A stretch of 64,000 bases of DNA from Coriobacteriaceae bacterium. GTDB lineage: Bacteria; Actinomycetota; Coriobacteriia; Coriobacteriales; Coriobacteriaceae. The notes below the pieces were generated by a model, which made no database searches, was not told where the DNA came from, and saw only the letters and a list, made by a program, of their open reading frames with translations. Of this stretch, positions 1-64,000 are shown piece after piece. Both the position numbers and the translations under genes were made by a program. The stretch is from assembly GCA_015062655.1 (NCBI GenBank), contig SUUG01000001.1:1-64000 (forward strand), given 5' to 3'. The stretch's first letter is position 1; each line of letters starts with the position of its first letter.

Positions 1-67
1 GCACAAGCTGCCCATCAAGACCAAGATCGTGTCCCGCGCCACGAGCGATAACGGGGAGGATAAGTAA
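1..67 (+). CDS. rplP: 50S ribosomal protein L16, C-terminal end (partial)
   Basis: Only the last 21 codons are present, read from base 2, ending in TAA at 65-67. The tail begins [10 protein letters not shown], which is the conserved C-terminus of L16, followed by a short acidic extension. The stop overlaps the ATG of rpmC by one base, the usual L16-L29 coupling in the S10 operon. L16 helps shape the A-site and binds 23S rRNA. The gene starts before the window. Confidence 0.9.
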
Positions 68-282
68 TGAAGCCCGCAGAGATCCGTGAGCTTTCCGACG
101 AGGCCCTGGCTGAAAAGCTGAAGGAGGGTCGCGCCGAGCTCTTCAACCTTCGCTTCCAGATGGCCACGAGCCAGCTGGACAACACCGCTCGCGTCAAGAC
201 CGTGAAGAAGGACATCGCACGCGTCCTCACGGAGCAGCGCGCCCGTCAGATCGCAGCCGCCAACGCCGCTGCGGCCGAGTAG
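67..282 (+). CDS. rpmC: 50S ribosomal protein L29
   Basis: This 71-residue protein has the L29 pattern: an N-terminal helix with [10 protein letters not shown], the conserved [15 protein letters not shown] block and a basic region ending in an Ala-rich tail. L29 sits near the polypeptide exit tunnel of the large subunit and contributes to docking of trigger factor and SRP. It follows rplP with a one-base overlap and precedes rpsQ by 18 bases. That is the normal order in the S10 operon, so the start is secure. The C-terminal AAANAAAAE extension is slightly longer than in short homologues. Confidence 0.96.
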
Positions 283-300
283 AACAGTCAGGAGTGAAAC

Positions 301-567
301 ATGGCTGAAGCAACTGAGCGCAACGCGCGCAAGGTCCGCCAGGGCGTCGTCGTCTCCATCGCCGGCAACAAGTCCATCGTTGTCAAGATCTCGGAGCGCA
401 AGCGTCACCCGAAGTACGGCAAGATGGTGAACAGCTCCAAGAAGCTGCATGTGCACGACGAGGAGAACACGGCCGGCCTGGGCGACACCGTCAAGGTCAT
501 GGAGTGCCGCCCGCTCTCCGCTACCAAGCGCTGGCGCCTGACCGAGATCGTCGAGCGCGCCAAGTAA
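301..567 (+). CDS. rpsQ: 30S ribosomal protein S17
   Basis: This 88-residue protein matches S17, an OB-fold protein that binds helices of 16S rRNA early in 30S assembly. Recognisable blocks are [16 protein letters not shown] near the N-terminus, the loop [10 protein letters not shown], and [16 protein letters not shown] near the C-terminus. An AGGAGTG ribosome-binding site lies just before the ATG. It is co-transcribed with rpmC upstream. A 103-base spacer separates it from rplN, longer than usual in this operon. Confidence 0.97.
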
Positions 568-670
568 GCTCTGGCGACTGTACACTCCGGTGATGTGCGC
601 CCGGTCGGGGCGCCCGCGTCCCACGTGGCCGGCGCACCTCTCATCGGTCTTCTAGTTCGGAGGAACTACC

Positions 671-1039
671 ATGATTCAAATGCAAACCATGCTGAACGTC
701 GCCGACAACTCCGGCGCACGCAAGGTTCGCTGCATCAAGGTGCTTGGCGGTTCCAAGCGCCGTTATGCGGGGATCGGCGATGTCATCATCGCCGCCGTGC
801 AGGAGGCCACGCCGGGCGCCAACGTCAAGAAGAAGGACGTTGTCCGCTGCGTCGTCGTTCGCACCGTCAAGGAGGTCCGTCGCCGCGACGGCTCCTACAT
901 CCGCTTCGATGACAACGCCGCTGTCGTGATCAACAACGACGGCGCTCCCGTCGGCACCCGTATCTTCGGGCCCGTCGCTCGTGAGCTGCGTGACAAGAAG
1001 TACATGAAGATCGTCTCGCTCGCACCCGAGACCCTCTAA
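671..1039 (+). CDS. rplN: 50S ribosomal protein L14
   Basis: This 122-residue protein is full-length L14, beginning [19 protein letters not shown], a diagnostic signature. Later blocks include [20 protein letters not shown] and a tail with [22 protein letters not shown]14 lies at the intersubunit face and forms bridge B5 with 16S rRNA; RsfS also binds it. GGAGGAAC stands just upstream of the ATG. The preceding 103-base spacer holds GC-rich sequence but no clear terminator, so it is probably part of the same transcript as rpsQ. Confidence 0.97.
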
Positions 1040-1055
1040 GTAAGGGAGAGACCAT

Positions 1056-1367
1056 ATGTCTATGTCCATCAAGAAGGGCGACAAGGTCGAGGTGCTCTCC
1101 GGCAAGGACCGCGGCAAGCAGGGCACCGTTCTGCGCGCGCTGCCTTCGGAGGGTAAGGTCGTCGTCGAGGGCGTCGCCATCGTGAAGAAGGCCGTGAAGC
1201 CCAACCAGCAGAACCAGCAGGGCGGCATCGTGTCGCAGGAGGCTGCGATCGACGCGTCCAACGTGAACCTCGTCTGCCCCGAGTGCGGCAAGCGCACCCG
1301 TGTCGGCCACGAGAAGGACGGCAAGAACAAGCTGCGCGTCTGCAAGAAGTGCGGCCACAAGTTCTAA
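1056..1367 (+). CDS. rplX: 50S ribosomal protein L24
   Basis: This 103-residue protein has the KOW motif of L24 ([19 protein letters not shown]) near the N-terminus, which initiates assembly of the large subunit on 23S rRNA. The C-terminal half carries two CxxC pairs (CPECGKRTR and CKKCGHKF), a zinc-ribbon-like end seen in many actinobacterial L24 proteins. An alternative start is the second ATG at 1062; the first is better spaced from GGGAGAG. What is odd is the downstream context: rplE, rpsN and rpsH would normally follow, but a long hairpin and an unrelated gene come instead. Confidence 0.96.
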
Positions 1368-1391
1368 GGATTAACTCCTAGAACTCCCACT

Positions 1392-1495
1392 GGAAGGCCC
1401 CGGGTTGTTCCACGCGAACCTCCTCGGGCGGCGAGCTTCACTCGGCGCCCTGCGGAATGTTCGCCTAGGAGCAGCCTGGGGCCTTCCTGCGTTTA
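1392..1495 (+). terminator. Large structured hairpin after rplX
   Basis: The outer arms are GGAAGGCCCCGGG at 1392-1404 and CCTGGGGCCTTCC at 1475-1487 (12 of 13 pairs). Inside, GCGAAC pairs with GTTCGC, and a GC-rich inner hairpin is capped by CTTC. The structure is followed by TGCGTTT rather than a clean T-run. It most likely ends or attenuates the ribosomal operon. A similar element follows groEL (33187-33275), so a conserved RNA motif is also possible. Confidence 0.55.
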
Positions 1496-1627
1496 CAGGG
1501 TTTCCCGCCCTTTTTTCGATGAGGTGAGTGATGCAATCCGAACCCCCTCCTTCAGTGCAACAACCGCTTGTCTCGATGAGATAGAATAGCGAGCGAAATC
1601 ATCGCTACAAGAGAAGGGGTGCTCTTC

Positions 1628-2713
1628 ATGGCAGATATCACGAACAAGACCGCCCCTTTGAATGCCGAGGCCGCGGCAAACGCCGCGTTCGCCGCCGTGC
1701 AGGGTCGACCGTTTCCCACGGACATCTTCACGGCTCCGCAGCTCACCTGGGCGGTGATCGGCTGCGGTGCCATCGCCAACCAGATGGCCCAGTCGTTCGC
1801 GCTCGCGGGCCGCTCCGTGCACGGCATCTACAACCGCACGCGCGCCAAGGCCGAGGCGTTCGCCGAGCGCTATGGCCTCGAGAAGGTGTACGACACGCTT
1901 GAGGACCTTTACGGCGACGATGCTGTCGACGCCATCTACATCACCACGCCGCACAACACGCATATCCAGTTCCTGCGCAGCGCCCTGGCCGCCGGCAAGC
2001 ACGTGTTGTGCGAGAAGGCCGTCACGCTCAACTCAGAGGAGCTCGATGAGGCGCGCACCATCGCCGACGCGCACGGCGTGGTCCTCATGGACGCCACCAC
2101 GGTGCTCCACATGCCGCTCTACGTTGCGCTCATGCGTCGCGCTCGCGCCGGTGAGTTCGGCCGTCTCCGCCTGGCGCAGGTCAATTTTGGCAGCTATCAC
2201 AGCTACGACGACGTGAGCAACCGCTTTTGGAACCGTTCTCTCGCCGGTGGCGCCATGCTCGACATCGGCGTGTACGCCCTGTCGGTCGCGCGCCTGTTCA
2301 TGGAGAGCCAGCCGGAGGAGGTCGTCTCACTCGCGAACCGATTCGAGACGGGCGTCGACGAGGAGAGCGGCTTTGTGACGCGCAACGCCGAGGGCCAGCT
2401 CGGCGTCTTCTCCCTGACCATGCACGCCAAGCAGCCCAAGCGCGCCGACCTGTGCTTTGACAATTGCTATATCGAGATCATGTCGTACCCGCGCGCGGAT
2501 CGCGCGACCATCACGTGGACCGAGGACGGCCGCTGCGAGGAGGTCGAGGCGGGCGTCGAGGCGTACGCGCTTTGCTACGAGATCGCCGACCTGGAGAAGG
2601 CGGTCGCGGGCGACGAGTCCAAGCGCGAGCTCATCGAGTACGCCGCCGACGTCATGGACACCATGACGCGCCTGCGCCGCGACTGGGGCGTCGTCTATCC
2701 GGAGGAGGAATAG
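1628..2713 (+). CDS. Gfo/Idh/MocA-family NAD(P)-dependent oxidoreductase
   Basis: This 361-residue protein has a Rossmann N-terminal domain with WAVIGCGAIANQMAQSF at about residues 40-56. The family's EKP-type lysine appears in LCEKAVTLN near residue 135. The C-terminal half is the GFO/IDH/MocA substrate-binding domain, with GGAMLDIGVYAL typical of the trans-dihydrodiol dehydrogenase branch. Members reduce or oxidise sugars, sugar phosphates or cyclic diols in the cytoplasm; the substrate cannot be told here. The ATG at 1628 is preferred to a GTG at 1619 because AAGGGGTG sits at the right distance. It stands alone, with a hairpin on either side. Confidence 0.85.
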   Translation: MADITNKTAPLNAEAAANAAFAAVQGRPFPTDIFTAPQLTWAVIGCGAIANQMAQSFALAGRSVHGIYNRTRAKAEAFAERYGLEKVYDTLEDLYGDDAVDAIYITTPHNTHIQFLRSALAAGKHVLCEKAVTLNSEELDEARTIADAHGVVLMDATTVLHMPLYVALMRRARAGEFGRLRLAQVNFGSYHSYDDVSNRFWNRSLAGGAMLDIGVYALSVARLFMESQPEEVVSLANRFETGVDEESGFVTRNAEGQLGVFSLTMHAKQPKRADLCFDNCYIEIMSYPRADRATITWTEDGRCEEVEAGVEAYALCYEIADLEKAVAGDESKRELIEYAADVMDTMTRLRRDWGVVYPEEE

Positions 2714-2772
2714 CCCAACCAAGGGACGAAAAGGCCTGTGCGGGATAGTCATGCTCGGAGCTTTCATGCGAC

Positions 2773-2805
2773 CGGTCCCGTTTCTCAAAGCTGAGAGACG
2801 GGGCC
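2773..2805 (+). terminator. Hairpin downstream of the oxidoreductase gene
   Basis: GGTCCCGTTTCTCA and TGAGAGACGGGGCC form a stem of about 14 bp with a G.T pair and a very short loop. There is no strong T-run after it on either strand. It lies 60 bases past the oxidoreductase stop and probably ends that transcript. Confidence 0.45.
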
Positions 2806-2898
2806 GCCTTGTGGCAAAACTGGTCGCGCTTCAGGGTCTGTGGCGCTTGAGCAAAGGTCCGTCCTTCGTCCCGCGACCTCTAAACGCCCTCTTTGTCA

Positions 2899-3038
2899 CA
2901 AATCGGTCGAAAAGGTAACGAATAATCGAATGGCTCGAGTAGACCGGGGTTTTAGACATTGACCAACTGGGGTTTCTCAGTGAAGAACGGCCATCTACTT
3001 CATTCATTTGTTTCTTCGTTACCTTTTCGCCCGATTTG
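2899..3038. repeat. Inverted-repeat element, 24-bp arms
   Basis: The left arm at 2899-2922 and the right arm at 3015-3038 are inverted copies of each other with about one mismatch in 24 (core AATCGGTCGAAAAGGTAACG). The similarity extends weakly outward. The roughly 92 bases between are AT-richer than the neighbourhood and hold no gene. It could be a MITE-like element or a dispersed repeat. It lies just past the 3' end of the broken U32 gene. Confidence 0.5.
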
Positions 3039-3050
3039 CGGAAAGAAAGC

Positions 3051-5545
3051 TTACTCGACGCCCTGGAAAAGACAGCCTGAGCCCGATCCGGGCATGCGCT
3101 TGCCGGGGGTACGTCCCGCGAGGGCGGCGTCGAGCGCTCGCTTCGCACGCGTGACGCGGCGAGCGAGCCCATCGGCGTCCAGGATCGTGCCGTCGACCAG
3201 GAAGCGCGTGATCCCCGCAGCCAGAAGCGCGGGAATCTGCGGTGTTGCGTCGATCGGCACGCTGTCGTACAGGTGGCTGCGCCCGTTGAGCCCCGTGCGC
3301 ACGGGCAGCAGGCGGCCCGATGTTTTTGAGCTTGAAGTCGAGCGTGCGCAGTCGGCAGTTCGCACAGTCGTGGATGCAGGCGCCGGCGACCTGCAAGATG
3401 CAATGCCCACTCGTCATGACGCGCGGGGCGCCGAGCACCATGAGCCCGAGGACGAGATCCCCGCGATGCGGGGCTATGCGCTCGATCTCCGCGAGCGTGA
3501 GCTCGGGGGAGAGCCAGGCGCCCGCAGCGCCTCGCCTGGCGAGCGCGCGCATGCAGGCGACGTTGTGGACGGGGATGCAGCTGCGCAGCTCGATGACCGC
3601 CTCGCGCCCGCTTCCGAGCGCGAACTCCGAGATGGTGCCGGCCGCCGCCGGTGCGCCTGCGGAGAGCCACGGGTCAAGACGCTCGTGGTCAACCTCGCGG
3701 GACACCTCGTCGAGCACGGGGATGATGCCGGACTCCCCGCAATCGGCGGGGGCGATATGGTTGGCGGGCAGGTTATCGACTGCCATGTAGATGCGCGATG
3801 CACTGGCGCGCCGTACGGCGTCGGCTTGCGCGAGCGTGCATCCATGGCGGCGTTTGCCGCGGATTCCGATGCGTCATGCGGGTCTGCACCGATCGCATCG
3901 GCCGTCACGGAAATGCGGGCGAAGTCGCGCCCCCATGTTCCTTACGCAGGTCATACACGGCGAGAATCGCGCGTTCCAGGGCCTCGCGCGCCGCGGTGCG
4001 CACCTTGTGCACGGCCGAGAAGCCCATGCCGCAACCCTCATCGAGCTGGATGTCGAAGGCGGCAGCCTCGAAGGACGAGGACCCCATGCGCCCCACATGC
4101 TCGAGGAGGTCGTCGGCTGTGACGGCCTTGGTCCGGGCCGCCTCGACGGTAAAGCCCTCCGCCCTGCCGCAAAGCGCGGGGTCGTCCGCGCAGGCGAGCT
4201 CCACGTAGAAGGGCTCGCCTGCGCGGGCGATGACGCGAACGTCGACGGATCGCCTGCGCGCCACGGGCCGTTTGAGCGCCGCCTCGGCTGCATCGAGGGC
4301 CGCCTGGCTGCGGATGAGGCGCACGAGTGCGCCAGCGGGCATGGCCCGGGCCGTGCGGCACTCGATGACATCGCCGCCGGCGGCGTCCTCGGGCGCGATG
4401 GCGGTGAGGAACTGGTCGAACTCGTCGTCGTGGCGCAGCTCGAGCAGATCGCCCTTGCCCACGGGCTCGGAAAGGCGCAGGCGGGTCCAAGCTGCCCGGC
4501 GGCGCTTGTCGTCGGGTTTGAGCCCCTTGGTGTTGCCGAGCGGCTTGCTGCCGAGCACCTCGCCGACGATCTGCCCGCGGTTGTTCGACCGCTCGTAGCT
4601 CATCATCTCATCGCCCGAGCGGCCTTCCTGGTACTCGCAGGTGAAGTCGCGGTTGAAGCAGCGCTTGAGCTGGCGGTAGCGCGCTTGCGCGGTCTCATCT
4701 GAGGCCTCGCGCCCAGTGAGGACGCCGTCGAGCTGGGCGCGGTACGCGCTCACGATGGAGTGCACGTAGTCGGGCGCCTTCATGCGCCCCTCGAGCTTCA
4801 GAGCGTGAGCGCCAGCATCCAATAGGCGGGGAAGCATGTCGGCCGTGCAGGTGTCGCGCGGGCACAGGGCGCGCTCGCGACCGGGGACGGACCACGAGCG
4901 CCCCGTCTCGTCGATGAGCTCGTAGGGCAGGCGGCAGGGCTGCGCGCACATGCCGCGGTTTGCCGAGCGCCCGCGTGAGGTGAAGCTGGAAAGCAGGCAG
5001 ATGCCCAAATAGCAAAAGCAGATGGCGCCGTGGGAGAACACCTCGAGCTCGATGTCCACGGCGTCGTGGATCGCGGCGATCTCGTCGATGGAGAGCTCAC
5101 GCGAGAGCGTGACGCGGTCGGCGCCGGCATCTTTGCACCAAGCGGTGCCGTGGGCGTCGTGAATATTCGCCTGTGTCGATATATGGGTCTCCACCTCGGG
5201 CATAAGGCGGCGAATCTCGAAGAACAGGCCCCAATCCTGGATGATGAAGGCGTCCGCGCCGAGTCTCCAGCAGCGTTCCACGAGGGTGAGCGCGGCCGCC
5301 ATCTCCTCGTCCTTGATCACGATGTTGACCGTCACGTACACGCGCACCCCGGCGAGGTGTGCCGCGCGGCAGGCGGCCTCGAAGGCCTTATCGGTGAAGT
5401 TGCCCGCCTTGCGCCGGGCGTTGAACGACCCCATGCCGCAATAGATAGCATCCGCGCCGGCCGCGAGCGCCGCGTAAAACGGCTCAGGCCCGCCCGCGGG
5501 GGCGAGCAGCTCGGGTTTGGAGGAGGGAGAGGGATGGGAATGCAT
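3051..5545 (-). pseudogene. U32-family peptidase/RlhA-like protein, broken by three frameshifts
   Basis: The first two-thirds (5545 down to about 3935) is an intact U32 domain. PELLAPAGGPEPFYAAL opens the TIM-barrel, and the Cys-containing block CAQPCRLPYELID and HALKLEGRMKAPDYVH follow. U32 members include the collagenase-like proteases and RlhA, which hydroxylates 23S rRNA. Reading then shifts at a G run near 3935, again near 3840, and again at an A run near 3315. The three downstream pieces join into one sensible C-terminal region (RDFARISVTADAIG, then RIYMAVDNLP and HCILQVAGACIHDCANC, then SHLYDSVPID ending FQGVE). Three lesions point to a pseudogene, although the homopolymer sites allow for assembly error. 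The start at 5545 (MHSHPS) is nearest the conserved domain. Confidence 0.75.
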
Positions 5546-5789
5546 ATGCAGCGCCAGACAAATGTGTAACTGCATAAGTATAGAGGTGAAAACCGCCTTG
5601 TGCGAGCCGCGCACCATTCCTCATATCCAGCGCGTCTCTTTGATGGATGGTCATCTCTAACTCCGTCCGCCGAAAGGATTTCCACGACCATCGATGCTCA
5701 TGCTGCTTGGTGAGAGCTGTGGGTTAAACTCAAAAAATATTGAATCCGGATTATCCGTGGTGTCGCGGGCGTGCGCAGGGGGTGTCATC

Positions 5790-6107
5790 ATGATCACGAA
5801 AGACGATTGGCTTCCCGTGGGAACGGTGGTCACGCTCGAGGGCGGTTCGCGCCCCGTCATGATCGCCGGGGTCATGGCGCTCGATGGGAAGTCGGGGCGC
5901 TATTGGGACTATATCGGTATCCCGTACCCAGAGGGGCGGACTGTCCCCGATGAGGGATGCTTTTTCGACAAGCACATGATCGACAGACTTCACCAGCTCG
6001 GTTATCTGGACGATAAGGGAGCTGCGTTTCAGGCTTTCCTCGAGGCGAACACCGCCCCCTTCGAGCGGATGCGCTCGAAGGGGGTCTCGGAAAACGGGAA
6101 GGAGTAG
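5790..6107 (+). CDS. DUF4176 protein, type VII secretion-associated
   Basis: This 105-residue cytoplasmic protein begins MITKDDWLPVGTVV. It carries the DUF4176 pattern: a WLP(V/I)GS/TVV opening, a central GRYWDYIGIPYPEGR, and a closing FDKHMIDRLHQLGY. DUF4176 proteins are small partners found in WXG100/LXG loci of Gram-positive bacteria; their role is not settled. The GTG/ATG choice is decided by GGGGG before the ATG at 5790. It is the first gene of the locus, three bases before a WXG100 gene. The same domain occurs in fragment form at 10539 and four times in the protein at 19059. Confidence 0.75.
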   Translation: MITKDDWLPVGTVVTLEGGSRPVMIAGVMALDGKSGRYWDYIGIPYPEGRTVPDEGCFFDKHMIDRLHQLGYLDDKGAAFQAFLEANTAPFERMRSKGVSENGKE

Positions 6108-6110
6108 CTC

Positions 6111-6446
6111 ATGGCCACGGGGGAAATCATCGTCGACCGCGAACAGGCCCTGTCAACCGTGGAGGGCTACGATTCAGAGGCGCGGGAACTCAAGGCCATA
6201 AACGACTCGATCGCCGCCGTCTCTTCGGCGTTGGAAGGTGCGTGGGAGGGGCGGGCGGCTGCCAGCGCAATGGAAACGCTCTCCGAGGCCTCGTCCTATA
6301 TGGCCTCCGCTCAGGATTCCCTGCTGAGACACAGCGGTTACGTCAAGCAGGGTGCCGATACGTTTATGGACATGGATAAGGCGATTGCGGCTTCAAGCCA
6401 ATCCGCAACTCCTGCGTGCGGGGAAATCTCGCGTTACATCCATTAG
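6111..6446 (+). CDS. WXG100-family protein, cassette 1
   Basis: This 111-residue all-helical protein has the hairpin turn motif W-E-G in LEGAWEGRAAASAM at about residues 43-56. That is the hallmark of ESAT-6/WXG100 proteins, which are secreted by type VII systems, usually as folded helical-hairpin dimers. There is no signal peptide. It follows the DUF4176 gene by three bases. It precedes a large LXG/PPE-like partner by nine bases, the usual pairing of a small WXG100 protein with a bigger substrate. The family assignment is firm; whether this copy is secreted alone or with the next protein is inference. Confidence 0.82.
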   Translation: MATGEIIVDREQALSTVEGYDSEARELKAINDSIAAVSSALEGAWEGRAAASAMETLSEASSYMASAQDSLLRHSGYVKQGADTFMDMDKAIAASSQSATPACGEISRYIH

Positions 6447-6455
6447 GGGGCGTCT

Positions 6456-7904
6456 GTGTTCAGGGTCGACATCGATGAATTCTCCTCTGCGGCGACGGTT
6501 GTTTCTTCTGCGGCGACGCGCGCGGGCGAGTCTGTGACGAGGGTGGGCAAGGTCAACTCGGGCTTCGCGAGCCTCATGTCGGGCGCATGGGCGACCGCCG
6601 AGTCCCGCGCCTACGCCGACCTCGAGGTGACGCTCAGGATGTTGACCGAGGGCCTCACTGCGATGGGGGATACATACGCCGATGCCCTCGCGTCCCTCAC
6701 GGGCGAGGTCGCCCCAACCCGTGATGCGCTGCTTTCCGCGGCGCGGTCGAATGCCGCGTCCCCGCAAGTCGTCAGGTTCGAGCCATATCACAACGTGGCG
6801 GGCGCGTGCGACTTCGCCGTCGGGTCCCTCGAGGACCTCAAGGTGGCGGTGGCCGCCGCGCAGTCGGCCCTAGACGGGCTCGAGTCATCCGGCGGGGTGT
6901 CGGGGCCTCTGTCGGCGCTTTCATCGCTTGCGGGGACCCAGGGCAGCGCGATCGACGAGATCCGCGCGTCGTATGTAGCCTACGAGGCGGCGGTGGACGC
7001 ATTCGAGGAGGAATACGCCAATCGTCTCGCTCCCGGCGAGTTCGTCACGGAATCCATGAGGGATACGGTCGTCGCGGACCTGCATGCGCAGTACGGCGAG
7101 GCCCTCGACAACGGCCCGTTCGCGTTCATCGATGTGTTTGGGGACGTGAGTGTCGTGCTCTCCGCTGTGGGCGGAGGGGCTGCAGCGATGGACAGGAGCA
7201 ATGCCGCGCTTTGGAGGTATGCTCTGAGCTTCATGTGCGGTGAGGAAGGCAGGGGTCTGAAGCTTGTCGATAGGCAGTGGCTCTCTCGTTTCGCCTTGGG
7301 TCTTTCCGATGACGTTCGCAGCGCCATACCTGAGGGGCAGACGTTCTGGCAGTTCTTCAAGAAGGGCTTCGAGTCCGAGGTTACCGACTGGGTCAAGCCG
7401 AGCGAGTGGAAGAAATCATACGAAGGCGTGAGAGGGCTTGTCGGCGATCTGGGGGAGCGGGTGAGAGCATTTTATTCTGGAAGTAAGGGCGCCATAAGGA
7501 AGGCTGATGACCTCTTTACTTCGGTGGAATCTGTCGGGACTCACATAGACAATGCCGTTAAGGGTTTGGGCTACATGGGGACTGCCCTTTCCGTTTTCGA
7601 CACCGTTGGTCAGGCGGGCGCCGCTTTCAATTCGACTGTCGGTGACGGCTACGATAAGACTGCCGCTGCTGTAGTCGAGGTAGGCGAAGGTTTGGTCGAG
7701 TTTACTGCTGGCGCCGCTGTAGGCGCCACGGTCGGCGCCATCGGGGGTCCCGTCGGCGTTGCCGCCGGTGTGGCGATCGGTTGGGTGGCGGGCGAGCTGC
7801 TCGACGCTGGGCTCAAGTGGCTCGATGACGAAGGGTTTAAGGATAGGGCGGTCGACGGCATCGGCGACGCCTTTAGGGCCGTCGGAGACTTGTTCGGCCT
7901 GTAG
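6456..7904 (+). CDS. Large LXG/PPE-like type VII substrate candidate, cassette 1
   Basis: This 482-residue protein starts with GTG (MFRVDIDEFSSAA) after TAGGGGG. The first ~110 residues are predicted helices with the AWATAESRAY turn, resembling a WXG100/LXG domain. A variable middle follows. The end, about residues 405-455, is a Gly/Ala-rich hydrophobic stretch (GAAVGATVGAIGGPVGVAAG). Paralogues sit at 15507 and 21017 with the same gene order. The role is inferred as a secreted partner or effector because it lies between a WXG100 gene and an EspG-like gene. No known toxin motif was recognised, so enzymatic activity should not be assumed. Confidence 0.6.
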   Translation: MFRVDIDEFSSAATVVSSAATRAGESVTRVGKVNSGFASLMSGAWATAESRAYADLEVTLRMLTEGLTAMGDTYADALASLTGEVAPTRDALLSAARSNAASPQVVRFEPYHNVAGACDFAVGSLEDLKVAVAAAQSALDGLESSGGVSGPLSALSSLAGTQGSAIDEIRASYVAYEAAVDAFEEEYANRLAPGEFVTESMRDTVVADLHAQYGEALDNGPFAFIDVFGDVSVVLSAVGGGAAAMDRSNAALWRYALSFMCGEEGRGLKLVDRQWLSRFALGLSDDVRSAIPEGQTFWQFFKKGFESEVTDWVKPSEWKKSYEGVRGLVGDLGERVRAFYSGSKGAIRKADDLFTSVESVGTHIDNAVKGLGYMGTALSVFDTVGQAGAAFNSTVGDGYDKTAAAVVEVGEGLVEFTAGAAVGATVGAIGGPVGVAAGVAIGWVAGELLDAGLKWLDDEGFKDRAVDGIGDAFRAVGDLFGL

Positions 7905-7927
7905 CAGATTAACAAGGAGGATGTTCC

Positions 7928-8851
7928 ATGTTCGAGTTCCTGACGCGCCGCCATGCGGCTCCTGCCGAGACACCGCTCTCCGAGGTCCGCTTTACCCGCG
8001 AGGACCTGTTTGTGCTTTTGGGAGGCTCCGACACGGGGATGTTGGCCAACGGCGAGTACACCATTGACTTCGACCAGATCGAGCGGTACGGGAACGACCC
8101 TTGGCGGCACGACATGGCCGCCCGCCTGTCGCCCACGGGCCTCGTGGACGCGGAAGGAAGCCCCTCCGACGAGCTTGCCGCCGCCCTGTATCCCCTCAAC
8201 AAACCGGGGATCGTTGTGGAAGATGGGAGCTTTCCTCAGTCAGTCCGGGAGCGCGACGAGAGGACCGTCTCCGCCGTCTTCTTCGAGGGTTCCGCCTCCG
8301 CCATCCGCCGCCTTCCCGGCCGGAGGGTGGGCTTCTCGGTGACGCCCTTGGGCGGCGAGGGGGTCTGGGACGCCGCGTTCCGCAGCCTCGTCGGATGCCC
8401 GCCGCTCGCCTCACCCTGGGAGGGGCAGGTGGTCGAGACCCCGCCGGACCCCAAGGTGGGGTCCGCCCTTCGGCGCGGGGATGAGGCCTTTCTACGGGGG
8501 CTTTGTGCGCGCTACGGGGGAGACGAGAAAGCCCTTTGCGCCTTCGCGGTGAATCTTTTTTCTGACTCCGCCATATCTAGGGGAATGAGGACGTTTCTCA
8601 TCGCCGATTACAGGGGATGCCTCTTCGAGGAGTCTCTTGGATTTGTGATTCCCCAGGCGAATTCATCGTCATTCTGGGCGAAAAGCGCTCGCGTTTTCCC
8701 TTCGGAAGGCGTAGTGCTTAACGCGATGAAGGTGCCTTTCGACCCTGGGTCGGACGAAATCATCGAGTACGGTGCGATCGAGTTCAACGGGGATGGGACG
8801 CTTCTCGATGCGTTGTTCAGGTTCCACGCGGTCCCCGACTGGGCTCGCTAG
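7928..8851 (+). CDS. EspG-like type VII secretion accessory protein, cassette 1 copy A
   Basis: This 307-residue protein has no signal peptide or membrane segment. It starts MFEFLTRRHAAPAE, followed by FTREDLFVLLGGS. The region DMAARLSPTGLVDAEGSPSDEL resembles the EspG pattern of a helix, then GLVD with a small residue, then a DPEL-like turn and more leucines. EspG proteins are cytoplasmic chaperones that hold PE-PPE substrates for the ESX ATPase. That equivalence is inference from pattern and position, directly after a PPE/LXG-like gene. An immunity or adaptor role remains possible. AAGGAGG precedes the ATG. A second copy follows at 8918. Confidence 0.55.
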   Translation: MFEFLTRRHAAPAETPLSEVRFTREDLFVLLGGSDTGMLANGEYTIDFDQIERYGNDPWRHDMAARLSPTGLVDAEGSPSDELAAALYPLNKPGIVVEDGSFPQSVRERDERTVSAVFFEGSASAIRRLPGRRVGFSVTPLGGEGVWDAAFRSLVGCPPLASPWEGQVVETPPDPKVGSALRRGDEAFLRGLCARYGGDEKALCAFAVNLFSDSAISRGMRTFLIADYRGCLFEESLGFVIPQANSSSFWAKSARVFPSEGVVLNAMKVPFDPGSDEIIEYGAIEFNGDGTLLDALFRFHAVPDWAR

Positions 8852-8917
8852 CGCACCAGGTCTTGCCGTCGAGATTTGACGTCGTCATGTCCGACAGATG
8901 CGCAGAATGGAGGAGGC

Positions 8918-9847
8918 ATGTTCGAGTTCCTGACGCGCCGCCATGCGGCTCCGGCGGAGATCCCGCTTTCCGAGGTCCGCTTCACCCGGGAGGACCTGTT
9001 CGTGCTCCTGGACGGCTGCGACACCGGCATGTTCGCCAACGGGGAATTCACCATAGACTTCGATCAACTCGAGCGGCGCGGGATTGACCCATGGCGGCGC
9101 GACATGGCCGCCCGCCTGTCTCCCACCGGCCTCGTGGATGCGGAGGGCGCCCCCTCCGACGAGTTGGAGATCGCCATCCACCCCCTGAATAAGCCTGGAG
9201 AGGTCGTTGACGACGGATTGACCCCGCAGGCCGCCGGCGAGCGCGAAGTTCGCACGGTTTCTGCCGTGTTTTACGAGGGGAGCGGCACCGCCATCAAGCG
9301 CCTGCCCGGTCGGCGCGCTGGGTTCAATATCGTGCCGTTGGGCCTTGAGGCCGAGTGGGACGCGGCGTTCAGGCTGCTTTCCGGAATTGGCGCGCTCTGC
9401 CACGCCGGGAAATCAGAGAGGATTGTTTCTGACGTCGAGCCCAGAATCGGAGAGTCGATCGTTCGAAACGATGCGGATTGGCTCAGGAGTTTCTGTGCGG
9501 ATCACGGTAGCGACGGCTCTGCCTTAGTCGATTTTGCCGCGAGGCTGTCATCTGATAGGGCGTTGCGGAGCAGCAAGAGATACATCATGTCTGCGGATTA
9601 TAGGGGATGCGCGTTCGATCGGTCATTGGGCTTCTTGATCCCCCAAGGCAATTCCGAGTCGTTTAAGACGAAATGTGCATACGCCTTTCCATCTGCAGGG
9701 GTCTTTCTTACAAGCGCCGGGGCGTTCGCTCGCCATGGCGACGAGAGCCTGACGGAGTTTTCTGTAATCGACTTCGTATCCGAGGGGGCCCTGTTGGACT
9801 ACATGCTCGTTTTTTATGAGTATCCCGAAGAATTGCGCCGGTGGTGA
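8918..9847 (+). CDS. EspG-like type VII secretion accessory protein, cassette 1 copy B
   Basis: This 309-residue paralogue of the preceding protein starts at the ATG behind GGAGGC. Its first ~110 residues are close to those of copy A (MFEFLTRRHAAPAE, FTREDLFVLLDG, RDMAARLSPTGLVDAEG). The middle and C-terminal parts diverge but keep the YRGCAFDRSLGF and NSESF blocks. The pattern of a conserved start and a variable remainder suggests partner-specific binding. The role is inferred as for copy A. A third, truncated copy of the same 5' end follows immediately. Confidence 0.55.
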   Translation: MFEFLTRRHAAPAEIPLSEVRFTREDLFVLLDGCDTGMFANGEFTIDFDQLERRGIDPWRRDMAARLSPTGLVDAEGAPSDELEIAIHPLNKPGEVVDDGLTPQAAGEREVRTVSAVFYEGSGTAIKRLPGRRAGFNIVPLGLEAEWDAAFRLLSGIGALCHAGKSERIVSDVEPRIGESIVRNDADWLRSFCADHGSDGSALVDFAARLSSDRALRSSKRYIMSADYRGCAFDRSLGFLIPQGNSESFKTKCAYAFPSAGVFLTSAGAFARHGDESLTEFSVIDFVSEGALLDYMLVFYEYPEELRRW

Positions 9848-9854
9848 TCGTCTT

Positions 9855-9971
9855 ATGTTCGAGTTCCTGACGCGCCGCCATGCAGCTCCGGCGGAGATCC
9901 CGCTCTCCGAGGTCCGCTTCACCCGCGAGGACGTGCTGGACCTTGGATGTCGAAGAACAATTGGCAGGTGA
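9855..9971 (+). pseudogene. Truncated third copy of the EspG-like gene (5' stub)
   Basis: About 80 bases from the ATG at 9855 are nearly identical to the starts at 7928 and 8918, encoding MFEFLTRRHAAPAEIPLSEV and FTRED. The reading then diverges to LDLGCRRTIGR and stops at 9969-9971, giving only 38 residues. The rest of the gene has been lost, apparently by recombination or deletion, bringing the stub against the coiled-coil gene that starts at 9979. Confidence 0.75.
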
Positions 9972-9978
9972 TGTGCAT

Positions 9979-10452
9979 ATGAGTCTTCAAAGTCTATATG
10001 GTCGGTTGGCGCGGTACGAGGCGAACGCGAGCTATTGGGAGGACCAGGCGGCGGGATATTCGTCCCAGATTGCCGGCCTTTCCAGTTCGCTTTTGCACAA
10101 ACAGGATCAACTTGCGAAGGCCCGGGCTGCCGATGCGATGTGCGCCTCTGTGGTTGCGGCTGCCGAAACCTATGAACTCGACATGGATAGTCTCGCCCTT
10201 TCGCTTGGTGAGGCGGTGCTTGAAGACGCTAAGCCCGGAATCAAATCCATCTACGAGGGCACGTCCGATTTGGCGCAGCAGGCCAAAGACGCGAGTGCAT
10301 CGTTGGTTTCGCAGCTTGCCGAGGAGATCGCCAATTTGGACGCATCGCTTTCCAGTGCGCGGGAAAGTCTCGACAGCGCAAATGCGCATGCCACTGCGGC
10401 CCGTTCAAACGCTAGCTCGGTGCGCTCTAGTATTCGCCGGTATCGAGAGTGA
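9979..10452 (+). CDS. Coiled-coil type VII accessory protein (DUF5082-like), cassette 1
   Basis: This 157-residue protein is rich in Ala, Ser, Leu and Glu and should form long helices: residues ~15-60, then a second helical arm from ~100 to the end (LAEEIANLDASLSSARESLD). It lacks a signal peptide and membrane segments. Proteins of this size and shape, such as YwqH/DUF5082, accompany LXG genes and help target them. Longer paralogues stand at 18018 and 23537 in the matching position of cassettes 2 and 3. The match to DUF5082 rests on shape and context only. The ATG at 9979 has a weak ribosome-binding site. Confidence 0.5.
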   Translation: MSLQSLYGRLARYEANASYWEDQAAGYSSQIAGLSSSLLHKQDQLAKARAADAMCASVVAAAETYELDMDSLALSLGEAVLEDAKPGIKSIYEGTSDLAQQAKDASASLVSQLAEEIANLDASLSSARESLDSANAHATAARSNASSVRSSIRRYRE

Positions 10453-10538
10453 GTCGCGGGCGGTATCTTTGCTAGGACAGGCTTCACCGCAGCCCCGAGG
10501 TGACGATAAGGGCTGTTTTCGTGAGAGGATGGGCAAAT

Positions 10539-10804
10539 ATGGTTTCGACTGAGGATTGGCTTCCCATAGGCTCCGTGGTTTACGTGGGCGGCTTTGAAGA
10601 TCCGGTTGTGATCGTCGGCTATCTGGGCCGCGATGCGAGTGGGAGGGAGAGGCTACCAACGCTTACGCCTCCCGCTTCCAGGAACTGCGTCCCGGTTTCG
10701 TTCGCGCCCAGGAGCTCATCACCGAGATCGCCCAGAGCCTCGACTCCACGGCCCAGGCCCTCGAGGAGACGGACGCCAACATCGCGAGCGCGTTCCGCGG
10801 GTAA
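10539..10804 (+). pseudogene. DUF4176/WXG100 deletion join
   Basis: From the ATG at 10539, about 35 codons read as a DUF4176 start (STEDWLPIGSVVYVGGFEDP, then VIVGYLGRDA). At 10640 the other frame takes over as the C-terminal half of a WXG100 protein: WEGEATNAYASRFQELRPGF, ending TDANIASAFRG with a stop at 10802-10804. Neither gene is whole. The two pieces must once have belonged to separate adjacent genes, as at 5790-6446, so a deletion has removed the DUF4176 3' end and the WXG100 5' end. Confidence 0.7.
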
Positions 10805-10878
10805 AATGCGGCATTGGAGCGGTCGCCGCCGCCTCCTTGTGGCGACGACCGCCCTTTTGGTAGACAGGGAATTGAGAT

Positions 10879-13800
10879 ATGGCTGAGCAGCAAGCGAAAC
10901 AACTGGACCGCGAGGCGAAGCGGTTTCGAGCCGTTGGCTTCGTGGAAGATTTCTCCTGCGTGATCGGGCGCTCTCCAGACGCGGGTCTTCGCTACGATGC
11001 GCCCGAGGTATCGGGTGGACATGCGCGCCTTTCGCTGCGCGGCGATTCTTTTACGTTGGAGGACTTGGGTTCCACCAACGGCACACTTGTGAACGGCAGT
11101 CCGTTGCCGGCGAAATCGTCGCGCCGTCTGGCAGTTGGGGACGTGGTGCAAATCGCTGCGTTCACCTGCATGGTCGGTCATCGCTACTTGGTGGCGAATT
11201 GCGCTGCGAGTGTTCCGTTGGAGGCGTCCGTCCCCGGCGCTGCGGTTATCGAGCACGGTAGGCTCAAGGAGGGGAACCCCGACCCGGCGGAGCCGACGGG
11301 CGAGGAGCGCCTGTTCTACCCGGCTCCTCGCCTCATGCATTCGGTGCACAAGCGCGCCTTTACCGTAGACGGCCCGCCGCAGGGCAAAAAGCGCGATGAG
11401 GCGCCGGCCATCATGAAACTCGGCCCCTCGTTCATCATGGGGTTGGCCTTGGTTTTCATGGTGGCCAACACGGTCTTGCGCCTGGCGGGCGGCGCTGACG
11501 TCATGACAACGCTGCCCATGCTCGCCATGTCTATCTCCATGATCTCTGGCATGCTCGTCTGGCCGCTCATATCTAAGCGCTACGAGCGCAAGCGCGACGA
11601 GCGCGAAGAGGCCCGCCGCGAGAGTACCTATGCGGACTACCTGAACGCCATCGAGCACACGTTACAGCAGGAGTGCGCTGCGCAGGCGGCTGTGTTGGCG
11701 GAGAATCGCGCGACCGTTCCGGCGTTATTGGACAAAGCCGCCGCTCTCTCCCCGGAATTGATGAACCGAACGAGCGCTCACGGCGACTTCATGGACCTGC
11801 GCGTGGGCACGGGCAGCCTTCCTTTGGAGGCGGATATCAGCTGGCCCGCCGAACAGTTCGCAGTCGATAGGGATCGCTTGCTGACCAAGGTGATCGAGGT
11901 GTCGCATCGCCCGCCTCAACTCGTCGGGGTTCCGCTTGCTTTCAATCCCGCCGAGCACTACGTCGCCGGCGTGGTGGGCCCGCGTTCCGAGGCATGGGCG
12001 TTCATGCGCGGCCTTGTGGTCCAGATGTGCGCGCTCATGAGTTACCAGGACGTGAAACTCATGCTGGTGGCGGATGAGGCGGAGAGTTCCGAGTGGGGCT
12101 GCATGCGCTCGCTGCCCCATCTGTTCGACGATGCCGGACGGGGGCGCTATCTGGCGACCACGTCGGAGGAGCTCATGGGGCTCACCATGCACCTGGAGCG
12201 CGAGCTCGAGCGGAGGAGCTCACAGCGCGGCGAGGATGTGATCGATGCCGGGCCGCGTTACGTGGTGCTTTGTGCGAACAAGGCCCTGACCGATCCGTCG
12301 GAGACGATCGCGAGACTGGCCCGTCTGCGCAGCTATCGCGGTATCTCCCTCGTGTTCATGGGCGAGGAGCTCAAGGACCTTCCCCGCGAGTGCGCCTACG
12401 TCATCGACTTGACGGGTACGATTGCCTCTGGCGCAGCCGGAGGTGCGCCGACCGGCGCGTGCATGTTCGACCGCGCCGACGTTTCCGGCACCATGCTGCC
12501 GTTCGCCCCGGATATCAACGTCTTGCCGGAGCACGTGGACGCTTTCGCGCGGTGCATGGCCCGCGTGCGCCTGGACGTGCCCGGGCAGCGCACGGCCCTG
12601 CCCTCTTCCTTGGGTTTCTTGGAGATGTTCGAGGCGGGCAACGTTTCGCAGTTGAATATAGCTTCCCGCTGGGCCAGCGCCGACGCCTCCCGAACGCTGC
12701 AGGCGCCGGTTGGCGTGGACGCCCAGGGCGAGCCCGCCGTGCTCAACCTGCACGAGAAGGTCCATGGCCCGCATGGCCTCATCGCGGGGACCACGGGTTC
12801 GGGCAAGAGCGAGTTCATCATCACCTACGTGTTGAGCCTGGCTGTGTGCTACCCGCCCGACCAGGTGGCCTTCGTGCTCATCGACTACAAGGGCGGCGGC
12901 TTGGCCGGCGCGTTCGACAACGAGCGCTTCCGCCTGCCGCACCTGGCGGGCACCATCACCAACCTGGATGGCGCGGCCATCTCGCGCAGCCTGGTGTCCA
13001 TCAAAAGCGAGCTCAAGCGCAGGCAAGACGCCTTCAACCGCGCACGCGAGGTCACGGGCGAGGCGACCATGGACATCTACAAGTACATCTCGTACTACTT
13101 GCGCGGCGTGCTGGAAGACCCCATCCCGCACCTGTTCATCGTCGCCGACGAGTTCGCCGAGCTCAAGCAGCAGGAGCCCGAGTTCATGGACGAGCTCATG
13201 AGCGCCGCGCGCATCGGTCGTTCTTTGGGCGTGCACCTCATCTTGGCGACGCAGAAGCCCTCCGGTGTGGTGAACGACCAGATCCGCTCCAACATGCGCC
13301 TGAAGGTATGCCTCAAGGTGGCGGACGCGGGCGATTCCAAGGAGATGATCGGCCGTGCGGACGCGGCGGAGATCCGCGACCCCGGCCGCTTCTATCTGCT
13401 CGTGGGCTTCAACGAGTACTTCACCGGCGGGCAGGCGGCCTATGCGGGCGCCCCGTATGCCCCAACAGAGCGGTTCGAACCCAAGCGCGATGACGCCGTG
13501 GAGCTCATCGACAACGCCGGCGCGACCGCGGCCGCGCTCCGCCCGGCAAGGGGCTGGGCGCAAAGCGGCCTGTCCGAGATCAACGCCGCGCTCGACGGAA
13601 TCCAGCGCATCGCGGACGCGCACTGCCTCGCCGCCGAACGCCTATGGCTGGATCCCCTGCCCGGTCGCTTGTCGCTTCCTCAAATCGAGGCCGGGTATGG
13701 CAAGGAGATCGCGGCGGCGCGCGGCGAGGGCGATGTGGTGGCGCTGTTGGGAGAAACGGACATGCCTGCCGAACAGTGCCGTGCCCCCTATATGGTGAAC

Positions 13801-15165
13801 TTCCGCCGCGACGGCAACTTGATTATCTACGGCGCTCAGGACGCGCGCTGCGAAAGCCTGGTCATGACGATCCTTGCCTCGTTGAGCCGCACATACGATG
13901 CCTTCCGCTGCTCCTTCTACGTGGCCGACTTCGCATCTGGCGAGCTCGGCGTGATGGCGTCTTTGCCGCAGTGCGGTGGCGTGGTGCTGTCCGATGACGG
14001 TGAGCGCTTGGAGAACTTGTTCCGTCTGGTCGAGCGGGAGATGGATGCACGGCGCGAGGCTCTTGCCACGGGAGGGGGGCGCGGTGCGGACATCGTCGTG
14101 GCGCTGACTAACCTCGCCGCGTTCCAGGAGCTGTATCCCGATTTCGAGCAACGACTCGTCGCTATAGCCCGCGATGCGCCTCGATACGGGATTTACCTCA
14201 TCGTGACCGCCGCCACTGCCATGACGCCCCACATGCGCCTCAAGGCGAATATGGGCACCTCCATCGCCCTTGCCCTGAACGACCAGAATGACTATCTCTC
14301 GATTTTTGGCACCCGTGGAGACGTGACTCCGGCTCGCATGCCCATGCGTGGCCTGGTCCGCAAGAACAAGAGGCTTTACGAGTTCCAAGGCGCTCTTGCC
14401 GTTTCTCCTGGGGATGACCCTGCAACGTCATTGGCGGCAGCTTGCGTAGAGAGCCCCGCCCGCGCACGGCAGATTCCGAAGATGCCCGCACATGTGCACG
14501 CCTCGGATATGCATGCGTCGCCGGCGCGAGATTCCGGGCTCCCACTTGGCTATTCCTTCCACACGCTGGAGGAGGCTTCATATCCGCTTGACCGTTTCCC
14601 ATCCTGTCTGGTGATGGGAAACGACGCCCAGGAGATCACGAGGTACCTGGCAGGCCTTCGCGAGGCGCTTGCGGCGGGTGCGCGGAGCTACAGGTTCTTC
14701 GACTTGGCATCGGAGTTGCATGCTGCGGACGACGAGCATGTGCTGACCTCGGCGGCCGATATCGCCTGTTCGATTCGCTCCCTTGCGGAGGGCGATACCC
14801 CTGACATCCTGGTTTTGGTCGACATAGTGCGCCTGCTCAAGGGTCTGCCAACAGCCGAGGCGCAAATGCTCAAGGATTGGATTTCCCAGGAGCGTTATGC
14901 AGGCAACACCTCGCTTGTTGCCGCAACGGAGTTCTGGCGTGCCAAGTCGGTATATGACGAGTGGTTCAAAGTCATCTCGGCATATGGAAGCGGCCTGTGG
15001 ATCGGCTCGGGAATGGGCGATCAGACGTTGCTGCGCACGGCGCGTGCCGAGGCGCAGTACCGCGCAGTGCGAAAGCCATCGGAGGGCTTCGTCGTGGTCA
15101 ACGGCTCTGCCGAGCTGGTGCGGCTTCTGGAGCCCGAGCACTGGGATGGAGATGAGGGGCGATGA
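10879..15165 (+). CDS. essC: Type VII secretion FHA-FtsK/SpoIIIE ATPase, EssC type
   Basis: This 1428-residue membrane ATPase is the motor of the locus. An FHA domain occupies about residues 25-105 (IGRSPDAGLRY, EDLGSTNGTLVNG). Two membrane segments lie at ~183-202 and ~208-231. The first FtsK/SpoIIIE domain has Walker A GTTGSGKS at 637-644 and Walker B VADEF with D757-E758. Two further FtsK-like domains follow but their P-loops look degenerate, e.g. GAQDARC and GNDAQE in the expected places. EssC/EccC proteins recognise WXG100 substrates and power export. It is followed by a WXG100 gene with an ATGA overlap. Its last 30 codons recur at the end of the protein at 19059. Confidence 0.9.
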   Translation: MAEQQAKQLDREAKRFRAVGFVEDFSCVIGRSPDAGLRYDAPEVSGGHARLSLRGDSFTLEDLGSTNGTLVNGSPLPAKSSRRLAVGDVVQIAAFTCMVGHRYLVANCAASVPLEASVPGAAVIEHGRLKEGNPDPAEPTGEERLFYPAPRLMHSVHKRAFTVDGPPQGKKRDEAPAIMKLGPSFIMGLALVFMVANTVLRLAGGADVMTTLPMLAMSISMISGMLVWPLISKRYERKRDEREEARRESTYADYLNAIEHTLQQECAAQAAVLAENRATVPALLDKAAALSPELMNRTSAHGDFMDLRVGTGSLPLEADISWPAEQFAVDRDRLLTKVIEVSHRPPQLVGVPLAFNPAEHYVAGVVGPRSEAWAFMRGLVVQMCALMSYQDVKLMLVADEAESSEWGCMRSLPHLFDDAGRGRYLATTSEELMGLTMHLERELERRSSQRGEDVIDAGPRYVVLCANKALTDPSETIARLARLRSYRGISLVFMGEELKDLPRECAYVIDLTGTIASGAAGGAPTGACMFDRADVSGTMLPFAPDINVLPEHVDAFARCMARVRLDVPGQRTALPSSLGFLEMFEAGNVSQLNIASRWASADASRTLQAPVGVDAQGEPAVLNLHEKVHGPHGLIAGTTGSGKSEFIITYVLSLAVCYPPDQVAFVLIDYKGGGLAGAFDNERFRLPHLAGTITNLDGAAISRSLVSIKSELKRRQDAFNRAREVTGEATMDIYKYISYYLRGVLEDPIPHLFIVADEFAELKQQEPEFMDELMSAARIGRSLGVHLILATQKPSGVVNDQIRSNMRLKVCLKVADAGDSKEMIGRADAAEIRDPGRFYLLVGFNEYFTGGQAAYAGAPYAPTERFEPKRDDAVELIDNAGATAAALRPARGWAQSGLSEINAALDGIQRIADAHCLAAERLWLDPLPGRLSLPQIEAGYGKEIAAARGEGDVVALLGETDMPAEQCRAPYMVNFRRDGNLIIYGAQDARCESLVMTILASLSRTYDAFRCSFYVADFASGELGVMASLPQCGGVVLSDDGERLENLFRLVEREMDARREALATGGGRGADIVVALTNLAAFQELYPDFEQRLVAIARDAPRYGIYLIVTAATAMTPHMRLKANMGTSIALALNDQNDYLSIFGTRGDVTPARMPMRGLVRKNKRLYEFQGALAVSPGDDPATSLAAACVESPARARQIPKMPAHVHASDMHASPARDSGLPLGYSFHTLEEASYPLDRFPSCLVMGNDAQEITRYLAGLREALAAGARSYRFFDLASELHAADDEHVLTSAADIACSIRSLAEGDTPDILVLVDIVRLLKGLPTAEAQMLKDWISQERYAGNTSLVAATEFWRAKSVYDEWFKVISAYGSGLWIGSGMGDQTLLRTARAEAQYRAVRKPSEGFVVVNGSAELVRLLEPEHWDGDEGR

Positions 15166-15503
15166 GCGGCACCATCAGGGTCGATTCGGATCAAATGCTC
15201 GTTGCGAAGCAGTGCCTTGAGTCCGAGATGGATTCCATAGAGGGGATCGTTGGAAGCCTCGAGGCCATGAGGGGCAGGTTGTCCGACTCGTGGGAAGGGG
15301 AGACGGCGTCAAAGGCGTCCGGTGTGTTTACCCATGCCATCGCGACGGCGCTCCTGGTGCAAGGTGAGGCTCGGGGGTATTGCAGAGCGGTCCAAGCGGG
15401 CGTTCAGGCGTTGGAGGAGGCTGATAGGGAGCGGGCCCAGGTCCTGCAGCTGCAAGAGGACGCCCCGTACGCCGGCAACGCGATGGCGAACGTAAGGAGG
15501 TAG
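15162..15503 (+). CDS. WXG100-family protein, cassette 2
   Basis: This 113-residue helical protein begins MSGTIRVDSDQMLVAKQCLE and has W-E-G in LSDSWEGETASKASG at about residues 44-58. It is therefore a WXG100 protein, the small secreted partner type of ESX systems. Its ATG overlaps the essC stop by four bases (ATGA), so translation is probably coupled to the ATPase. It lies three bases before the cassette 2 LXG/PPE-like gene. It is closely related to the protein at 20672, including the start and the WEGE(T/A)AS turn. Confidence 0.85.
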   Translation: MSGTIRVDSDQMLVAKQCLESEMDSIEGIVGSLEAMRGRLSDSWEGETASKASGVFTHAIATALLVQGEARGYCRAVQAGVQALEEADRERAQVLQLQEDAPYAGNAMANVRR

Positions 15504-15506
15504 CCC

Positions 15507-16958
15507 GTGTTCAGGGTGTCCATAGGCTCTTTCGAGGACGCGGTCGGTTTCCTGGAGGAGGCCTCTTCCGCCGCGGACAACATCGCCTACCGCACCGACC
15601 TTCTGCTCGCCGATTTCCGCCCGCTTGCCGAGGGCTCCTTCGCCGATGCCTCCGCGGAGGCCGGAGCAGGGATCGGCGTCAAGGCCAAGCTGCTCTCGCT
15701 CTCCCTGTTCGCCCTGCTGGAGACGATGCGCGCCGCGAGCGACGCGCTGTCTGGCATCATGGATCTCAGGAGGGGCGTCCTCGAGGCGGCGGGCACGGGA
15801 GGGGTCACCGATCCCGTCCTTGACGCCGGCGTCAACGTCGAGGGGTCTGCGGAGGCGGCGTCCGCTTCCGCGCGGGGCGTGGCCGCCAAGCTGGAGGAGG
15901 CCGAAGGGCTCCTCGCGGGGATCCATTTTCCCGGCGGCGTTGCCGGCTCGTTGGCTTATGCGATTTCGTGGGCGGCAAAACAGGGGTCGTACGCCGATTC
16001 GGCCGCCGAGGCCTACGTCGCGTACAAGGGCGGTGTGGAGTCGTTCGAGGCGGAGTTCGCGCCGTTGTTCGACGAAGGCGCGTTCCTCCAAGTGGATTCC
16101 ACGCTCGGATGGTGTTGTGCCGAGGCCTCGTCGGGCGGTGCGGGGATCGGGGCGCTTCTCGGGGCGCCCGGGGCGATTGGGGACGGGATGGACATCGCCT
16201 CGGGCGCGCTCCTGGGGCTTTCGCGCGCCCTGGACGGCAACGAGGCGGGGCTCGTTCAGGCCTGGGAGGCGATCAAGGCCCTCGGGGCCGACGGCGCCCG
16301 CGCGCTGTCGAAGGCGCTCAGTGATGAGGGGACGCTCAAGGGCCTTATCGCCGCCATGGAGGCCAATCTCAAGGACAACGGCGGCGACCTCATCGCGGCG
16401 ATCAAGAGCATCGACTGGTTCGGGTATGGCGTGGATGGGGATGACATCGAGGCTTTAGTTTCAAACGTTCCCAAGGATAAAGAGTCCATTTTGAATCTCA
16501 AACAAAGACTCACTGAACTCGGTGGTGCGGCACGTGAATCCAGCCAAAGGCTAACATATTATTCTAAAAAAACTGGGAAAGTCGCTGCTGGTATTGATCT
16601 ACTCCTCGCTTGCGGAGAGGCGGGCCCGGTGGGGCCGGAGAGGGTCGCGGCCGTCGCGGCCGAGGGCGCGGTCATCTTCGCCTCGGGCAAGGCCGGGGAC
16701 TTCATATCCTCGGGCGCGGGCGTGGTGCGCGGCGGGATTGTGGGTGGTTTCATGACTCCGCTGGGCGCAGTTGCCGGTGTCGCTGCGGGGTTCGGCTGGG
16801 AGTGGTTCAAGAGCACGCCCGAGGGAGCGGACTTCCAGCGTGACGTGGATGGCGCCTTCATGGCCGCCTCGGGCTTCGGCTCGGTGCACCCCAACGACTA
16901 CTTCAGCGAGGCTGCCAAGCGCGAGCAGCTCAAGGCGAACGAAGACGAGAGGAAATGA
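15507..16958 (+). CDS. Large LXG/PPE-like type VII substrate candidate, cassette 2
   Basis: This 483-residue protein starts at GTG behind AAGGAGG. The N-terminal ~110 residues share NIAYRTDLLLADFRPLAEG and KLLSLSLFALLETMR almost exactly with the protein at 21017. The middle is variable. The end again matches, with DFQRDVD and GFGSVHPNDYFSEA. A Gly/Ala-rich hydrophobic stretch lies near residues 395-435. Constant ends around a variable core suit a substrate that shares chaperone and secretion signals while carrying a changing central domain. No catalytic motif was recognised. It sits between a WXG100 gene and an EspG-like gene. Confidence 0.6.
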   Translation: MFRVSIGSFEDAVGFLEEASSAADNIAYRTDLLLADFRPLAEGSFADASAEAGAGIGVKAKLLSLSLFALLETMRAASDALSGIMDLRRGVLEAAGTGGVTDPVLDAGVNVEGSAEAASASARGVAAKLEEAEGLLAGIHFPGGVAGSLAYAISWAAKQGSYADSAAEAYVAYKGGVESFEAEFAPLFDEGAFLQVDSTLGWCCAEASSGGAGIGALLGAPGAIGDGMDIASGALLGLSRALDGNEAGLVQAWEAIKALGADGARALSKALSDEGTLKGLIAAMEANLKDNGGDLIAAIKSIDWFGYGVDGDDIEALVSNVPKDKESILNLKQRLTELGGAARESSQRLTYYSKKTGKVAAGIDLLLACGEAGPVGPERVAAVAAEGAVIFASGKAGDFISSGAGVVRGGIVGGFMTPLGAVAGVAAGFGWEWFKSTPEGADFQRDVDGAFMAASGFGSVHPNDYFSEAAKREQLKANEDERK

Positions 16959-16961
16959 CGG

Positions 16962-17972
16962 ATGTTCGGATTCTTCAAGAGACGCGACGACGGTGTCACC
17001 CCGGTGGTGCCGGGCACCCCGGTGGACAGGGTGAGCTTCACCGCGCGGGAGATCTTCGCCATTCTGGGCGACGGGGATGCGTGCTACTTCATCTGCAACA
17101 CCACCACGATGGAGCTCCTGCGGCGGGCGCTGGTGCGCCCGGACGAGTGGCGCCGCCGCGCCGTGGAGCGCCTGGCGCCGGCCGGCATCGTGGACGACGC
17201 GTGCAACCCCTGCCCCGAGCTCGAGCGGCTGCTCGAGCCGCTCAGGACGCGCGGCGTGGAGATTTCAGACGGAGCTATCCCCCTCCCTGGGGATTCTCGC
17301 GACAAGCGTACTTTTTGTCTTCAGGGGGATTATGCACGAGCCACTCTGATCAGGTCGATTGGAGATGGCTTCCAACGTACATTCACGCTTTCTGACGCTG
17401 GACCTCGCGAGGGATGGTGGCCCTTGGTTTCATCGGCGGCACGCATACCTGCAATCGCCCCCTCGCCCCAACCCGAATGCATTCCCTTTCTTGAGTCGGA
17501 CCCCGCGTGCGATGGCTTTGCCGATGCTCTCGCGGATTGTGATGCTGATGTTTTGCGCGCGTTTGCGGAGAGGTGGGGCGTTAACTTCGAGCGACTGGTG
17601 GGAACATCATCAATGATAAGCTCTTCGAAACACCTGCTTTCCTCGATGGTCGCGTTGAGGTTGATCGACGCGACGGATGGCGATGTCGTGCTGAATCGAG
17701 TCGGTACTTTTACGATGCACAAGCTAATTGGTGGAAATATGTACGTTGCGGACTCGTGCTTATTTCCAAGCTTGGGATTCTCGCTAACGGGTCACCGCTG
17801 CAGACGTATCGGAATGCCCGAGAACTGGTATGACGACGACTCTTCATTTAAGGCGTCTGCCTTCGGCTCCATCGACTGGCTCGGAGACGGCGACCTGGTC
17901 GCGCACCTCATGTCCAACCCGCCGTTCCCCGAGCACCTGACGACGCCGTGGCGCCCGGCGGTCGAGAGATGA
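16962..17972 (+). CDS. EspG-like type VII secretion accessory protein, cassette 2
   Basis: This 336-residue soluble protein starts MFGFFKRRDDGV. The segment WRRRAVERLAPAGIVDDACN followed by PCPELERLLEPLR matches the EspG pattern (helix, G-(I/L)-V-D, PEL turn, Leu-rich helix). A later RTFTLSDAGP and the C-terminal NPPFPEHLT are shared with the cassette 3 protein. EspG proteins chaperone PPE-type substrates; the equivalence here is inference. It begins three bases after the LXG/PPE-like gene. AGGAAATGACGG precedes the ATG. An unrelated adaptor or immunity function is the main alternative. Confidence 0.55.
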   Translation: MFGFFKRRDDGVTPVVPGTPVDRVSFTAREIFAILGDGDACYFICNTTTMELLRRALVRPDEWRRRAVERLAPAGIVDDACNPCPELERLLEPLRTRGVEISDGAIPLPGDSRDKRTFCLQGDYARATLIRSIGDGFQRTFTLSDAGPREGWWPLVSSAARIPAIAPSPQPECIPFLESDPACDGFADALADCDADVLRAFAERWGVNFERLVGTSSMISSSKHLLSSMVALRLIDATDGDVVLNRVGTFTMHKLIGGNMYVADSCLFPSLGFSLTGHRCRRIGMPENWYDDDSSFKASAFGSIDWLGDGDLVAHLMSNPPFPEHLTTPWRPAVER

Positions 17973-18017
17973 CCTCCTGACGCGAGATCGATTTATCAGC
18001 AGCAATGGAGGATAGAC

Positions 18018-18530
18018 ATGGGGATGCAATACGGTATGACGTACGGTACGGGGTCGAGCTATATGGGTACGAGTTCCAGCACGTACTACAATTTGGCGAA
18101 GCAGTGGAACGACAAGGCCGCCTCCCTAAGTGCGACCATAACGTCCCTCGGGGGTTCTGTGGACTACACCGCCGGCCAGCTCTCGAAGGCACGGGAGGTT
18201 AAGGCGAGAGTCGATGAGGCGGTCCGACTCCAGCTGACCGCGGAGGAGGAGCTGACCAAGCTTGGGATGGACCTCGCCGCGGCGACGGAGGTCGAGGGCG
18301 TCCAGAGGCGGGCGAGCTCGCTGGGGAGCTATGCTTCTGACCAGGTCGCCAAAGCGCAGGCGGACTGCCAGGCGCTCATAGACGGCTTGCAAGGCGAATT
18401 GGACAGGCTCAATGAGAACCTCTCGGCTGCTCGAGAGTCGTACGATGACGCAGTGAGCAAGGCGAGGTCGTATAGGGCCTCTGGCAATATCGCCGCATCG
18501 CGCGAGCGTTCGGCGAGAAGAGGTTCGTGA
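18018..18530 (+). CDS. Coiled-coil type VII accessory protein, cassette 2
   Basis: This 170-residue protein begins with a low-complexity Gly/Tyr/Ser/Met stretch (MGMQYGMTYGTGSSYMGTSS). It continues as two long helices rich in Ala, Glu and Lys, with heptad-like leucines to about residue 155. It has no signal or membrane segment. The cassette 3 protein at 23537 has the same start and layout, and the shorter one at 9979 fills the same slot in cassette 1. By position it may help LXG/PPE-like substrate targeting, like YwqH/DUF5082 proteins; this is inference. GGAGGA lies before the ATG. Confidence 0.5.
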   Translation: MGMQYGMTYGTGSSYMGTSSSTYYNLAKQWNDKAASLSATITSLGGSVDYTAGQLSKAREVKARVDEAVRLQLTAEEELTKLGMDLAAATEVEGVQRRASSLGSYASDQVAKAQADCQALIDGLQGELDRLNENLSAARESYDDAVSKARSYRASGNIAASRERSARRGS

Positions 18531-18638
18531 GTTCGGAGAATGGTCGGAGCCGGTTGCCCTGTCGATGTCCGGTTCGGAGGACTCGGGTGCAAACAGACGA
18601 AATCATTTGATGCGGTTATATGGGAATGAGGATGGAAA

Positions 18639-19049
18639 ATGCGTACATGGGGTGACTTTTCTGAGTCCTTTCGCGCGGCGGTGAAGGCGAACCTGCTGCT
18701 GGGCGTCGTGTGCATGGCGTTTGGGTTTTGGCTCGTCTGGCTTGAGGGGACCGCTTCGGGCCGTTGGTACGAGGGGCTTCCCCAGATTCTCATGACGGTC
18801 GCGCTTGGGGACGGCATCTTGTGCCTGGGGTTGGCGCTCTTCATGTTCGCTGCGAAGAAAACCGGTTCCAATCTGCTGTTCTTCCTGTATGCGCTATGGG
18901 CGTACGGAGCGAGCGCCGTAGTCATGATCATCCAGGCGATCGCTTTCCTCACGGGGGGATGCTGGGAGTTCCTGCTGTTGATCCCGGTGGTGCCGTTCAT
19001 GCAGGTGGCGCGCAGCTACCAGGCGTATCGGGATGATTCCTACCGCTAG
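18639..19049 (+). CDS. Small membrane protein within the type VII locus
   Basis: This 136-residue protein has about four hydrophobic segments: ~17-36 (LLLGVVCMAFGFWLVWL), ~48-70, ~78-102 and ~105-122. The N-terminal tail and the C-terminal tail RSYQAYRDDSYR are charged and probably cytoplasmic. I do not recognise the family. It lies between the cassette 2 coiled-coil gene and the four-domain DUF4176 gene, ten bases before the latter, so the two are probably co-translated. It might be a membrane component or an immunity protein of the secretion locus; nothing in the sequence decides this. Confidence 0.6.
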   Translation: MRTWGDFSESFRAAVKANLLLGVVCMAFGFWLVWLEGTASGRWYEGLPQILMTVALGDGILCLGLALFMFAAKKTGSNLLFFLYALWAYGASAVVMIIQAIAFLTGGCWEFLLLIPVVPFMQVARSYQAYRDDSYR

Positions 19050-19058
19050 GAGAGCAAT

Positions 19059-20675
19059 GTGAGCAGGCAAGAGAGATGGCTCCCCATCGGGTCGGTCGTG
19101 CGCGTGGCGGGCTGCGACGCCCCCATCGCGATTGCGGGCAGCATGGCAATCGGCGCCGAACGTGCCAGCGAGTATCTGGGGCTGCCCCTTCCCTATGGGA
19201 GGGTTGACGATGGGTTCTCCTGGTTCGACCGAAAGGATATCGAGGTCGTCCTGCTCGTGGGTTACGAGGATGCACGCGCTCAGCATTTTGCGGGCGTGTT
19301 GCGTGCGTTCGAGCCTCGGTTCGAGGATATTCGGGCGGGGAAGCCCGGAGGTGCGGGGACAGATGGCTTGGATGAGGCCGCTTCGGCGCCCGAAGGTCCG
19401 GCTTCGGGCGCCCCGGGCGCGGGCGTCCCGGTGCTTGTTGGGGGCTCTGCGGACCTTTGCGACGCCGCATTCGTTTCGACCGGTGCTCAGGAGGAGGGTC
19501 GCTGCGATCTGCAGGATGCGGACGGCCTGCGGGGCGCTCCAGTGAATGCCGCCCCTGCGCCGGAACCGTGGCTTCCCATCGGGTCCGTCGTGCTGGCCGC
19601 GGGGGCAGCGGACCCTCTTTGCATCATGGGCTATATGCAGCGGGTGCAAGATGGTCGGGTGTACGACTACTGCGCTCAGGTGCATCCGCGGGGTTTTTCG
19701 GTCGACTGCTGGGCGTTCTTCAATCGTTCGGACATCGAGCTCGTCTTGTTCGTGGGATATCAGGATGACGACGTCGATTTGCTGCTCGCCCGCCTTGGCG
19801 CCGCGAACGGTGGCGTCGAGGTGAATCGCAGCGTCACCCTCCCTCCTGGGATGTGGCGTGCGGCGTGCGAGGCCCCTGCGCTCGATGCCTCCGGTTGGTT
19901 GCCGATCGGCTCGGCGGTGACCCTCGATCACCGAGACGGGCTGTTCGTTTTGGCGGGTTGCATGGTGCGGGACCCGCGGGCGGGGCGTCTGTGGGATTAC
20001 ATGGCAGTGCCGTATCCCGCTGGGCGGACGTCGGGCTGCGTGTATTGCGACCGCTGGGAAATCGCGGCGGTTCCCCTGGTGGGGTATCAGACGCCCGCAT
20101 GGCAGCTCTTCGGCAGCCTCGCCGACATGTGCGAAGAGCGCTTCGAGAAGGTCAAGGCGCGTAGCGTGCGCAAGCGCGTGCGAGGCACCATGTCGTCCGG
20201 TGGAGGGGACAGATTGACAAGTAAGGCCATTGCCGTGGGTGCCTCCGTTTTGGGCTCTGGTGGACGGGAGACGGTGGTTCGCGAGACCGCTGCCGATGCG
20301 AATGGCGAAGCCGCCGCCGGCGTATGCCCGTGGCCCCCGCTCGGCTCCGTCGTCGAGGTCGACGGCGTGGACGACCCGCTATGCGTGCTGGGGTATATGG
20401 TGACGCCGGATGCCGGCGAAACGGTATTCGACCTGTGCGCCCGTCCGTATCCCGAGGGAATGGAAAACGACGAATGGGTGATGCTCGACCGCACCGACAT
20501 TACGCGCACGCTGTTCCTCGGCTATCAAGACGAGGCGTTTTTCAGCCTGCAGCGCGTCTTGGAGGAGCGATCGCACGCTCGATTTGCCGAGGAGGGCTTC
20601 ATTGCGGCCAACGGCTCTGCCGAGCTGGTGCGGCATCTGGAGCCCGAGCATTGGGATGGAGATGAGGGGCGATGA
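19059..20675 (+). CDS. Protein with four tandem DUF4176 domains and an EssC-derived tail
   Basis: This 538-residue protein starts at GTG. It holds four DUF4176 copies, at about residues 5-95, 170-250, 283-375 and 425-510. Each opens with WLPIGSVV or WPPLGSVV and closes with a D-I-x-x-x-L-F-x-G-Y-(Q/E) strand. Acidic, Ala/Gly-rich linkers separate them. The last ~25 residues (NGSAELVRHLEPEHWDGDEG) are the same as the end of the EssC protein at 15165. The matching DNA (20591-20675) shows that a copied essC 3' end has been fused to this gene. The stop overlaps the next WXG100 ATG as essC does at 15162. Function unknown; single-domain DUF4176 proteins are type VII accessory proteins. Confidence 0.7.
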   Translation: MSRQERWLPIGSVVRVAGCDAPIAIAGSMAIGAERASEYLGLPLPYGRVDDGFSWFDRKDIEVVLLVGYEDARAQHFAGVLRAFEPRFEDIRAGKPGGAGTDGLDEAASAPEGPASGAPGAGVPVLVGGSADLCDAAFVSTGAQEEGRCDLQDADGLRGAPVNAAPAPEPWLPIGSVVLAAGAADPLCIMGYMQRVQDGRVYDYCAQVHPRGFSVDCWAFFNRSDIELVLFVGYQDDDVDLLLARLGAANGGVEVNRSVTLPPGMWRAACEAPALDASGWLPIGSAVTLDHRDGLFVLAGCMVRDPRAGRLWDYMAVPYPAGRTSGCVYCDRWEIAAVPLVGYQTPAWQLFGSLADMCEERFEKVKARSVRKRVRGTMSSGGGDRLTSKAIAVGASVLGSGGRETVVRETAADANGEAAAGVCPWPPLGSVVEVDGVDDPLCVLGYMVTPDAGETVFDLCARPYPEGMENDEWVMLDRTDITRTLFLGYQDEAFFSLQRVLEERSHARFAEEGFIAANGSAELVRHLEPEHWDGDEGR

Positions 20676-20680
20676 GCGGA
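20591..20680 (+). repeat. Copy of the essC 3' end (pairs with 15081-15170)
   Basis: From 20591 (GGAGGGCTTC) the sequence follows 15081-15170 base for base with few changes, offset 5510. It runs through the last codons of essC and into the WXG100 start. Upstream of 20591 the similarity stops abruptly. This marks the left edge of a duplication that carried the whole downstream cassette. Confidence 0.85.
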
Positions 20681-21013
20681 ACGATCAGGATCGAGCCCGG
20701 CAAGCTCCAGGTTGCGAAGCAGTGCCTGCAGTCTGAGGCCGAGTCCATCAACGCGCTCGCGGCTTGCGTGGCTGCGGCCCAAGAGGCGTTTACCGGTTCA
20801 TGGGAGGGCGAGGCCGCGAGCGCCACAGACGGGGTGTTCATGCGTGCCCTGTCTGCGACGCAGCTGGTCTATGACGAGGCGGGCGCGTACTGCGCGGCCG
20901 TTCAGTCCGGAGTGGATGGTTTTTTGGAGATCGACAGGCAACGTGCCCGGGATATGCGCGAAAAGCAACGTGGGCCTCGCGAGGCCGGCCCGGGGCTCTA
21001 CGGGAGGAGGTAA
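20672..21013 (+). CDS. WXG100-family protein, cassette 3
   Basis: This 113-residue helical protein begins MSGTIRIEPGKLQVAKQCLQ, with the W-E-G turn in FTGSWEGEAASATDG at about residues 43-57. It is a close paralogue of the cassette 2 protein at 15162. Its ATG overlaps the preceding stop by four bases in the same way. It should be a secreted or co-secreted partner of the next gene, three bases downstream. The C-terminal ~25 residues, rich in Arg and Gly, differ from the paralogue. Confidence 0.85.
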   Translation: MSGTIRIEPGKLQVAKQCLQSEAESINALAACVAAAQEAFTGSWEGEAASATDGVFMRALSATQLVYDEAGAYCAAVQSGVDGFLEIDRQRARDMREKQRGPREAGPGLYGRR

Positions 21014-21016
21014 CCC

Positions 21017-22477
21017 ATGTTCAGGGTGTCCCCCGCGAAGTATGCCGAGGGCCTCGACGCCCTCAAGTCGGCCTGCGACGGCGCGGATAACATTGCCTAC
21101 CGCACCGACCTGCTGCTCGCCGACTTCCGGCCACTGGCCGAGGGGAGGTTCGGCGAGGCGTCGGCAGAGCGCGGCGCCGAGGTGGGCCTCAAGGCCAAGC
21201 TGCTGTCGCTGTCGCTCTTCGCATTGCTTGAGACGATGCGGGATGGGAAGGACAAGCTTGATGCCGTCGTCGCCGCCCGCGCCGAGCTAGACGCGGTGGC
21301 CGGGTCGGGTGCCGCGGAACCGACCGACCCCGTGCTGGACGCCACGGTGAACGTGTCCGACTCGGCGTCCATCCTCGAGGGCTCGGCGAACGGCGTGGTC
21401 GCGGCGCTTGTGGAGGCGGCGGAGCTGCTCGTCGGCGTCGGCTGGACGGGCCGCCTGCCAGGCGAGCTCGCCCAGGCGGCGGACTGCGCCGCCTGGCAGC
21501 TCGCCTATGCGCAATCGGCCGCCTCCGCTTACGCCGATTACGCCAAGGCGGTGGGCGATTTCGAGGATGCGCTCGTGCCGCGGCTCGACCCGGACGGCTT
21601 CCTGCAGGTCGGCGCGGCGAGGGAGTGGGCCGGCGGGGAGATCGCCGGCGGCGGTCCAGGCATCGGGGAGTGGCTTGCCGCGATCGGGGACGCCGCGGAC
21701 GGCGCCGGCGGTTCCCTTGGGGCCGTCGGCGGGATGCTCAGGGGTTTCGGCGTGGCGGTTGAGGGCAACGAGTCCGCCTTGTCGCGCGCCTACGCCGCCG
21801 TCAAGGGTCTCGGCCCAGACGGGGCGCGGGCGCTCGCGAAGCTGCTCAGCGATGAGGGTAGCATGGGGGAGTTCATCGGTGACCTCGAGGAGGCCGCCCG
21901 GAGGCGCGGCGGCGACCTCGTTGCCGCGATGCGGGACGTCGACTGGGTTAAATTTGGGGTGGACGATGAGGTCGCGGAGGCTTTTGCCAAGACAATCACA
22001 ATAGAGCAGGAGGGGGCGCTGGAATTTTATCGCTGGATTGATGAGTTGGGTGATGAGGCCCTCATCACCGGTGAGAAGTTCGGCAAGCATGCCGATCGCT
22101 TGGGCAAGGTAGCGGCGGGCATCGACCTGCTCCTCACCATCTTGGAAACGGGCCCGGTGGGGCCGGAGGTCGCCTCTCACGTTGCGACGGAGGGCGCCAT
22201 CATCGCCGCGTCGAACGCGGTGGGTTCCGTGGCCGTCCTGGGCGTCGGCGGCGTCGTGGGCGGCGGGGCGATCGCGGTCGGCGGCGTCGCCGCCCTCGGT
22301 GCGGGCGTCGCGCTCGAGAAGTACAAGGAATCCCCTGAGGGGCGGGACTTCCAGCGGGATGTGGACTCCCTCTTCATGGGTATGGCGGGCTTCGGCTCGG
22401 TGCATCCCAACGACTATTTCAGCGAGGCGGGGAAGCGCGAGCAGCTCGCAGCCGTCGAGCGCAGAAAGGACGAGTAG
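21017..22477 (+). CDS. Large LXG/PPE-like type VII substrate candidate, cassette 3
   Basis: This 486-residue protein starts at ATG after GGGAGGAGG. The N-terminal block NIAYRTDLLLADFRPLAEG and the C-terminal block GFGSVHPNDYFSEAGKREQL are nearly the same as at 15507, while the middle differs. Near residues 395-440 a Gly/Val/Ala-rich hydrophobic stretch (AVLGVGGVVGGGAIAVGG) could insert in a membrane. Substrate status is inferred from its place between WXG100 and EspG-like genes. No toxin domain was recognised. Confidence 0.6.
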   Translation: MFRVSPAKYAEGLDALKSACDGADNIAYRTDLLLADFRPLAEGRFGEASAERGAEVGLKAKLLSLSLFALLETMRDGKDKLDAVVAARAELDAVAGSGAAEPTDPVLDATVNVSDSASILEGSANGVVAALVEAAELLVGVGWTGRLPGELAQAADCAAWQLAYAQSAASAYADYAKAVGDFEDALVPRLDPDGFLQVGAAREWAGGEIAGGGPGIGEWLAAIGDAADGAGGSLGAVGGMLRGFGVAVEGNESALSRAYAAVKGLGPDGARALAKLLSDEGSMGEFIGDLEEAARRRGGDLVAAMRDVDWVKFGVDDEVAEAFAKTITIEQEGALEFYRWIDELGDEALITGEKFGKHADRLGKVAAGIDLLLTILETGPVGPEVASHVATEGAIIAASNAVGSVAVLGVGGVVGGGAIAVGGVAALGAGVALEKYKESPEGRDFQRDVDSLFMGMAGFGSVHPNDYFSEAGKREQLAAVERRKDE

Positions 22478-23476
22478 ATGTTCGGCTTCTTTAAGAGACG
22501 CGACGTATCCGTGGAGCCGGTGGCTCCTGACACGCGGGTGGAAGAGGTGCCCTTCACCGCCAAGGAGATATACGCCATCCTGGGGGACGTGGATGCCTCA
22601 ATCTTCATTTGCAACACCACCACGCTCGACCTTCTGCGCCCGGCGGCGATGCGTCCGGACGAGTGGCGGCGGCGCGCCGTGGAGCGCCTTGCACCGGCGG
22701 GCATCGTGGACGACGCCTGCAGCCCCTGTCCCGAGCTCGGGGAGCTGCTCGCGCCGCTCAGGAAGCGCGGTGTTGAGGTGTCCGACGGCACCACCCCCGG
22801 ACCACATGACTCCCGTGATTCCCGCACCTTCTGTCTTGTCGGCACGCGGGAGCGCGCCACGCTCGTGCGGTCCTCCGGAGACGGCCCCCGCCGCACGTTC
22901 ACGCTCTCGGACGCGGGTCCGCGGGAGAAGTGGTGGACTCACGCGCTCCGGTCCGCGGGCTTCCCGCGGGTCAGGTGCGCACCGCCCGCGGCGAGCGTCC
23001 CCTTCATCGAGGGCGATCAAGCTGACGCGGGGTTCCCTGAGGCGTTCATGAGGGGCGATCTCGACCGCGTGCGCGCATTCGCCGAGCGCTGGGGCGCCGA
23101 CCCCGACCGGCTCGCTGAGACGTCGGCTGCCATCGCGCGGGGCCGCCGCGAGGGCGGCCTCGAGATGCGCCGCTTGAGGGTGATCGACGCAACCGAGGGC
23201 GATGTCGGGCTGGTTCCAATTCACGACTTCACGATGCAGCAGCTCCTTGGGGGTGCCGCATACGTTGCCGAAACACGGGTTTTCCCAGGCCTTGGTTTTT
23301 CAATCACGGGCCGTCGCTGCAGGCGCGATGGCATGCCGGAAAACTGGTGTGAGGACGACGCGGCATTTAGCGCGTCCGCTTTCGGCTCCCTCGACTGGCT
23401 AGCGGACGGCGACCTGCTCGCCCACCTCATGTCGAACCCTCCATTCCCCGAGCACCTGACGAGCCCCTGGGCTTGA
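22478..23476 (+). CDS. EspG-like type VII secretion accessory protein, cassette 3
   Basis: This 332-residue soluble protein begins MFGFFKRRDVSVEPVAPDTR, directly after the stop of the preceding gene. The blocks FTAKEIYAILGD, WRRRAVERLAPAGIVDDACS, CPELGELLAPLRKRG and RTFTLSDAGPREKWW are shared with the protein at 16962. So is the C-terminal NPPFPEHLTSPW. The helix-GIVD-PEL pattern is what suggests an EspG relation. The most variable part lies at about residues 150-230, consistent with recognising different partners. The equivalence to EspG is inference. Confidence 0.55.
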   Translation: MFGFFKRRDVSVEPVAPDTRVEEVPFTAKEIYAILGDVDASIFICNTTTLDLLRPAAMRPDEWRRRAVERLAPAGIVDDACSPCPELGELLAPLRKRGVEVSDGTTPGPHDSRDSRTFCLVGTRERATLVRSSGDGPRRTFTLSDAGPREKWWTHALRSAGFPRVRCAPPAASVPFIEGDQADAGFPEAFMRGDLDRVRAFAERWGADPDRLAETSAAIARGRREGGLEMRRLRVIDATEGDVGLVPIHDFTMQQLLGGAAYVAETRVFPGLGFSITGRRCRRDGMPENWCEDDAAFSASAFGSLDWLADGDLLAHLMSNPPFPEHLTSPWA

Positions 23477-23536
23477 GATGGATGAGGGGAAGTCAGGGGT
23501 GGCTTACAACTTCTTCCAGCGCAGAAAGGAACGCAT

Positions 23537-24082
23537 ATGGGCATGCAGTACGGTATGACCTGCGGAACGGGCTCGAGCTCGTCCGGCTCTACCTATGCGG
23601 GCGCGAGTTCCGCCACCTACCGCAATCTGGCACGGCGATGGGACGACAAGGCGGCCGCCTGCAGCGCGACCATCAGCTCGCTCACGGCGTCGTTGGACTA
23701 CGAGAACGGGCAGATGGTCAAGCTGCAGGCGGTCAAGGCAAAGCTCAACGACGCCGCACGGTTGCAAATGGCGGTCGAAGACGATGTGTCGAAGCTCGGG
23801 GCCGACTTGGCGGCGGCGACGGAAATCGCGGGGGCGCGGGAGCGCGCGAACTCGCTGGGCGGCAATACGACGCTGCAGATCGGTGACGCGCAGGCGGCGT
23901 GCCAAGAGCTCATCGACAAGCTGCAGGGCGAGCTGGACACTCTTACCGGTGACCTTGCATCTGCCCGCAAATCGTATGACGACGCGATCGCCAAGGCGAA
24001 ATCGTATAGACACTCCGCCGCAAACGCGGCGGCGCTCGAGAAGAGATACACTTGCATGGATTCTGCTTCGGGGAGGCTGTGA
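23537..24082 (+). CDS. Coiled-coil type VII accessory protein, cassette 3
   Basis: This 181-residue protein has the same Gly/Ser/Tyr/Met-rich start as the one at 18018 (MGMQYGMTCGTGSSSSGSTY). It then has two long helices with KLQAVKAKLNDAARLQM and LQGELDTLTGDLASARKSYD. There is no signal peptide. AAAGGAACGC precedes the ATG. The last base of its stop codon is the first base of the next ATG (24082), so it is translationally linked to the ubiquitin-like gene. The role is inferred as a type VII accessory or targeting factor. Confidence 0.5.
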   Translation: MGMQYGMTCGTGSSSSGSTYAGASSATYRNLARRWDDKAAACSATISSLTASLDYENGQMVKLQAVKAKLNDAARLQMAVEDDVSKLGADLAAATEIAGARERANSLGGNTTLQIGDAQAACQELIDKLQGELDTLTGDLASARKSYDDAIAKAKSYRHSAANAAALEKRYTCMDSASGRL

Positions 24083-24363
24083 TGAAGGACAAGGTGCTTT
24101 TAAACGTGCTGCTGCCGGCAACGGGGAGGCGTTACGAGTTTCGCGTGCCGTACGACATGACGGTCGAGGACGCCGCGCGCATGATCTCCGAGTTGCTGGC
24201 TTCTCGCGAACGAGAGGTGTATGAGGCAAACCTGCAGGCCGACCTTGCGATCATCGACCCGGCGTCCGGCGCGCAGGGCGACATGCTGAGCCCGTGCGAC
24301 CTCATACGGGTGCTGGTGGAAAACGACGTGCTGGTGGACGGCACGCTGGTTGCCGTGGTGTAG
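24082..24363 (+). CDS. YukD/EsaB-like ubiquitin-fold protein
   Basis: This 93-residue protein reads KVLLNVLLPATGRRYEFRVP then YDMTVEDAARMISELL. The beta-hairpin followed by a helix is typical of the ubiquitin-like YukD/EsaB family. These small cytoplasmic proteins are core or regulatory members of Firmicutes-style type VII systems. The C-terminal part (DMLSPCDLIRVLVENDVLVDG) completes the fold. The start at 24082 follows GGGAGGC. It sits between the cassette 3 coiled-coil gene and the DUF6382-FHA gene, a normal neighbourhood for this family. Confidence 0.7.
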   Translation: MKDKVLLNVLLPATGRRYEFRVPYDMTVEDAARMISELLASREREVYEANLQADLAIIDPASGAQGDMLSPCDLIRVLVENDVLVDGTLVAVV

Positions 24364-24371
24364 GCGGACGC

Positions 24372-25540
24372 ATGGCGGAGATCAACTTGAGGTACAGCCG
24401 GCGCTTGCGTGCGTTGGTGCTCAAACCGGGCAAACGCGATGTCGTGAGCTATCGGGTGGCAAATTGTCTCTCCAACTCCGATTTCCCCGAGCTGCTTCGT
24501 CTCCGGTGGGAAGACGCCGACGCCGAGGTGTTCTATTACGGCGTAGAAGGGCTGTCGGAGCTCGATGACTTTATCAGGCGACCGATGTCGCTTGTGCGGT
24601 ATCGGACGATGCTCGAATCGCTGTATGCGGTCATGGATTTGTGCGTGCGCGAGGGCTTGCCGCAGGGGAACGTATGCTTCGATGCATCGTACGTGTATGT
24701 CGATGAGCGCGGTGCCATGCACTTCGCGTTCGTGCCCTTCGAGCGCACGGACGGTATCGGCTCCGCCCTGGACCTGCTGCTGTATCTGAGCGGTCGAGAG
24801 GTTCGCATGGTGCTGCCGCAGGACGAGTCAGCCCGCCAGGCCGTTGCCGACTTCGCCCGGAGCAGGAGCGTGTTGCCCGCTGCGGACCTCGGGGCGTTTT
24901 TGGCAGAGCGTTTTGGCTTGAGCTCCTGCGCGCCCGCCGCGCCAGCGAGCGGTTTGGTCGGTGGCTCGGGGTCTTTGGGATATACGGGCGGCACGGGGCC
25001 TACCGGGGCTACCGGCGCGGCGAAGAAGTCGATGACGTTCAATCCCGTTGCCATGATGGCGGGTGCTCCGTTGCGGAGGGATGTCGCGCATGGCGTGGCG
25101 GCGGAGGTGGCCGGCACCGTCGAATCGGGCCCGCTCGCTAACGTGGCAGAGACCTCGCTGTTGGGCGGGGGAGAGGCGGTGCGCGAGGACGGAGTGTGCG
25201 CGAGGACGGAGTGTCCGCGGGTGCGGAGCTGGCTACCAGCGCGAAGCCCGTCGTGGCGCTCGTGCGCGAGGCCGACGGGGCGACTTACATGCTGCTGGAT
25301 GCGCCTGTAGTATTGGGTCGCTCGCAGACTTGCGACATCACCATCGCCGGGAACAGCGCGCTCAGCAGGCGCCATGCGCAGCTGGACCCCGTGGCGCTCA
25401 CGCTTACCGACCTGGGCTCCGCCAACGGCACCTTCGTGGACGGTGCGCGACTCGCCCCGCAGGCAAGCGTGCCCCTCGCCATTGGCGCCATGTTCACCTT
25501 GGCCAACGAGGGCTTCTGTATCGTTGTGGGACGATCATGA
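24372..25540 (+). pseudogene. DUF6382-FHA (EssB-like) protein, split by a 17-bp tandem duplication
   Basis: The first frame from 24372 encodes ~190 residues of an EssB/DUF6382-type domain (INLRYSRRLRALVL, FYYGVEGLSELDDFI, FDASYVYVDERGAMHFAFVP). A Gly/Ala/Thr-rich linker follows. At 25179-25212 the sequence GTGCGCGAGGACGGAGT is present twice. This adds 17 bases and throws the reading off frame. Removing one copy joins EAVREDG directly to VSAGAEL and restores a C-terminal FHA domain (VVLGRSQTCDITIAG, LTDLGSANGTFVDG) ending at 25540. EssB-like proteins bind EssC in the membrane complex; this version has FHA instead of a membrane anchor. It may be inactive or reversibly switched. Confidence 0.8.
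25179..25212 (+). repeat. 17-bp perfect tandem duplication
   Basis: Two adjacent identical copies of GTGCGCGAGGACGGAGT occupy 25179-25195 and 25196-25212. The unit is not a multiple of three, so one copy gives an open frame and two copies a broken one. Slipped-strand replication or recombination could gain or lose a unit. Confidence 0.95.
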
Positions 25541-25575
25541 AATAGCTTGCATTTGACGATGCAAACGAAGCCCGA

Positions 25576-26025
25576 CTACTGTATGGCGTCGAACAACAGG
25601 TGGAGGTTGGAGCCCCGCTTGAGTGAATTGCAGTTTCGCTGCACTTCTTTCCAGCTTTCGATATCTTCTCCATAGTAGAATTCGTCTGTATCGCCTTGTA
25701 AGCAGCGCTCCTTTGGAATGAGCGCTCCGTCAAGGTCGACGATGTGCACGATTTGGGCGATATCCGACCATCTGTACTCCTGCCGAGATGCGATGCGATC
25801 GGCGATGAAGCCGGTTACGGTCTCGATCACGTTGTCCCTTATGCGGAAGTCGGCGTTGTTGGGGAATAGGCGTGCGGTTGTAACGTCGCAGTGGAATGTC
25901 TCGTTGCGCACGTTCTGGCTTTGGTCGCCCGCAGCGCGCAAGTACCTTTTGAAAGGCTCGACAAGTGCGGTTTCTTCGCTGGGTCCTTCCACCAGAAACA
26001 ATATGACGCGTCGAGTTTTAGCCAT
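25576..26025 (-). CDS. RloB/AbiLii-like protein of a defence pair, probably 3'-truncated
   Basis: This 149-residue protein starts MAKTRRVILFLVEGPSEETA. The LFLVEG(P/E)S(E/D) start is typical of RloB-like and TOPRIM-related nucleases paired with AAA ATPases in abortive-infection and restriction-linked modules (AbiLi/AbiLii type). A second acidic block is IVHIVDLDGALI at about residues 80-91. Family members are usually longer, and this one ends abruptly at NLHLLFDAIQ. The gene probably lost its 3' end when it was joined to the secretion locus. It overlaps the ATPase gene upstream by eight bases, the usual coupling. Confidence 0.6.
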   Translation of the reverse strand: MAKTRRVILFLVEGPSEETALVEPFKRYLRAAGDQSQNVRNETFHCDVTTARLFPNNADFRIRDNVIETVTGFIADRIASRQEYRWSDIAQIVHIVDLDGALIPKERCLQGDTDEFYYGEDIESWKEVQRNCNSLKRGSNLHLLFDAIQ

Positions 26026-26644
26026 GGCGTCGTCCAATCCTCGCCAAAAGCGCCTCGAAGTCCTCATCGGTGTCGTTGGGCGCATTGAAGAAGGCGGAAT
26101 CGATCTCGATGCTGTCGGTTGGCTCGTATACCGTCTCGTTTTGCCCACCGAGGTTTAAGGCCTTGATGTATTGGCTTCGAAGGTTATTGGTGCGGCCTTT
26201 GCCTTTGAAGCGGATGTATCGATTTTCGGGATTGGTGGTGGTGAAGACGAGCGATCCGACTGGGAGGCATTCGAGGGCGCGGAGGTTGTGGGCCGTGAAG
26301 ATGAGCTGGCCCTTGCCACGCTTGGAAATCACCTCCAAGAGCTCTCCGAGGAGGAACTCGAATACGCCAGAATCGACCTCGTCGATTACCAGGCAAGCGC
26401 TGTCGTCGTTGTAAACGTCGATGAGCCATCCAAGCACGGATACGATTTTCTTGATTCCTTCTGATTCCGTGCGGAACGGGACCTTCACTTTGTCTCTGAG
26501 CGAGAACAGCTCGACTCGGATTCCAGTTGTGCCGTCATCGAGGGTTTCGTTGTTTAGCCCTTTGAGCAGGATGCTAAGTCCTGGAACGATGGCGCGGAGC
26601 ACACGGTTGATGGTGCTCACAGTCGACTGGATCTCCTCAAACAC
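26018..26644 (-). pseudogene. AAA ATPase of the defence pair, N-terminus missing
   Basis: The 208 residues from a GTG at 26644 contain only the C-terminal half of an SMC/OLD-like AAA ATPase. Walker B is in SACLVIDEVDSGVFE, with the D-loop and switch histidine nearby in GQLIFTAHNLRALE. The N-terminal Walker A (GxxxxGKS/T) is absent. The frame stays open further upstream (GTIVIPTEVFEEI), up to the edge of the MFS stump near 26700, so the gene is cut there. With RloB-like partners such ATPases sense phage or restriction damage. Without a P-loop this copy should not work. Confidence 0.65.
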
Positions 26645-26742
26645 TTCCGTGGGGATGACTATGGTTCCCTCGACGCTTCCGTGCTTGGCAGGGGTTTCGG
26701 TATACGAAATAATGCCCCTCCCTCGTTCGAAAGGAACCCCAT

Positions 26743-27030
26743 ATGTCTGAGAATCCTCCGCAGCAGGCGAAGGAGACGGAGCCTGCCGATCCCTCGACGT
26801 CTCCAGACACCTCTTGGAAGCGTAAGTTCTACACCATCATGGCCGGTCAGGCCGTCTCGCTCGTTGGGAACTCGGCAGTGCAGTTCGCGCTCATGTGGCA
26901 TCTGACGGTGACCACCGGCTCGGCTGCGACACTCGAGTTGGCGGGGCTCGCGGGCTTCCTGCCCTCGGCTGTGCTGTCGCCCGTCGCGGGCATCGTAGCG
27001 GATCGTTACAGCCGAAAGCTCGTGATATAA
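26743..27030 (+). pseudogene. N-terminal stump of an MFS transporter
   Basis: The 95 codons encode an MFS start: KRKFYTIMAGQAVSLVGNSA, one or two membrane helices, and the signature loop GIVADRYSRKLVI between helices 2 and 3. The frame then stops at TAA, which runs straight into a terminator. A working MFS transporter needs about 400 residues, so this is a 3'-deleted remnant. AAAGGAACC precedes the ATG. The deletion end coincides with the terminator shared with kdgT. Confidence 0.75.
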
Positions 27031-27074
27031 GAAGGCGCCCCGTCCGGCTTCGTGTCAGACGGGGCGCCTTCTTT
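27030..27074. terminator. Bidirectional rho-independent terminator
   Basis: AGAAGGCGCCCCGTC and GACGGGGCGCCTTCTT form a perfect stem of about 15 bp with a 13-base loop. T-rich sequence follows on the plus strand, and an A-rich start gives T on the minus strand. It serves the MFS stump from the left and the minus-strand kdgT-type gene from the right. Confidence 0.85.
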
Positions 27075-27101
27075 GCCGCGCTATGAGGGATAGCCGCGGC
27101 C

Positions 27102-28082
27102 TCAGTCGCCCTTGCGGCAGAACCGGTCGTTGAACCATCCGGTCATGATCGGGGCGAGCACGGCCGTCACGATGACCGCGGTCGCGATCTGCGCGTAGGC
27201 GACCGGCGCGATGGCCGCGTACTGCGGGGCGACCTCCACGAGGGCCGCCGGCGTGGTCATGGCCGTGCCGGCGACGGTGGAGCAGGCGATCGCCGCCACC
27301 CCGCGCCCGCCCATGAGGCGCTCGAAGCCGCAGGTGACGCCACCCACGACGAAGAGCGTCACGAGTCCGAGCAAGATGCCCGAGAGCCCGCCGGCCACGA
27401 AGTTCGCGAGGCTCATGGAGCAGCCGAGCTGGAAGCCGATGAGGGCGATGGCGGGGTTCGCACCCGGGGTCAGGAGCTTACGGACGAAGGGGAAGAGGTT
27501 GCCGAGGACGATGCCGATGATGAGCGGCAGGATCGATCCGATGACCGTGCCCACCGGGATCGACGCGAGGCCGGACACGCCGAGGATGATCATCGTGACC
27601 GCGGGGCCGGCGGTGAAGAACAGGACGCCGACGGCGCCGCGCTCGGCCTCATCGCCGTACTCTCCCATGATGCCGGTGTAGAGCGCCATGTTGCAAAACG
27701 AGATCGCGCCGATGACGGAGACCGACGAGAGCCCGAGGAAATCGTCGTTGAAGACGCGCGCGACGATCAGGCCGAGCACCGCGGCGAGCACGAGCTTGGG
27801 GATGAGGATCACGACGCCGGTCTTGACGGCCGCCGGCGTGGCCTTGAAGGAGATGCCCGCGCCGACGAACAACAGGATCGCGGCGACGACGGCGTTCGCG
27901 CCCCCGCGGGCGGCCGCGGTGAAAAAGCCGCCGATCTCGAGGAGCTGGGGGCAGAAGGTGTTGATGAGGAGGCCCGCGATCATCGGGTAAATCATGATGT
28001 CACCGGGAAGGCGCGGAATCTTGATCCGCGTCCTCGTGGTTGCGGGTTCCGGTGCCGCGACAGCGGCTTGCGGGTCTGCCAT
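27102..28082 (-). CDS. kdgT: 2-keto-3-deoxygluconate permease (KdgT family)
   Basis: This 326-residue integral membrane protein has about ten hydrophobic segments. Features of the KdgT family include IPGD-like IPRLPGDIMIYPMIAGLLIN at the start, FVGAGISFKATPAAVKTGV, SNMALY-like FCNMALYTGIMGEYGD, and GCSMSLANFVAGGLSGILLG. The family imports 2-keto-3-deoxygluconate with protons for pectin and glucuronate breakdown. The N-terminus has ~25 extra residues rich in Ala, Pro and Thr. It is transcribed alone, divergently from the DNA-binding gene at 28324, with a 240-base shared upstream region. No kdg catabolic enzymes lie nearby. Confidence 0.85.
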   Translation of the reverse strand: MADPQAAVAAPEPATTRTRIKIPRLPGDIMIYPMIAGLLINTFCPQLLEIGGFFTAAARGGANAVVAAILLFVGAGISFKATPAAVKTGVVILIPKLVLAAVLGLIVARVFNDDFLGLSSVSVIGAISFCNMALYTGIMGEYGDEAERGAVGVLFFTAGPAVTMIILGVSGLASIPVGTVIGSILPLIIGIVLGNLFPFVRKLLTPGANPAIALIGFQLGCSMSLANFVAGGLSGILLGLVTLFVVGGVTCGFERLMGGRGVAAIACSTVAGTAMTTPAALVEVAPQYAAIAPVAYAQIATAVIVTAVLAPIMTGWFNDRFCRKGD

Positions 28083-28323
28083 ATCTCCTCCTTCAGGGGT
28101 TGGGTCCGCGCCGCCCGTATGGCGCGCGAAGTGCCGTCATGCTATCAGACCGACCCCGCGCCGAGCCGCGGTGCGAGTCAGATTGCCGATATGTGTCTAT
28201 CTGATTTCAGGCAGGGCCGGAAAGGCGGGTTGCGCAAGATGCCGGCCGTGCCCGCCGTCTTGCGGGAACGGGTCCGCGCGCTGCGGCACCATAGCAGGAG
28301 GTGTTCGAGCGACGGGGTAACGA

Positions 28324-28798
28324 TTGACAGAGGACCTGCTGGAGCGGCTGCTGGCTGCCGAGAGCCTTGAGGCCTACCTCGACGAGGGCGGCACGCTCGA
28401 CCGGCAGCTCCCCGAGCACCTCGAGGAGCTCAGGCGCGCCCACGGCGAGATCAAGAAGTCCCAGATCATTCGGAACTGCGGTTTGAACACCACGTTCGTG
28501 TACGACATCTTCACGGGAAAAAGCGGGCCGGGGCGCGACAACGCGATCATGCTCGCCTTCGGGATCGGCTGTAACCTGCGCGAATGCCAGAGGCTGCTGC
28601 GGCTCGCCGCCGCGCTCGAGCTCTGGCCCCATGCTGCGCGGCGATGCGATCATCATCTGGTGCCTGAACCAGGGGATGTCGCGCAGCAAATGCGATGACG
28701 AGCTTTGGCGGATGGGGGAGCGCGCGCTCTCGGGCACCGGGCCCCTGCCGAAGGGCCGCACCCGCCCCGCGCCGCGAGCGGCGGCCACGCGGCCCTGA
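28324..28798 (+). pseudogene. Helix-turn-helix protein with a frameshift
   Basis: From 28324 about 100 codons read as an XRE-like DNA-binding domain (EIKKSQIIRNCGLNTTFVYD, FTGKSGPGRDNAIMLAFGIG, RECQRLLRLA). Near 28628 the frame changes. The continuing sense is MLRGDAIIIWCLNQGMSRSK and CDDELWRMGE, the usual C-terminus of this family, ending at 28796-28798. Adding one or removing two bases in the CCCC run would rejoin the halves. It is a small cytoplasmic regulator family often paired with a Ser/Thr kinase gene in gut Coriobacteriia and Clostridia; no kinase follows here. Confidence 0.65.
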
Positions 28799-28827
28799 GC
28801 TTGCGGACCGTTGCGTACCCATAGCCG

Positions 28828-28866
28828 AAACGGCGCCGTGGCTTCAGATGCCATGGCGCCGTTTTT
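28828..28866 (+). terminator. Rho-independent terminator
   Basis: AACGGCGCCGTGGC and GCCATGGCGCCGTTTTT form a strong stem (one mismatch) with a TTCAGAT loop and a T-run. It ends transcription of the DNA-binding gene 30 bases after its stop. Confidence 0.85.
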
Positions 28867-29039
28867 CGGCCCTCTTGGTTGGCTCTCTCGGTTCTTGCTG
28901 GGTGATCGGCGGGTGCGTTGGGGCTGGGCGGCGATGCTGCGAGGTGCTTGGTTGCGTTTCTTGCGGCTGTGTATGTTCGGGAATCGAGGCCCCAAGTAGC
29001 TCTTCTGTTTGCGCAGGTAAACGCGGTTGCAAAAAGTGC

Positions 29040-29065
29040 GGCTATGTACTGCGGGGTACACAGCC
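29040..29065. repeat. Short hairpin in the spacer before the amidohydrolase gene
   Basis: GGCTATGTAC and GTACACAGCC pair 9 of 10 around a six-base loop. It lies in the ~340-base stretch 28867-29210, which otherwise holds no gene. The nearby A-runs (GCAAAAAGTG and GGCAAAAAGG) are repeated once. This could be a dispersed palindrome or an operator. Confidence 0.35.
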
Positions 29066-29210
29066 GTCAGGTTGTTTGGCAAAAAGGTGTAAAGCCGTGA
29101 AATCTGCAACTGGGGCCCCGCGTGTTACAACCGGAAGTCGCGCCGCGGCCTGCCCGCCGCCCCTCGCCCCGGTGCGCTATGATGCCGCCACCTCAAGAAA
29201 GGCGGCGCCC

Positions 29211-30860
29211 ATGTCCATCCCGGCCGAACTCATCGTCCGCTCCACCCGCGTCTTCACCTCCGCCCCCGGTGAGCGCCGTCCCCGCGAGCTCGCCTTCGCC
29301 GTCTTTGCCGGCCGCATCGCCTGCGTCGGGCTCCCCGACGAGGTAATCGCCGCCTGCCGCCCCGCTCCCGTCCTCAACCTCGGCGACGCCTTCGTCTGCC
29401 CCGGCTTTCACGACGCCCACCTGCATTTCTTCCACACCGCCATAGGCTCCTCGCCCTACATGCTCATGGCCCGCGGCGAGAGCGAGGCCGACCTCGTCTC
29501 TAAGGCTCGCACCTTCGCCGCGAACCTCCCCGACGACGCCTGGGTGGTCACGCAGGGTTGGCGCGACTACCTCTGGAACCCGCCCGTCCCGCCCACGAAG
29601 GCGAGCATCGACGCGGCCTTCCCCGACCGCCCCTGCGCCATGTACTCCGGCGACGGCCACACGCTCTGGCTGAACAGCCGCGCTCTCGAGCTTCTGGGCG
29701 TCGGCCCCGATTCCGTCCCGCCGACGGGCGGGAGCTACGACAGGGACGCATCGGGCGAGCTCACGGGCATCGTGCGCGAGGCGGCGGCCATGGAGCTTCT
29801 GCCGCGCGTCCTCGGCTGGCTCTCGCCCGCGCGCATCCAGGAGGCCTACGCGGCGCAGATGCGGATCATGGCGGAGCAGGGCATCACGAGCATCTGCGAC
29901 ATGTCGCTCATGCCGAACCCCGGCTGCGACTTCATCTACGAGGACGTGTACGAGCAGCTCGCCGATCAGGGCCGCATGACGCTGCGCGCCCACCTCTTCC
30001 CGACGCTGCTCGACGACCAGTCCCGCCTCGAGGATATGCAGCGCCGCTACGCCGAGCCGGGGGCCGTGGGCGGCCTTCTTCGCGCCCCCGGATTCAAGCA
30101 GTTCTTCGACGGCGTCTCGAGCCATCACACGGCCTACCTCACCGAGCCGTACGCGAACCCCCATTTCCCCGGCGACCGCGGCCGCCTCACAGTGGACGTC
30201 GAGCGCATGCGCGCGCTCGTGCTCGCCGCGGCCGAGCGGGGCCACGCCGTCCGCATCCACACGATCGGCGACGCGGCGATCCATGCCGCGATTAACATCT
30301 TCACCGAGGCACAGGAGCGCTACGGCGCGCCGACGCAGGGGAGGAACACCCTCGAGCACCTGGAGAACCTGCTGCCCGGAGACGTCGACCGCCTGCGCGA
30401 GGCCGGCGTGCTCGCGAGCTCGCAGCCCTGCCACATCACGGTCGACCCGGGCGGCCCCGAGCGCGACCTCGGGCCTGAACGGGCCCGCATCATGTGGCCG
30501 TTTGCGACCTACCTGGCGCACGGCGTCGACCAGGCCTTTGGCACGGACGCCCCCATCACGCCGGTGACCAGCATGAACGTGCTCTATGCGGCGGTCACGC
30601 GACAGGATCCGTCAACGCATGCGCCCGCGGGCGGATGGCTTCCGAGCGAGCGGATCGGCATGGCGGACGCGCTGCGGATCTACACGGCGGGAAGCGCGGC
30701 CGCCGCGGGCCGCGAGGGCGAGCTCGGCCGCATCGCGCCGGGGCACCTCGCGGACTTCGCGGTGCTCGACCGCGACCTCACCGCCACCGCGTCCGAGGAG
30801 ATCCAGCAGACGCGGGTGCTCGCGACCTACCTTGGCGGGCACTGCGTCTTCGAGCGCTGA
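29211..30860 (+). CDS. YtcJ-type amidohydrolase (amidohydrolase_3 family)
   Basis: This 549-residue protein has the metal-dependent hydrolase barrel. The N-terminal beta-sandwich is followed by HxH in FHDAHLHFFH near residue 68. Later ligands are probably in HAVRIHTIGDAAIH (~345-358) and in FGTDAPI near 445. The family (NfdA/YtcJ) hydrolyses formamides, enamides and similar C-N bonds; its natural substrate is unknown. There is no signal peptide. The start at 29211 follows AAGAAAGGCGG and is where family similarity begins. The reading frame is open far upstream, but that part is not coding. It stands alone, with a long palindrome after it. Confidence 0.82.
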   Translation: MSIPAELIVRSTRVFTSAPGERRPRELAFAVFAGRIACVGLPDEVIAACRPAPVLNLGDAFVCPGFHDAHLHFFHTAIGSSPYMLMARGESEADLVSKARTFAANLPDDAWVVTQGWRDYLWNPPVPPTKASIDAAFPDRPCAMYSGDGHTLWLNSRALELLGVGPDSVPPTGGSYDRDASGELTGIVREAAAMELLPRVLGWLSPARIQEAYAAQMRIMAEQGITSICDMSLMPNPGCDFIYEDVYEQLADQGRMTLRAHLFPTLLDDQSRLEDMQRRYAEPGAVGGLLRAPGFKQFFDGVSSHHTAYLTEPYANPHFPGDRGRLTVDVERMRALVLAAAERGHAVRIHTIGDAAIHAAINIFTEAQERYGAPTQGRNTLEHLENLLPGDVDRLREAGVLASSQPCHITVDPGGPERDLGPERARIMWPFATYLAHGVDQAFGTDAPITPVTSMNVLYAAVTRQDPSTHAPAGGWLPSERIGMADALRIYTAGSAAAAGREGELGRIAPGHLADFAVLDRDLTATASEEIQQTRVLATYLGGHCVFER

Positions 30861-30893
30861 CACGACGCCCCTCCGGCCAGATGCCCCCGGCCA

Positions 30894-30959
30894 GATGCCG
30901 AGCGTTCGTAATCGCCGCTTTTTCAGCGAAAAAAGGCCGGATTACGAACGCTCGGCATC
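30894..30959. repeat. Perfect 20-bp palindromic element
   Basis: GATGCCGAGCGTTCGTAATC at 30894-30913 is repeated exactly in inverse at 30940-30959. The 26-base loop itself contains CTTTTTC/GAAAAAAG as an inner inverted repeat. Either strand therefore folds into a long hairpin. It lies 34 bases after the amidohydrolase stop. It could be a bidirectional terminator or a dispersed REP-like element. Confidence 0.7.
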
Positions 30960-31045
30960 ATGCGGCGGGGGAGCGGACGGGCCCGCGGCTGCCCCGCATG
31001 CGTCGGCGCCCGCCTCGGCCCTCTACCTGCGTAGCATCCTGTAAG

Positions 31046-31074
31046 AAAACCTAAGTGTCTATTTATAAGGTTTT
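31046..31074 (+). promoter_or_regulatory. Inverted repeat upstream of groES
   Basis: AAAACCT and AGGTTTT flank a 15-base AT-rich spacer about 110 bases before the groES ATG. A TATAAC -10-like hexamer follows at 31089. No CIRCE (TTAGCACTC...GAGTGCTAA) and no HAIR box (CTTGAGT...ACTCAAG) was found here, so this may be a different operator or just the leader of a weak terminator. Confidence 0.25.
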
Positions 31075-31181
31075 TTGCCTTGGCGTGGTATAACTTCGCG
31101 CACACGGGTACCATCACTCCGTACGTAAAAGCTTGATCGGCCGGGCAAGGGGCCCGGCCATCAACAAAGGAGGAGTCAAAC

Positions 31182-31469
31182 ATGAGTCTCAAGCCTCTCG
31201 CAGATCGCGTCCTGGTCAAGCCGGACGCTGCCGAGCAGAAGACCGCCTCGGGCCTCTACATCGCCAGCAACGCCCAGGAGAAGCCGCAGCGCGGCACCGT
31301 CGTGGCCGTGGGCGAGGGCAAGCGCGCTGACAACGGCGAGCGCATCCCCGTCGACGTCAAGGCCGGCGACGTCGTGATCTACGGCAAGTTCGGCGGCAAC
31401 GAGGTCAAGGTCGACGGCGAGGACTACCTCCTGATGCGCGCCGACGACATCTACGCCGTTGTCGAGTAA
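31182..31469 (+). CDS. groES: Co-chaperonin GroES
   Basis: This 95-residue protein is full-length GroES (Cpn10). It begins SLKPLADRVLVKPDAAEQKT and carries the mobile loop TASGLYIASNAQEKPQRGTV. Later blocks are GDVVIYGKFGGNEVKVDGED and YLLMRADDIYAVV. It forms the heptameric lid of GroEL in the cytoplasm. AAAGGAGGAG precedes the ATG at a good distance. It is followed after 51 bases by groEL with its own GGAGGAT site, the standard bicistronic operon. Confidence 0.97.
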   Translation: MSLKPLADRVLVKPDAAEQKTASGLYIASNAQEKPQRGTVVAVGEGKRADNGERIPVDVKAGDVVIYGKFGGNEVKVDGEDYLLMRADDIYAVVE

Positions 31470-31481
31470 CTCTCGGGCTGA

Positions 31482-33158
<1,677 letters not shown>

Positions 33159-33186
33159 GGTTCCAGCGGCCTGAAGCTTCCATCGA

Positions 33187-33275
33187 GAGGCCCCGCGGGA
33201 TTGCCGCCGGATGTGTTCGACGCTTCGCGTCTCAGAACACCCGGCTGGCAAGCCCCGCGGGGCCTCCCTGCGTTT
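33187..33275 (+). terminator. Large structured hairpin after groEL
   Basis: GAGGCCCCGCGGG at 33187-33199 pairs with CCCCGCGGGGCCTC ending at 33266. Inside, TTGCC/GGCAA, GTGTTC/GAACAC and GACGC-TTC-GCGTC stack into one long imperfect helix. CCTGCGTTT follows. The outer stem and trailing CCTGCGTTT resemble the element after rplX. It should end the groESL transcript. Confidence 0.6.
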
Positions 33276-33447
33276 GCGGCCGCTGCGAGCGGTCTAAGAT
33301 TAAACGATGTCTGGCTTGCAAAGCTTCCAAAATTGGCGATTGCAGGCTTGCAGCAGGAGCGCACGAAGACGAGCGCATCGTTTGATGTCGCGTCTTGCAC
33401 ATGTCAAGTTTAATTGCAACACGCGATTTGAGCAGGTCAAATACCGT

Positions 33448-33475
33448 TTGGCAATTTGCGGAACTAGTCTATAGG
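33448..33475 (+). promoter_or_regulatory. Putative sigma-70 promoter upstream of the tRNA-Gly fragment
   Basis: TTGGCA at 33448-33453 and TATAGG at 33470-33475 are 16 bases apart. It stands about 100 bases before the truncated tRNA-Gly and may once have driven it. The stretch 33276-33576 holds no other gene. Confidence 0.35.
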
Positions 33476-33576
33476 GCGCTGAGTTCCATGCGATGGCGCT
33501 GATCGGGGATCTCGGCGCGTCCCTGCCGAGGGCGCGGTATACGTTCTCTCACGCTGTTTCGCGCAGCGAGGCACAT

Positions 33577-33613
33577 GCGGGTGTCGCCAAGTGGTAAGGT
33601 ATCAGCTTCCCAA
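33577..33613 (+). pseudogene. 5' half of tRNA-Gly(CCC)
   Basis: The 37 bases match the first half of a tRNA. They comprise acceptor strand GCGGGTG, linker TC, D-arm GCC-AAGTGGTAA-GGT, anticodon stem TCAGC and the seven-base loop TTCCCAA with anticodon CCC. The next bases should be GCTGA to close the stem but are TTTAA, and no T-arm or 3' acceptor follows. The break is exactly at the end of the anticodon loop, a common crossover point for tyrosine integrases. An integration or deletion at this tRNA is inferred. Confidence 0.7.
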
Positions 33614-33853
33614 TTTAATTCTCATATATCCTTAAAAGTCACCAGCGTAATAGACGTTATTAAAATCACTGGTAGAAATATATGTAAAAACAACGCGCGC
33701 CTCTTCGTGCCGGCTGAAGGCATCGAAGGAACGCGCGTTTTTCCGAACGTTTTCCGAACGGGAGGATCTCCTCCTCCAATTCCCCTCCGTGTCGCGATGG
33801 ATCAACGGATACATAGCGCGAACAGAGAGCGTGCCAAATCAAATGGAGGGGAC

Positions 33854-34208
33854 ATGACATCAAGATGAACAGCAATTTCGATAGCGAACCAGAAGGGCGG
33901 GGCGGGAAAGACGACGCCCACAGCGAGCCTGGCGGCCGCATTCGCCGCGCGCGGCAACCGGGTCCTGGCCCGTGGACGCGGACCCGCAGGGGGACCTGAC
34001 CACATCTTTGGGGTGGGACCCGGATTCGCTCGAGACGACCCTCGCGACCCATATGGAGAAGGCAATCCTCGAGGAGGAGTACCCCGCCCGCGAGGGCATC
34101 CTCGCGCACGAGGAGGGGATCGACCTCATGCCGGCGAATATCGAGCTCTCCGGCATAGAGGTCGCCCTTGTCAACGCGGGGTCCGCTTTTCAGCAACAGA
34201 ATTGTTGA
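33854..34208 (+). pseudogene. ParA-type partition ATPase remnant (ICE/plasmid origin)
   Basis: From the ATG at 33854 (after GGAGGGG) the sequence encodes a ParA start but has TGA at codon 5. It then reads ANQKGGAGKTTPTASLAAAF, a deviant Walker A. An extra C near 33972 shifts the frame. The sense resumes as VDADPQGDLTTSLGWDPDSL and LMPANIELSGIEVALVN, then breaks off at 34208. ParA proteins of this sort open many conjugative elements and plasmids of gut Actinobacteria. Three lesions show it is dead. It marks the left end of the acquired island. Confidence 0.75.
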
Positions 34209-34233
34209 TATATTAATCGATTTGTAATAAATA
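34205..34233 (+). promoter_or_regulatory. Putative promoter of the peptide-modification cluster
   Basis: TTGATA at 34205-34210 and TAAATA at 34228-34233 are 17 bases apart in a very AT-rich stretch. They are ~100 bases before the first cluster gene. All cluster genes run the same way with little spacing, so one promoter here would suffice. Confidence 0.4.
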
Positions 34234-34331
34234 AAATCTAAATAGTAAATAGCTAAAATAGGAGTAATAATCCACTCAGATAAAGTGCAGCTGCGAGATG
34301 GGGTTTGCTGGAATTGCGTATGTGATATGGA

Positions 34332-36233
34332 ATGTTGAACATGAGATGCTGTCATTTGAACGAGAGGGAATACAGAGATTTGGTCCTGAATTCCCTCTGG
34401 TATTCGCCAGTCCAGGACCAGAGCTCCGGAAATGCGTCTCTTCTCCAATGGGGAGAAGGATCCTTGATCCTGAATTACACAATTGACGGTTGTGTCGCCA
34501 TCATCTCACTCTCATTGTTGTCGGGATGGGCAGATTTTTCTTCAATGCTGGGGAGGGCGCTCGATCGCTTTCTCCTTGAAAAGCCGTTCATCGCCGAGCT
34601 TGTTATATATCTCCTCAACGAGCAGGATGCTCTCTTATTCAGCGGCGTGATTTACAAGTTTGAAAAGCTCGGGAGATTGCCGGGGGGAATCAGGGACTCT
34701 GACGGCGAATGCAATGATCTCTATATATTCGGCTGCTCGGTGGAGACGCAGATTCCACAGTGCCTTTCAAATGTAGACTACGAGAGTGCAACTTTTCCGA
34801 TGCTGCTTGCAAAGCTATTGCCCGCTCGTTATGGAGATGGCCAAGCGATATCCTATCGCGAGAAAGGGGAGACGCATTCGGTTTCATACAGCGCTCTTCC
34901 CGGAGTAATTCTTACCGCAATGCAGCGCTTGACCCTATCTGCTCGCCATGGCGAGACTATTGCGATTCTTGGTGAAAATACTCCATTTTGGTTGGTGGCG
35001 TGCTTAGCGGTTCTTTCTTCAGGCAATACTTTGCTGCCGGTTGATGGGCTCCATATTGATACCGTAATGCTGGCCCGGTGCTCAGTGGTGCTTTGCGACG
35101 ATTCGGTTTCTGCAAATAAAATTGCAGAGATGGGGCTGCGGGCAAGGGTGGTTCTTTATGACGAGGCGTGTAGGGCATCGGTGGAAAAGCCCTCTGCCTC
35201 AGATTTTGATACGGCAAAAGTGAATCCAGGAGACGTTGGGGTTATTGCTTCCACCTCTGGTACGAGCGGTAAAAGCAAGTGGGTGCTGCTAACCCATGAG
35301 AATATGCTTGCGAGTATTTCGCATACGATGCTCGCGATCGACGGTGTCCTGCAACCTCAGAAAGAGACCCTTTTTCCGTGCATGCCTCCATTTCATGCGT
35401 ACAGCATCGTATGCGGTCTTTTGTTGCCGCTGCTTTATGGAAGCAACCTCGACTACGGCTCGTTGGATGTCCCTAGTGTGCCTTCACGTTTCCTGGCCGT
35501 GGATCCTTCGTGCCTTATTACGGTTCCGACAACGCTCAAATCCTTCACAAGGTTGCTGGCCGGTCGGGGAGGGGACTTGACCACGCGCAGGCTTAAATTT
35601 GCGGCGGTTGGTGGAGCTCCGGTCGATTGCGAGCTAATTGATTTAACGGGCCGGCTTGGAGTGACCCTGGTGAGTGGGTATGGGCTTACGGAGTGTACGG
35701 TCTTGGCCTATGCGGAGATTTTTGCGGATGGAGAGCGCACTCCATTTAAGACTTTGGCGGATTCGGTGTTTTGTCACGTACGCGAGATCGATGGGGTTAT
35801 CGAAGTCTATGGGCGCACGGTTGCGAAGGGATATTTTGAGGGGGACGAGTTTAATGGGCACTTCGTTACCTCAGATTTGGGTTGTTTGAAAAATGGTCGA
35901 CTAAGAGTTAGTGGTCGAGCCGACAACCTGATTGTTCTTGATAACGGAGGGAAGATCGCCCCGGAGGTAGTCGAATCTCAACTCTCCTTTTTTCCATCGA
36001 TTGCAGGGGTTCGCATCATTGGTGTCAGGGAGGGAAGCCGGTCGGTAATATGCGCACAGATTGAGGTCGGCGACGGCTTTGATCGCGACGCTGTCATATC
36101 GGACGTGGGGAAGTACAACCAAAAAGTAACAACTCAAGAGCGGGTAATGAAAATTGAGTGGATGAGAGGTGGAGCGCTCACGCGGACCGCGCTCGGAAAG
36201 CTCAAACGTTCGCCCGTCAACGAAGGGAGATGA
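34332..36233 (+). CDS. Adenylate-forming (AMP-binding) ligase with a GNAT-like N-terminal segment
   Basis: This 633-residue cytoplasmic protein has the ANL-superfamily core from about residue 150. A3 is STSGTSGKSKW at 307-317, A5 GYGLTE at 449-454, A7-like VTSDLG, A8 GRADNLIVLDNGGKIAPEVV, and the A10 lysine in TALGKLKR near the end (K623). It should activate an acid as AMP and pass it to the carrier protein at 37737; no carrier domain is fused. The first ~140 residues differ from known ligases. Residues 105-134 (YKFEKLGRLPGGIRDSDGE, then DLYIFG) look like the C-terminal half of a GNAT fold. The ribosome-binding site is weak, so the start is uncertain. The substrate, fatty or amino acid, is unknown. 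Confidence 0.75.
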   Translation: MLNMRCCHLNEREYRDLVLNSLWYSPVQDQSSGNASLLQWGEGSLILNYTIDGCVAIISLSLLSGWADFSSMLGRALDRFLLEKPFIAELVIYLLNEQDALLFSGVIYKFEKLGRLPGGIRDSDGECNDLYIFGCSVETQIPQCLSNVDYESATFPMLLAKLLPARYGDGQAISYREKGETHSVSYSALPGVILTAMQRLTLSARHGETIAILGENTPFWLVACLAVLSSGNTLLPVDGLHIDTVMLARCSVVLCDDSVSANKIAEMGLRARVVLYDEACRASVEKPSASDFDTAKVNPGDVGVIASTSGTSGKSKWVLLTHENMLASISHTMLAIDGVLQPQKETLFPCMPPFHAYSIVCGLLLPLLYGSNLDYGSLDVPSVPSRFLAVDPSCLITVPTTLKSFTRLLAGRGGDLTTRRLKFAAVGGAPVDCELIDLTGRLGVTLVSGYGLTECTVLAYAEIFADGERTPFKTLADSVFCHVREIDGVIEVYGRTVAKGYFEGDEFNGHFVTSDLGCLKNGRLRVSGRADNLIVLDNGGKIAPEVVESQLSFFPSIAGVRIIGVREGSRSVICAQIEVGDGFDRDAVISDVGKYNQKVTTQERVMKIEWMRGGALTRTALGKLKRSPVNEGR

Positions 36234-36925
36234 GCGTCGTGATCGAAGTGGAGAATGTGGTCAGAACATTCAAGACGGAGCGCGTCATCGATAATGCCAG
36301 TTTCGTTCTTAGCTCCTGCGGGGTCTCCGCTCTTGTCGCGCCGAACGGAAGCGGAAAGACTACCCTGATGTCAATTATAGCCGGCTTGATGGAGCCAACC
36401 GAGGGTCGGGTTTTGTTCTCGGACGGAGAGGGAACGAGCGATGTGGCCCTCCTCCTTGCGGGTGACAAAAACCTGTATATGAAGAACACCGTCATGGAGA
36501 ACCTGATGTATTTTGCTGCCCTGAATGGGTACGGCCGTGGGGATATCCAAGGGGATATTGACGATGTGGTTTCCTGGTTTCCGGAGCTGAAGGCCCTTTG
36601 GCGGAAGACAGCGGAATCGCTTTCTTATGGCCAAAAGAGATTGGTGTCTCTGGCGAGCGCGGTCATTTCTAGGAATCGCTACCTTTTGGTTGATGAGGCT
36701 GCTGAGGGTCTTGATGTGGCTAATGTTGAAAGGCTGGTTGAGGCACTGCAAAAGGTTTCGAGCCAGCGGAGCGTGCTTGTGAGCTCCCATGATCTGCGAT
36801 TCGTCTCTAAAGTAACCGATTCAGTGCTTTTCCTGAGCGGGGGGAAGGTTTTACGTGAGTCCATTCATTCCGAGGATGAGCTTAGAAACCGCTATTCGGA
36901 ACTGTTCGGTGAGGTGACGCAATGA
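36230..36925 (+). CDS. ABC transporter ATP-binding protein (exporter)
   Basis: This 231-residue ATPase has Walker A APNGSGKTTL near residue 37. The signature-like SLSYGQKRLVSLASAV is in mid-protein, and Walker B LLVDEAAEGLD follows with the H-loop in VLVSSHDLRFV. The start overlaps the ligase stop by four bases behind GAAGGGAG, so the two are co-translated. With the permease downstream it makes a simple ABC-2-type exporter. Its place in the cluster suggests that it exports the finished peptide or gives self-protection. Confidence 0.88.
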   Translation: MSVVIEVENVVRTFKTERVIDNASFVLSSCGVSALVAPNGSGKTTLMSIIAGLMEPTEGRVLFSDGEGTSDVALLLAGDKNLYMKNTVMENLMYFAALNGYGRGDIQGDIDDVVSWFPELKALWRKTAESLSYGQKRLVSLASAVISRNRYLLVDEAAEGLDVANVERLVEALQKVSSQRSVLVSSHDLRFVSKVTDSVLFLSGGKVLRESIHSEDELRNRYSELFGEVTQ

Positions 36926-37725
36926 ATTCTCCAAGTGATTCGCTGACTTCGGTTGTTCGCCAAGTGAGGGCGTTGCTCTGGACGGCGAGGGTGGAACTGT
37001 CGGGGGCATTCAGGTACCGCGCATCTTTCGTCTCGGATATCGTGGTCTACACTGTGATACTCACGCTGTTCATGATGTCCGGTTCCGGTCATTCTCTATC
37101 TGAGAAATATGGTGTTGCGGACTATAGGGGTCTGCTGTTTGCGGGATATATCGCCTGGACGTTTGCGAACTCAGCTTTGGTCAGCAGCGTGAACAACACG
37201 AGCGCTGAGCTTTCCAGGGGAACTTTCTATCGGAAGTTGAACGCATGTTGCCCGTTGCCTCTCATACAACTAGGGGAGCTGTTGAGCACTGTGCTGATGA
37301 ATTGCATCGTTGCGTTTGCGGTGGCGATTATAGGTGGCATCGTGTGGGATTTGCGGCTATATGTCAGCGGAGTCTCCGTGGGTGCGATAGCGATGTGCTC
37401 TCTCGGCATGTATGGAATGGGCCTTTTGCTGAATGGCGCCACGATTAAGTACAAACGGGTAGGTTCCCTGCTATTTCTCTTCCAGATGGGCTTACTGTTT
37501 GTAAGCGACACCATTCCCTCAGACTCGATTGTGCTGTCGATCACGCGGCTGGTTCCGCTTACGGCTTGCAACGATTTGATTAGGCTTTCCATGATTGGTG
37601 CCGACTTCGTTGAGCCCGCGGTTCGGCTCTGCGCTTCTTCGCTTGCCTGGTTGGCTCTAGGCTATGTTGTCTTCAGATTCTTGCTTTTCAGGGCAAAAAA
37701 AGATGGGAATCTATTGCATTACTAG
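36922..37725 (+). CDS. ABC-2-type transporter permease
   Basis: This 267-residue membrane protein has about six hydrophobic segments, in the layout of ABC-2 exporters. A cytoplasmic N-terminus with VRQVRALLWTARVELSGAF precedes the first helix at ~33-52. The last helix ends in RFLLFRAKKDGN. It overlaps the ATPase stop by four bases (ATGA). Together they probably form a dimer of each subunit, exporting the product across the cytoplasmic membrane. No peptidase C39 domain is fused; processing may be left to the CPBP protease at 41491. Confidence 0.82.
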   Translation: MNSPSDSLTSVVRQVRALLWTARVELSGAFRYRASFVSDIVVYTVILTLFMMSGSGHSLSEKYGVADYRGLLFAGYIAWTFANSALVSSVNNTSAELSRGTFYRKLNACCPLPLIQLGELLSTVLMNCIVAFAVAIIGGIVWDLRLYVSGVSVGAIAMCSLGMYGMGLLLNGATIKYKRVGSLLFLFQMGLLFVSDTIPSDSIVLSITRLVPLTACNDLIRLSMIGADFVEPAVRLCASSLAWLALGYVVFRFLLFRAKKDGNLLHY

Positions 37726-37736
37726 GTGGGATAAGA

Positions 37737-37979
37737 ATGGTTGAAATCGAGATGCAAGAATTCGTCGATGTTGTTGAGAGATACAAAGAGCAAGATCGAG
37801 GGATCGTGCCGGAATCTCGGCTCTTCTACGATTTGGAGCTCGACTCGTTCGACATCATCGCGCTTATCTGCTTGATAGAAGAGACGTTTCACATCTCCAT
37901 AGACCTTAGCCATGAGGGTGACGTCGAAACCATCGAGGACTTCTATCGATTTGTGCGCCTGCATAGCGAGCAGGATTGA
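37737..37979 (+). CDS. Acyl/aminoacyl carrier protein
   Basis: This 80-residue acidic protein has the four-helix carrier layout. The phosphopantetheine site is Ser37 in YDLELDSFDIIALICLIEE. Helix 2 carries the hydrophobic Ile/Leu face, and the C-terminal helix is VETIEDFYRFVRLHS. It is free-standing, not part of a synthase. Two different loading enzymes lie in the same cluster: the adenylate-forming ligase at 34332 and the amino acid:carrier-protein ligase at 41967. No phosphopantetheinyl transferase is present, so the host enzyme must prime it. GGTGGGAT precedes the ATG. Confidence 0.85.
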   Translation: MVEIEMQEFVDVVERYKEQDRGIVPESRLFYDLELDSFDIIALICLIEETFHISIDLSHEGDVETIEDFYRFVRLHSEQD

Positions 37980-38043
37980 ATGTAGCTCCCCTCATAAGTT
38001 GAGCGCTGTTTGTCAGGTTCGGAGAGAAGAAGGGAGGAGAAAA

Positions 38044-38133
38044 ATGAAGAAGGTCTACGAGAAGCCCAGTATCAGCATCATCACGGATGAGACTCCGGTT
38101 CTTACCATGATGGATTGCGGAGCGTGCTGCTAA
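38044..38133 (+). CDS. Small precursor peptide with Cys-rich C-terminus
   Basis: These 29 codons encode a peptide opening MKKVYEKPSISIITDE and ending TMMDCGACC. The M-K-K-x-Y-x-K-P-x-(I/L) start is common in small leader peptides of radical SAM-modified RiPPs. The end has three cysteines in CGACC plus Asp, Thr and Met. A strong AGGAGAAAA stands before the ATG. It lies between the carrier-protein gene and the radical SAM genes, the expected place for a precursor. The leader/core border is not visible; the core is probably within the last 13 residues. It is too short for most gene finders. Confidence 0.72.
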   Translation: MKKVYEKPSISIITDETPVLTMMDCGACC

Positions 38134-38186
38134 CAACTTTGCCGATCGCCCTATTGGATGCGGTATGAACGGGGAGGCGAAAAGGT

Positions 38187-38312
38187 ATGGAAAAGCAGAA
38201 CACTGGCAAAAAGAAGCCCATTTCTGAAAGTGAGAAAGACAAGATTTCGGCTTCCACTCTTAAGGAACCCGTCTTCTCAACTCCTGCTCCTTTGCAGAAG
38301 AGCCAGAAGTAA
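38187..38312 (+). CDS. Second small peptide, Lys/Ser-rich
   Basis: These 41 codons begin MEKQNTGKKKPISESEKDK and end in PLQKSQK. GGGGAGGCGAAAAGGT is a convincing ribosome-binding region. The composition (10 Lys, 8 Ser, no Cys, no Trp) is unlike the first peptide. It could be a second precursor, an acyl-acceptor peptide, a recognition partner, or an immunity or chaperone peptide. It lies 53 bases after the first peptide and before a strong hairpin. There is no family match that I recognise. Confidence 0.55.
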   Translation: MEKQNTGKKKPISESEKDKISASTLKEPVFSTPAPLQKSQK

Positions 38313-38340
38313 ATAGGCCCAATTGAGCGTGGGGAGCTTG

Positions 38341-38371
38341 AGGCGGCTTCCCTCCTAGAGGGAAGCCGCCT
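38341..38371 (+). promoter_or_regulatory. Strong hairpin between the peptide genes and the radical SAM genes
   Basis: AGGCGGCTTCCCT and AGGGAAGCCGCCT form a perfect 13-bp stem with a five-base loop. TTGGAAAAAT follows instead of a T-run. Such a hairpin can act as a partial terminator or a 3' stabiliser, giving more precursor than enzyme mRNA. Confidence 0.7.
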
Positions 38372-38391
38372 TGGAAAAATAGGAGCGCAAA

Positions 38392-39732
38392 ATGCATGTC
38401 TATACCATACGACCCTTCTGCAGGAAAAAGGTTGATAACGCCTATTATTTGCTGTTGAAAAAGAGGAAGGGTGAGCAGGTCAGCGTTATTCAAATCAATG
38501 AAATTGGGAACGATATCGTATTCCTGCTTGAGAAGCATGTTCCGCTTCAATCGATCTTCGAAGAACTTTCCAAAGAATATGAGATTAGCAATGAGATGGC
38601 GGAAAGTGTTCTGGAGGACATTAGGAGCTTTCTTTCCGTGCTGGTGGAATTTGGCTTGTTGGTTGTAGGTGAAAGCGTGGCTGCGAGACTTGGTGTGTCT
38701 TCGAACCCCGCGTCTTCAAATACTCTCCAAATCGGAATGCTCGAACGACTTTATAAGGAAAAGGGCCTGCTTTATAAAGCGTTTATTGAAATAACCTACG
38801 CATGCAATTTACGCTGCAGACACTGCTATCGAACCGAAGCGGTTGAGGGGAGCAAGGCCCACCTGGGAAGCGCTCACATGGACAGGGGGATGGTGTTTGA
38901 GCTTCTTGACCAGCTAGAAAAGGAAGGGGCGGTCGAGGTTTATATAACCGGAGGTGAGGCCTTTCTACACCCTGATATCTTGGATATTTTGGAGTACGCA
39001 TCGAAAAAGAACTTTCTTACCACCGTGCTCACTAATGGGAATGTGATTGCAGACAAATGCCTAGCCCCCTTGCTTTCCAAGATGGATTTGTTCGATATAA
39101 GAGTTTCGATTTACGGTGACCGCAGGGCTCATGACAGGTTTACCTTGCGTTCCGGGTCGTTCGATAAGTCAATGGCGGCGCTCGAATCAATACAGGAATC
39201 GATGGGCGTCGGGACTGCGGTCTATGTGGCGACGAGTGAGTCGATTAATGACCTCGACCACATGGCGGAGACCATAAAAGGAAAAGGGGTTAATCTGTCG
39301 ATTAACCCGGTTATCACCCCAACCTCAGCAGGGGCCTTGTTTCCGCTCGAGTATCGTCTTTCGTTAAGGGATTACGAGCGACTTTGCGGGAAATACAAAA
39401 CTCTTTCTAACGGATCTTCTTGCACAGCGGGGATAAGCCGCTTGAGGATTACTCCTTTTGGCGATGTAGACGGGTGCGAGCTGCTGCCCAACTCCAAAAT
39501 TGGCAATCTTTTCGAATCAAACTTAAAAGCGATTCTTTGCAGTGAGAGGAGGGCGGCATTCGTTCGCTTTCTCGATAAGCTCTCGGAGTCTGCGTCCTGT
39601 TCAAAATGCTCCAAGAGGCCGTTTTGCAACGTTTGTCCTGGCGCGTTCTATCTAGAAACGGGGGGCTGGGGGCTTGCGCCTGAGTATCGGTGCGGAATGA
39701 CTGACGTAAAGATTCAATCGTTCTCGAGGTGA
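38392..39732 (+). CDS. Radical SAM/SPASM peptide-modifying enzyme with PqqD-like N-terminus
   Basis: This 446-residue enzyme has three parts. Residues ~5-95 resemble a PqqD/RRE leader-binding domain (YYLLLKKRKGEQVSVIQINE, FLLEKHVPLQSIFEELSKEY). The radical SAM barrel starts at ~130 with the [4Fe-4S] motif C138-x3-C142-x2-C145 (ACNLRCRHCYR) and the TGGEAFLHPD GGE motif. The SPASM region near the end supplies cysteines for auxiliary clusters (GCELLPN, CSKCSKRPFCNVCPGAF, RCGM). SPASM enzymes make thioether, C-C or C-O crosslinks or epimerise residues in RiPPs. It is probably the first maturase of the CGACC peptide. The exact bond made is unknown. Confidence 0.85.
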   Translation: MHVYTIRPFCRKKVDNAYYLLLKKRKGEQVSVIQINEIGNDIVFLLEKHVPLQSIFEELSKEYEISNEMAESVLEDIRSFLSVLVEFGLLVVGESVAARLGVSSNPASSNTLQIGMLERLYKEKGLLYKAFIEITYACNLRCRHCYRTEAVEGSKAHLGSAHMDRGMVFELLDQLEKEGAVEVYITGGEAFLHPDILDILEYASKKNFLTTVLTNGNVIADKCLAPLLSKMDLFDIRVSIYGDRRAHDRFTLRSGSFDKSMAALESIQESMGVGTAVYVATSESINDLDHMAETIKGKGVNLSINPVITPTSAGALFPLEYRLSLRDYERLCGKYKTLSNGSSCTAGISRLRITPFGDVDGCELLPNSKIGNLFESNLKAILCSERRAAFVRFLDKLSESASCSKCSKRPFCNVCPGAFYLETGGWGLAPEYRCGMTDVKIQSFSR

Positions 39733-39738
39733 TTTGGT

Positions 39739-40974
39739 ATGAGAATGATCAGGCCGGAAATAGCTAGGTGCCAGTTTCACGGCAAAACGTTTTATGTTGA
39801 TCGAACGAATGGCGCTACGCCCGTCTCGCTGAAATGTCATCCCGTCAATGGGGAGCGAAGATTGTGTGTGGGCGAAGAGGGGCCTGAGGACTGCTTCTTC
39901 TTATTTGTGACGGATCGATGCAATTTGGCATGCCCCTTTTGTTTCGAGACTCGGAAGAGGGGTTATTCTGAAAGCACTGAACCGCGGTATTCGGTTGAGC
40001 AGCTGGTGGAGTTCTTCCGGGATACAAGTGTGAAGAAGGCGCAGATATGGTTCTTCGGGGGAGAACCTCTCCTTGGTGACGATTGGATAGTGTCTTGTAT
40101 CGAGGGGCTGGAAAGCGCTGGTATTAATTGCTCGTATACCATTGCCACCAACCTGACTGTATTGAAAGAAGGCATGCGGGCTTACTCGAGAAATAAGGTA
40201 ATACGCTACCTAGTCAATCTCGATGCATGTCTCTGTGTCCCCTCCGCGGGAAAGTATCTGGATGATGTGTTGGATAACGTCTCCCGGCTTTCTCGAGATG
40301 GAATTGAGGTTATGGGGATGTTGGTTTGGTCTCCAAACTGCAAGGTTTCGATTCGCCAGATGATGGAGACATTTGTATCGCGCGGTATGCGTTACTTCGA
40401 TATAAATATAGCTCACTGTTTCAAGTATTCCGTAGAAGATGTTCGTGAATTTGCGTCGAAGCTAGAAACGTTTGCCGATTGGTATATTTCGAACATACTA
40501 GGCCATGATTTACGCTATGCATGGGTCCAGCCGTTTTCCAAATATATCCGCTCCCTGCTGTTTCCGGAAGAACCCCTTCATCAATGTGCTTGCGGCGCGG
40601 GCAAGCAACTTGCAGCGATTGCAACCGACGGTACGCTCTACCCATGTCAGGTTTTGGTTGGGCACGAGGGCTGTTCTTCCGGCTCGGTCTTACAAAAGAG
40701 ATGGGAGCGACCTTACGAAGGGGTTAATGACGACACCGTACCGGCTTGCGCAGCGTGTGACTTGAAATATAGCTGCAAGGGTAGGTGCGTTGCGAATAAT
40801 GTCATTATGGAAGGTAGTGCCTGCGAGCCCGAAGCATCTCGATGCCAGATGGAACATGTGGTATTCGCCTGTAGTGCATATATCGTCGGGGAGCTTCAGA
40901 ATCATCCTGTCGAGTTGGCCGTGCTGCGTAAGGCATTTAGTTATGGGCGGGGGGCCGAGGTTAGTGCTCACTGA
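39739..40974 (+). CDS. Second radical SAM/SPASM enzyme
   Basis: This 411-residue enzyme has C61-x3-C65-x2-C68 in RCNLACPFCFETRKRG and the FFGGEPLLGD motif, so it is a radical SAM protein. The C-terminal half has SPASM-type cysteines: CACGAGKQLAAIATDGTLYP then C, CAACDLKYSCKGRC, and further cysteines near 367-381. It lacks the PqqD-like N-terminus of the first enzyme and may rely on it for leader binding. It lies six bases after that gene, so the two are co-translated. Two radical enzymes suggest two distinct modifications, or a modifying enzyme and one that acts on the carrier-bound group. Confidence 0.84.
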   Translation: MRMIRPEIARCQFHGKTFYVDRTNGATPVSLKCHPVNGERRLCVGEEGPEDCFFLFVTDRCNLACPFCFETRKRGYSESTEPRYSVEQLVEFFRDTSVKKAQIWFFGGEPLLGDDWIVSCIEGLESAGINCSYTIATNLTVLKEGMRAYSRNKVIRYLVNLDACLCVPSAGKYLDDVLDNVSRLSRDGIEVMGMLVWSPNCKVSIRQMMETFVSRGMRYFDINIAHCFKYSVEDVREFASKLETFADWYISNILGHDLRYAWVQPFSKYIRSLLFPEEPLHQCACGAGKQLAAIATDGTLYPCQVLVGHEGCSSGSVLQKRWERPYEGVNDDTVPACAACDLKYSCKGRCVANNVIMEGSACEPEASRCQMEHVVFACSAYIVGELQNHPVELAVLRKAFSYGRGAEVSAH

Positions 40975-41494
40975 AACAGTTCGTTCTGTTTCCGTCGATC
41001 AATATAGGCAGAGCGACGAAGCGTTCCTGTTGTCTTGCCAGGGTTTAGAAGAGTTCGAAGTAACGATCGGGCGCCTACCTTCCGACAGAAGTAATTGTTG
41101 GATTATTAAATATGGGAGTGAGGCGATCGGCTGTGCGGCAATCACCCCTATGAATCTCTTCTGTATCGATTATGTGGAAGTTTCGACATTTGTCCACGCA
41201 TCTCATCGGTTGCTCTCTGCATACGCTCTTCGTGCAGTGCTCAACCAGGCGCTCGGTCTTGCATCGGGGTCGGCCAGACTTCTGTTTCTGGTTTACGGGG
41301 ACAATAGGCGATGCATTACGCTTTTAGATCGCCTCGGGATAGAGTGTGTCGCGGAGATTCCTAGGGCCGCGCTGCATGGTGGGAAGTACGTTTCGGTGCG
41401 CTATTACCTCTATGCTTCAGGCGGGGGCCAACGCTTTGACGATGTAATAGCAGCGAGGATTGACTCTGCTCAGAATGAAGAGAAGGGAACATGA
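40943..41494 (+). CDS. GNAT-like acyltransferase candidate
   Basis: The protein is up to 183 residues. The C-terminal half has a GNAT-like acceptor pattern: LLFLVYGDNRRCITLLDRLG then IECVAEIPRAALHGG and a YYLY strand. The N-terminal half is weak. The ATG at 40943 overlaps the second radical SAM gene by 32 bases. A GTG at 40964 is the alternative, with better spacing from a G-rich site. GNAT enzymes transfer acyl or aminoacyl groups from CoA or carrier proteins, or from tRNA, to amines. With a carrier protein in the cluster, transfer to a peptide amine is a reasonable guess. The family call is tentative. Confidence 0.5.
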   Translation: MGGGPRLVLTETVRSVSVDQYRQSDEAFLLSCQGLEEFEVTIGRLPSDRSNCWIIKYGSEAIGCAAITPMNLFCIDYVEVSTFVHASHRLLSAYALRAVLNQALGLASGSARLLFLVYGDNRRCITLLDRLGIECVAEIPRAALHGGKYVSVRYYLYASGGGQRFDDVIAARIDSAQNEEKGT

Positions 41495-41922
41495 TAAGCG
41501 TTATCTTTGGATACCTTCTGGGGCTTTCAATTGGTTTCGCGCTTTCCCTGCCTCTTCTTCGCCTGACGACGGGTCTGGTTGGGTGGAGGGATGCGATGAA
41601 GGGCTTAAGCTTCTCGCTCAGAGCCGAGACGGTCTTTCAGGTTTGTCTGGAAGAGGTTGCGTGGCGCTCTCTTCCCTGCGCCATTATGGCTCTCGAGTCT
41701 CTTCCCTTCTGGCGATGCGTGGCATTGTCAATCGTTCTCTCAATACTGTTTGTACTGGCGCACAAGTTGTTTTCCTTTAAGGATTTCATCGAGAGATTTA
41801 CCTACACCCTGGTTCTGTCCTTGGGTGCGCTCTTCTTACCGGGGGTAAATTACGGACTGCATCTTGGGAGAAATTTGTGGACGAGAAGCGTCTGCTTGGG
41901 CGATCTGGATTCTGATGACTAG
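41491..41922 (+). CDS. CPBP-family intramembrane protease
   Basis: This 143-residue membrane protein has about four hydrophobic segments. It holds all three CPBP/Abi motifs: EExxxR as E54-E55...R59 (LEEVAWRS), FxxxH as F87...H91 (FVLAH), and HxxxN as H124...N128 (LHLGRN). CPBP proteases cut peptides within or near the membrane. In bacteriocin clusters they act in leader removal or immunity. It overlaps the GNAT-like gene by four bases. Here it is the only peptidase of the cluster, so leader removal is its likely job. It is shorter than usual for the family (~200-300 residues). Confidence 0.72.
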   Translation: MISVIFGYLLGLSIGFALSLPLLRLTTGLVGWRDAMKGLSFSLRAETVFQVCLEEVAWRSLPCAIMALESLPFWRCVALSIVLSILFVLAHKLFSFKDFIERFTYTLVLSLGALFLPGVNYGLHLGRNLWTRSVCLGDLDSDD

Positions 41923-41966
41923 CGGGATGTTGGATTAAGCGACTTTAACGGGTTTTGGAGTGTCTA

Positions 41967-42968
41967 ATGGATGTTGAATGTGGAGCACATGTCTCAGCTT
42001 TTTTCAGGTATCTGGAAGAAAGGCGCGTGCTATACGACTGGGGAAAGAGCGGCGTGCACGCGTATGGGGAAGCGTTCGTCAATAAACTCAAGATGTATGA
42101 ACATGTGATTGGCGAGCAAGCGCGCCGTCTCTTTCCCGGCATTGAATGCATCGCAATGCCGGTAGAGATTCCAGTAGAAATCGCCCGCCGCACCCATCTC
42201 ATGCAGACCATGCCAACAATCCTTTTGTATCCGCACGGTATTGAGGATTGCTACTTCTGCTCGCAGAAATTTAATTTCCAGGAAGAGGCGGTTGGTTGTA
42301 GCGAGCGAAAAGATTGTGCTGCAACAAATATGAGAAGCATGTTGAAACACTCCACATGTCTTCCTCTATATCGACTTCTTGAGGATACGGTAGTGGAAGA
42401 AGGCGGGCGGACTTTTCTCGTCGAAGGTCTGTGCTTTCGAAATGAGCCGGAAAGTGATCCGATGACCTTTCATTTGAGGGAATTTCATATGACGGAGGTG
42501 GTTTTCGTTGGGCCTGAATCATATTGCCGTGAAGGGTTGAAAGCCGCGGAAGGCATCATGGGCGAAGTGGCCAGCGTCTTGGGGGAGGGGTATCACCGAG
42601 TGCTTGCATCTGACTCCTTTTGCCCTCAGCTAGGCGACCGGATTTCCGGATTCCAGAAAATGACTTCTGCGAAGCACGAGTATATGTTTCCGTTGTTAGA
42701 GGATGGGCGCCTTCTCGCGTGCGGGTCGTCGAACAATCATAGGAACACTTTCTCTAAAACGTTCAACATCCGCTTGAGGGACGGTGGTTTGGCATCAAGT
42801 TCTTGTTTTGCTTTCGGATTGGAGAGGCTGTGCTTTGTGGATTATGCCCATGAGTTTGCTCGTTACGTCCGGGCTGACGGAGTTGAGGGGCTGTGCGAGG
42901 CAGAAAAAGATTCCTTAGTTAAAGCCGACGCAAGACCAGGCAAACGGATCAGCTCGCATCACAAGTAG
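41967..42968 (+). CDS. Amino acid:[carrier protein] ligase (seryl-tRNA synthetase-like)
   Basis: This 333-residue protein is a class II aminoacyl-tRNA-synthetase-like core without a tRNA-binding arm. Motif 2 is VEGLCFRNEPESDPMTFHLR, and motif 3 is SSSCFAFGLERLCF near residue 280. The Cys-Glu-Cys zinc ligands expected of the family are probably C131, E172 and C280. Enzymes of this group (described in Bradyrhizobium and other bacteria) attach Gly or Ala to the pantetheine arm of a small carrier protein. The partner is surely the carrier at 37737. The ATG at 41967 follows TTTTGGAGTG. Extra cysteines at 95, 98, 111 and 117 lie in an insertion. It is the last gene of the cluster. Confidence 0.82.
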   Translation: MDVECGAHVSAFFRYLEERRVLYDWGKSGVHAYGEAFVNKLKMYEHVIGEQARRLFPGIECIAMPVEIPVEIARRTHLMQTMPTILLYPHGIEDCYFCSQKFNFQEEAVGCSERKDCAATNMRSMLKHSTCLPLYRLLEDTVVEEGGRTFLVEGLCFRNEPESDPMTFHLREFHMTEVVFVGPESYCREGLKAAEGIMGEVASVLGEGYHRVLASDSFCPQLGDRISGFQKMTSAKHEYMFPLLEDGRLLACGSSNNHRNTFSKTFNIRLRDGGLASSSCFAFGLERLCFVDYAHEFARYVRADGVEGLCEAEKDSLVKADARPGKRISSHHK

Positions 42969-43028
42969 ATAGCTGCGTCCCGAGAATTCTGGCAATACCA
43001 GTTGAGTCATAGACTTCTCTGTTCCAGT

Positions 43029-43057
43029 GCGGGCGTTGGCTGACGCCCCGCCGTTTT
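43029..43057 (+). terminator. Terminator after the cluster
   Basis: GGGCGT-TGGCTG-ACGCCC followed by CGCCGTTTTCCC resembles a rho-independent terminator 60 bases past the last cluster gene. Wider inverted repeats (CCAGTTG/CAACTGG and GTCCCG/CGGGAC) bracket it, so it may also be a remnant of another element. Confidence 0.5.
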
Positions 43058-43152
43058 CCCAACTGGAGATTCCGGGACGGTGCTCGATGGAATGACAGGG
43101 CCCGGCTACAGAATTAATGCTGTCACCATTCGAATAGCTTGGTCAAAATACT

Positions 43153-44493
43153 GGTACTGTCAAGAATCTTGCGCGCTTTCCGACAACCCCTTAGGCCCGC
43201 CCTCCGGTACGGCTACCCCTCCAGCAGCGTCACGTCCAGGTAGCGGCGGGACCCCCCTTTCGCTCTCCGCGACGTACTTGAGCCTCGCGGTGACGGGCAT
43301 GGGTGCCGACTTTCCGTCCGGGAAGGCGCCGACCACGCGGGTCCGCCTGCGTATCTCGCGGTTCAGTCGCTCGATGGCGTTGTCGGTCCTGACCCTCCTC
43401 CAGTGCTCGCGAGGGAACCCCGTGCAGGTCAGCGTCTCGGCGTGGCCGTCCCTGACGACCTTGGCGGCCTCCCTGGGCTTTGATCCCTCGAGCTCGTCCG
43501 CCACGGCGAGCGCCTCGGCCCCGGCGGCGTCGCGCGACCCCATGGCGTGGACCGCCTTGGGCGTCGCCGCGACGCCTGCGCGCCTGGACTTCGGCGCCTT
43601 GGCTAGCGCGTTGCGGTAGAGGTGCACGGTGCGGCGCCGGCAGGCGGCCTCAGGGAAGGCCTCGGCCATCGAGCCGACCGTGCCCGCCGCCTCGTCGCCG
43701 GTGAACGTGCGCGCGCCTCGGAGGCCCCCGGACCTCAGCCACGAGAGGGACTCCCGCCAGCGCCCCGACGACCCCGTGAAGCCCTCGGCCGCGCCGATGA
43801 CCTCGCGGCAGCCGTCGTCGCTGACGCCGATGGCGATCATGGCGGCGACGCTCTCGCAGGAGCCGCCCCAGCTGCGCCTCAGGTGGATCCCGTCGACGCA
43901 GACGTAGGGGCAGGCCCGCTCGAGCGGCCCGTTCCGCCACTCCTCGACCGAGGCGAACGCCCTCTCGCTGAGGTTCGAGACGGTCGCGGCGGAGGCGCTG
44001 GGGCCCCACAGGATCTCCGAGACGTCCTCGATGCGCCTGGTGGAGGCGCCGGCCAGGCGCATCTCCGTCATGGCCTCCCCCACGCTCGACTCTCGCCTGC
44101 GGCAGCGCTCGGTGATCGCGGTCGTGAAGCGGACCCCCTCGAGCTTGGGCGTGCGGGCCGTGACCTCGCCGGACGACGTGGTCGGGCCCCTGTCGCAACG
44201 TCCGGCGCGATACGCCTCCCGGTCTGCGGCGCGCTCGTGGCGCCCGGCCCCGACGAGATCTTCCGCCTCCGCCTCGAGCAGGCCGTTCAGCGTATCCCCG
44301 ACGGTCCTCCTGACGAGTTCGCGCAGATCGGACCCGAGGGAGTCCTCGTCCAATGTTACGATGGGTTCGGGCATGGCCAACCTCCAGCATGTTTCAAGAA
44401 TGGACGACTCGAATCATACCGAGGCGGGCCGTGCCCTCCCTTCTATCTGGACGCTATTCTGCTGTCAAAGTGCGCAAGAAATTGTACGTTACC
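43153..44493 (-). mobile_element. IS256-family insertion sequence (about 1.34 kb)
   Basis: The element carries one transposase gene. Candidate terminal inverted repeats are at 43153-43179 and 44467-44493. They pair at about 19 of 27 positions around the shared core TCTTGCGC(G/A)CTTT. No clear target-site duplication was found, so the exact ends are provisional. It lies at the right border of the peptide cluster, and the HxlR gene follows. Confidence 0.75.
43160..44380 (-). CDS. IS256-family (mutator-type) transposase
   Basis: This 406-residue DDE transposase has the IS256/Mutator layout. The N-terminal block runs DSLGSDLRELVRRTVGDTLN. The catalytic region includes PYVCVDGIHLRRSWGGS with the first Asp, and the second acidic region TFTGDEAAG. 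The conserved C-terminal signature is RTDNAIERLNREIRRRTRVV followed by GAFPDGKS. It looks complete. It moves DNA by copy-out-type transposition with circular intermediates. Its GC-rich codon use matches the host more than the cluster it adjoins. It is transcribed away from the HxlR gene. Confidence 0.9.
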   Translation of the reverse strand: MAMPEPIVTLDEDSLGSDLRELVRRTVGDTLNGLLEAEAEDLVGAGRHERAADREAYRAGRCDRGPTTSSGEVTARTPKLEGVRFTTAITERCRRRESSVGEAMTEMRLAGASTRRIEDVSEILWGPSASAATVSNLSERAFASVEEWRNGPLERACPYVCVDGIHLRRSWGGSCESVAAMIAIGVSDDGCREVIGAAEGFTGSSGRWRESLSWLRSGGLRGARTFTGDEAAGTVGSMAEAFPEAACRRRTVHLYRNALAKAPKSRRAGVAATPKAVHAMGSRDAAGAEALAVADELEGSKPREAAKVVRDGHAETLTCTGFPREHWRRVRTDNAIERLNREIRRRTRVVGAFPDGKSAPMPVTARLKYVAESERGVPPLPGRDAAGGVAVPEGGPKGLSESAQDS

Positions 44494-44543
44494 GATGCTA
44501 CGATTGCGCTATGTAATAACAAGTTGAAAGTTGTTTCTTAGTC

Positions 44544-44560
44544 AGTATTCTTTTAATACT
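44544..44560 (+). promoter_or_regulatory. Palindrome upstream of the HxlR gene
   Basis: AGTATT and AATACT flank CTTTT, 14 bases before the HxlR ATG. HxlR regulators bind such AT-rich palindromes, so this may be its own operator. It overlaps the likely ribosome-binding region. Confidence 0.4.
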
Positions 44561-44573
44561 CTTAAGGAATGAT

Positions 44574-44939
44574 ATGGCAAAACATGAACGTCGTGTGCAG
44601 GAGCCGCTTCCTGAGACGGAGAACATCTATGAGACCCCCTGCCCGATCCTCATCGCGATGCGGATCATCGGGCAGAAATGGAAGCTCCCCATCCTGTGGT
44701 ACATCGCCGATTCAGAGGAGGGGACGCTTCGATACAAGGAGCTCGAGCGGCGCGTCGTGGGGATCACAGCGACGATGCTCGCGAAGTGCCTGAAGGAGCT
44801 CGAGGCGGACGGCGTCGTGAGGCGCGTGCAGCGCAGCACGATACCGCCGGCCGTTGAGTACTCGCTCACCGAGAAGGGCCTCGCCCTCGTGCCGGCCCTC
44901 GACGCGGTGTACGACTGGGCGGGCCGCTACGCCCGGTAG
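44574..44939 (+). CDS. HxlR-family winged-helix regulator
   Basis: This 121-residue protein has the HxlR pattern: CPILIAMRIIGQKWKLPILW, then the recognition region LRYKELERRVVGITATMLAK followed by CLKELEADGVVRR. The wing and C-terminus read IPPAVEYSLTEKGLALVPAL. The conserved Cys (C24) before the first helix can act as a redox or electrophile sensor in relatives. HxlR proteins are small dimeric repressors or activators of detoxification genes. It lies between the insertion sequence and a lipid kinase gene, with no obvious target beside it. TTAAGGAAT precedes the ATG. Confidence 0.88.
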   Translation: MAKHERRVQEPLPETENIYETPCPILIAMRIIGQKWKLPILWYIADSEEGTLRYKELERRVVGITATMLAKCLKELEADGVVRRVQRSTIPPAVEYSLTEKGLALVPALDAVYDWAGRYAR

Positions 44940-45065
44940 CGGCCGGCGGGCGCCTTGCGTCCACGCGCAAAAGGTAGTCCCTACTCTACATCCCCGCGAG
45001 CAGGGGGTGTTGCTATAATTACGGCAGCGCACAAGTGCATCCCACCGATCGAGAAAGGCCACGCC

Positions 45066-45980
45066 ATGAGCAGAGCACGAGTCATCATCAATCCCAACTC
45101 CGGCGATGAGGGCGGAGAGGACCTCGCCGACCAGATCGAAAGCAGCCTCTCCTCGTGCTTCGACGAGGTCGAGATCTGCGTGAGCAAGGACGCCGAGGAC
45201 GTGGAGAAGCTCGCCCGCGAGGCCCGCGAACAGGGAATCGATGCCCTGTTCACGGTCGGCGGCGACGGCACGGTGGGCACGGCCGTCCGAGGCATGCTCG
45301 ACGGTGCCGAAGAAGGCGCCGAGCTCCCCGCTCTCGGCATCCTGCCCGGCGGCACGGGCAACGGCCTCGCACGCACCCTCGGCTATCCGCGCGACATCCC
45401 GGGCACCCTCGAGGCCATCGACTGCTCGCGCACCGTCCCGCTCGACCTCGGCTTCGCCAACGGCGTCCCCTTCACCTACACGCTCACGGGCGGGTCGCTC
45501 CCCGAGGGCATCCGCGAGGTCTCCTCGGAGGACAAGTCCCGCTTCGGGTTCGCAGCCTATGTGGCGAGCGAACTCAAACGCATCGGCGGGGATGAGTCCC
45601 ACCGTATGCGGATCACGGTCGACGGCGAGGCGATCGAGGAGGACATCAACTCCTTCATCGGCTTCTCCGCGAACGTCATGGTCAACCAGTTCTCGGCCGC
45701 CGAGGACACCGAGACGGACGAGGGGCTCATCCATCTGTTCGCGCTCAAGGACGCCTCGCTGCCGGCGCTGGTCTCGATGATCCCCAACATCCTCGCCCGC
45801 ACCGTGGACGAGAGCGAGCACATCTTGTTCCTGCACGGCAAGAGCATCAAGCTCGAGTGCCTCGACGGCGAACTCACCTGCGGCATGGACGGTGACGACG
45901 GTCCCGCGCTCCCGGTCGAGCTCACCGTGGCCCCGGGGTTGCTGCGCACCTTCCCGGTCAAGGAGGATGCGAGGAGCTAG
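45066..45980 (+). CDS. Diacylglycerol kinase/LCB5-family lipid kinase
   Basis: This 304-residue protein begins RARVIINPNSGDEGGEDLA, the usual N-G-type start of the family. It carries the nucleotide-binding motifs TVGGDGTVG at about residues 62-70 and LPGGTGNGLART near 97. The C-terminal beta-sandwich region is less conserved, with a fairly long acidic tract. It should phosphorylate diacylglycerol or a related lipid (DgkB/YegS branch) at the inner membrane face. The ATG at 45066 is chosen because the family start is there and GAGAAAGG precedes it. It stands as a single gene. Confidence 0.85.
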   Translation: MSRARVIINPNSGDEGGEDLADQIESSLSSCFDEVEICVSKDAEDVEKLAREAREQGIDALFTVGGDGTVGTAVRGMLDGAEEGAELPALGILPGGTGNGLARTLGYPRDIPGTLEAIDCSRTVPLDLGFANGVPFTYTLTGGSLPEGIREVSSEDKSRFGFAAYVASELKRIGGDESHRMRITVDGEAIEEDINSFIGFSANVMVNQFSAAEDTETDEGLIHLFALKDASLPALVSMIPNILARTVDESEHILFLHGKSIKLECLDGELTCGMDGDDGPALPVELTVAPGLLRTFPVKEDARS

Positions 45981-46231
45981 CGGAGCCCCTTTTGCGGCCC
46001 CCTCGGGTTCGATACGATGTTGCGCGCAGATCAAGGCACGTGACGGGGGAGAGGGGGCTCGCATGCATCAGTCCGACACATCCAGGAACCCGGCGCTCTC
46101 GGCGGCGGCGACGCCCGCTGCCTGCGGCGCGTGGACATTCGCGTGGGCGCTTGCCGCTGCCGGCAGGGGTGTTCCTCCCCACGATCGACGAGGTGCGCGA
46201 CCGCCGCGCCCATCGGGGGCGCGCCTGAGAC
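45981..46231. other. Spacer without a convincing gene
   Basis: A short open frame from the ATG at 46063 is Ala/Arg/Pro-rich and looks non-coding. No hairpin with a T-run was found. The stretch separates the lipid kinase gene from the convergent MscS gene. Confidence 0.4.
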
Positions 46232-47032
46232 TCAGCCCACGATGGCCGTGACCGCGCGGATGGCCGCGTCCGCGGCGGCCGCGGCGGACGCCGGGTCGGC
46301 GATGGTGAAGATCAGACTGCCCTCGATGCCGAAGTCGGTGATCTTCGTGAAGAAGACCTTCGGGTCCTCTGCCAGCGGGGATACCGTCCCCGCCGCCTCG
46401 CGCGCCGCGGCGGCGAGGCGGTCTGCGAGGTCATCGAGATCGGTGCCACCGGTCGACCCGGCGCCGGGCACCGAGGCGGAGGTCGCGCGGTGCACCGAGA
46501 TCGGGACGACCACGCGCGACGGGGGGAGCAGGTGCACGAGGGCGGTCGTTGAGATCACCGAGTTGGGGATGATCACGGTCTGACCGAGCGCGTCGCGGAT
46601 CGTCGTGTGGCGCCAGGTGACGTCTTGCACCACGCCCCGCTCGGTGCCCACCTCGATGTGATCCCCCGGGCGCACGATGCCCATGAAGGTGATCTGCAGG
46701 CCGCCGATGAGGTTGGACAGCGTGCTCTGGAAGCCGAGGGAGACCGCGATGCCGCCGACGCCGAGAGCGGCCACGAGGCCGTTGGCCTTGATGCCGAAGC
46801 AGATGTCCAAGATGAGGCTGCCCGCGGCCACCCAAAGCGCCACGCGGGCGACGTTGATGATGATGCTCGCGGAGGGCAGCGGGTTGTTGTCCCGATCGAG
46901 GATGTGTCGCAGGCCGCGGGTGATGACGCGCGACAGGACCAGGGTCGCCACCGCGAGCGCGGCGGCCAGAAGGACGGCCTGCACCCAGCTGTGCTGGACG
47001 AGGGAGTCGGCGTGGTCGATAAGGTTGCCCAT
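46232..47032 (-). CDS. Small-conductance mechanosensitive channel, MscS family
   Basis: This 266-residue protein has three membrane helices at about residues 15-37, 52-77 and 82-110. The pore helix region is NGLVAALGVGGIAVSLGFQS followed by TLSNLIGG. A beta domain follows (VRPGDHIEVGTERGVVQDVT, TIRDALGQTVIIPNSVI), then a mixed alpha-beta C-terminus rich in Ala. It is of minimal MscS size. It opens under membrane tension to release solutes during osmotic downshock. It is transcribed alone on the minus strand, divergent from the ABC binding-protein genes. Confidence 0.9.
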   Translation of the reverse strand: MGNLIDHADSLVQHSWVQAVLLAAALAVATLVLSRVITRGLRHILDRDNNPLPSASIIINVARVALWVAAGSLILDICFGIKANGLVAALGVGGIAVSLGFQSTLSNLIGGLQITFMGIVRPGDHIEVGTERGVVQDVTWRHTTIRDALGQTVIIPNSVISTTALVHLLPPSRVVVPISVHRATSASVPGAGSTGGTDLDDLADRLAAAAREAAGTVSPLAEDPKVFFTKITDFGIEGSLIFTIADPASAAAAADAAIRAVTAIVG

Positions 47033-47242
47033 AGCTTCCTTTCAGACGGGTTCAGCCACCATGATACGACGCCCCCGGGCCGGCGGGGCGCGGGCGCCCT
47101 CTTGCGCGCCGCATGAATGTAACTATCCCGTAACGGCGCAGCGAGAAGAACGCCCCTGCGGCGCCCCGCGCCGTCCGGCGTCGTACACTCGATTCCCATG
47201 TATTCGCATGCCCATGGCACGCAGGCCGAGGAGGAGACCCGT

Positions 47243-48265
47243 ATGAACGAGCCCAGCACCATCATCACCCGCCGCACGGCGATCGCCACCGCCCTCACCG
47301 GATTCGTGGCCTTCGCGGGCCTGGGACTTGCCGGCTGCGGCGGCGCGGGCGCGCCGGCAGGGTCGGCGGCCGCGGGTGCCGCGGGCGGGGCCTACAAGAT
47401 CGGAGTCCTCCAGCTCGTGGAGCATGCCGCCCTCGACGCCTCGAACAAGGGCTTCGTCGCCGCCTTGGACGACGCGGGCATCAACTACACCATCGACCAG
47501 CAAAACGCCCAGGGCGACCAGTCGGCCTGCCAGACCATCGCCGCGAAGCTCGTGGGCGACCACGACGATCTGATCCTGGCGATCGGAACCCCGGCCGCCC
47601 AGGCCGTGGCCGGCGCCACCTCCGAGATCCCCGTCGTGGGCACGGCGATCACCGACTTCGCGGCCTCTGACCTCGTGAAGAGCAACGAGGCACCCGGCGG
47701 CAACGTCACCGGCAGCTCCGATCTCACGCCCGTGGCCGACCAGATCGACCTGCTCCACGAGCTTTTGCCCGACGTCGAGCGGGTGGGGCTGCTCTACTGC
47801 ACGGCCGAGGCAAACTCGGTGATCCAGATCGAGATGGCCGAGCGCGCCCTCGACGCGCTGGGCATCGCGCACGATCGCTACACGGTCTCGAGTTCCAATG
47901 AGATCCAGCAGGTCACCGAGGCCGCGGTGGGCAAGGTTGACGCCATCTACGCGCCCACGGACAACACGATCGCCGCCGGCATGGCCACCGTCGCGATGGT
48001 CGCCCGCGAAAACAAGACGCCCACGGTGGTCGGCTGCGACACCATGGTCGAGGACGGTGGTATGATCAGCTACTCGATCAACTACGAGGATCTGGGCCGC
48101 CGCGCGGGCGAGATGGCCGTCAGGATCTTGAAGGGCGAGGCCGCTCCGGCCGACATGCCCATCGAGACGCTCGACAGCGACGAGTGCAAGCTCATCGTCA
48201 ACGCCGACATGGCCGAGGCCTGCGGCGTCGACGTCTCCGGCCTCAAGGTTGACATCACGGTCTAG
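47243..48265 (+). CDS. ABC transporter substrate-binding lipoprotein (PF04392 type), copy 1
   Basis: This 340-residue protein has a lipoprotein signal: an RR-containing N-terminus (ITRRTAIATALTGF), a hydrophobic stretch, and the lipobox LAGC near residue 33. A Gly/Ala-rich linker follows. The mature part begins YKIGVLQLVEHAALDASNKG, typical of the PF04392 binding proteins used by TrpXYZ-like importers. Later blocks include QNAQGDQSACQTIAAKLV and IYAPTDNTIAAGMATVA. The ligand is unknown; aromatic amino acids are one option. A second copy, then permease and ATPase, follow. No T-box or other riboswitch was seen upstream. The start at 47243 follows GAGGAG. Confidence 0.86.
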   Translation: MNEPSTIITRRTAIATALTGFVAFAGLGLAGCGGAGAPAGSAAAGAAGGAYKIGVLQLVEHAALDASNKGFVAALDDAGINYTIDQQNAQGDQSACQTIAAKLVGDHDDLILAIGTPAAQAVAGATSEIPVVGTAITDFAASDLVKSNEAPGGNVTGSSDLTPVADQIDLLHELLPDVERVGLLYCTAEANSVIQIEMAERALDALGIAHDRYTVSSSNEIQQVTEAAVGKVDAIYAPTDNTIAAGMATVAMVARENKTPTVVGCDTMVEDGGMISYSINYEDLGRRAGEMAVRILKGEAAPADMPIETLDSDECKLIVNADMAEACGVDVSGLKVDITV

Positions 48266-48344
48266 CACCGTATCGGGCTCCCCGGGCATGTGCGGGGAGG
48301 GAAGCGCAGCCGAGAGCGGCTGCACGAAGGAAAGGCAAGCTCGC

Positions 48345-49340
48345 ATGAACGACTTCATGATCTCGCGGCGCGGCGTCCTCGCCGCCGCCGGGAGCGCGCT
48401 CGTCGCCGGTCTCGGCCTCACGGCCTGCGGCGGCACCGCTCCCCAGACGTCCGGAAGCGGCTCGTCGGCGGGGTCGTCCTATAAGATCGGCGTCCTCCAG
48501 CTGACCGAGCACCCCGCCCTCGACGCGGCCAACAAGGGGTTCGTCGCGGCCCTTGAGGATTCGGGCATCGCCTATGAGATCGACCAGCAGAACGCCCAGA
48601 ACGATCAGTCGGCCTGCCAGACCATCGCGAGCAAGCTCGTGAGCGACCGCAGCGACCTCATCTTCGCCATCGCCACCCCGGCCGCCCAGGCCGTGGCCGG
48701 CGCCACCTCCGAGATCCCCGTCGTGGGCACCGCGATCACCGACTTCGCGGAATCCGGCCTGGCCGAGGACAACGAGCGCCCCGGCAAGAACGTGACGGGC
48801 ACCTCCGACCTCACGCCGGTGGCCGAGCAGCTCGAGCTCATGCAGAAGGTCCTGCCCGAGGTCAAGCGCGTGGGCATCCTGTTCAGCTCCGCCGAGGCGA
48901 ACTCCGCCGTGCAGGTGAAGATCGCAGAGACCGAGCTCGCGAAGCTGGGGCTCGACTCCAAGCAGTACGGCGTCTCCAGCTCCAATGAGATCCAGTCCAT
49001 GGTCGAGGCCGCGGTGGGTGAGGTCGACGCCATCTACGCCCCCACGGACAACACCATCTCCTCGAGCATGGCCCAGGTCGCGAGCATCGCGCTCGACGCC
49101 AAGATCCCCGTGATCTGCGGCGAGGAGGCCCAGGTCACGGCAGGTGGCCTGTTCTCGCTTTCCGTGAGCTACGAGGAGCTCGGGCGCATGGCCGGCGAGA
49201 TGGCCGTCAAGATCTTGAAGGGCGAGGCCGAGCCGGCCGACATGCCCATCGGCCACATGAGGGCCGAGGACCTCAAGGTGGTCGTCAACGACGAGACGGC
49301 GGCCGCGCTCGGCGTCGACCTTTCAGACATCACCGCGTAA
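48345..49340 (+). CDS. ABC transporter substrate-binding lipoprotein (PF04392 type), copy 2
   Basis: This 331-residue paralogue of the preceding protein has a lipobox LTAC at about residue 27 after ISRRGVLAAAGSALVAG. It shares YKIGVLQLTEHPALDAANKG, QNAQNDQSACQTIASKLV and IYAPTDNTISSSMAQVA. Differences are concentrated in the ligand-cleft loops, so the two may bind related but different ligands for the same permease. AAGGAAAGGC stands before the ATG. The gap from copy 1 is 79 bases, which suggests one operon. Confidence 0.86.
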   Translation: MNDFMISRRGVLAAAGSALVAGLGLTACGGTAPQTSGSGSSAGSSYKIGVLQLTEHPALDAANKGFVAALEDSGIAYEIDQQNAQNDQSACQTIASKLVSDRSDLIFAIATPAAQAVAGATSEIPVVGTAITDFAESGLAEDNERPGKNVTGTSDLTPVAEQLELMQKVLPEVKRVGILFSSAEANSAVQVKIAETELAKLGLDSKQYGVSSSNEIQSMVEAAVGEVDAIYAPTDNTISSSMAQVASIALDAKIPVICGEEAQVTAGGLFSLSVSYEELGRMAGEMAVKILKGEAEPADMPIGHMRAEDLKVVVNDETAAALGVDLSDITA

Positions 49341-49429
49341 CGATTGAACGAGCCGCATGCGAGCCCGGGTTCTACGCCTTCGCGCGGGACCCGGGCTTGC
49401 GCGCGGCAAGAGACCGAAGGGAGAGGCAC

Positions 49430-50356
49430 ATGCTGCTCGCCTTGCAAGGCGCCGTGTCCCAGGGCGTGCTCTGGGGCATCATGGTGCTCGGCGTATTCAT
49501 CACCTACAAGCTGCTCGACATCGCCGACCTGACGGTGGACGGCAGCTTCGCCCTCGGCGGCTGCGTCTGCGCCGTCCTCGTGGTGGGCTACGGGGTCGAC
49601 CCGCTCGTCGCGATCCTGGCGGCCATGCTCGCCGGAGCCGTGGCGGGCGCCGTGACCGGGTTTCTGCATACGGTCTTCGAGATCCCGGCCATCCTCGCCG
49701 GCATCCTGACGCAGATCTCGCTGTGGTCCATCAACCTGCGTATCATGGGCAAGTCGAACACGCCCATCCTTGCGAACGAGACCATCTTCAGCCGGCTGTC
49801 AGACCTCACGGGCTTGCCCCAGAGCACGATGGCCACGGTCTGCGGCATCGTCATCGCTATCGCGGTGATCGCGGCCCTCTACTGGTTCTTCGGCACGGAG
49901 CTCGGCAGCGCGCTGCGCGCCACGGGCGACAACGAGGACATGATCCGCGCGCTCGGCGTGAACACGAAGATGACCAAGATGGTCGCGCTCACGCTCTCGA
50001 ACGCCCTCGTGGGCCTCTCCGGCGGCCTCATCTGCGAGAGCCAGAAGTACGCCGACATCGGCATGGGCACCGGCGCCATCGTGATCGGTCTGGCCGCGAT
50101 CGTGATCGGCGAGGTGCTCGCCCGCCTGCTGCCGGCGCGCCTCACCGCGGGCTTCGCCGCGCGCCTCACCTCCGCCGTGGTGGGATCGGTCGTCTACTTC
50201 CTGATCCGCGCCATCGTGCTGCAGATGGGCATGGACGCCAACGACATGAAGCTCCTCTCCGCCATCATCGTGGCGCTCGCGCTCTGCGTGCCGGTGGTTT
50301 GGGAGAAGTACCGCCTGCGGGCGAGCTACTCGAAGGGCGGTGAGCTCGGTGCTTAA
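49430..50356 (+). CDS. ABC transporter permease (TrpY-like)
   Basis: This 308-residue membrane protein has about eight to nine helices. It shows family features: DIADLTVDGSFALGGCVCAV near the N-terminus, GSALRATGDNEDMIRALGVN in the central cytoplasmic loop that contacts the ATPase, and SGGLICESQKYADIGMGTGA. This is the BPD-transporter-like permease that goes with PF04392 binding proteins. AAGGGAGAGG precedes the ATG. It overlaps the ATPase gene by 17 bases. Import of amino-acid-like ligands is inferred. Confidence 0.85.
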   Translation: MLLALQGAVSQGVLWGIMVLGVFITYKLLDIADLTVDGSFALGGCVCAVLVVGYGVDPLVAILAAMLAGAVAGAVTGFLHTVFEIPAILAGILTQISLWSINLRIMGKSNTPILANETIFSRLSDLTGLPQSTMATVCGIVIAIAVIAALYWFFGTELGSALRATGDNEDMIRALGVNTKMTKMVALTLSNALVGLSGGLICESQKYADIGMGTGAIVIGLAAIVIGEVLARLLPARLTAGFAARLTSAVVGSVVYFLIRAIVLQMGMDANDMKLLSAIIVALALCVPVVWEKYRLRASYSKGGELGA

Positions 50357-51143
50357 GCTCTCGCATGTGCGCAAGACCTTCAACAAGGGGACCGCCACCG
50401 AGAAGCGAGCGCTCCAGGACGTGAGCCTCGAGCTCGCGGACGGCGACTTCGTGACCGTGATCGGTGGCAACGGCGCCGGCAAGTCCACGCTGCTCAACAT
50501 GATCGCCGGCGTGTACCCCATCGACTCAGGCGTGATCGAGCTCGACGGGCATGATATCTCGCGCCTCTCCGAGCCGGCGCGCGCCAAGTACCTCGGCCGC
50601 GTCTTCCAAGATCCGATGCGCGGCACGGCGGCCGACATGTGGATCGAGGAGAACCTGGCCCTCGCGGCGCGCCGCGGCCGCGGGCGCGGCCTGGCCTGGG
50701 GGATCTCCGCCAAGGAACGCGCGGAGTATCCCGAGCTTCTGGCCTCGCTCGGCCTCGGCCTGGAGACGCGCATGCGCAGCAAGGTGGGGCTGCTCTCGGG
50801 TGGCCAGCGCCAGGCGCTGACGCTGCTCATGGCGACCCTCACCGATCCGCGCGTGCTGCTGCTCGACGAGCACACGGCGGCGCTCGACCCCAAGACGGCG
50901 TCGAAGGTGCTCGAGCTCACGGCGCAGATCGTCGAGGAACGCCATCTCACGGCGCTCATGATCACCCATAACATGAACGATGCGATCAGGCTCGGGAACC
51001 GCCTCATCATGATGCACGACGGCCGGGTCATCTACGACGTGTCGGGCGAGGAGAAGCGCGCGCTCACGGTGGCCGACCTGCTGCAGAAGTTCGAGCAGGC
51101 CGCGGGCGGCGAGTTCGCCAACGACCGCATGCTCCTCGGCTAG
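50340..51143 (+). CDS. ABC transporter ATP-binding protein (TrpZ-like)
   Basis: This 267-residue ATPase starts with GTG. Walker A is VIGGNGAGKSTLLN near residue 42. The Q-loop is in GRVFQDPMRGTAADMWIEEN, the signature is LLSGGQRQALTLLMATL, Walker B is VLLLDEHTAALDPKT, and the H-loop is in MITHNMNDAI. It completes the four-gene importer with the two lipoproteins and the permease, and is translationally coupled to the permease by overlap. A rho-independent terminator follows. Confidence 0.92.
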   Translation: MSSVLKLSHVRKTFNKGTATEKRALQDVSLELADGDFVTVIGGNGAGKSTLLNMIAGVYPIDSGVIELDGHDISRLSEPARAKYLGRVFQDPMRGTAADMWIEENLALAARRGRGRGLAWGISAKERAEYPELLASLGLGLETRMRSKVGLLSGGQRQALTLLMATLTDPRVLLLDEHTAALDPKTASKVLELTAQIVEERHLTALMITHNMNDAIRLGNRLIMMHDGRVIYDVSGEEKRALTVADLLQKFEQAAGGEFANDRMLLG

Positions 51144-51167
51144 GGGCGCCGACCCCACCTGCCGCCC

Positions 51168-51202
51168 ACGGGCGTCCGCGATGCGCGGGCGCCCGTTTTT
51201 TC
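51168..51202 (+). terminator. Rho-independent terminator of the ABC operon
   Basis: ACGGGCGTCCGCG and CGCGGGCGCCCGT pair along 13 positions with one G.T and a three-base loop, followed by TTTTTT. Confidence 0.9.
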
Positions 51203-51240
51203 ATGCACGGCTCTGCCGCAGTGTCTTCGCTCTCGCTATA

Positions 51241-51260
51241 CTATCTACAATTATAGCTAG
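51241..51260 (+). promoter_or_regulatory. Probable Phd/Doc operator
   Basis: CTATCTACAATTATAGCTAG is an imperfect palindrome (16 of 20 positions symmetric) 21 bases before the antitoxin ATG. Phd binds such palindromes to repress its own operon. A TAGAAT at its right edge may serve as the -10. Confidence 0.5.
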
Positions 51261-51281
51261 AATAAGAACCAGGAGGTCTCC

Positions 51282-51494
51282 ATGGCAGCGGTGACGATGG
51301 GTCTCGCAGATGTCAAGAACAACTTCTCAAAGGTGACAAGTGAGATAAACCGCACCGGTCGTCCGGTGACGGTCATGAAGAACAACAAGCCCTGGGTCGT
51401 TATACAGCCGGTTCAGGCGAGCCGCTCGTCGGTTGATGTGGCGGTCGACTTCATGGACGAGTACTCGACGGTGTTCGAGCAGCTTGCGAAATGA
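51282..51494 (+). CDS. phd: Phd-family antitoxin
   Basis: This 70-residue protein has the Phd/YefM DNA-binding fold start (GLADVKNNFSKVTSEINRTG), then RPVTVMKNNKPWVVIQP and a C-terminal helix that would neutralise the toxin (DFMDEYSTVFEQLAK). It represses its promoter and blocks Doc by binding its active site. AGGAGG precedes the ATG. The stop overlaps the doc start by four bases. It appears intact even though the toxin gene is frameshifted. Confidence 0.85.
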   Translation: MAAVTMGLADVKNNFSKVTSEINRTGRPVTVMKNNKPWVVIQPVQASRSSVDVAVDFMDEYSTVFEQLAK

Positions 51495-51888
51495 GCGTCC
51501 GCGCGCTGCTGTCTAAGGCCGGCGTCGTCGAGATACATCGTGAGACCGTCTCGAGGTTCGGAGGCTCCCGCGACATACGCGATGAGGGGATGCTCGATGC
51601 GTCACTCGCTCAGCCCTGGCAGGCATTCGAGGGCAGGGAGCTCTACCCGGGGGACATCGCCAAGGTGTGCCGGCTCTCATATGGGATCATCACGAACCAC
51701 CCGTTCGTTGATGGGAACAAGCGGACGGGTGCGCCGTGCTCGGCGCCGGTCTCAGGCTGTGCGGATATCGGTTCGCCCCTGCGGCGGACGAGTTTCTGGA
51801 TGCCATGTTCAGCGTGGCGCAAGGGGCGATGGGCTTTGAAGAGCCCGTCGACTGGGCGCGGATGAATGTCGCGCCCGATGTGCAGTGA
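51491..51888 (+). pseudogene. doc: Doc-type Fic toxin with a frameshift after the active site
   Basis: The first frame from 51491 encodes the Doc N-terminus and the full Fic/Doc motif HPFVDGNKRTG at about residues 71-81. One base is then missing in GGTGCG/CCGTG near 51730. The remaining sense continues in another frame as AVLGAGLRLCGYRFAPAADE, on to FLDAMFSVAQG, and ends at DVQ (51886-51888). Doc phosphorylates elongation factor Tu and stops translation. The truncated product would keep the catalytic loop but lose the last helices, so it is probably inactive. Confidence 0.8.
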
Positions 51889-51903
51889 AAAGGATGATTT
51901 GGA

Positions 51904-52710
51904 ATGCGAGCTGAGCGCCCCTCGATGCCAGGGAGGGTGAATCCAGAAAGGCAGCGTCCGCTGGCGGTCAAGGCTGGGCGGGGATTCGAGAAGGAGGCCG
52001 GCGAGCTGGCCGATCGCCTGGGGGCGCCGCTACTGGCCGCCGATGACGCCTCCGATCCCGACGCGCTCATCCTGCATCGCGGGGCGGCGGGCCTCTCCCT
52101 TGCGGCCGACGGCATGGAGCTCCGTCAGGATTTCCGCGAGCTTCTGCCCCGGGTGCGACCCGACCGCCTGGCTCGTGAGCTGCTGGTTCGCGCGGTGCGC
52201 TTGAAGGGTCTCGCCGGGCCGCTGCGCGTGGTGGACGCCACGGCCGGCCTCGGCGAGGACGCCTTCATCATGGCCGCCTCCGGTGCGGAGGTGCTGCTCT
52301 GCGAGAGCGACCCCGTGATCTGCGCCCTGCTCGAGGACGCGCTCTCGCGTGCGGGCCGTGACCCTGAGCTCGCGCCCGTCGCCGCGCGCATGACCGTGCG
52401 CCCCGGCGACTCCCTTAAAACCCTCGCCGCGCTCGATGCGCCTCCCGATGTCGTCTACCTGGACCCGATGTTTCCCGAGCGCCGCAAGAGCGCGGCGGTG
52501 AAGAAGAAGTTCCAGCTCCTGCATCTGCTTGAGCGGCCCTGCGGCAACGGGGAGGAGCTCCTCGTGGCTGCGATCGACGCCGGCCCGCGGAAGGTGGTCG
52601 TCAAGCGTCCGGCCAAGGGGCCGCTGCTCGCCGGCCGGACGCCGAGCCACCGCGTCGCCGGCAAGGCGGTGCGCTTCGACTGCATCGCCCTGGCCCAGGC
52701 GGCGGGGTAG
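51904..52710 (+). CDS. rsmJ: 16S rRNA m2G1516 methyltransferase RsmJ-like
   Basis: This 268-residue protein shows the RsmJ signature. The SAM-binding region is RVVDATAGLGEDAFIMAASG near residue 118, the acidic loop is LLCESDPVICALLEDAL, and the catalytic motif is VVYLDPMFPERRKSAAVKKK near 184. The C-terminal region KVVVKRPAKGPLLAGRTPSH is also conserved. RsmJ methylates G1516 of 16S rRNA. The first ~25 residues are unusual and basic, so the true start may be a little downstream. It lies 15 bases after the broken doc gene and may be read from the same transcript. Confidence 0.85.
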   Translation: MRAERPSMPGRVNPERQRPLAVKAGRGFEKEAGELADRLGAPLLAADDASDPDALILHRGAAGLSLAADGMELRQDFRELLPRVRPDRLARELLVRAVRLKGLAGPLRVVDATAGLGEDAFIMAASGAEVLLCESDPVICALLEDALSRAGRDPELAPVAARMTVRPGDSLKTLAALDAPPDVVYLDPMFPERRKSAAVKKKFQLLHLLERPCGNGEELLVAAIDAGPRKVVVKRPAKGPLLAGRTPSHRVAGKAVRFDCIALAQAAG

Positions 52711-52857
52711 GGGATCGCGCACCGGGCGGCTTGAGTGTGCGACCCGTTGTGCTTCAGCACGGCCCTTGCCGCCCCCGTATGAGCTCCGGCATTGGCGGCG
52801 CGCTCCGTGCCTGCGATACAATGGCCTGCGATGCAACCGAAACGAAGGGAACTGCCC

Positions 52858-53277
52858 ATGATCAAGGAGCTCGTGCGCGACGAGGCGCTGCTCTCCACCC
52901 CCTGTGCGCCCGCGACCGCCGAGGATGCGGGCACGGCCCAGGACCTGCTCGACACCTTGGCTTCACTTGAGGACGCGGGCTGCCTCGCGGCCAACCAGAT
53001 CGGCGTCACCCGGGCTCTCTTCGCCTTCGAGGGCGATGACGGCACTCCCCAGGTTATGCTCAACCCAAAACTCGTGTTCGGGCTCGGACCGGGGCGCGTG
53101 CAGGAGGGCTGCATGACCCGCGACGAGGTGGTCACCGTGACGCGCCATATCAAGATCAAGGTCGATTTCGATGTGATCGAGGACGGCACCCTCAAGCACC
53201 GCCGCGGCGAGTTCGCCGGGTTCACGGCGCAGATGATCCAGCACATGATCGACCACTGCAAAGGGAAGCTGGTCTAG
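52858..53277 (+). CDS. Peptide deformylase-like protein lacking the catalytic glutamate
   Basis: This 139-residue protein is of the short PDF group. Motif 1 is GCLAANQIG (normally GxGxAAxQ). Motif 2 is QEGCMT (normally EGCLS), with the metal-binding Cys. Motif 3 is QHMIDH, where the usual HExDH glutamate is replaced by Met. The His and Cys ligands are retained, so it may still bind metal. Deformylases remove the formyl group from nascent proteins and need that Glu for catalysis. Loss of activity or a changed role is therefore likely. The ATG at 52858 follows AAGGGAAC. A canonical def gene presumably lies elsewhere. Confidence 0.72.
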   Translation: MIKELVRDEALLSTPCAPATAEDAGTAQDLLDTLASLEDAGCLAANQIGVTRALFAFEGDDGTPQVMLNPKLVFGLGPGRVQEGCMTRDEVVTVTRHIKIKVDFDVIEDGTLKHRRGEFAGFTAQMIQHMIDHCKGKLV

Positions 53278-53455
53278 CGGTCTGGGCGCGATAGAAGGCG
53301 TTCTCTTTCATGCTACCTACCTTTCGCAGGCATCATGTGACCGTTTACGGACGAGCAGGTAATCTGATTATCTAAAGACGTTTTATATTATCAATATATG
53401 TATTGTTTCGGAGAATGGATGGTTTGTTATATTTAATTGAAATCAGGAGGCTATC

Positions 53456-54098
53456 ATGAATCGTCATCATCTGCTATCTCGTCGCGATCTGACAATACTT
53501 ACTGGAGCTGTCGTCGCTAACACACTGATGAGAGCTCCTGCTAATGCGTATGGCGATGTCATTGAAGAAATAGGCGCGGATGTCAAACCGAATGGGTTTA
53601 CCGTATTTCGTGATGAACAGCTTGGTGTTGAGGTTTCAGTGTCAGGAGCCCTTGTATCCCCGGGCGATGAAGTTGAGATCCGCGTGGACGATGATACGTC
53701 GGTTGCCGTCTTATATCCTAACGGAGTCGTTACGATTGACGGCAAAGAGGCCTTCCAGATTTTTCCCAACCAGCACACAGAAACTCAGATTCTTAAGCGT
53801 AGATATTCTTGCGTAAAAATGAGTTCAAAGAGGTATAAAGTAAACCCTGACGCGGGGGGGCATCGCAATGATAGTGGGTGGTCTTGCTGCTGCAGGTCTC
53901 GGCCTCCCGTTCTCAGTCATTTATACAATCGTCAGCTCACTGATTGCTGCTGGCAGCCTGCATACGACGCCGTATCTTGAGACTATCAGCTACTATTGCG
54001 ATGGCCCACAGAAAAAAATGAGATATGTGACAAATTACTATACTGATGGATCATATCGAAAAATCAAGTTCACTCGTACTCATGAGACGCTGCTGTAG
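53456..54098 (+). pseudogene. Exported protein of unknown function, frame broken at a G tract
   Basis: The first frame from 53456 has a Tat-like signal (SRRDLTILTGAVVANTLMRA, cleavage near APANA). A ~100-residue beta-rich domain follows (EVEIRVDDDTSVAVLYPNG). At 53854-53860 seven G bases throw the frame. With six G the reading continues as GGIAMIVGGLAAAGLGLPFS, a hydrophobic Gly-rich segment, then ends ...KFTRTHETLL at 54098. No family was recognised. Either an assembly error or a phase-variable tract is possible. It is AT-richer than its neighbours and has a strong AGGAGG before the ATG. Confidence 0.6.
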
Positions 54099-54122
54099 GG
54101 TTCCATCTTGAGGGCGGGAGGG

Positions 54123-54554
54123 ATGATGCAGATGAAAGTTGCCAAGTCAGTACTGGTTGAGCTGCTGAGGCTTGCGCCTTTGATTGTGCTGCTTTTCATC
54201 TTCAGCATGAGAGGCGGTGATCTCCATAGCATCTTCGGCGATTCTCGGTGCCAAGGGATCCTCGTGCTTTCATTCATTTTGAGCGGAGTCGGTATCATCG
54301 GGCCGCTCCTCGATTCTCGGCTAGGATATCAGCCTCCTTGCGTGGATATTTCCCGGGCAAAACGTGCCGTGCTCATCGCCTTGTGTTTCATGCCGGTAGC
54401 GGTGGTCATCGTCTTCTCGGTGACAGGATTGATGACATCCGGAGGCGGCCCGGTGCGCGCCGCCGCGCAGGTGACCCTCATTCTATGCGCCTGCGTGACG
54501 GTTGCGTGCACCCTGCTCCTACGGTTGTCTCGCCCCGCCCCCGGCGCGCACTAG
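54123..54554 (+). CDS. Small membrane protein next to the frameshifted exported protein
   Basis: This 143-residue protein has about four hydrophobic segments (LAPLIVLLFIFSMRGG, GILVLSFILSGVGIIGPLL, VLIALCFMPVAVVIVFSVTG, VTLILCACVTVACTLLL). GGCGGGAGGG precedes several possible ATGs; 54123 is the first. It starts 24 bases after the exported gene, so the pair is probably an operon, e.g. a secreted factor and its immunity or transport partner. That is a guess. No family was recognised. Confidence 0.55.
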   Translation: MMQMKVAKSVLVELLRLAPLIVLLFIFSMRGGDLHSIFGDSRCQGILVLSFILSGVGIIGPLLDSRLGYQPPCVDISRAKRAVLIALCFMPVAVVIVFSVTGLMTSGGGPVRAAAQVTLILCACVTVACTLLLRLSRPAPGAH

Positions 54555-54619
54555 CGCCGGGAATCCGAACCATGGCCTCTTCGCCGCGCGATTCTGAGCC
54601 TTCGAAGGGCCTGCGCGCA

Positions 54620-54771
54620 GAAAAAGTCGATTGTAAGGGGAATTATCGGGACCTGCTCAGTACACTGTTGCATGATAAAGCACCCAACTGAGGAAACCTG
54701 ACCGTCTGATTGTGCAAAACGCGGGGCTACTCGGTGCCTGCTCAAAAATCCCCCTACAATCGATCTTTTTC
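54620..54771. mobile_element. MITE-like element, about 150 bp
   Basis: GAAAAAGTCGATTGTAAGGG at 54620-54639, continuing to 54644, pairs in inverse with 54746-54771. There are about three differences over 25 positions. The inner bases GACCTGCTC and GCCTGCTC extend the symmetry weakly. No coding sequence lies between. Such a size and structure fit a non-autonomous transposable element. Confidence 0.5.
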
Positions 54772-54795
54772 TAAGAACAACCCCCTACGCACATG

Positions 54796-54831
54796 AAAAA
54801 CGGGCCCGGAAGCGCAGCGCTTCCGGGCCCG
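54796..54831 (-). terminator. Rho-independent terminator for the minus-strand holin-family gene
   Basis: CGGGCCCGGAAGCG and CGCTTCCGGGCCCG form a perfect stem. Read on the minus strand it is followed by TTTTTC. It lies 30 bases past the stop of the gene at 54862. Confidence 0.88.
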
Positions 54832-54861
54832 CAGCGTGCAATCACGCGGTCGGGGCGGCGG

Positions 54862-55230
54862 TTAGTCCTCCTCGGCGGCCGTGACGCCGAAAATCGAGCA
54901 GGCGATGCTGATGACGATCGATCCGAAAAACGCGGCGAAGAAGCCGGAGATCGAAATGCCGGCGCCGAGGAGGTTCCGCGACAGCCAGCTTGCGAGCATG
55001 AGCATGAAACCGTTGATGACCAGCTGGAAGAGTCCGAGGGTGATGATGTTCACCGGAATCGAGATGAAGCTGATGATCGGCCGCACGAACGAGTTCACCA
55101 CGCCGAGGAACAGGGCGACGAAGATGTAGGCGATCCAGGGGTCGGAGCCGTAGGGGTCGATTCCGGGTACGATGAACGTAGCGATAGCTACGGCAAGCGC
55201 GGTGAGCAGGGTGTTCAGGACAAAGCGCAT
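54862..55230 (-). CDS. Phage-holin-superfamily (PF04020) membrane protein
   Basis: This 122-residue protein has four membrane helices. The conserved block reads FLGVVNSFVRPIISFISIPV followed by NIITLGLFQLVING, diagnostic of the PF04020 (Phage_holin_4_2, YvlD-like) family. The name is misleading; these are mostly chromosomal integral membrane proteins of unknown function, some linked to envelope stress. GAGAGGAACC lies before the ATG on the minus strand. It is a single-gene unit. Confidence 0.87.
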   Translation of the reverse strand: MRFVLNTLLTALAVAIATFIVPGIDPYGSDPWIAYIFVALFLGVVNSFVRPIISFISIPVNIITLGLFQLVINGFMLMLASWLSRNLLGAGISISGFFAAFFGSIVISIACSIFGVTAAEED

Positions 55231-55329
55231 GAGGGTTCCTCTCTGTGGCGCGCATAAGCGCTAGTATGGAGACGACGTATTCTTATATTCCCATATGTCA
55301 CGTGGGCTATACGCAGGGGAGGGTGAAAC

Positions 55330-56349
55330 GTGCCTATGAATGCGGGGTCGGAAGCGCCGGATGCTGCGCTGCCCCATGCCGGTCGAGATGGGTCGCGAGA
55401 GCTCGCCCTCTTCATCTTCAACACCGATGTCCGCCTGTATCTATACGGGGATGCTGCCGATGAGCTGGACGCGGCCCTCATCGCCTGCCGCGACCGCTGC
55501 CTCTTCTTCGAGCGTGCGCTCTCTCGCACGCGCCCGGATTCCGATATCTCGCGCGCGCACGCGGCCTCGCCCGCGCCCGTGGCCGTGGAGCCTGAGACCG
55601 CGGAGCTGTGCCGCCTGGGCATCGAGTACGGTGCGCGCTCCGAGGGGCGCTTCGACATCACGATGGGCACCATCACGTCGCTGTGGGATTTCCACGCGGG
55701 CGTCGTCCCCTCCCGCCTCGCGCTCGCCCGCGCGCTGCCGCACGTGGGCGCCGGTCGCATCCGGCTCGGCGAGGACGCCTCCGGCCGCCCGACCATCGCG
55801 ATCGAGGACCCGAAGACCATCCTCGACCTGGGCGGCATCGCCAAGGGCCATATCGCCGACGACCTGGCGCGGCTGCTGCGGGCCCGCGGCATCGGGCGGT
55901 TCGTCTTGAACCTCGGGGGCAACGTGCTGGTCGGCGGGGGCCGGCCGGAGGAGCTCGGCGGCGGGGCCTGGCGGATCGGCATCGTGAACCCGCGCGACCC
56001 GTCGCATCACCGCGCGATCGTCGACATCGCGGACGGCTCGGTGGTCACGAGCGGTCTGCACGAGCGTCGCTTCACGCGCGGCGGCGTCACCTACCACCAC
56101 ATCCTCGACCCCGCGACGGGCATGCCGGCGAAGACGGACCTCGTGAGCGCCACGATCGTCTCGCGCCGCTCGATCGACGGCGACGGCTACTCCACCGCCG
56201 CCCTCATGATGGGCGCCGACGCCGCCCGCTCCTTCTTCGAGGGCGTCGACGGGGTCGAGACCGTGCTGATCACCGACCGCGACGAGGTCATATGGACGGA
56301 CGGCCTCTCGGACGCGCTCTCGTTCATACCCACCTTGCCCGAACTGTGA
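55330..56349 (+). CDS. apbE: FAD:protein FMN transferase (ApbE)
   Basis: This 339-residue protein has the ApbE fold. RSEGRFDITMGTITSLWDFH is in the N-terminal third. AIEDPKTILDLGGIAKGHIA lies near residue 165, and LNLGGNVLVGGG near 200. The metal- and flavin-binding region is YHHILDPATGMPAKTDLVSA near 263, and DGYSTAALMMGAD follows. ApbE attaches FMN to Thr in flavoproteins such as RnfG/RnfD or extracellular reductases. There is no lipoprotein signal, so it should act in the cytoplasm or reach the outside another way. GTG at 55330 follows GGGGAGGGTG; ATG at 55336 is the alternative. Confidence 0.9.
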   Translation: MPMNAGSEAPDAALPHAGRDGSRELALFIFNTDVRLYLYGDAADELDAALIACRDRCLFFERALSRTRPDSDISRAHAASPAPVAVEPETAELCRLGIEYGARSEGRFDITMGTITSLWDFHAGVVPSRLALARALPHVGAGRIRLGEDASGRPTIAIEDPKTILDLGGIAKGHIADDLARLLRARGIGRFVLNLGGNVLVGGGRPEELGGGAWRIGIVNPRDPSHHRAIVDIADGSVVTSGLHERRFTRGGVTYHHILDPATGMPAKTDLVSATIVSRRSIDGDGYSTAALMMGADAARSFFEGVDGVETVLITDRDEVIWTDGLSDALSFIPTLPEL

Positions 56350-56461
56350 GGCCGCGGCACTTTAGTGCAGTAGTGTGCTACACTCTGACCGTGCTGACGG
56401 GGCAGGTGGAGCATCTGTCGCCCCGGAGCCTGTAACACCATCGGACCGGGCGGTTGCTGTG

Positions 56462-56752
56462 ATGAATATAGAGAAGATGTACGAGCGCGCCGATGTCGAC
56501 CAGCTCGTCGACGCCTTCCTCACGTTGGGCTCGAAAGACGACGTCCGCGCGTTCCTGACGGACCTGTGCACCCCGCGCGAGATCTGCGATTTCGCCCAGC
56601 GCCTCTCGGTGGCGCGCTACCTGGACGAGGGCGAGCCCTACGTGGAGGTCCAGTCCCGCACCGGCGCCTCGTCCACCACGGTGAGCCGCGTCTCGAAGGC
56701 CCTGAACGGGGAATGGGGAGGCTACCGCCGCGTCCTCATCGAGCGCGCGTAG
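56462..56752 (+). CDS. YerC/YecD-family TrpR-like regulator
   Basis: This 96-residue protein matches the YerC/TrpR group: DQLVDAFLTLGSKDDVRAFL, then LCTPREICDFAQRLSVARYL, and the recognition helix SRTGASSTTVSRVSKALNGE. These small helical DNA-binding proteins resemble the Trp repressor but usually lack the tryptophan pocket. Their targets are poorly known. The upstream frame is open from 56375 but not coding in style; the ATG at 56462 fits the family. A terminator follows, so it is a single-gene unit. Confidence 0.85.
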   Translation: MNIEKMYERADVDQLVDAFLTLGSKDDVRAFLTDLCTPREICDFAQRLSVARYLDEGEPYVEVQSRTGASSTTVSRVSKALNGEWGGYRRVLIERA

Positions 56753-56777
56753 GCGCGCGACATCCCGGCGGCCCTGC

Positions 56778-56807
56778 GGCCCGTCCCTTCGGGGGCGGGC
56801 CTTTTTG
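56778..56807 (+). terminator. Rho-independent terminator after the TrpR-like gene
   Basis: GGCCCGTCCC-TTCG-GGGGCGGGCC followed by TTTTTG, with the stable TTCG tetraloop. Confidence 0.9.
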
Positions 56808-56886
56808 TCGCATCGGCGCACCGGGCGCGGCTGTGTCCGCGCGCCTCGGTAAGATAGGGGTCAAGAAGACGAGGGTCGGAGGTCCC

Positions 56887-59874
56887 ATGGCAATTCACAT
56901 TTATCCGGCGGATCCCGTCGCCGCGATCGGCGCTGAGGAGATCGAGCTCGTGGCGGGCGCCGTCCGTGCGACCGGCCGCGTCGTGCTGCTCGCGCCCTCC
57001 GCGGCCGCGCGCGCCGCCGTCCGCCGCGAGCTCGCGGGCGCGGGCGTCGGTCTGGGGGTCGAGGTCCTGACGGTGGACGCTTGGATCGGCGCGCTGTGGG
57101 AGCTTCTGGGAGACGGCCGCCGCATCGCAGCACCGCTCGAGCGCCAGCTGCTGATGGCCGAGGTTATGGCCGGCGTCCCAGACGAGGGGCTCGCCCCGCT
57201 GCGGCGCAACCCCGGGACCGTGCGGCTCCTCGCGAGCATGGCGGCCGAGCTGCTGCCCTATCTGCCCTGCAGCAGCTCTGACCTCGAAGCATCCAAGCAG
57301 GCCATATTCTCCCTGCTCAAGGCATACAAAAAGCGACTATCAGCCGCCGGGCTCATCGAGGCCTGCGACGCCGCTCGCCTGCTGGGCGAGACCATGGGCT
57401 CGCCGCTTCCGAGCCTCGCGCGCTGGGTGGCCCTGCGCGATATCGATCGGTTGCCGGCTTTCGCGCAGGATCTGCTCAACGCCTGCGCGCGCGGGGGCGA
57501 AGTCGTCTGGCTGCTCGATACGGAGCGCGACGCCGCCGTGGGCGCCGCGATCGAGGAGGCCGCGGCGGCGGCGGGGCTTCCCGTGGAGCGCCGCCGCGGC
57601 CGCGGCCTCTTGAGGCAGGCGCCCCCGCTCCCGCGCGAGCTGAGCTTCCTCGAGGTCGCGGGCCCGCACGCGCGCGACCGCGCCTACGCGGAGCAGATCG
57701 CGTCGCTGGCCGACGGCGGCGCCTCCAAGATCGCGGTCGTCGCCCCGGCGGCGGGCGCGCTGTTCGAGGCCCTGGCGCCGCGGCTGGCCGCCTTGGGCAT
57801 CGCAGGCGAGGTCTCCCGCCGCGTCCGCTTCGGTGAGACCGCCGCGGGCCGGCAGCTCGCCGCGCTCTCAGACCTCGGGCAGCGCCTGATCGAGGCCCGG
57901 GAGGGCCGTGCGGACGACGCTCTTTGGTGGCCCGCGCCCGAGGCCGTCGACTGGCTGTACAGCCCGCTGTCGGGGGCGGGCGCCCGCGAGGCGCGTGACC
58001 TCGACCGCCGCCTGCGCCAGACCCGCCCGATCGGGGCGGAGGGGCTCATGCGCCAGCTCCAAAGCATCCAGGGCCGCGTGACGGCCGCCCGCGCCAAACT
58101 CGACCCTGATCACCCGTTCGCCTCCGTGCCGGCGCCCGCGGCCGACGTCCTTGCGCACCTCATGCGGGGGCGCCCTGTCTCGGCTTGCAAGGCCATGCTC
58201 TCGGTCGCGGAGGCGAGCCCCGCCTCGGCGTTCGGCACCGCCGACGGCGCCGCGCGGGCCCGGGCCGAGCGCGCGGTCCTCGAGCGCGCGATCGAGGTCC
58301 TCGGCACCGAGGCCCGCTCGCTCGGCGTGAGCCAGGCCACGGCCCTCAGCGCCCTTGACGGCCTCGCGGTGAGCGTCCCCGTCGAGCTCGCGGTGCCCGG
58401 CGCCCGGGCGCGGGCCCGCTTCCTCACCCCCGCTGAGGCCGCCTGCCTGCCCGCCGGCTCCGTGCCGGCCCTCGCCTCGTTCGAGATGGACATCGCGGGG
58501 TACCCGCTCGCGCACGAGGAGGGCGCCCTTCCCGCGCTGGCCGCCGAGCTCGGTGCCGCCGCCCGGGTCGTCGAGCCCATCGCCTGCCAGCGGGCCCGTT
58601 TCGCCCGCATGCTCGCCGCCGCGGCGGGCCCGGTCGTCTTGGGCCGCGTCACGCACGATCGCCAGGCCAAGGACGTCTATCCGGCGGCTATCTGGACGGA
58701 GCTTCGCGCCCGCGCCGAAGCGGCGGGCGCCCCGGCGTGCCGCGCGGTCGGGGAGGGCCGGGTCGCCGACGACCTCGACCCGGCGTCCGGAGCCGGCCGC
58801 GCCGTCCGCCGCGAAGCCTGCCTGCCCCCGCAGGAGCTCTCGCCCGGCGCCCTTCCGTACCTCGTGCTGCGTCAGCGCGATCCGGCCGCCCCCGAGGGCA
58901 CGGGGCCGCTCGTCTTGCGGCAGCTCTCCGCGTCGCAGATCGAGTCCTACCTCTCCTGCCCGCTGTGCTGGTTCATCTCGAACCGCGTGCGTCCCGCCTC
59001 CCTCGACGCGGGGTTCGGCGGCATGGAGAAGGGCAACTTCGTCCACGACGTCCTCCACCGGTTCCAGCAGGTCCTCGCCGAGCGGGGCATCGAGCGCGTG
59101 CGCCGCGACTCCCTCGAGGAGTCCCTGCGCATCCTGCGCGAGGTCTTCCAGACGGTGGCCGGGGAGCACGCGCGCGGCAAGACCGCGAGCTCGGCCGCCC
59201 TCGTGCCGCTCTCGGCGGCGGAGCGCCTCGAGCTCGCCGATCTGCTGCCCCAGCTCGAGCGCGTGATCCGCGCCGAGGCCCCGGCGCTTGCCCCCTTCAT
59301 CCCGCGCTACCTCGAGTTCTCCTTCAACGGCCTGGGCGTGAGCTACGCGGGCCGCCCCCTCGGCGGCCGCATCGACCGCGTGGACGTCGACGCCTGCGGC
59401 CGCGCGGTCGTGATCGACTACAAGCACCGCTCGGGGGCCGCGCAGTTCAGGCTCTCCGACCCCACGGTCGTCGACGCCAGGACGGGCACCGCGCCGGGCG
59501 ACGACGCCGACTGGGTCCCCGAGCACACGCAGACCCTCATCTACGCGCAGGCGCTGCGCCGGGCCGACCTAGACCTCGACCCCCAGGGCGCCCTCTACTT
59601 CACCACCAAGGGGTCCCCGGGCTTCCAGGGCGCCGTCGCGGCCGGCTTGACCGAGGTGGAACCCGGCGACGGCCACGTGCCCGGCCTCAAGGCGGGGTTC
59701 CCCCACGAGGAGGAGGGCGGCACCCTCACGTTCGACGCCCTGCTCGACCGCGTCGAGGAGGTCGTGTCCCGGCGGCTTGACGCCCTCGAGGCCGGCGACA
59801 TCCGTGCGGCGGCCGAGGAGCGCCCCTCCTGTGCGCACAACCACGATCTAGGCTTCACGAGGAGGGACGCATAG
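56887..59874 (+). CDS. addB: AddB-type subunit of the AddAB double-strand-break nuclease
   Basis: This 995-residue protein is the B partner of AddAB, which processes broken DNA ends for RecA. The N-terminal two-thirds is a degenerate helicase without a Walker A lysine (only VVLLAPSAAARAAV at the expected spot). The C-terminal third is a PD-(D/E)XK nuclease: LSASQIESYLSCPLCWFISN near 680-700, GNFVHDVLHRF, the catalytic GGRIDRVD (826-833, D830) and VVIDYK (D844, K846), and TQTLIYAQALRRADLDL. Cysteines in SCPLC and a final SCAHN could hold the Fe-S cluster. addA begins directly after the stop. Ala/Arg-rich, very GC-rich coding. Confidence 0.86.
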   Translation: MAIHIYPADPVAAIGAEEIELVAGAVRATGRVVLLAPSAAARAAVRRELAGAGVGLGVEVLTVDAWIGALWELLGDGRRIAAPLERQLLMAEVMAGVPDEGLAPLRRNPGTVRLLASMAAELLPYLPCSSSDLEASKQAIFSLLKAYKKRLSAAGLIEACDAARLLGETMGSPLPSLARWVALRDIDRLPAFAQDLLNACARGGEVVWLLDTERDAAVGAAIEEAAAAAGLPVERRRGRGLLRQAPPLPRELSFLEVAGPHARDRAYAEQIASLADGGASKIAVVAPAAGALFEALAPRLAALGIAGEVSRRVRFGETAAGRQLAALSDLGQRLIEAREGRADDALWWPAPEAVDWLYSPLSGAGAREARDLDRRLRQTRPIGAEGLMRQLQSIQGRVTAARAKLDPDHPFASVPAPAADVLAHLMRGRPVSACKAMLSVAEASPASAFGTADGAARARAERAVLERAIEVLGTEARSLGVSQATALSALDGLAVSVPVELAVPGARARARFLTPAEAACLPAGSVPALASFEMDIAGYPLAHEEGALPALAAELGAAARVVEPIACQRARFARMLAAAAGPVVLGRVTHDRQAKDVYPAAIWTELRARAEAAGAPACRAVGEGRVADDLDPASGAGRAVRREACLPPQELSPGALPYLVLRQRDPAAPEGTGPLVLRQLSASQIESYLSCPLCWFISNRVRPASLDAGFGGMEKGNFVHDVLHRFQQVLAERGIERVRRDSLEESLRILREVFQTVAGEHARGKTASSAALVPLSAAERLELADLLPQLERVIRAEAPALAPFIPRYLEFSFNGLGVSYAGRPLGGRIDRVDVDACGRAVVIDYKHRSGAAQFRLSDPTVVDARTGTAPGDDADWVPEHTQTLIYAQALRRADLDLDPQGALYFTTKGSPGFQGAVAAGLTEVEPGDGHVPGLKAGFPHEEEGGTLTFDALLDRVEEVVSRRLDALEAGDIRAAAEERPSCAHNHDLGFTRRDA

Positions 59875-64000: not shown

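Follow-up and report, generated by a model that had tools for sequence, protein, structure and literature searches.

A co-directional gene cluster of a gut-type actinobacterium, at positions 34332–42968 on the + strand of the window (the whole 64,000-nucleotide stretch of DNA that we analysed), is probably a radical SAM RiPP (RaS-RiPP) cluster of a new form, so far a singleton, for which we infer a mechanism from the sequence. The best explanation, to which we give about an even chance, is that this is a horizontally acquired radical SAM RiPP cluster that includes its own module for carrier-protein acylation. Our more specific reading, that a RaS-matured ribosomal peptide receives an amino acid, as an extension or a cap, from a pantetheine carrier charged by an aminoacyl-tRNA-synthetase relative, is possible and is offered tentatively.

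Gene order and genomic setting

The original prediction described ten co-directional, tightly spaced genes, and Pfam/NCBIfam, ORF and motif checks bore this out, with all ten features in the expected place and on the expected strand and four of the operon junctions overlapping. The features are as follows.

34332..36233, +: adenylate-forming acyl ligase, 633 aa
36230..36925, +: ABC exporter ATPase (Pfam ABC_tran 2.4e-18), overlapping the ligase gene by 4 bases
36922..37725, +: ABC-2-like permease with about five TM-like segments, overlapping the ATPase gene by 4 bases
37737..37979, +: free carrier protein, 80 aa
38044..38133, +: candidate precursor peptide 1, 29 aa, MKKVYEKPSISIITDETPVLTMMDCGACC, with the ribosome-binding (SD) sequence GGGAGGAG before its ATG
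38187..38312, +: candidate second precursor or accessory peptide, 41 aa, Lys/Ser-rich, MEKQNTGKKKPISESEKDKISASTLKEPVFSTPAPLQKSQK, with the SD sequence GGGGAGG before its ATG
38340..38373, +: strong hairpin between the peptide and enzyme genes, a candidate attenuator or processing element
38392..39732, +: SPASM1, a PqqD-radical SAM-SPASM enzyme with a full Cys complement (Pfam/NCBIfam, motifs)
39739..40974, +: SPASM2, a radical SAM-SPASM enzyme of PapB-like architecture with a full Cys complement (NCBIfam, motifs)
40964..41494, +: GNAT-like protein, candidate acyl/aminoacyl transferase (start GTG 40964 or ATG 40943)
41491..41922, +: CPBP/Rce1-type membrane protease
41955..42968, +: amino acid:[carrier protein] ligase with a SerRS-like catalytic core (start probably ATG 41967)

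Gene order, catalytic motifs, ribosome-binding sites, the hairpin and the base composition were read directly from the DNA. The cluster seems foreign in composition and horizontally acquired: its GC content is about 50% compared with 64–71% in the flanks, and it lies between GroEL and a ParA-like remnant on one side and a Mutator-family transposase on the other. An Rfam scan of the region gave no match. Foreign composition, an adjoining transposase and occurrence in one genome of the order would also suit a recently acquired fragment that is unexpressed or missing an essential gene, but the ORFs and, by motif reading, the catalytic motifs are all intact, and we judge a silent or incomplete island to be very improbable.

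SPASM enzymes and candidate precursor peptides

SPASM1 carries PqqD (1.5e-6, residues 32–90), Radical_SAM (2.4e-18) and SPASM (5.2e-6) domains, while SPASM2 matches Radical_SAM (1.2e-12) and the TIGR04085 SPASM model at 33.7 bits (cut-off 27); the best NCBIfam match of SPASM2 is PapB, at 111.9 bits and under that model's cut-off of 340. The locus thereby has the marks of a RaS-RiPP cluster, namely two SPASM-type maturases with CxxxCxxC and auxiliary-cluster cysteines and a leader-recognition (PqqD/RRE) domain on SPASM1. Two SD-preceded small ORFs lie next to the maturases, and the searches turned up no homologous locus for comparison. Within the order, SPASM2 finds relatives only in radical SAM-ABC loci of the same genus that are 26–27% identical and lack carrier genes, and a search of viral contigs with SPASM1 and SPASM2 returned nothing. 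Plasmid matches of SPASM2 from Anaerococcus and Actinomyces were set aside as relatives because they belong to other radical SAM-ABC clusters.

Peptide 1 ends in DCGACC, which contains its only cysteines (C25, C28, and C29), and matches the SSH RaS-RiPP peptide model weakly (E 0.03); from its sequence it may represent a new precursor family. Relatives of the 41-residue peptide were searched for and none was found. These two are the only SD-preceded ORFs of at least 25 aa in the 412-base gap, and 2.7% of dinucleotide shuffles of the gap yield at least two such ORFs. The hairpin segment folds at -37.6 kcal/mol (z -3.4). The CxxxD/E cross-link motif of PapB substrates is absent, as no Asp or Glu follows the cysteines of peptide 1, and Cys is missing from peptide 2. 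Taken with the exporter and the membrane protease, the PqqD-SPASM fusion, the second SPASM enzyme, the SD-preceded ORFs and the hairpin uphold the RiPP part of the hybrid pathway originally proposed, and at the sequence level the RiPP reading of the cluster is well supported.

The peptide could instead act as a scaffold for the assembly of a small molecule derived from an amino acid, which is then cut off, a logic known from pearlins (PMC9303977), here with a carrier protein rather than tRNA as the donor. The operon does bring together an aminoacyl donor system, a small peptide, modifying enzymes, and a membrane protease, yet a PEARL/LanB-like ligase was not found among its genes, and two SPASM enzymes together with the Cys-rich C-terminus suggest that encoded residues are modified; we regard a scaffold role as quite improbable.

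The carrier protein and its putative amino acid ligase

The carrier protein and the SerRS-like amino acid:carrier ligase of the original prediction are likewise real. The active-site residues of both are intact, and their genes are interspersed with those for the peptides and the SPASM enzymes. The carrier matches PP-binding (1.1e-5, Pfam) and ACP (1.2e-9, NCBIfam) models, with Ser37 in a DSF motif, and a phosphopantetheinyl transferase is encoded in the same genome. The ligase matches PRK07080, the NCBIfam model for amino acid--[acyl-carrier-protein] ligase (5.5e-28), at 97.8 bits where the cut-off is 357, and by sequence would be no closer to that equivalog than a divergent relative. It aligns to the solved Bll0957 (E 2e-14), keeps all three zinc ligands (C135, E181, and C284) and lacks a tRNA-binding arm. 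Because a full-length host SerRS is encoded elsewhere in the genome (527.7 bits), the SerRS-like copy in the cluster is not needed for tRNA charging.

The acyl ligase and candidate transferases

The acyl ligase has an AMP-binding fold at residues ~160–630 (Pfam AMP-binding 5.9e-31) with intact motifs: A3 TSGTSGKSK, A5 GYGLTE, A7/A8 TSDLG and GRADNLI, and A10 GKLKR. It also has an N-terminal extension of ~155 residues (1–155), an orphan domain that the original prediction missed and for which Pfam, NCBIfam, PHROGs, and PDB sequence searches detected no relative. A GNAT-like end read by eye in this domain (GRLPGGIRDSDGECNDLYIFG) was unsupported in the same four collections. The gene called GNAT-like originally is present, and its one family match is Acetyltransf_1 at E 0.07. 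Single-sequence structure models of both the N-terminal domain and the GNAT-like protein reached a pLDDT of about 40 and were unusable. The transferase, whether the GNAT-like protein or the acyl ligase N-terminal domain, is weakly identified from sequence, which we count against the best explanation.

By similarity, the acyl ligase lies closer to acyl-CoA synthetases and malonyl-CoA synthetase than to NRPS amino acid adenylation domains. This agrees with a lipidated RaS-RiPP. In that case the acyl ligase would charge the carrier with a carboxylic acid, fatty or otherwise, and acylation of a Lys residue or of the peptide N-terminus by the GNAT-like protein would follow in the manner of goadvionins and selidamides, leaving the amino acid:carrier ligase to supply only a spacer residue or minor cap. 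GNAT acylation of RiPPs has precedent (PMC9505594), and the 41-residue peptide is Lys-rich. The GNAT assignment at E 0.07 tells against this alternative, however, as does the fact that fatty-acid specificity is unreadable from the acyl ligase sequence, and lipidation leaves the retention of a dedicated amino acid:carrier ligase unexplained; on balance we find it unlikely.

The protease assignment leans on its EExxxR, FxxxH, and HxxxN motifs as well as on an Rce1-like/CPBP score of 9e-4, which is under the Pfam cut-off. The ABC-2-like permease is without a family match, and no peptidase domain was seen in it.

Search for relatives and other ligase loci

Searches that covered 397 genomes of the order, about 1,150 clostridial ones (sets of 391, 392, and 375, some drawn twice), GTDB contigs (by pattern scan), viral contigs, plasmids, and phages turned up nothing related to the cluster as a whole; with the ligase as query, these sets returned only distant ligases in other contexts. 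The cluster is thus known from one genome of the order, and we count the absence of a homologous cluster against the best explanation. Seventeen other ligase loci were compared. One has three SPASM enzymes and a PqqD nearby, two others have one radical SAM gene apiece, and the remaining 14 have no nearby radical SAM gene by motif and belong to NRPS/PKS-like or BtrH-type pathways, which we likewise count against the best explanation.

In two of these loci (L015 and L016) a stand-alone AMP ligase, a carrier and an amino acid:carrier ligase are three consecutive genes, and carriers and ligases of this type are among the best matches to those in the window, which we count in favor of the best explanation. 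Common descent of the window's AMP ligase with this trio was unsupported, as the tree does not group them, and this we count against it. The occurrence of the trio apart from radical SAM genes and, to our knowledge, its absence from known RaS-RiPP operons would be in keeping with two pathways in one operon, in which the carrier and both ligases make a small non-ribosomal N-acyl amino acid and the radical SAM and peptide genes form a separate RiPP pathway. In the window, however, members of the trio lie on both sides of the RiPP genes, the junctions of the trio overlap with neighbours, and a single exporter is present. The position of the peptide and SPASM genes between the carrier gene (37737) and that of its presumed ligase (41955), together with the four overlapping junctions, argues for one pathway over two neighbouring ones; we consider the two-pathway alternative unlikely.

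Proposed pathway

In the hybrid RiPP pathway that we favor, the PqqD domain of SPASM1 would bind the leader of the 29-residue peptide, and possibly of the 41-residue one also, and SPASM1 and SPASM2 would modify the Cys-rich C-terminus, most likely with thioether or carbon cross-links to judge from the chemistry of the family. In parallel, the SerRS-like ligase would load a small amino acid onto the holo-carrier protein and the adenylate-forming ligase would activate an organic acid. Either group, acyl or aminoacyl, could then pass to a peptide amine (the N-terminus or Lys) by way of the GNAT-like protein and/or the acyl ligase N-terminal domain, after which the CPBP protease would cut off the leader and the ABC pair would export the product. 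We infer every substrate and every transfer step in this scheme; the hybrid step of the original prediction, in which a donor bound to pantetheine would serve to extend, cap or acylate the peptide, is plausible.

In the aminoacyl version, which we offer tentatively, this would amount to tRNA-free, template-free addition of an amino acid to a RiPP. If the scheme is correct, one short operon would unite ribosomal templates and radical cross-linking with carrier-bound aminoacyl or acyl donors. Few physiological roles have been assigned to amino acid:carrier ligases, and a RiPP context would supply a concrete, testable substrate. At less than 9 kb and self-contained in appearance, the operon could be rebuilt in a laboratory host.

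Comparison with known systems

The open-licence literature that we searched agrees with the initial view that this gene set is missing from every described class, and it yielded no report of a radical SAM RiPP that involves a carrier protein. The cluster resembles RaS-RiPPs and ranthipeptides (PapB, PqqD-SPASM maturases) in PqqD-type leader binding, full-motif SPASM enzymes, ABC export and a small candidate precursor gene just 5' of the maturases. We know of no RaS-RiPP operon with an amino acid:carrier ligase, a carrier protein and an adenylate-forming ligase.

In goadvionins, lipolanthines, and selidamides, as is proposed here, a RiPP is combined with an acyl group bound to a carrier or to CoA, and goadvionins and selidamides use a GNAT-type transferase, to which the weakly GNAT-like protein of the cluster may correspond. 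They differ in being lanthipeptide-type and are not known to have radical SAM enzymes or an amino acid:carrier ligase (PMC9505594). No lanthionine synthetase, as in goadvionins and phaeornamide, is among the ORFs of the cluster.

The nearest ligase relatives found (L010, L011, L015, L016, L023, and L045, from Slackia, Gordonibacter, Ruminococcus, Lachnospiraceae, and others) lie in NRPS/ketosynthase-III loci where no radical SAM enzymes or precursor peptide were seen and condensation-like enzymes occur instead. In an independent clostridial locus (L044, G647 contig C164), which we count in favor of the best explanation, an amino acid:carrier ligase and carrier adjoin three SPASM enzymes, a radical SAM protein, and PqqD. 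Unlike the cluster, it carries a BtrH-like acyltransferase, and its enzymes are only distantly related; a clear precursor peptide was looked for there and none was found, which counts against that explanation. With the Bll0957 family the window's ligase, at about 27–31% identity to the nearest members found, shares a SerRS-like core, Cys/Glu/Cys zinc ligands, the absence of a tRNA-binding arm and a carrier in the operon, and it differs from that family in sitting in a radical SAM RiPP operon.

A co-directional cluster of radical SAM, carrier and ligase genes

Both the ORF list and the sequence place all genes at 34332-42968 in a single direction, with three junctions overlapping by 4 bases, a fourth overlap that is longer, and short gaps elsewhere, which bears out the co-directional, tightly spaced run of the original prediction. 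Family searches likewise recovered most of the predicted gene identities, namely the two ligases, the ABC ATPase, the carrier, the two radical SAM-SPASM proteins (SPASM1 and SPASM2) and the CPBP protein, while the GNAT-like assignment received a weak match. Motif inspection found the catalytic motifs of all the cluster enzymes intact.

Genes of the cluster, with family evidence
34332-36233, +, AMP-binding ligase (family search, 5.9e-31)
36230-36925, +, ABC ATPase (family search)
36922-37725, +, permease (without a family match)
37737-37979, +, carrier protein, 5' of the peptide genes (family search)
38392-39732, +, SPASM1, a PqqD-radical SAM-SPASM protein (family search)
39739-40974, +, SPASM2, a second radical SAM-SPASM protein (nearest family PapB, 111.9 bits; cut-off 340)
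40964-41494, +, GNAT-like protein (weak match, E 0.07)
41491-41922, +, Rce1/CPBP protein (9e-4)
41955-42968, +, amino acid--[acyl-carrier-protein] ligase (5.5e-28; 97.8 bits, under the cut-off of 357)

The cluster is a real, intact singleton and is probably functional.

Candidate precursor peptides

Two small ORFs, peptide 1 (38044-38133) and peptide 2 (38187-38312), lie between the carrier and SPASM1 genes, each behind a good Shine-Dalgarno sequence, and they are the sole ORFs of at least 25 aa in that gap with such a sequence; dinucleotide shuffles yielded two or more ORFs of this kind in 2.7% of cases. Between the peptide genes and the SPASM genes the transcript is predicted to form a strong hairpin (segment energy -37.6 kcal/mol, z -3.4), and this succession of peptides, hairpin and SPASM genes is the usual precursor-then-enzymes layout. 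Peptide 1 ends in DCGACC at its C-terminus and is matched weakly by the SSH model of RaS-RiPP peptides (E 0.03); peptide 2 contains no Cys. That the cluster makes a RiPP is, in our judgement, very probable.

Genomic setting and origin

The host, whose assembly is 2.07 Mb, belongs to the same order as Slackia exigua. GC content is about 50% in the cluster, compared with 64-71% in its flanks. The left flank holds GroES/GroEL, identified by reading the ORFs, followed by a ParA-like remnant; directly adjoining on the right is a Mutator-family (IS256-like) transposase (43160-44380, minus strand, Pfam 5.5e-70). Because of the GC contrast and these neighbours, the cluster looks like an acquired island of foreign origin. 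The ParA-like remnant (33972-34208, DADPQGDLTTSLGW...) is truncated immediately 5' of the cluster and may be left over from a plasmid or an integrated element.

Other loci on the contig were also recorded. A type VII secretion-like locus (6456-25310) carries an FtsK/EssC-like ATPase with an FHA-type N-terminus (10879-15165), together with several similar proteins of ~480 aa and helical proteins of ~170-190 aa in repeated sets. A second AMP-binding gene, split across two frames, lies at the window's right edge (G000:C4:63849-64912, in contig numbering that runs past the edge), and a carrier protein follows 1.7 kb later, beyond the window (G000:C4:66601-66801); this pair looks like a D-alanylation operon of the dltA-dltC type with a frameshift.

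The amino acid:carrier ligase and its relatives

Since the host genome has its own full-length SerRS, the SerRS-like gene of the cluster is not the housekeeping enzyme; the genome also encodes one phosphopantetheinyl transferase. Alignment to the solved Bll0957, using the zinc-ligand positions of that protein, shows all three ligands conserved (C135, E181 and C284), and arginines occur in motif 2 (R162) and motif 3 (R291). The closest relatives share about 27-31% identity and come from loci containing an NRPS or a ketosynthase III in Slackia, Gordonibacter, Ruminococcus, Lachnospiraceae and other clostridia. At two loci, L015 and L016, the amino acid:carrier ligase is encoded together with a carrier and a stand-alone AMP ligase in three successive genes, and the window's carrier is matched best by those of L015 and of another locus, L023. 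The AMP-ligase tree does not group the window's enzyme with the L015/L016 type, so composition is shared with these loci but shared descent is not shown.

We scored radical SAM genes by motif at 17 other ligase loci: 14 have none, and L024 and L025 have one each. At the clostridial locus L044, ligase and carrier adjoin a PqqD gene, a radical SAM gene and three SPASM enzymes, along with a BtrH-like acyltransferase; no clear precursor peptide was seen there. A further radical SAM-like stretch, unscored in the motif screen, may be present at L048. Pairing of ligase and SPASM enzymes is thus rare among the loci compared, yet not confined to the window, and the exact gene set of the cluster was found nowhere else among the loci and genomes searched. 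L044 (G647:C164, 471-12908) also encodes an HPr-kinase-like protein, a nucleotidyltransferase and a further, seemingly interrupted radical SAM gene. Another ligase and carrier pair, L078 (13200-14695), lies on a contig labelled bacteriophage (MT835751.1) that has ABC exporter and transposase-like genes and is probably bacterial.

A proposed pathway

PqqD domains bind leaders, and SPASM enzymes cross-link or otherwise change peptide residues. Amino acid:carrier ligases need no tRNA to load an amino acid onto their carrier (PMC9437257), and GNAT enzymes acylate the RiPPs known as selidamides (PMC9505594). In the cluster, the carrier would pass its acyl or aminoacyl group to the radical-modified peptide, after which the CPBP protease would remove the leader and export would follow. 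The parts, their order and their intact motifs provide the sequence basis of this scheme, and family knowledge and inference supply its other steps. What speaks most for a single pathway is that the carrier, before the peptides, and the ligase, after the SPASM genes, interleave with the RiPP genes; the transferase is the weakest link. We consider some form of carrier-dependent acylation or aminoacylation coupled to the RiPP fairly likely, and give the specific model an even chance; these gradings, like that of the RiPP reading, are judgements, not computations.

Comparison with known systems

The original prediction knew of no described class with such a gene set, and we too found none in the open-licence papers searched. 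In its enzymes the cluster conforms to the definition of RaS-RiPP systems. SPASM2 falls below the PapB family cut-off, and the cluster does not follow the rule that ranthipeptide substrates carry CxxxD/E. Unlike goadvionins, lipolanthines and selidamides, it has radical SAM enzymes together with an amino acid:carrier ligase, and it has no lanthionine synthetase.
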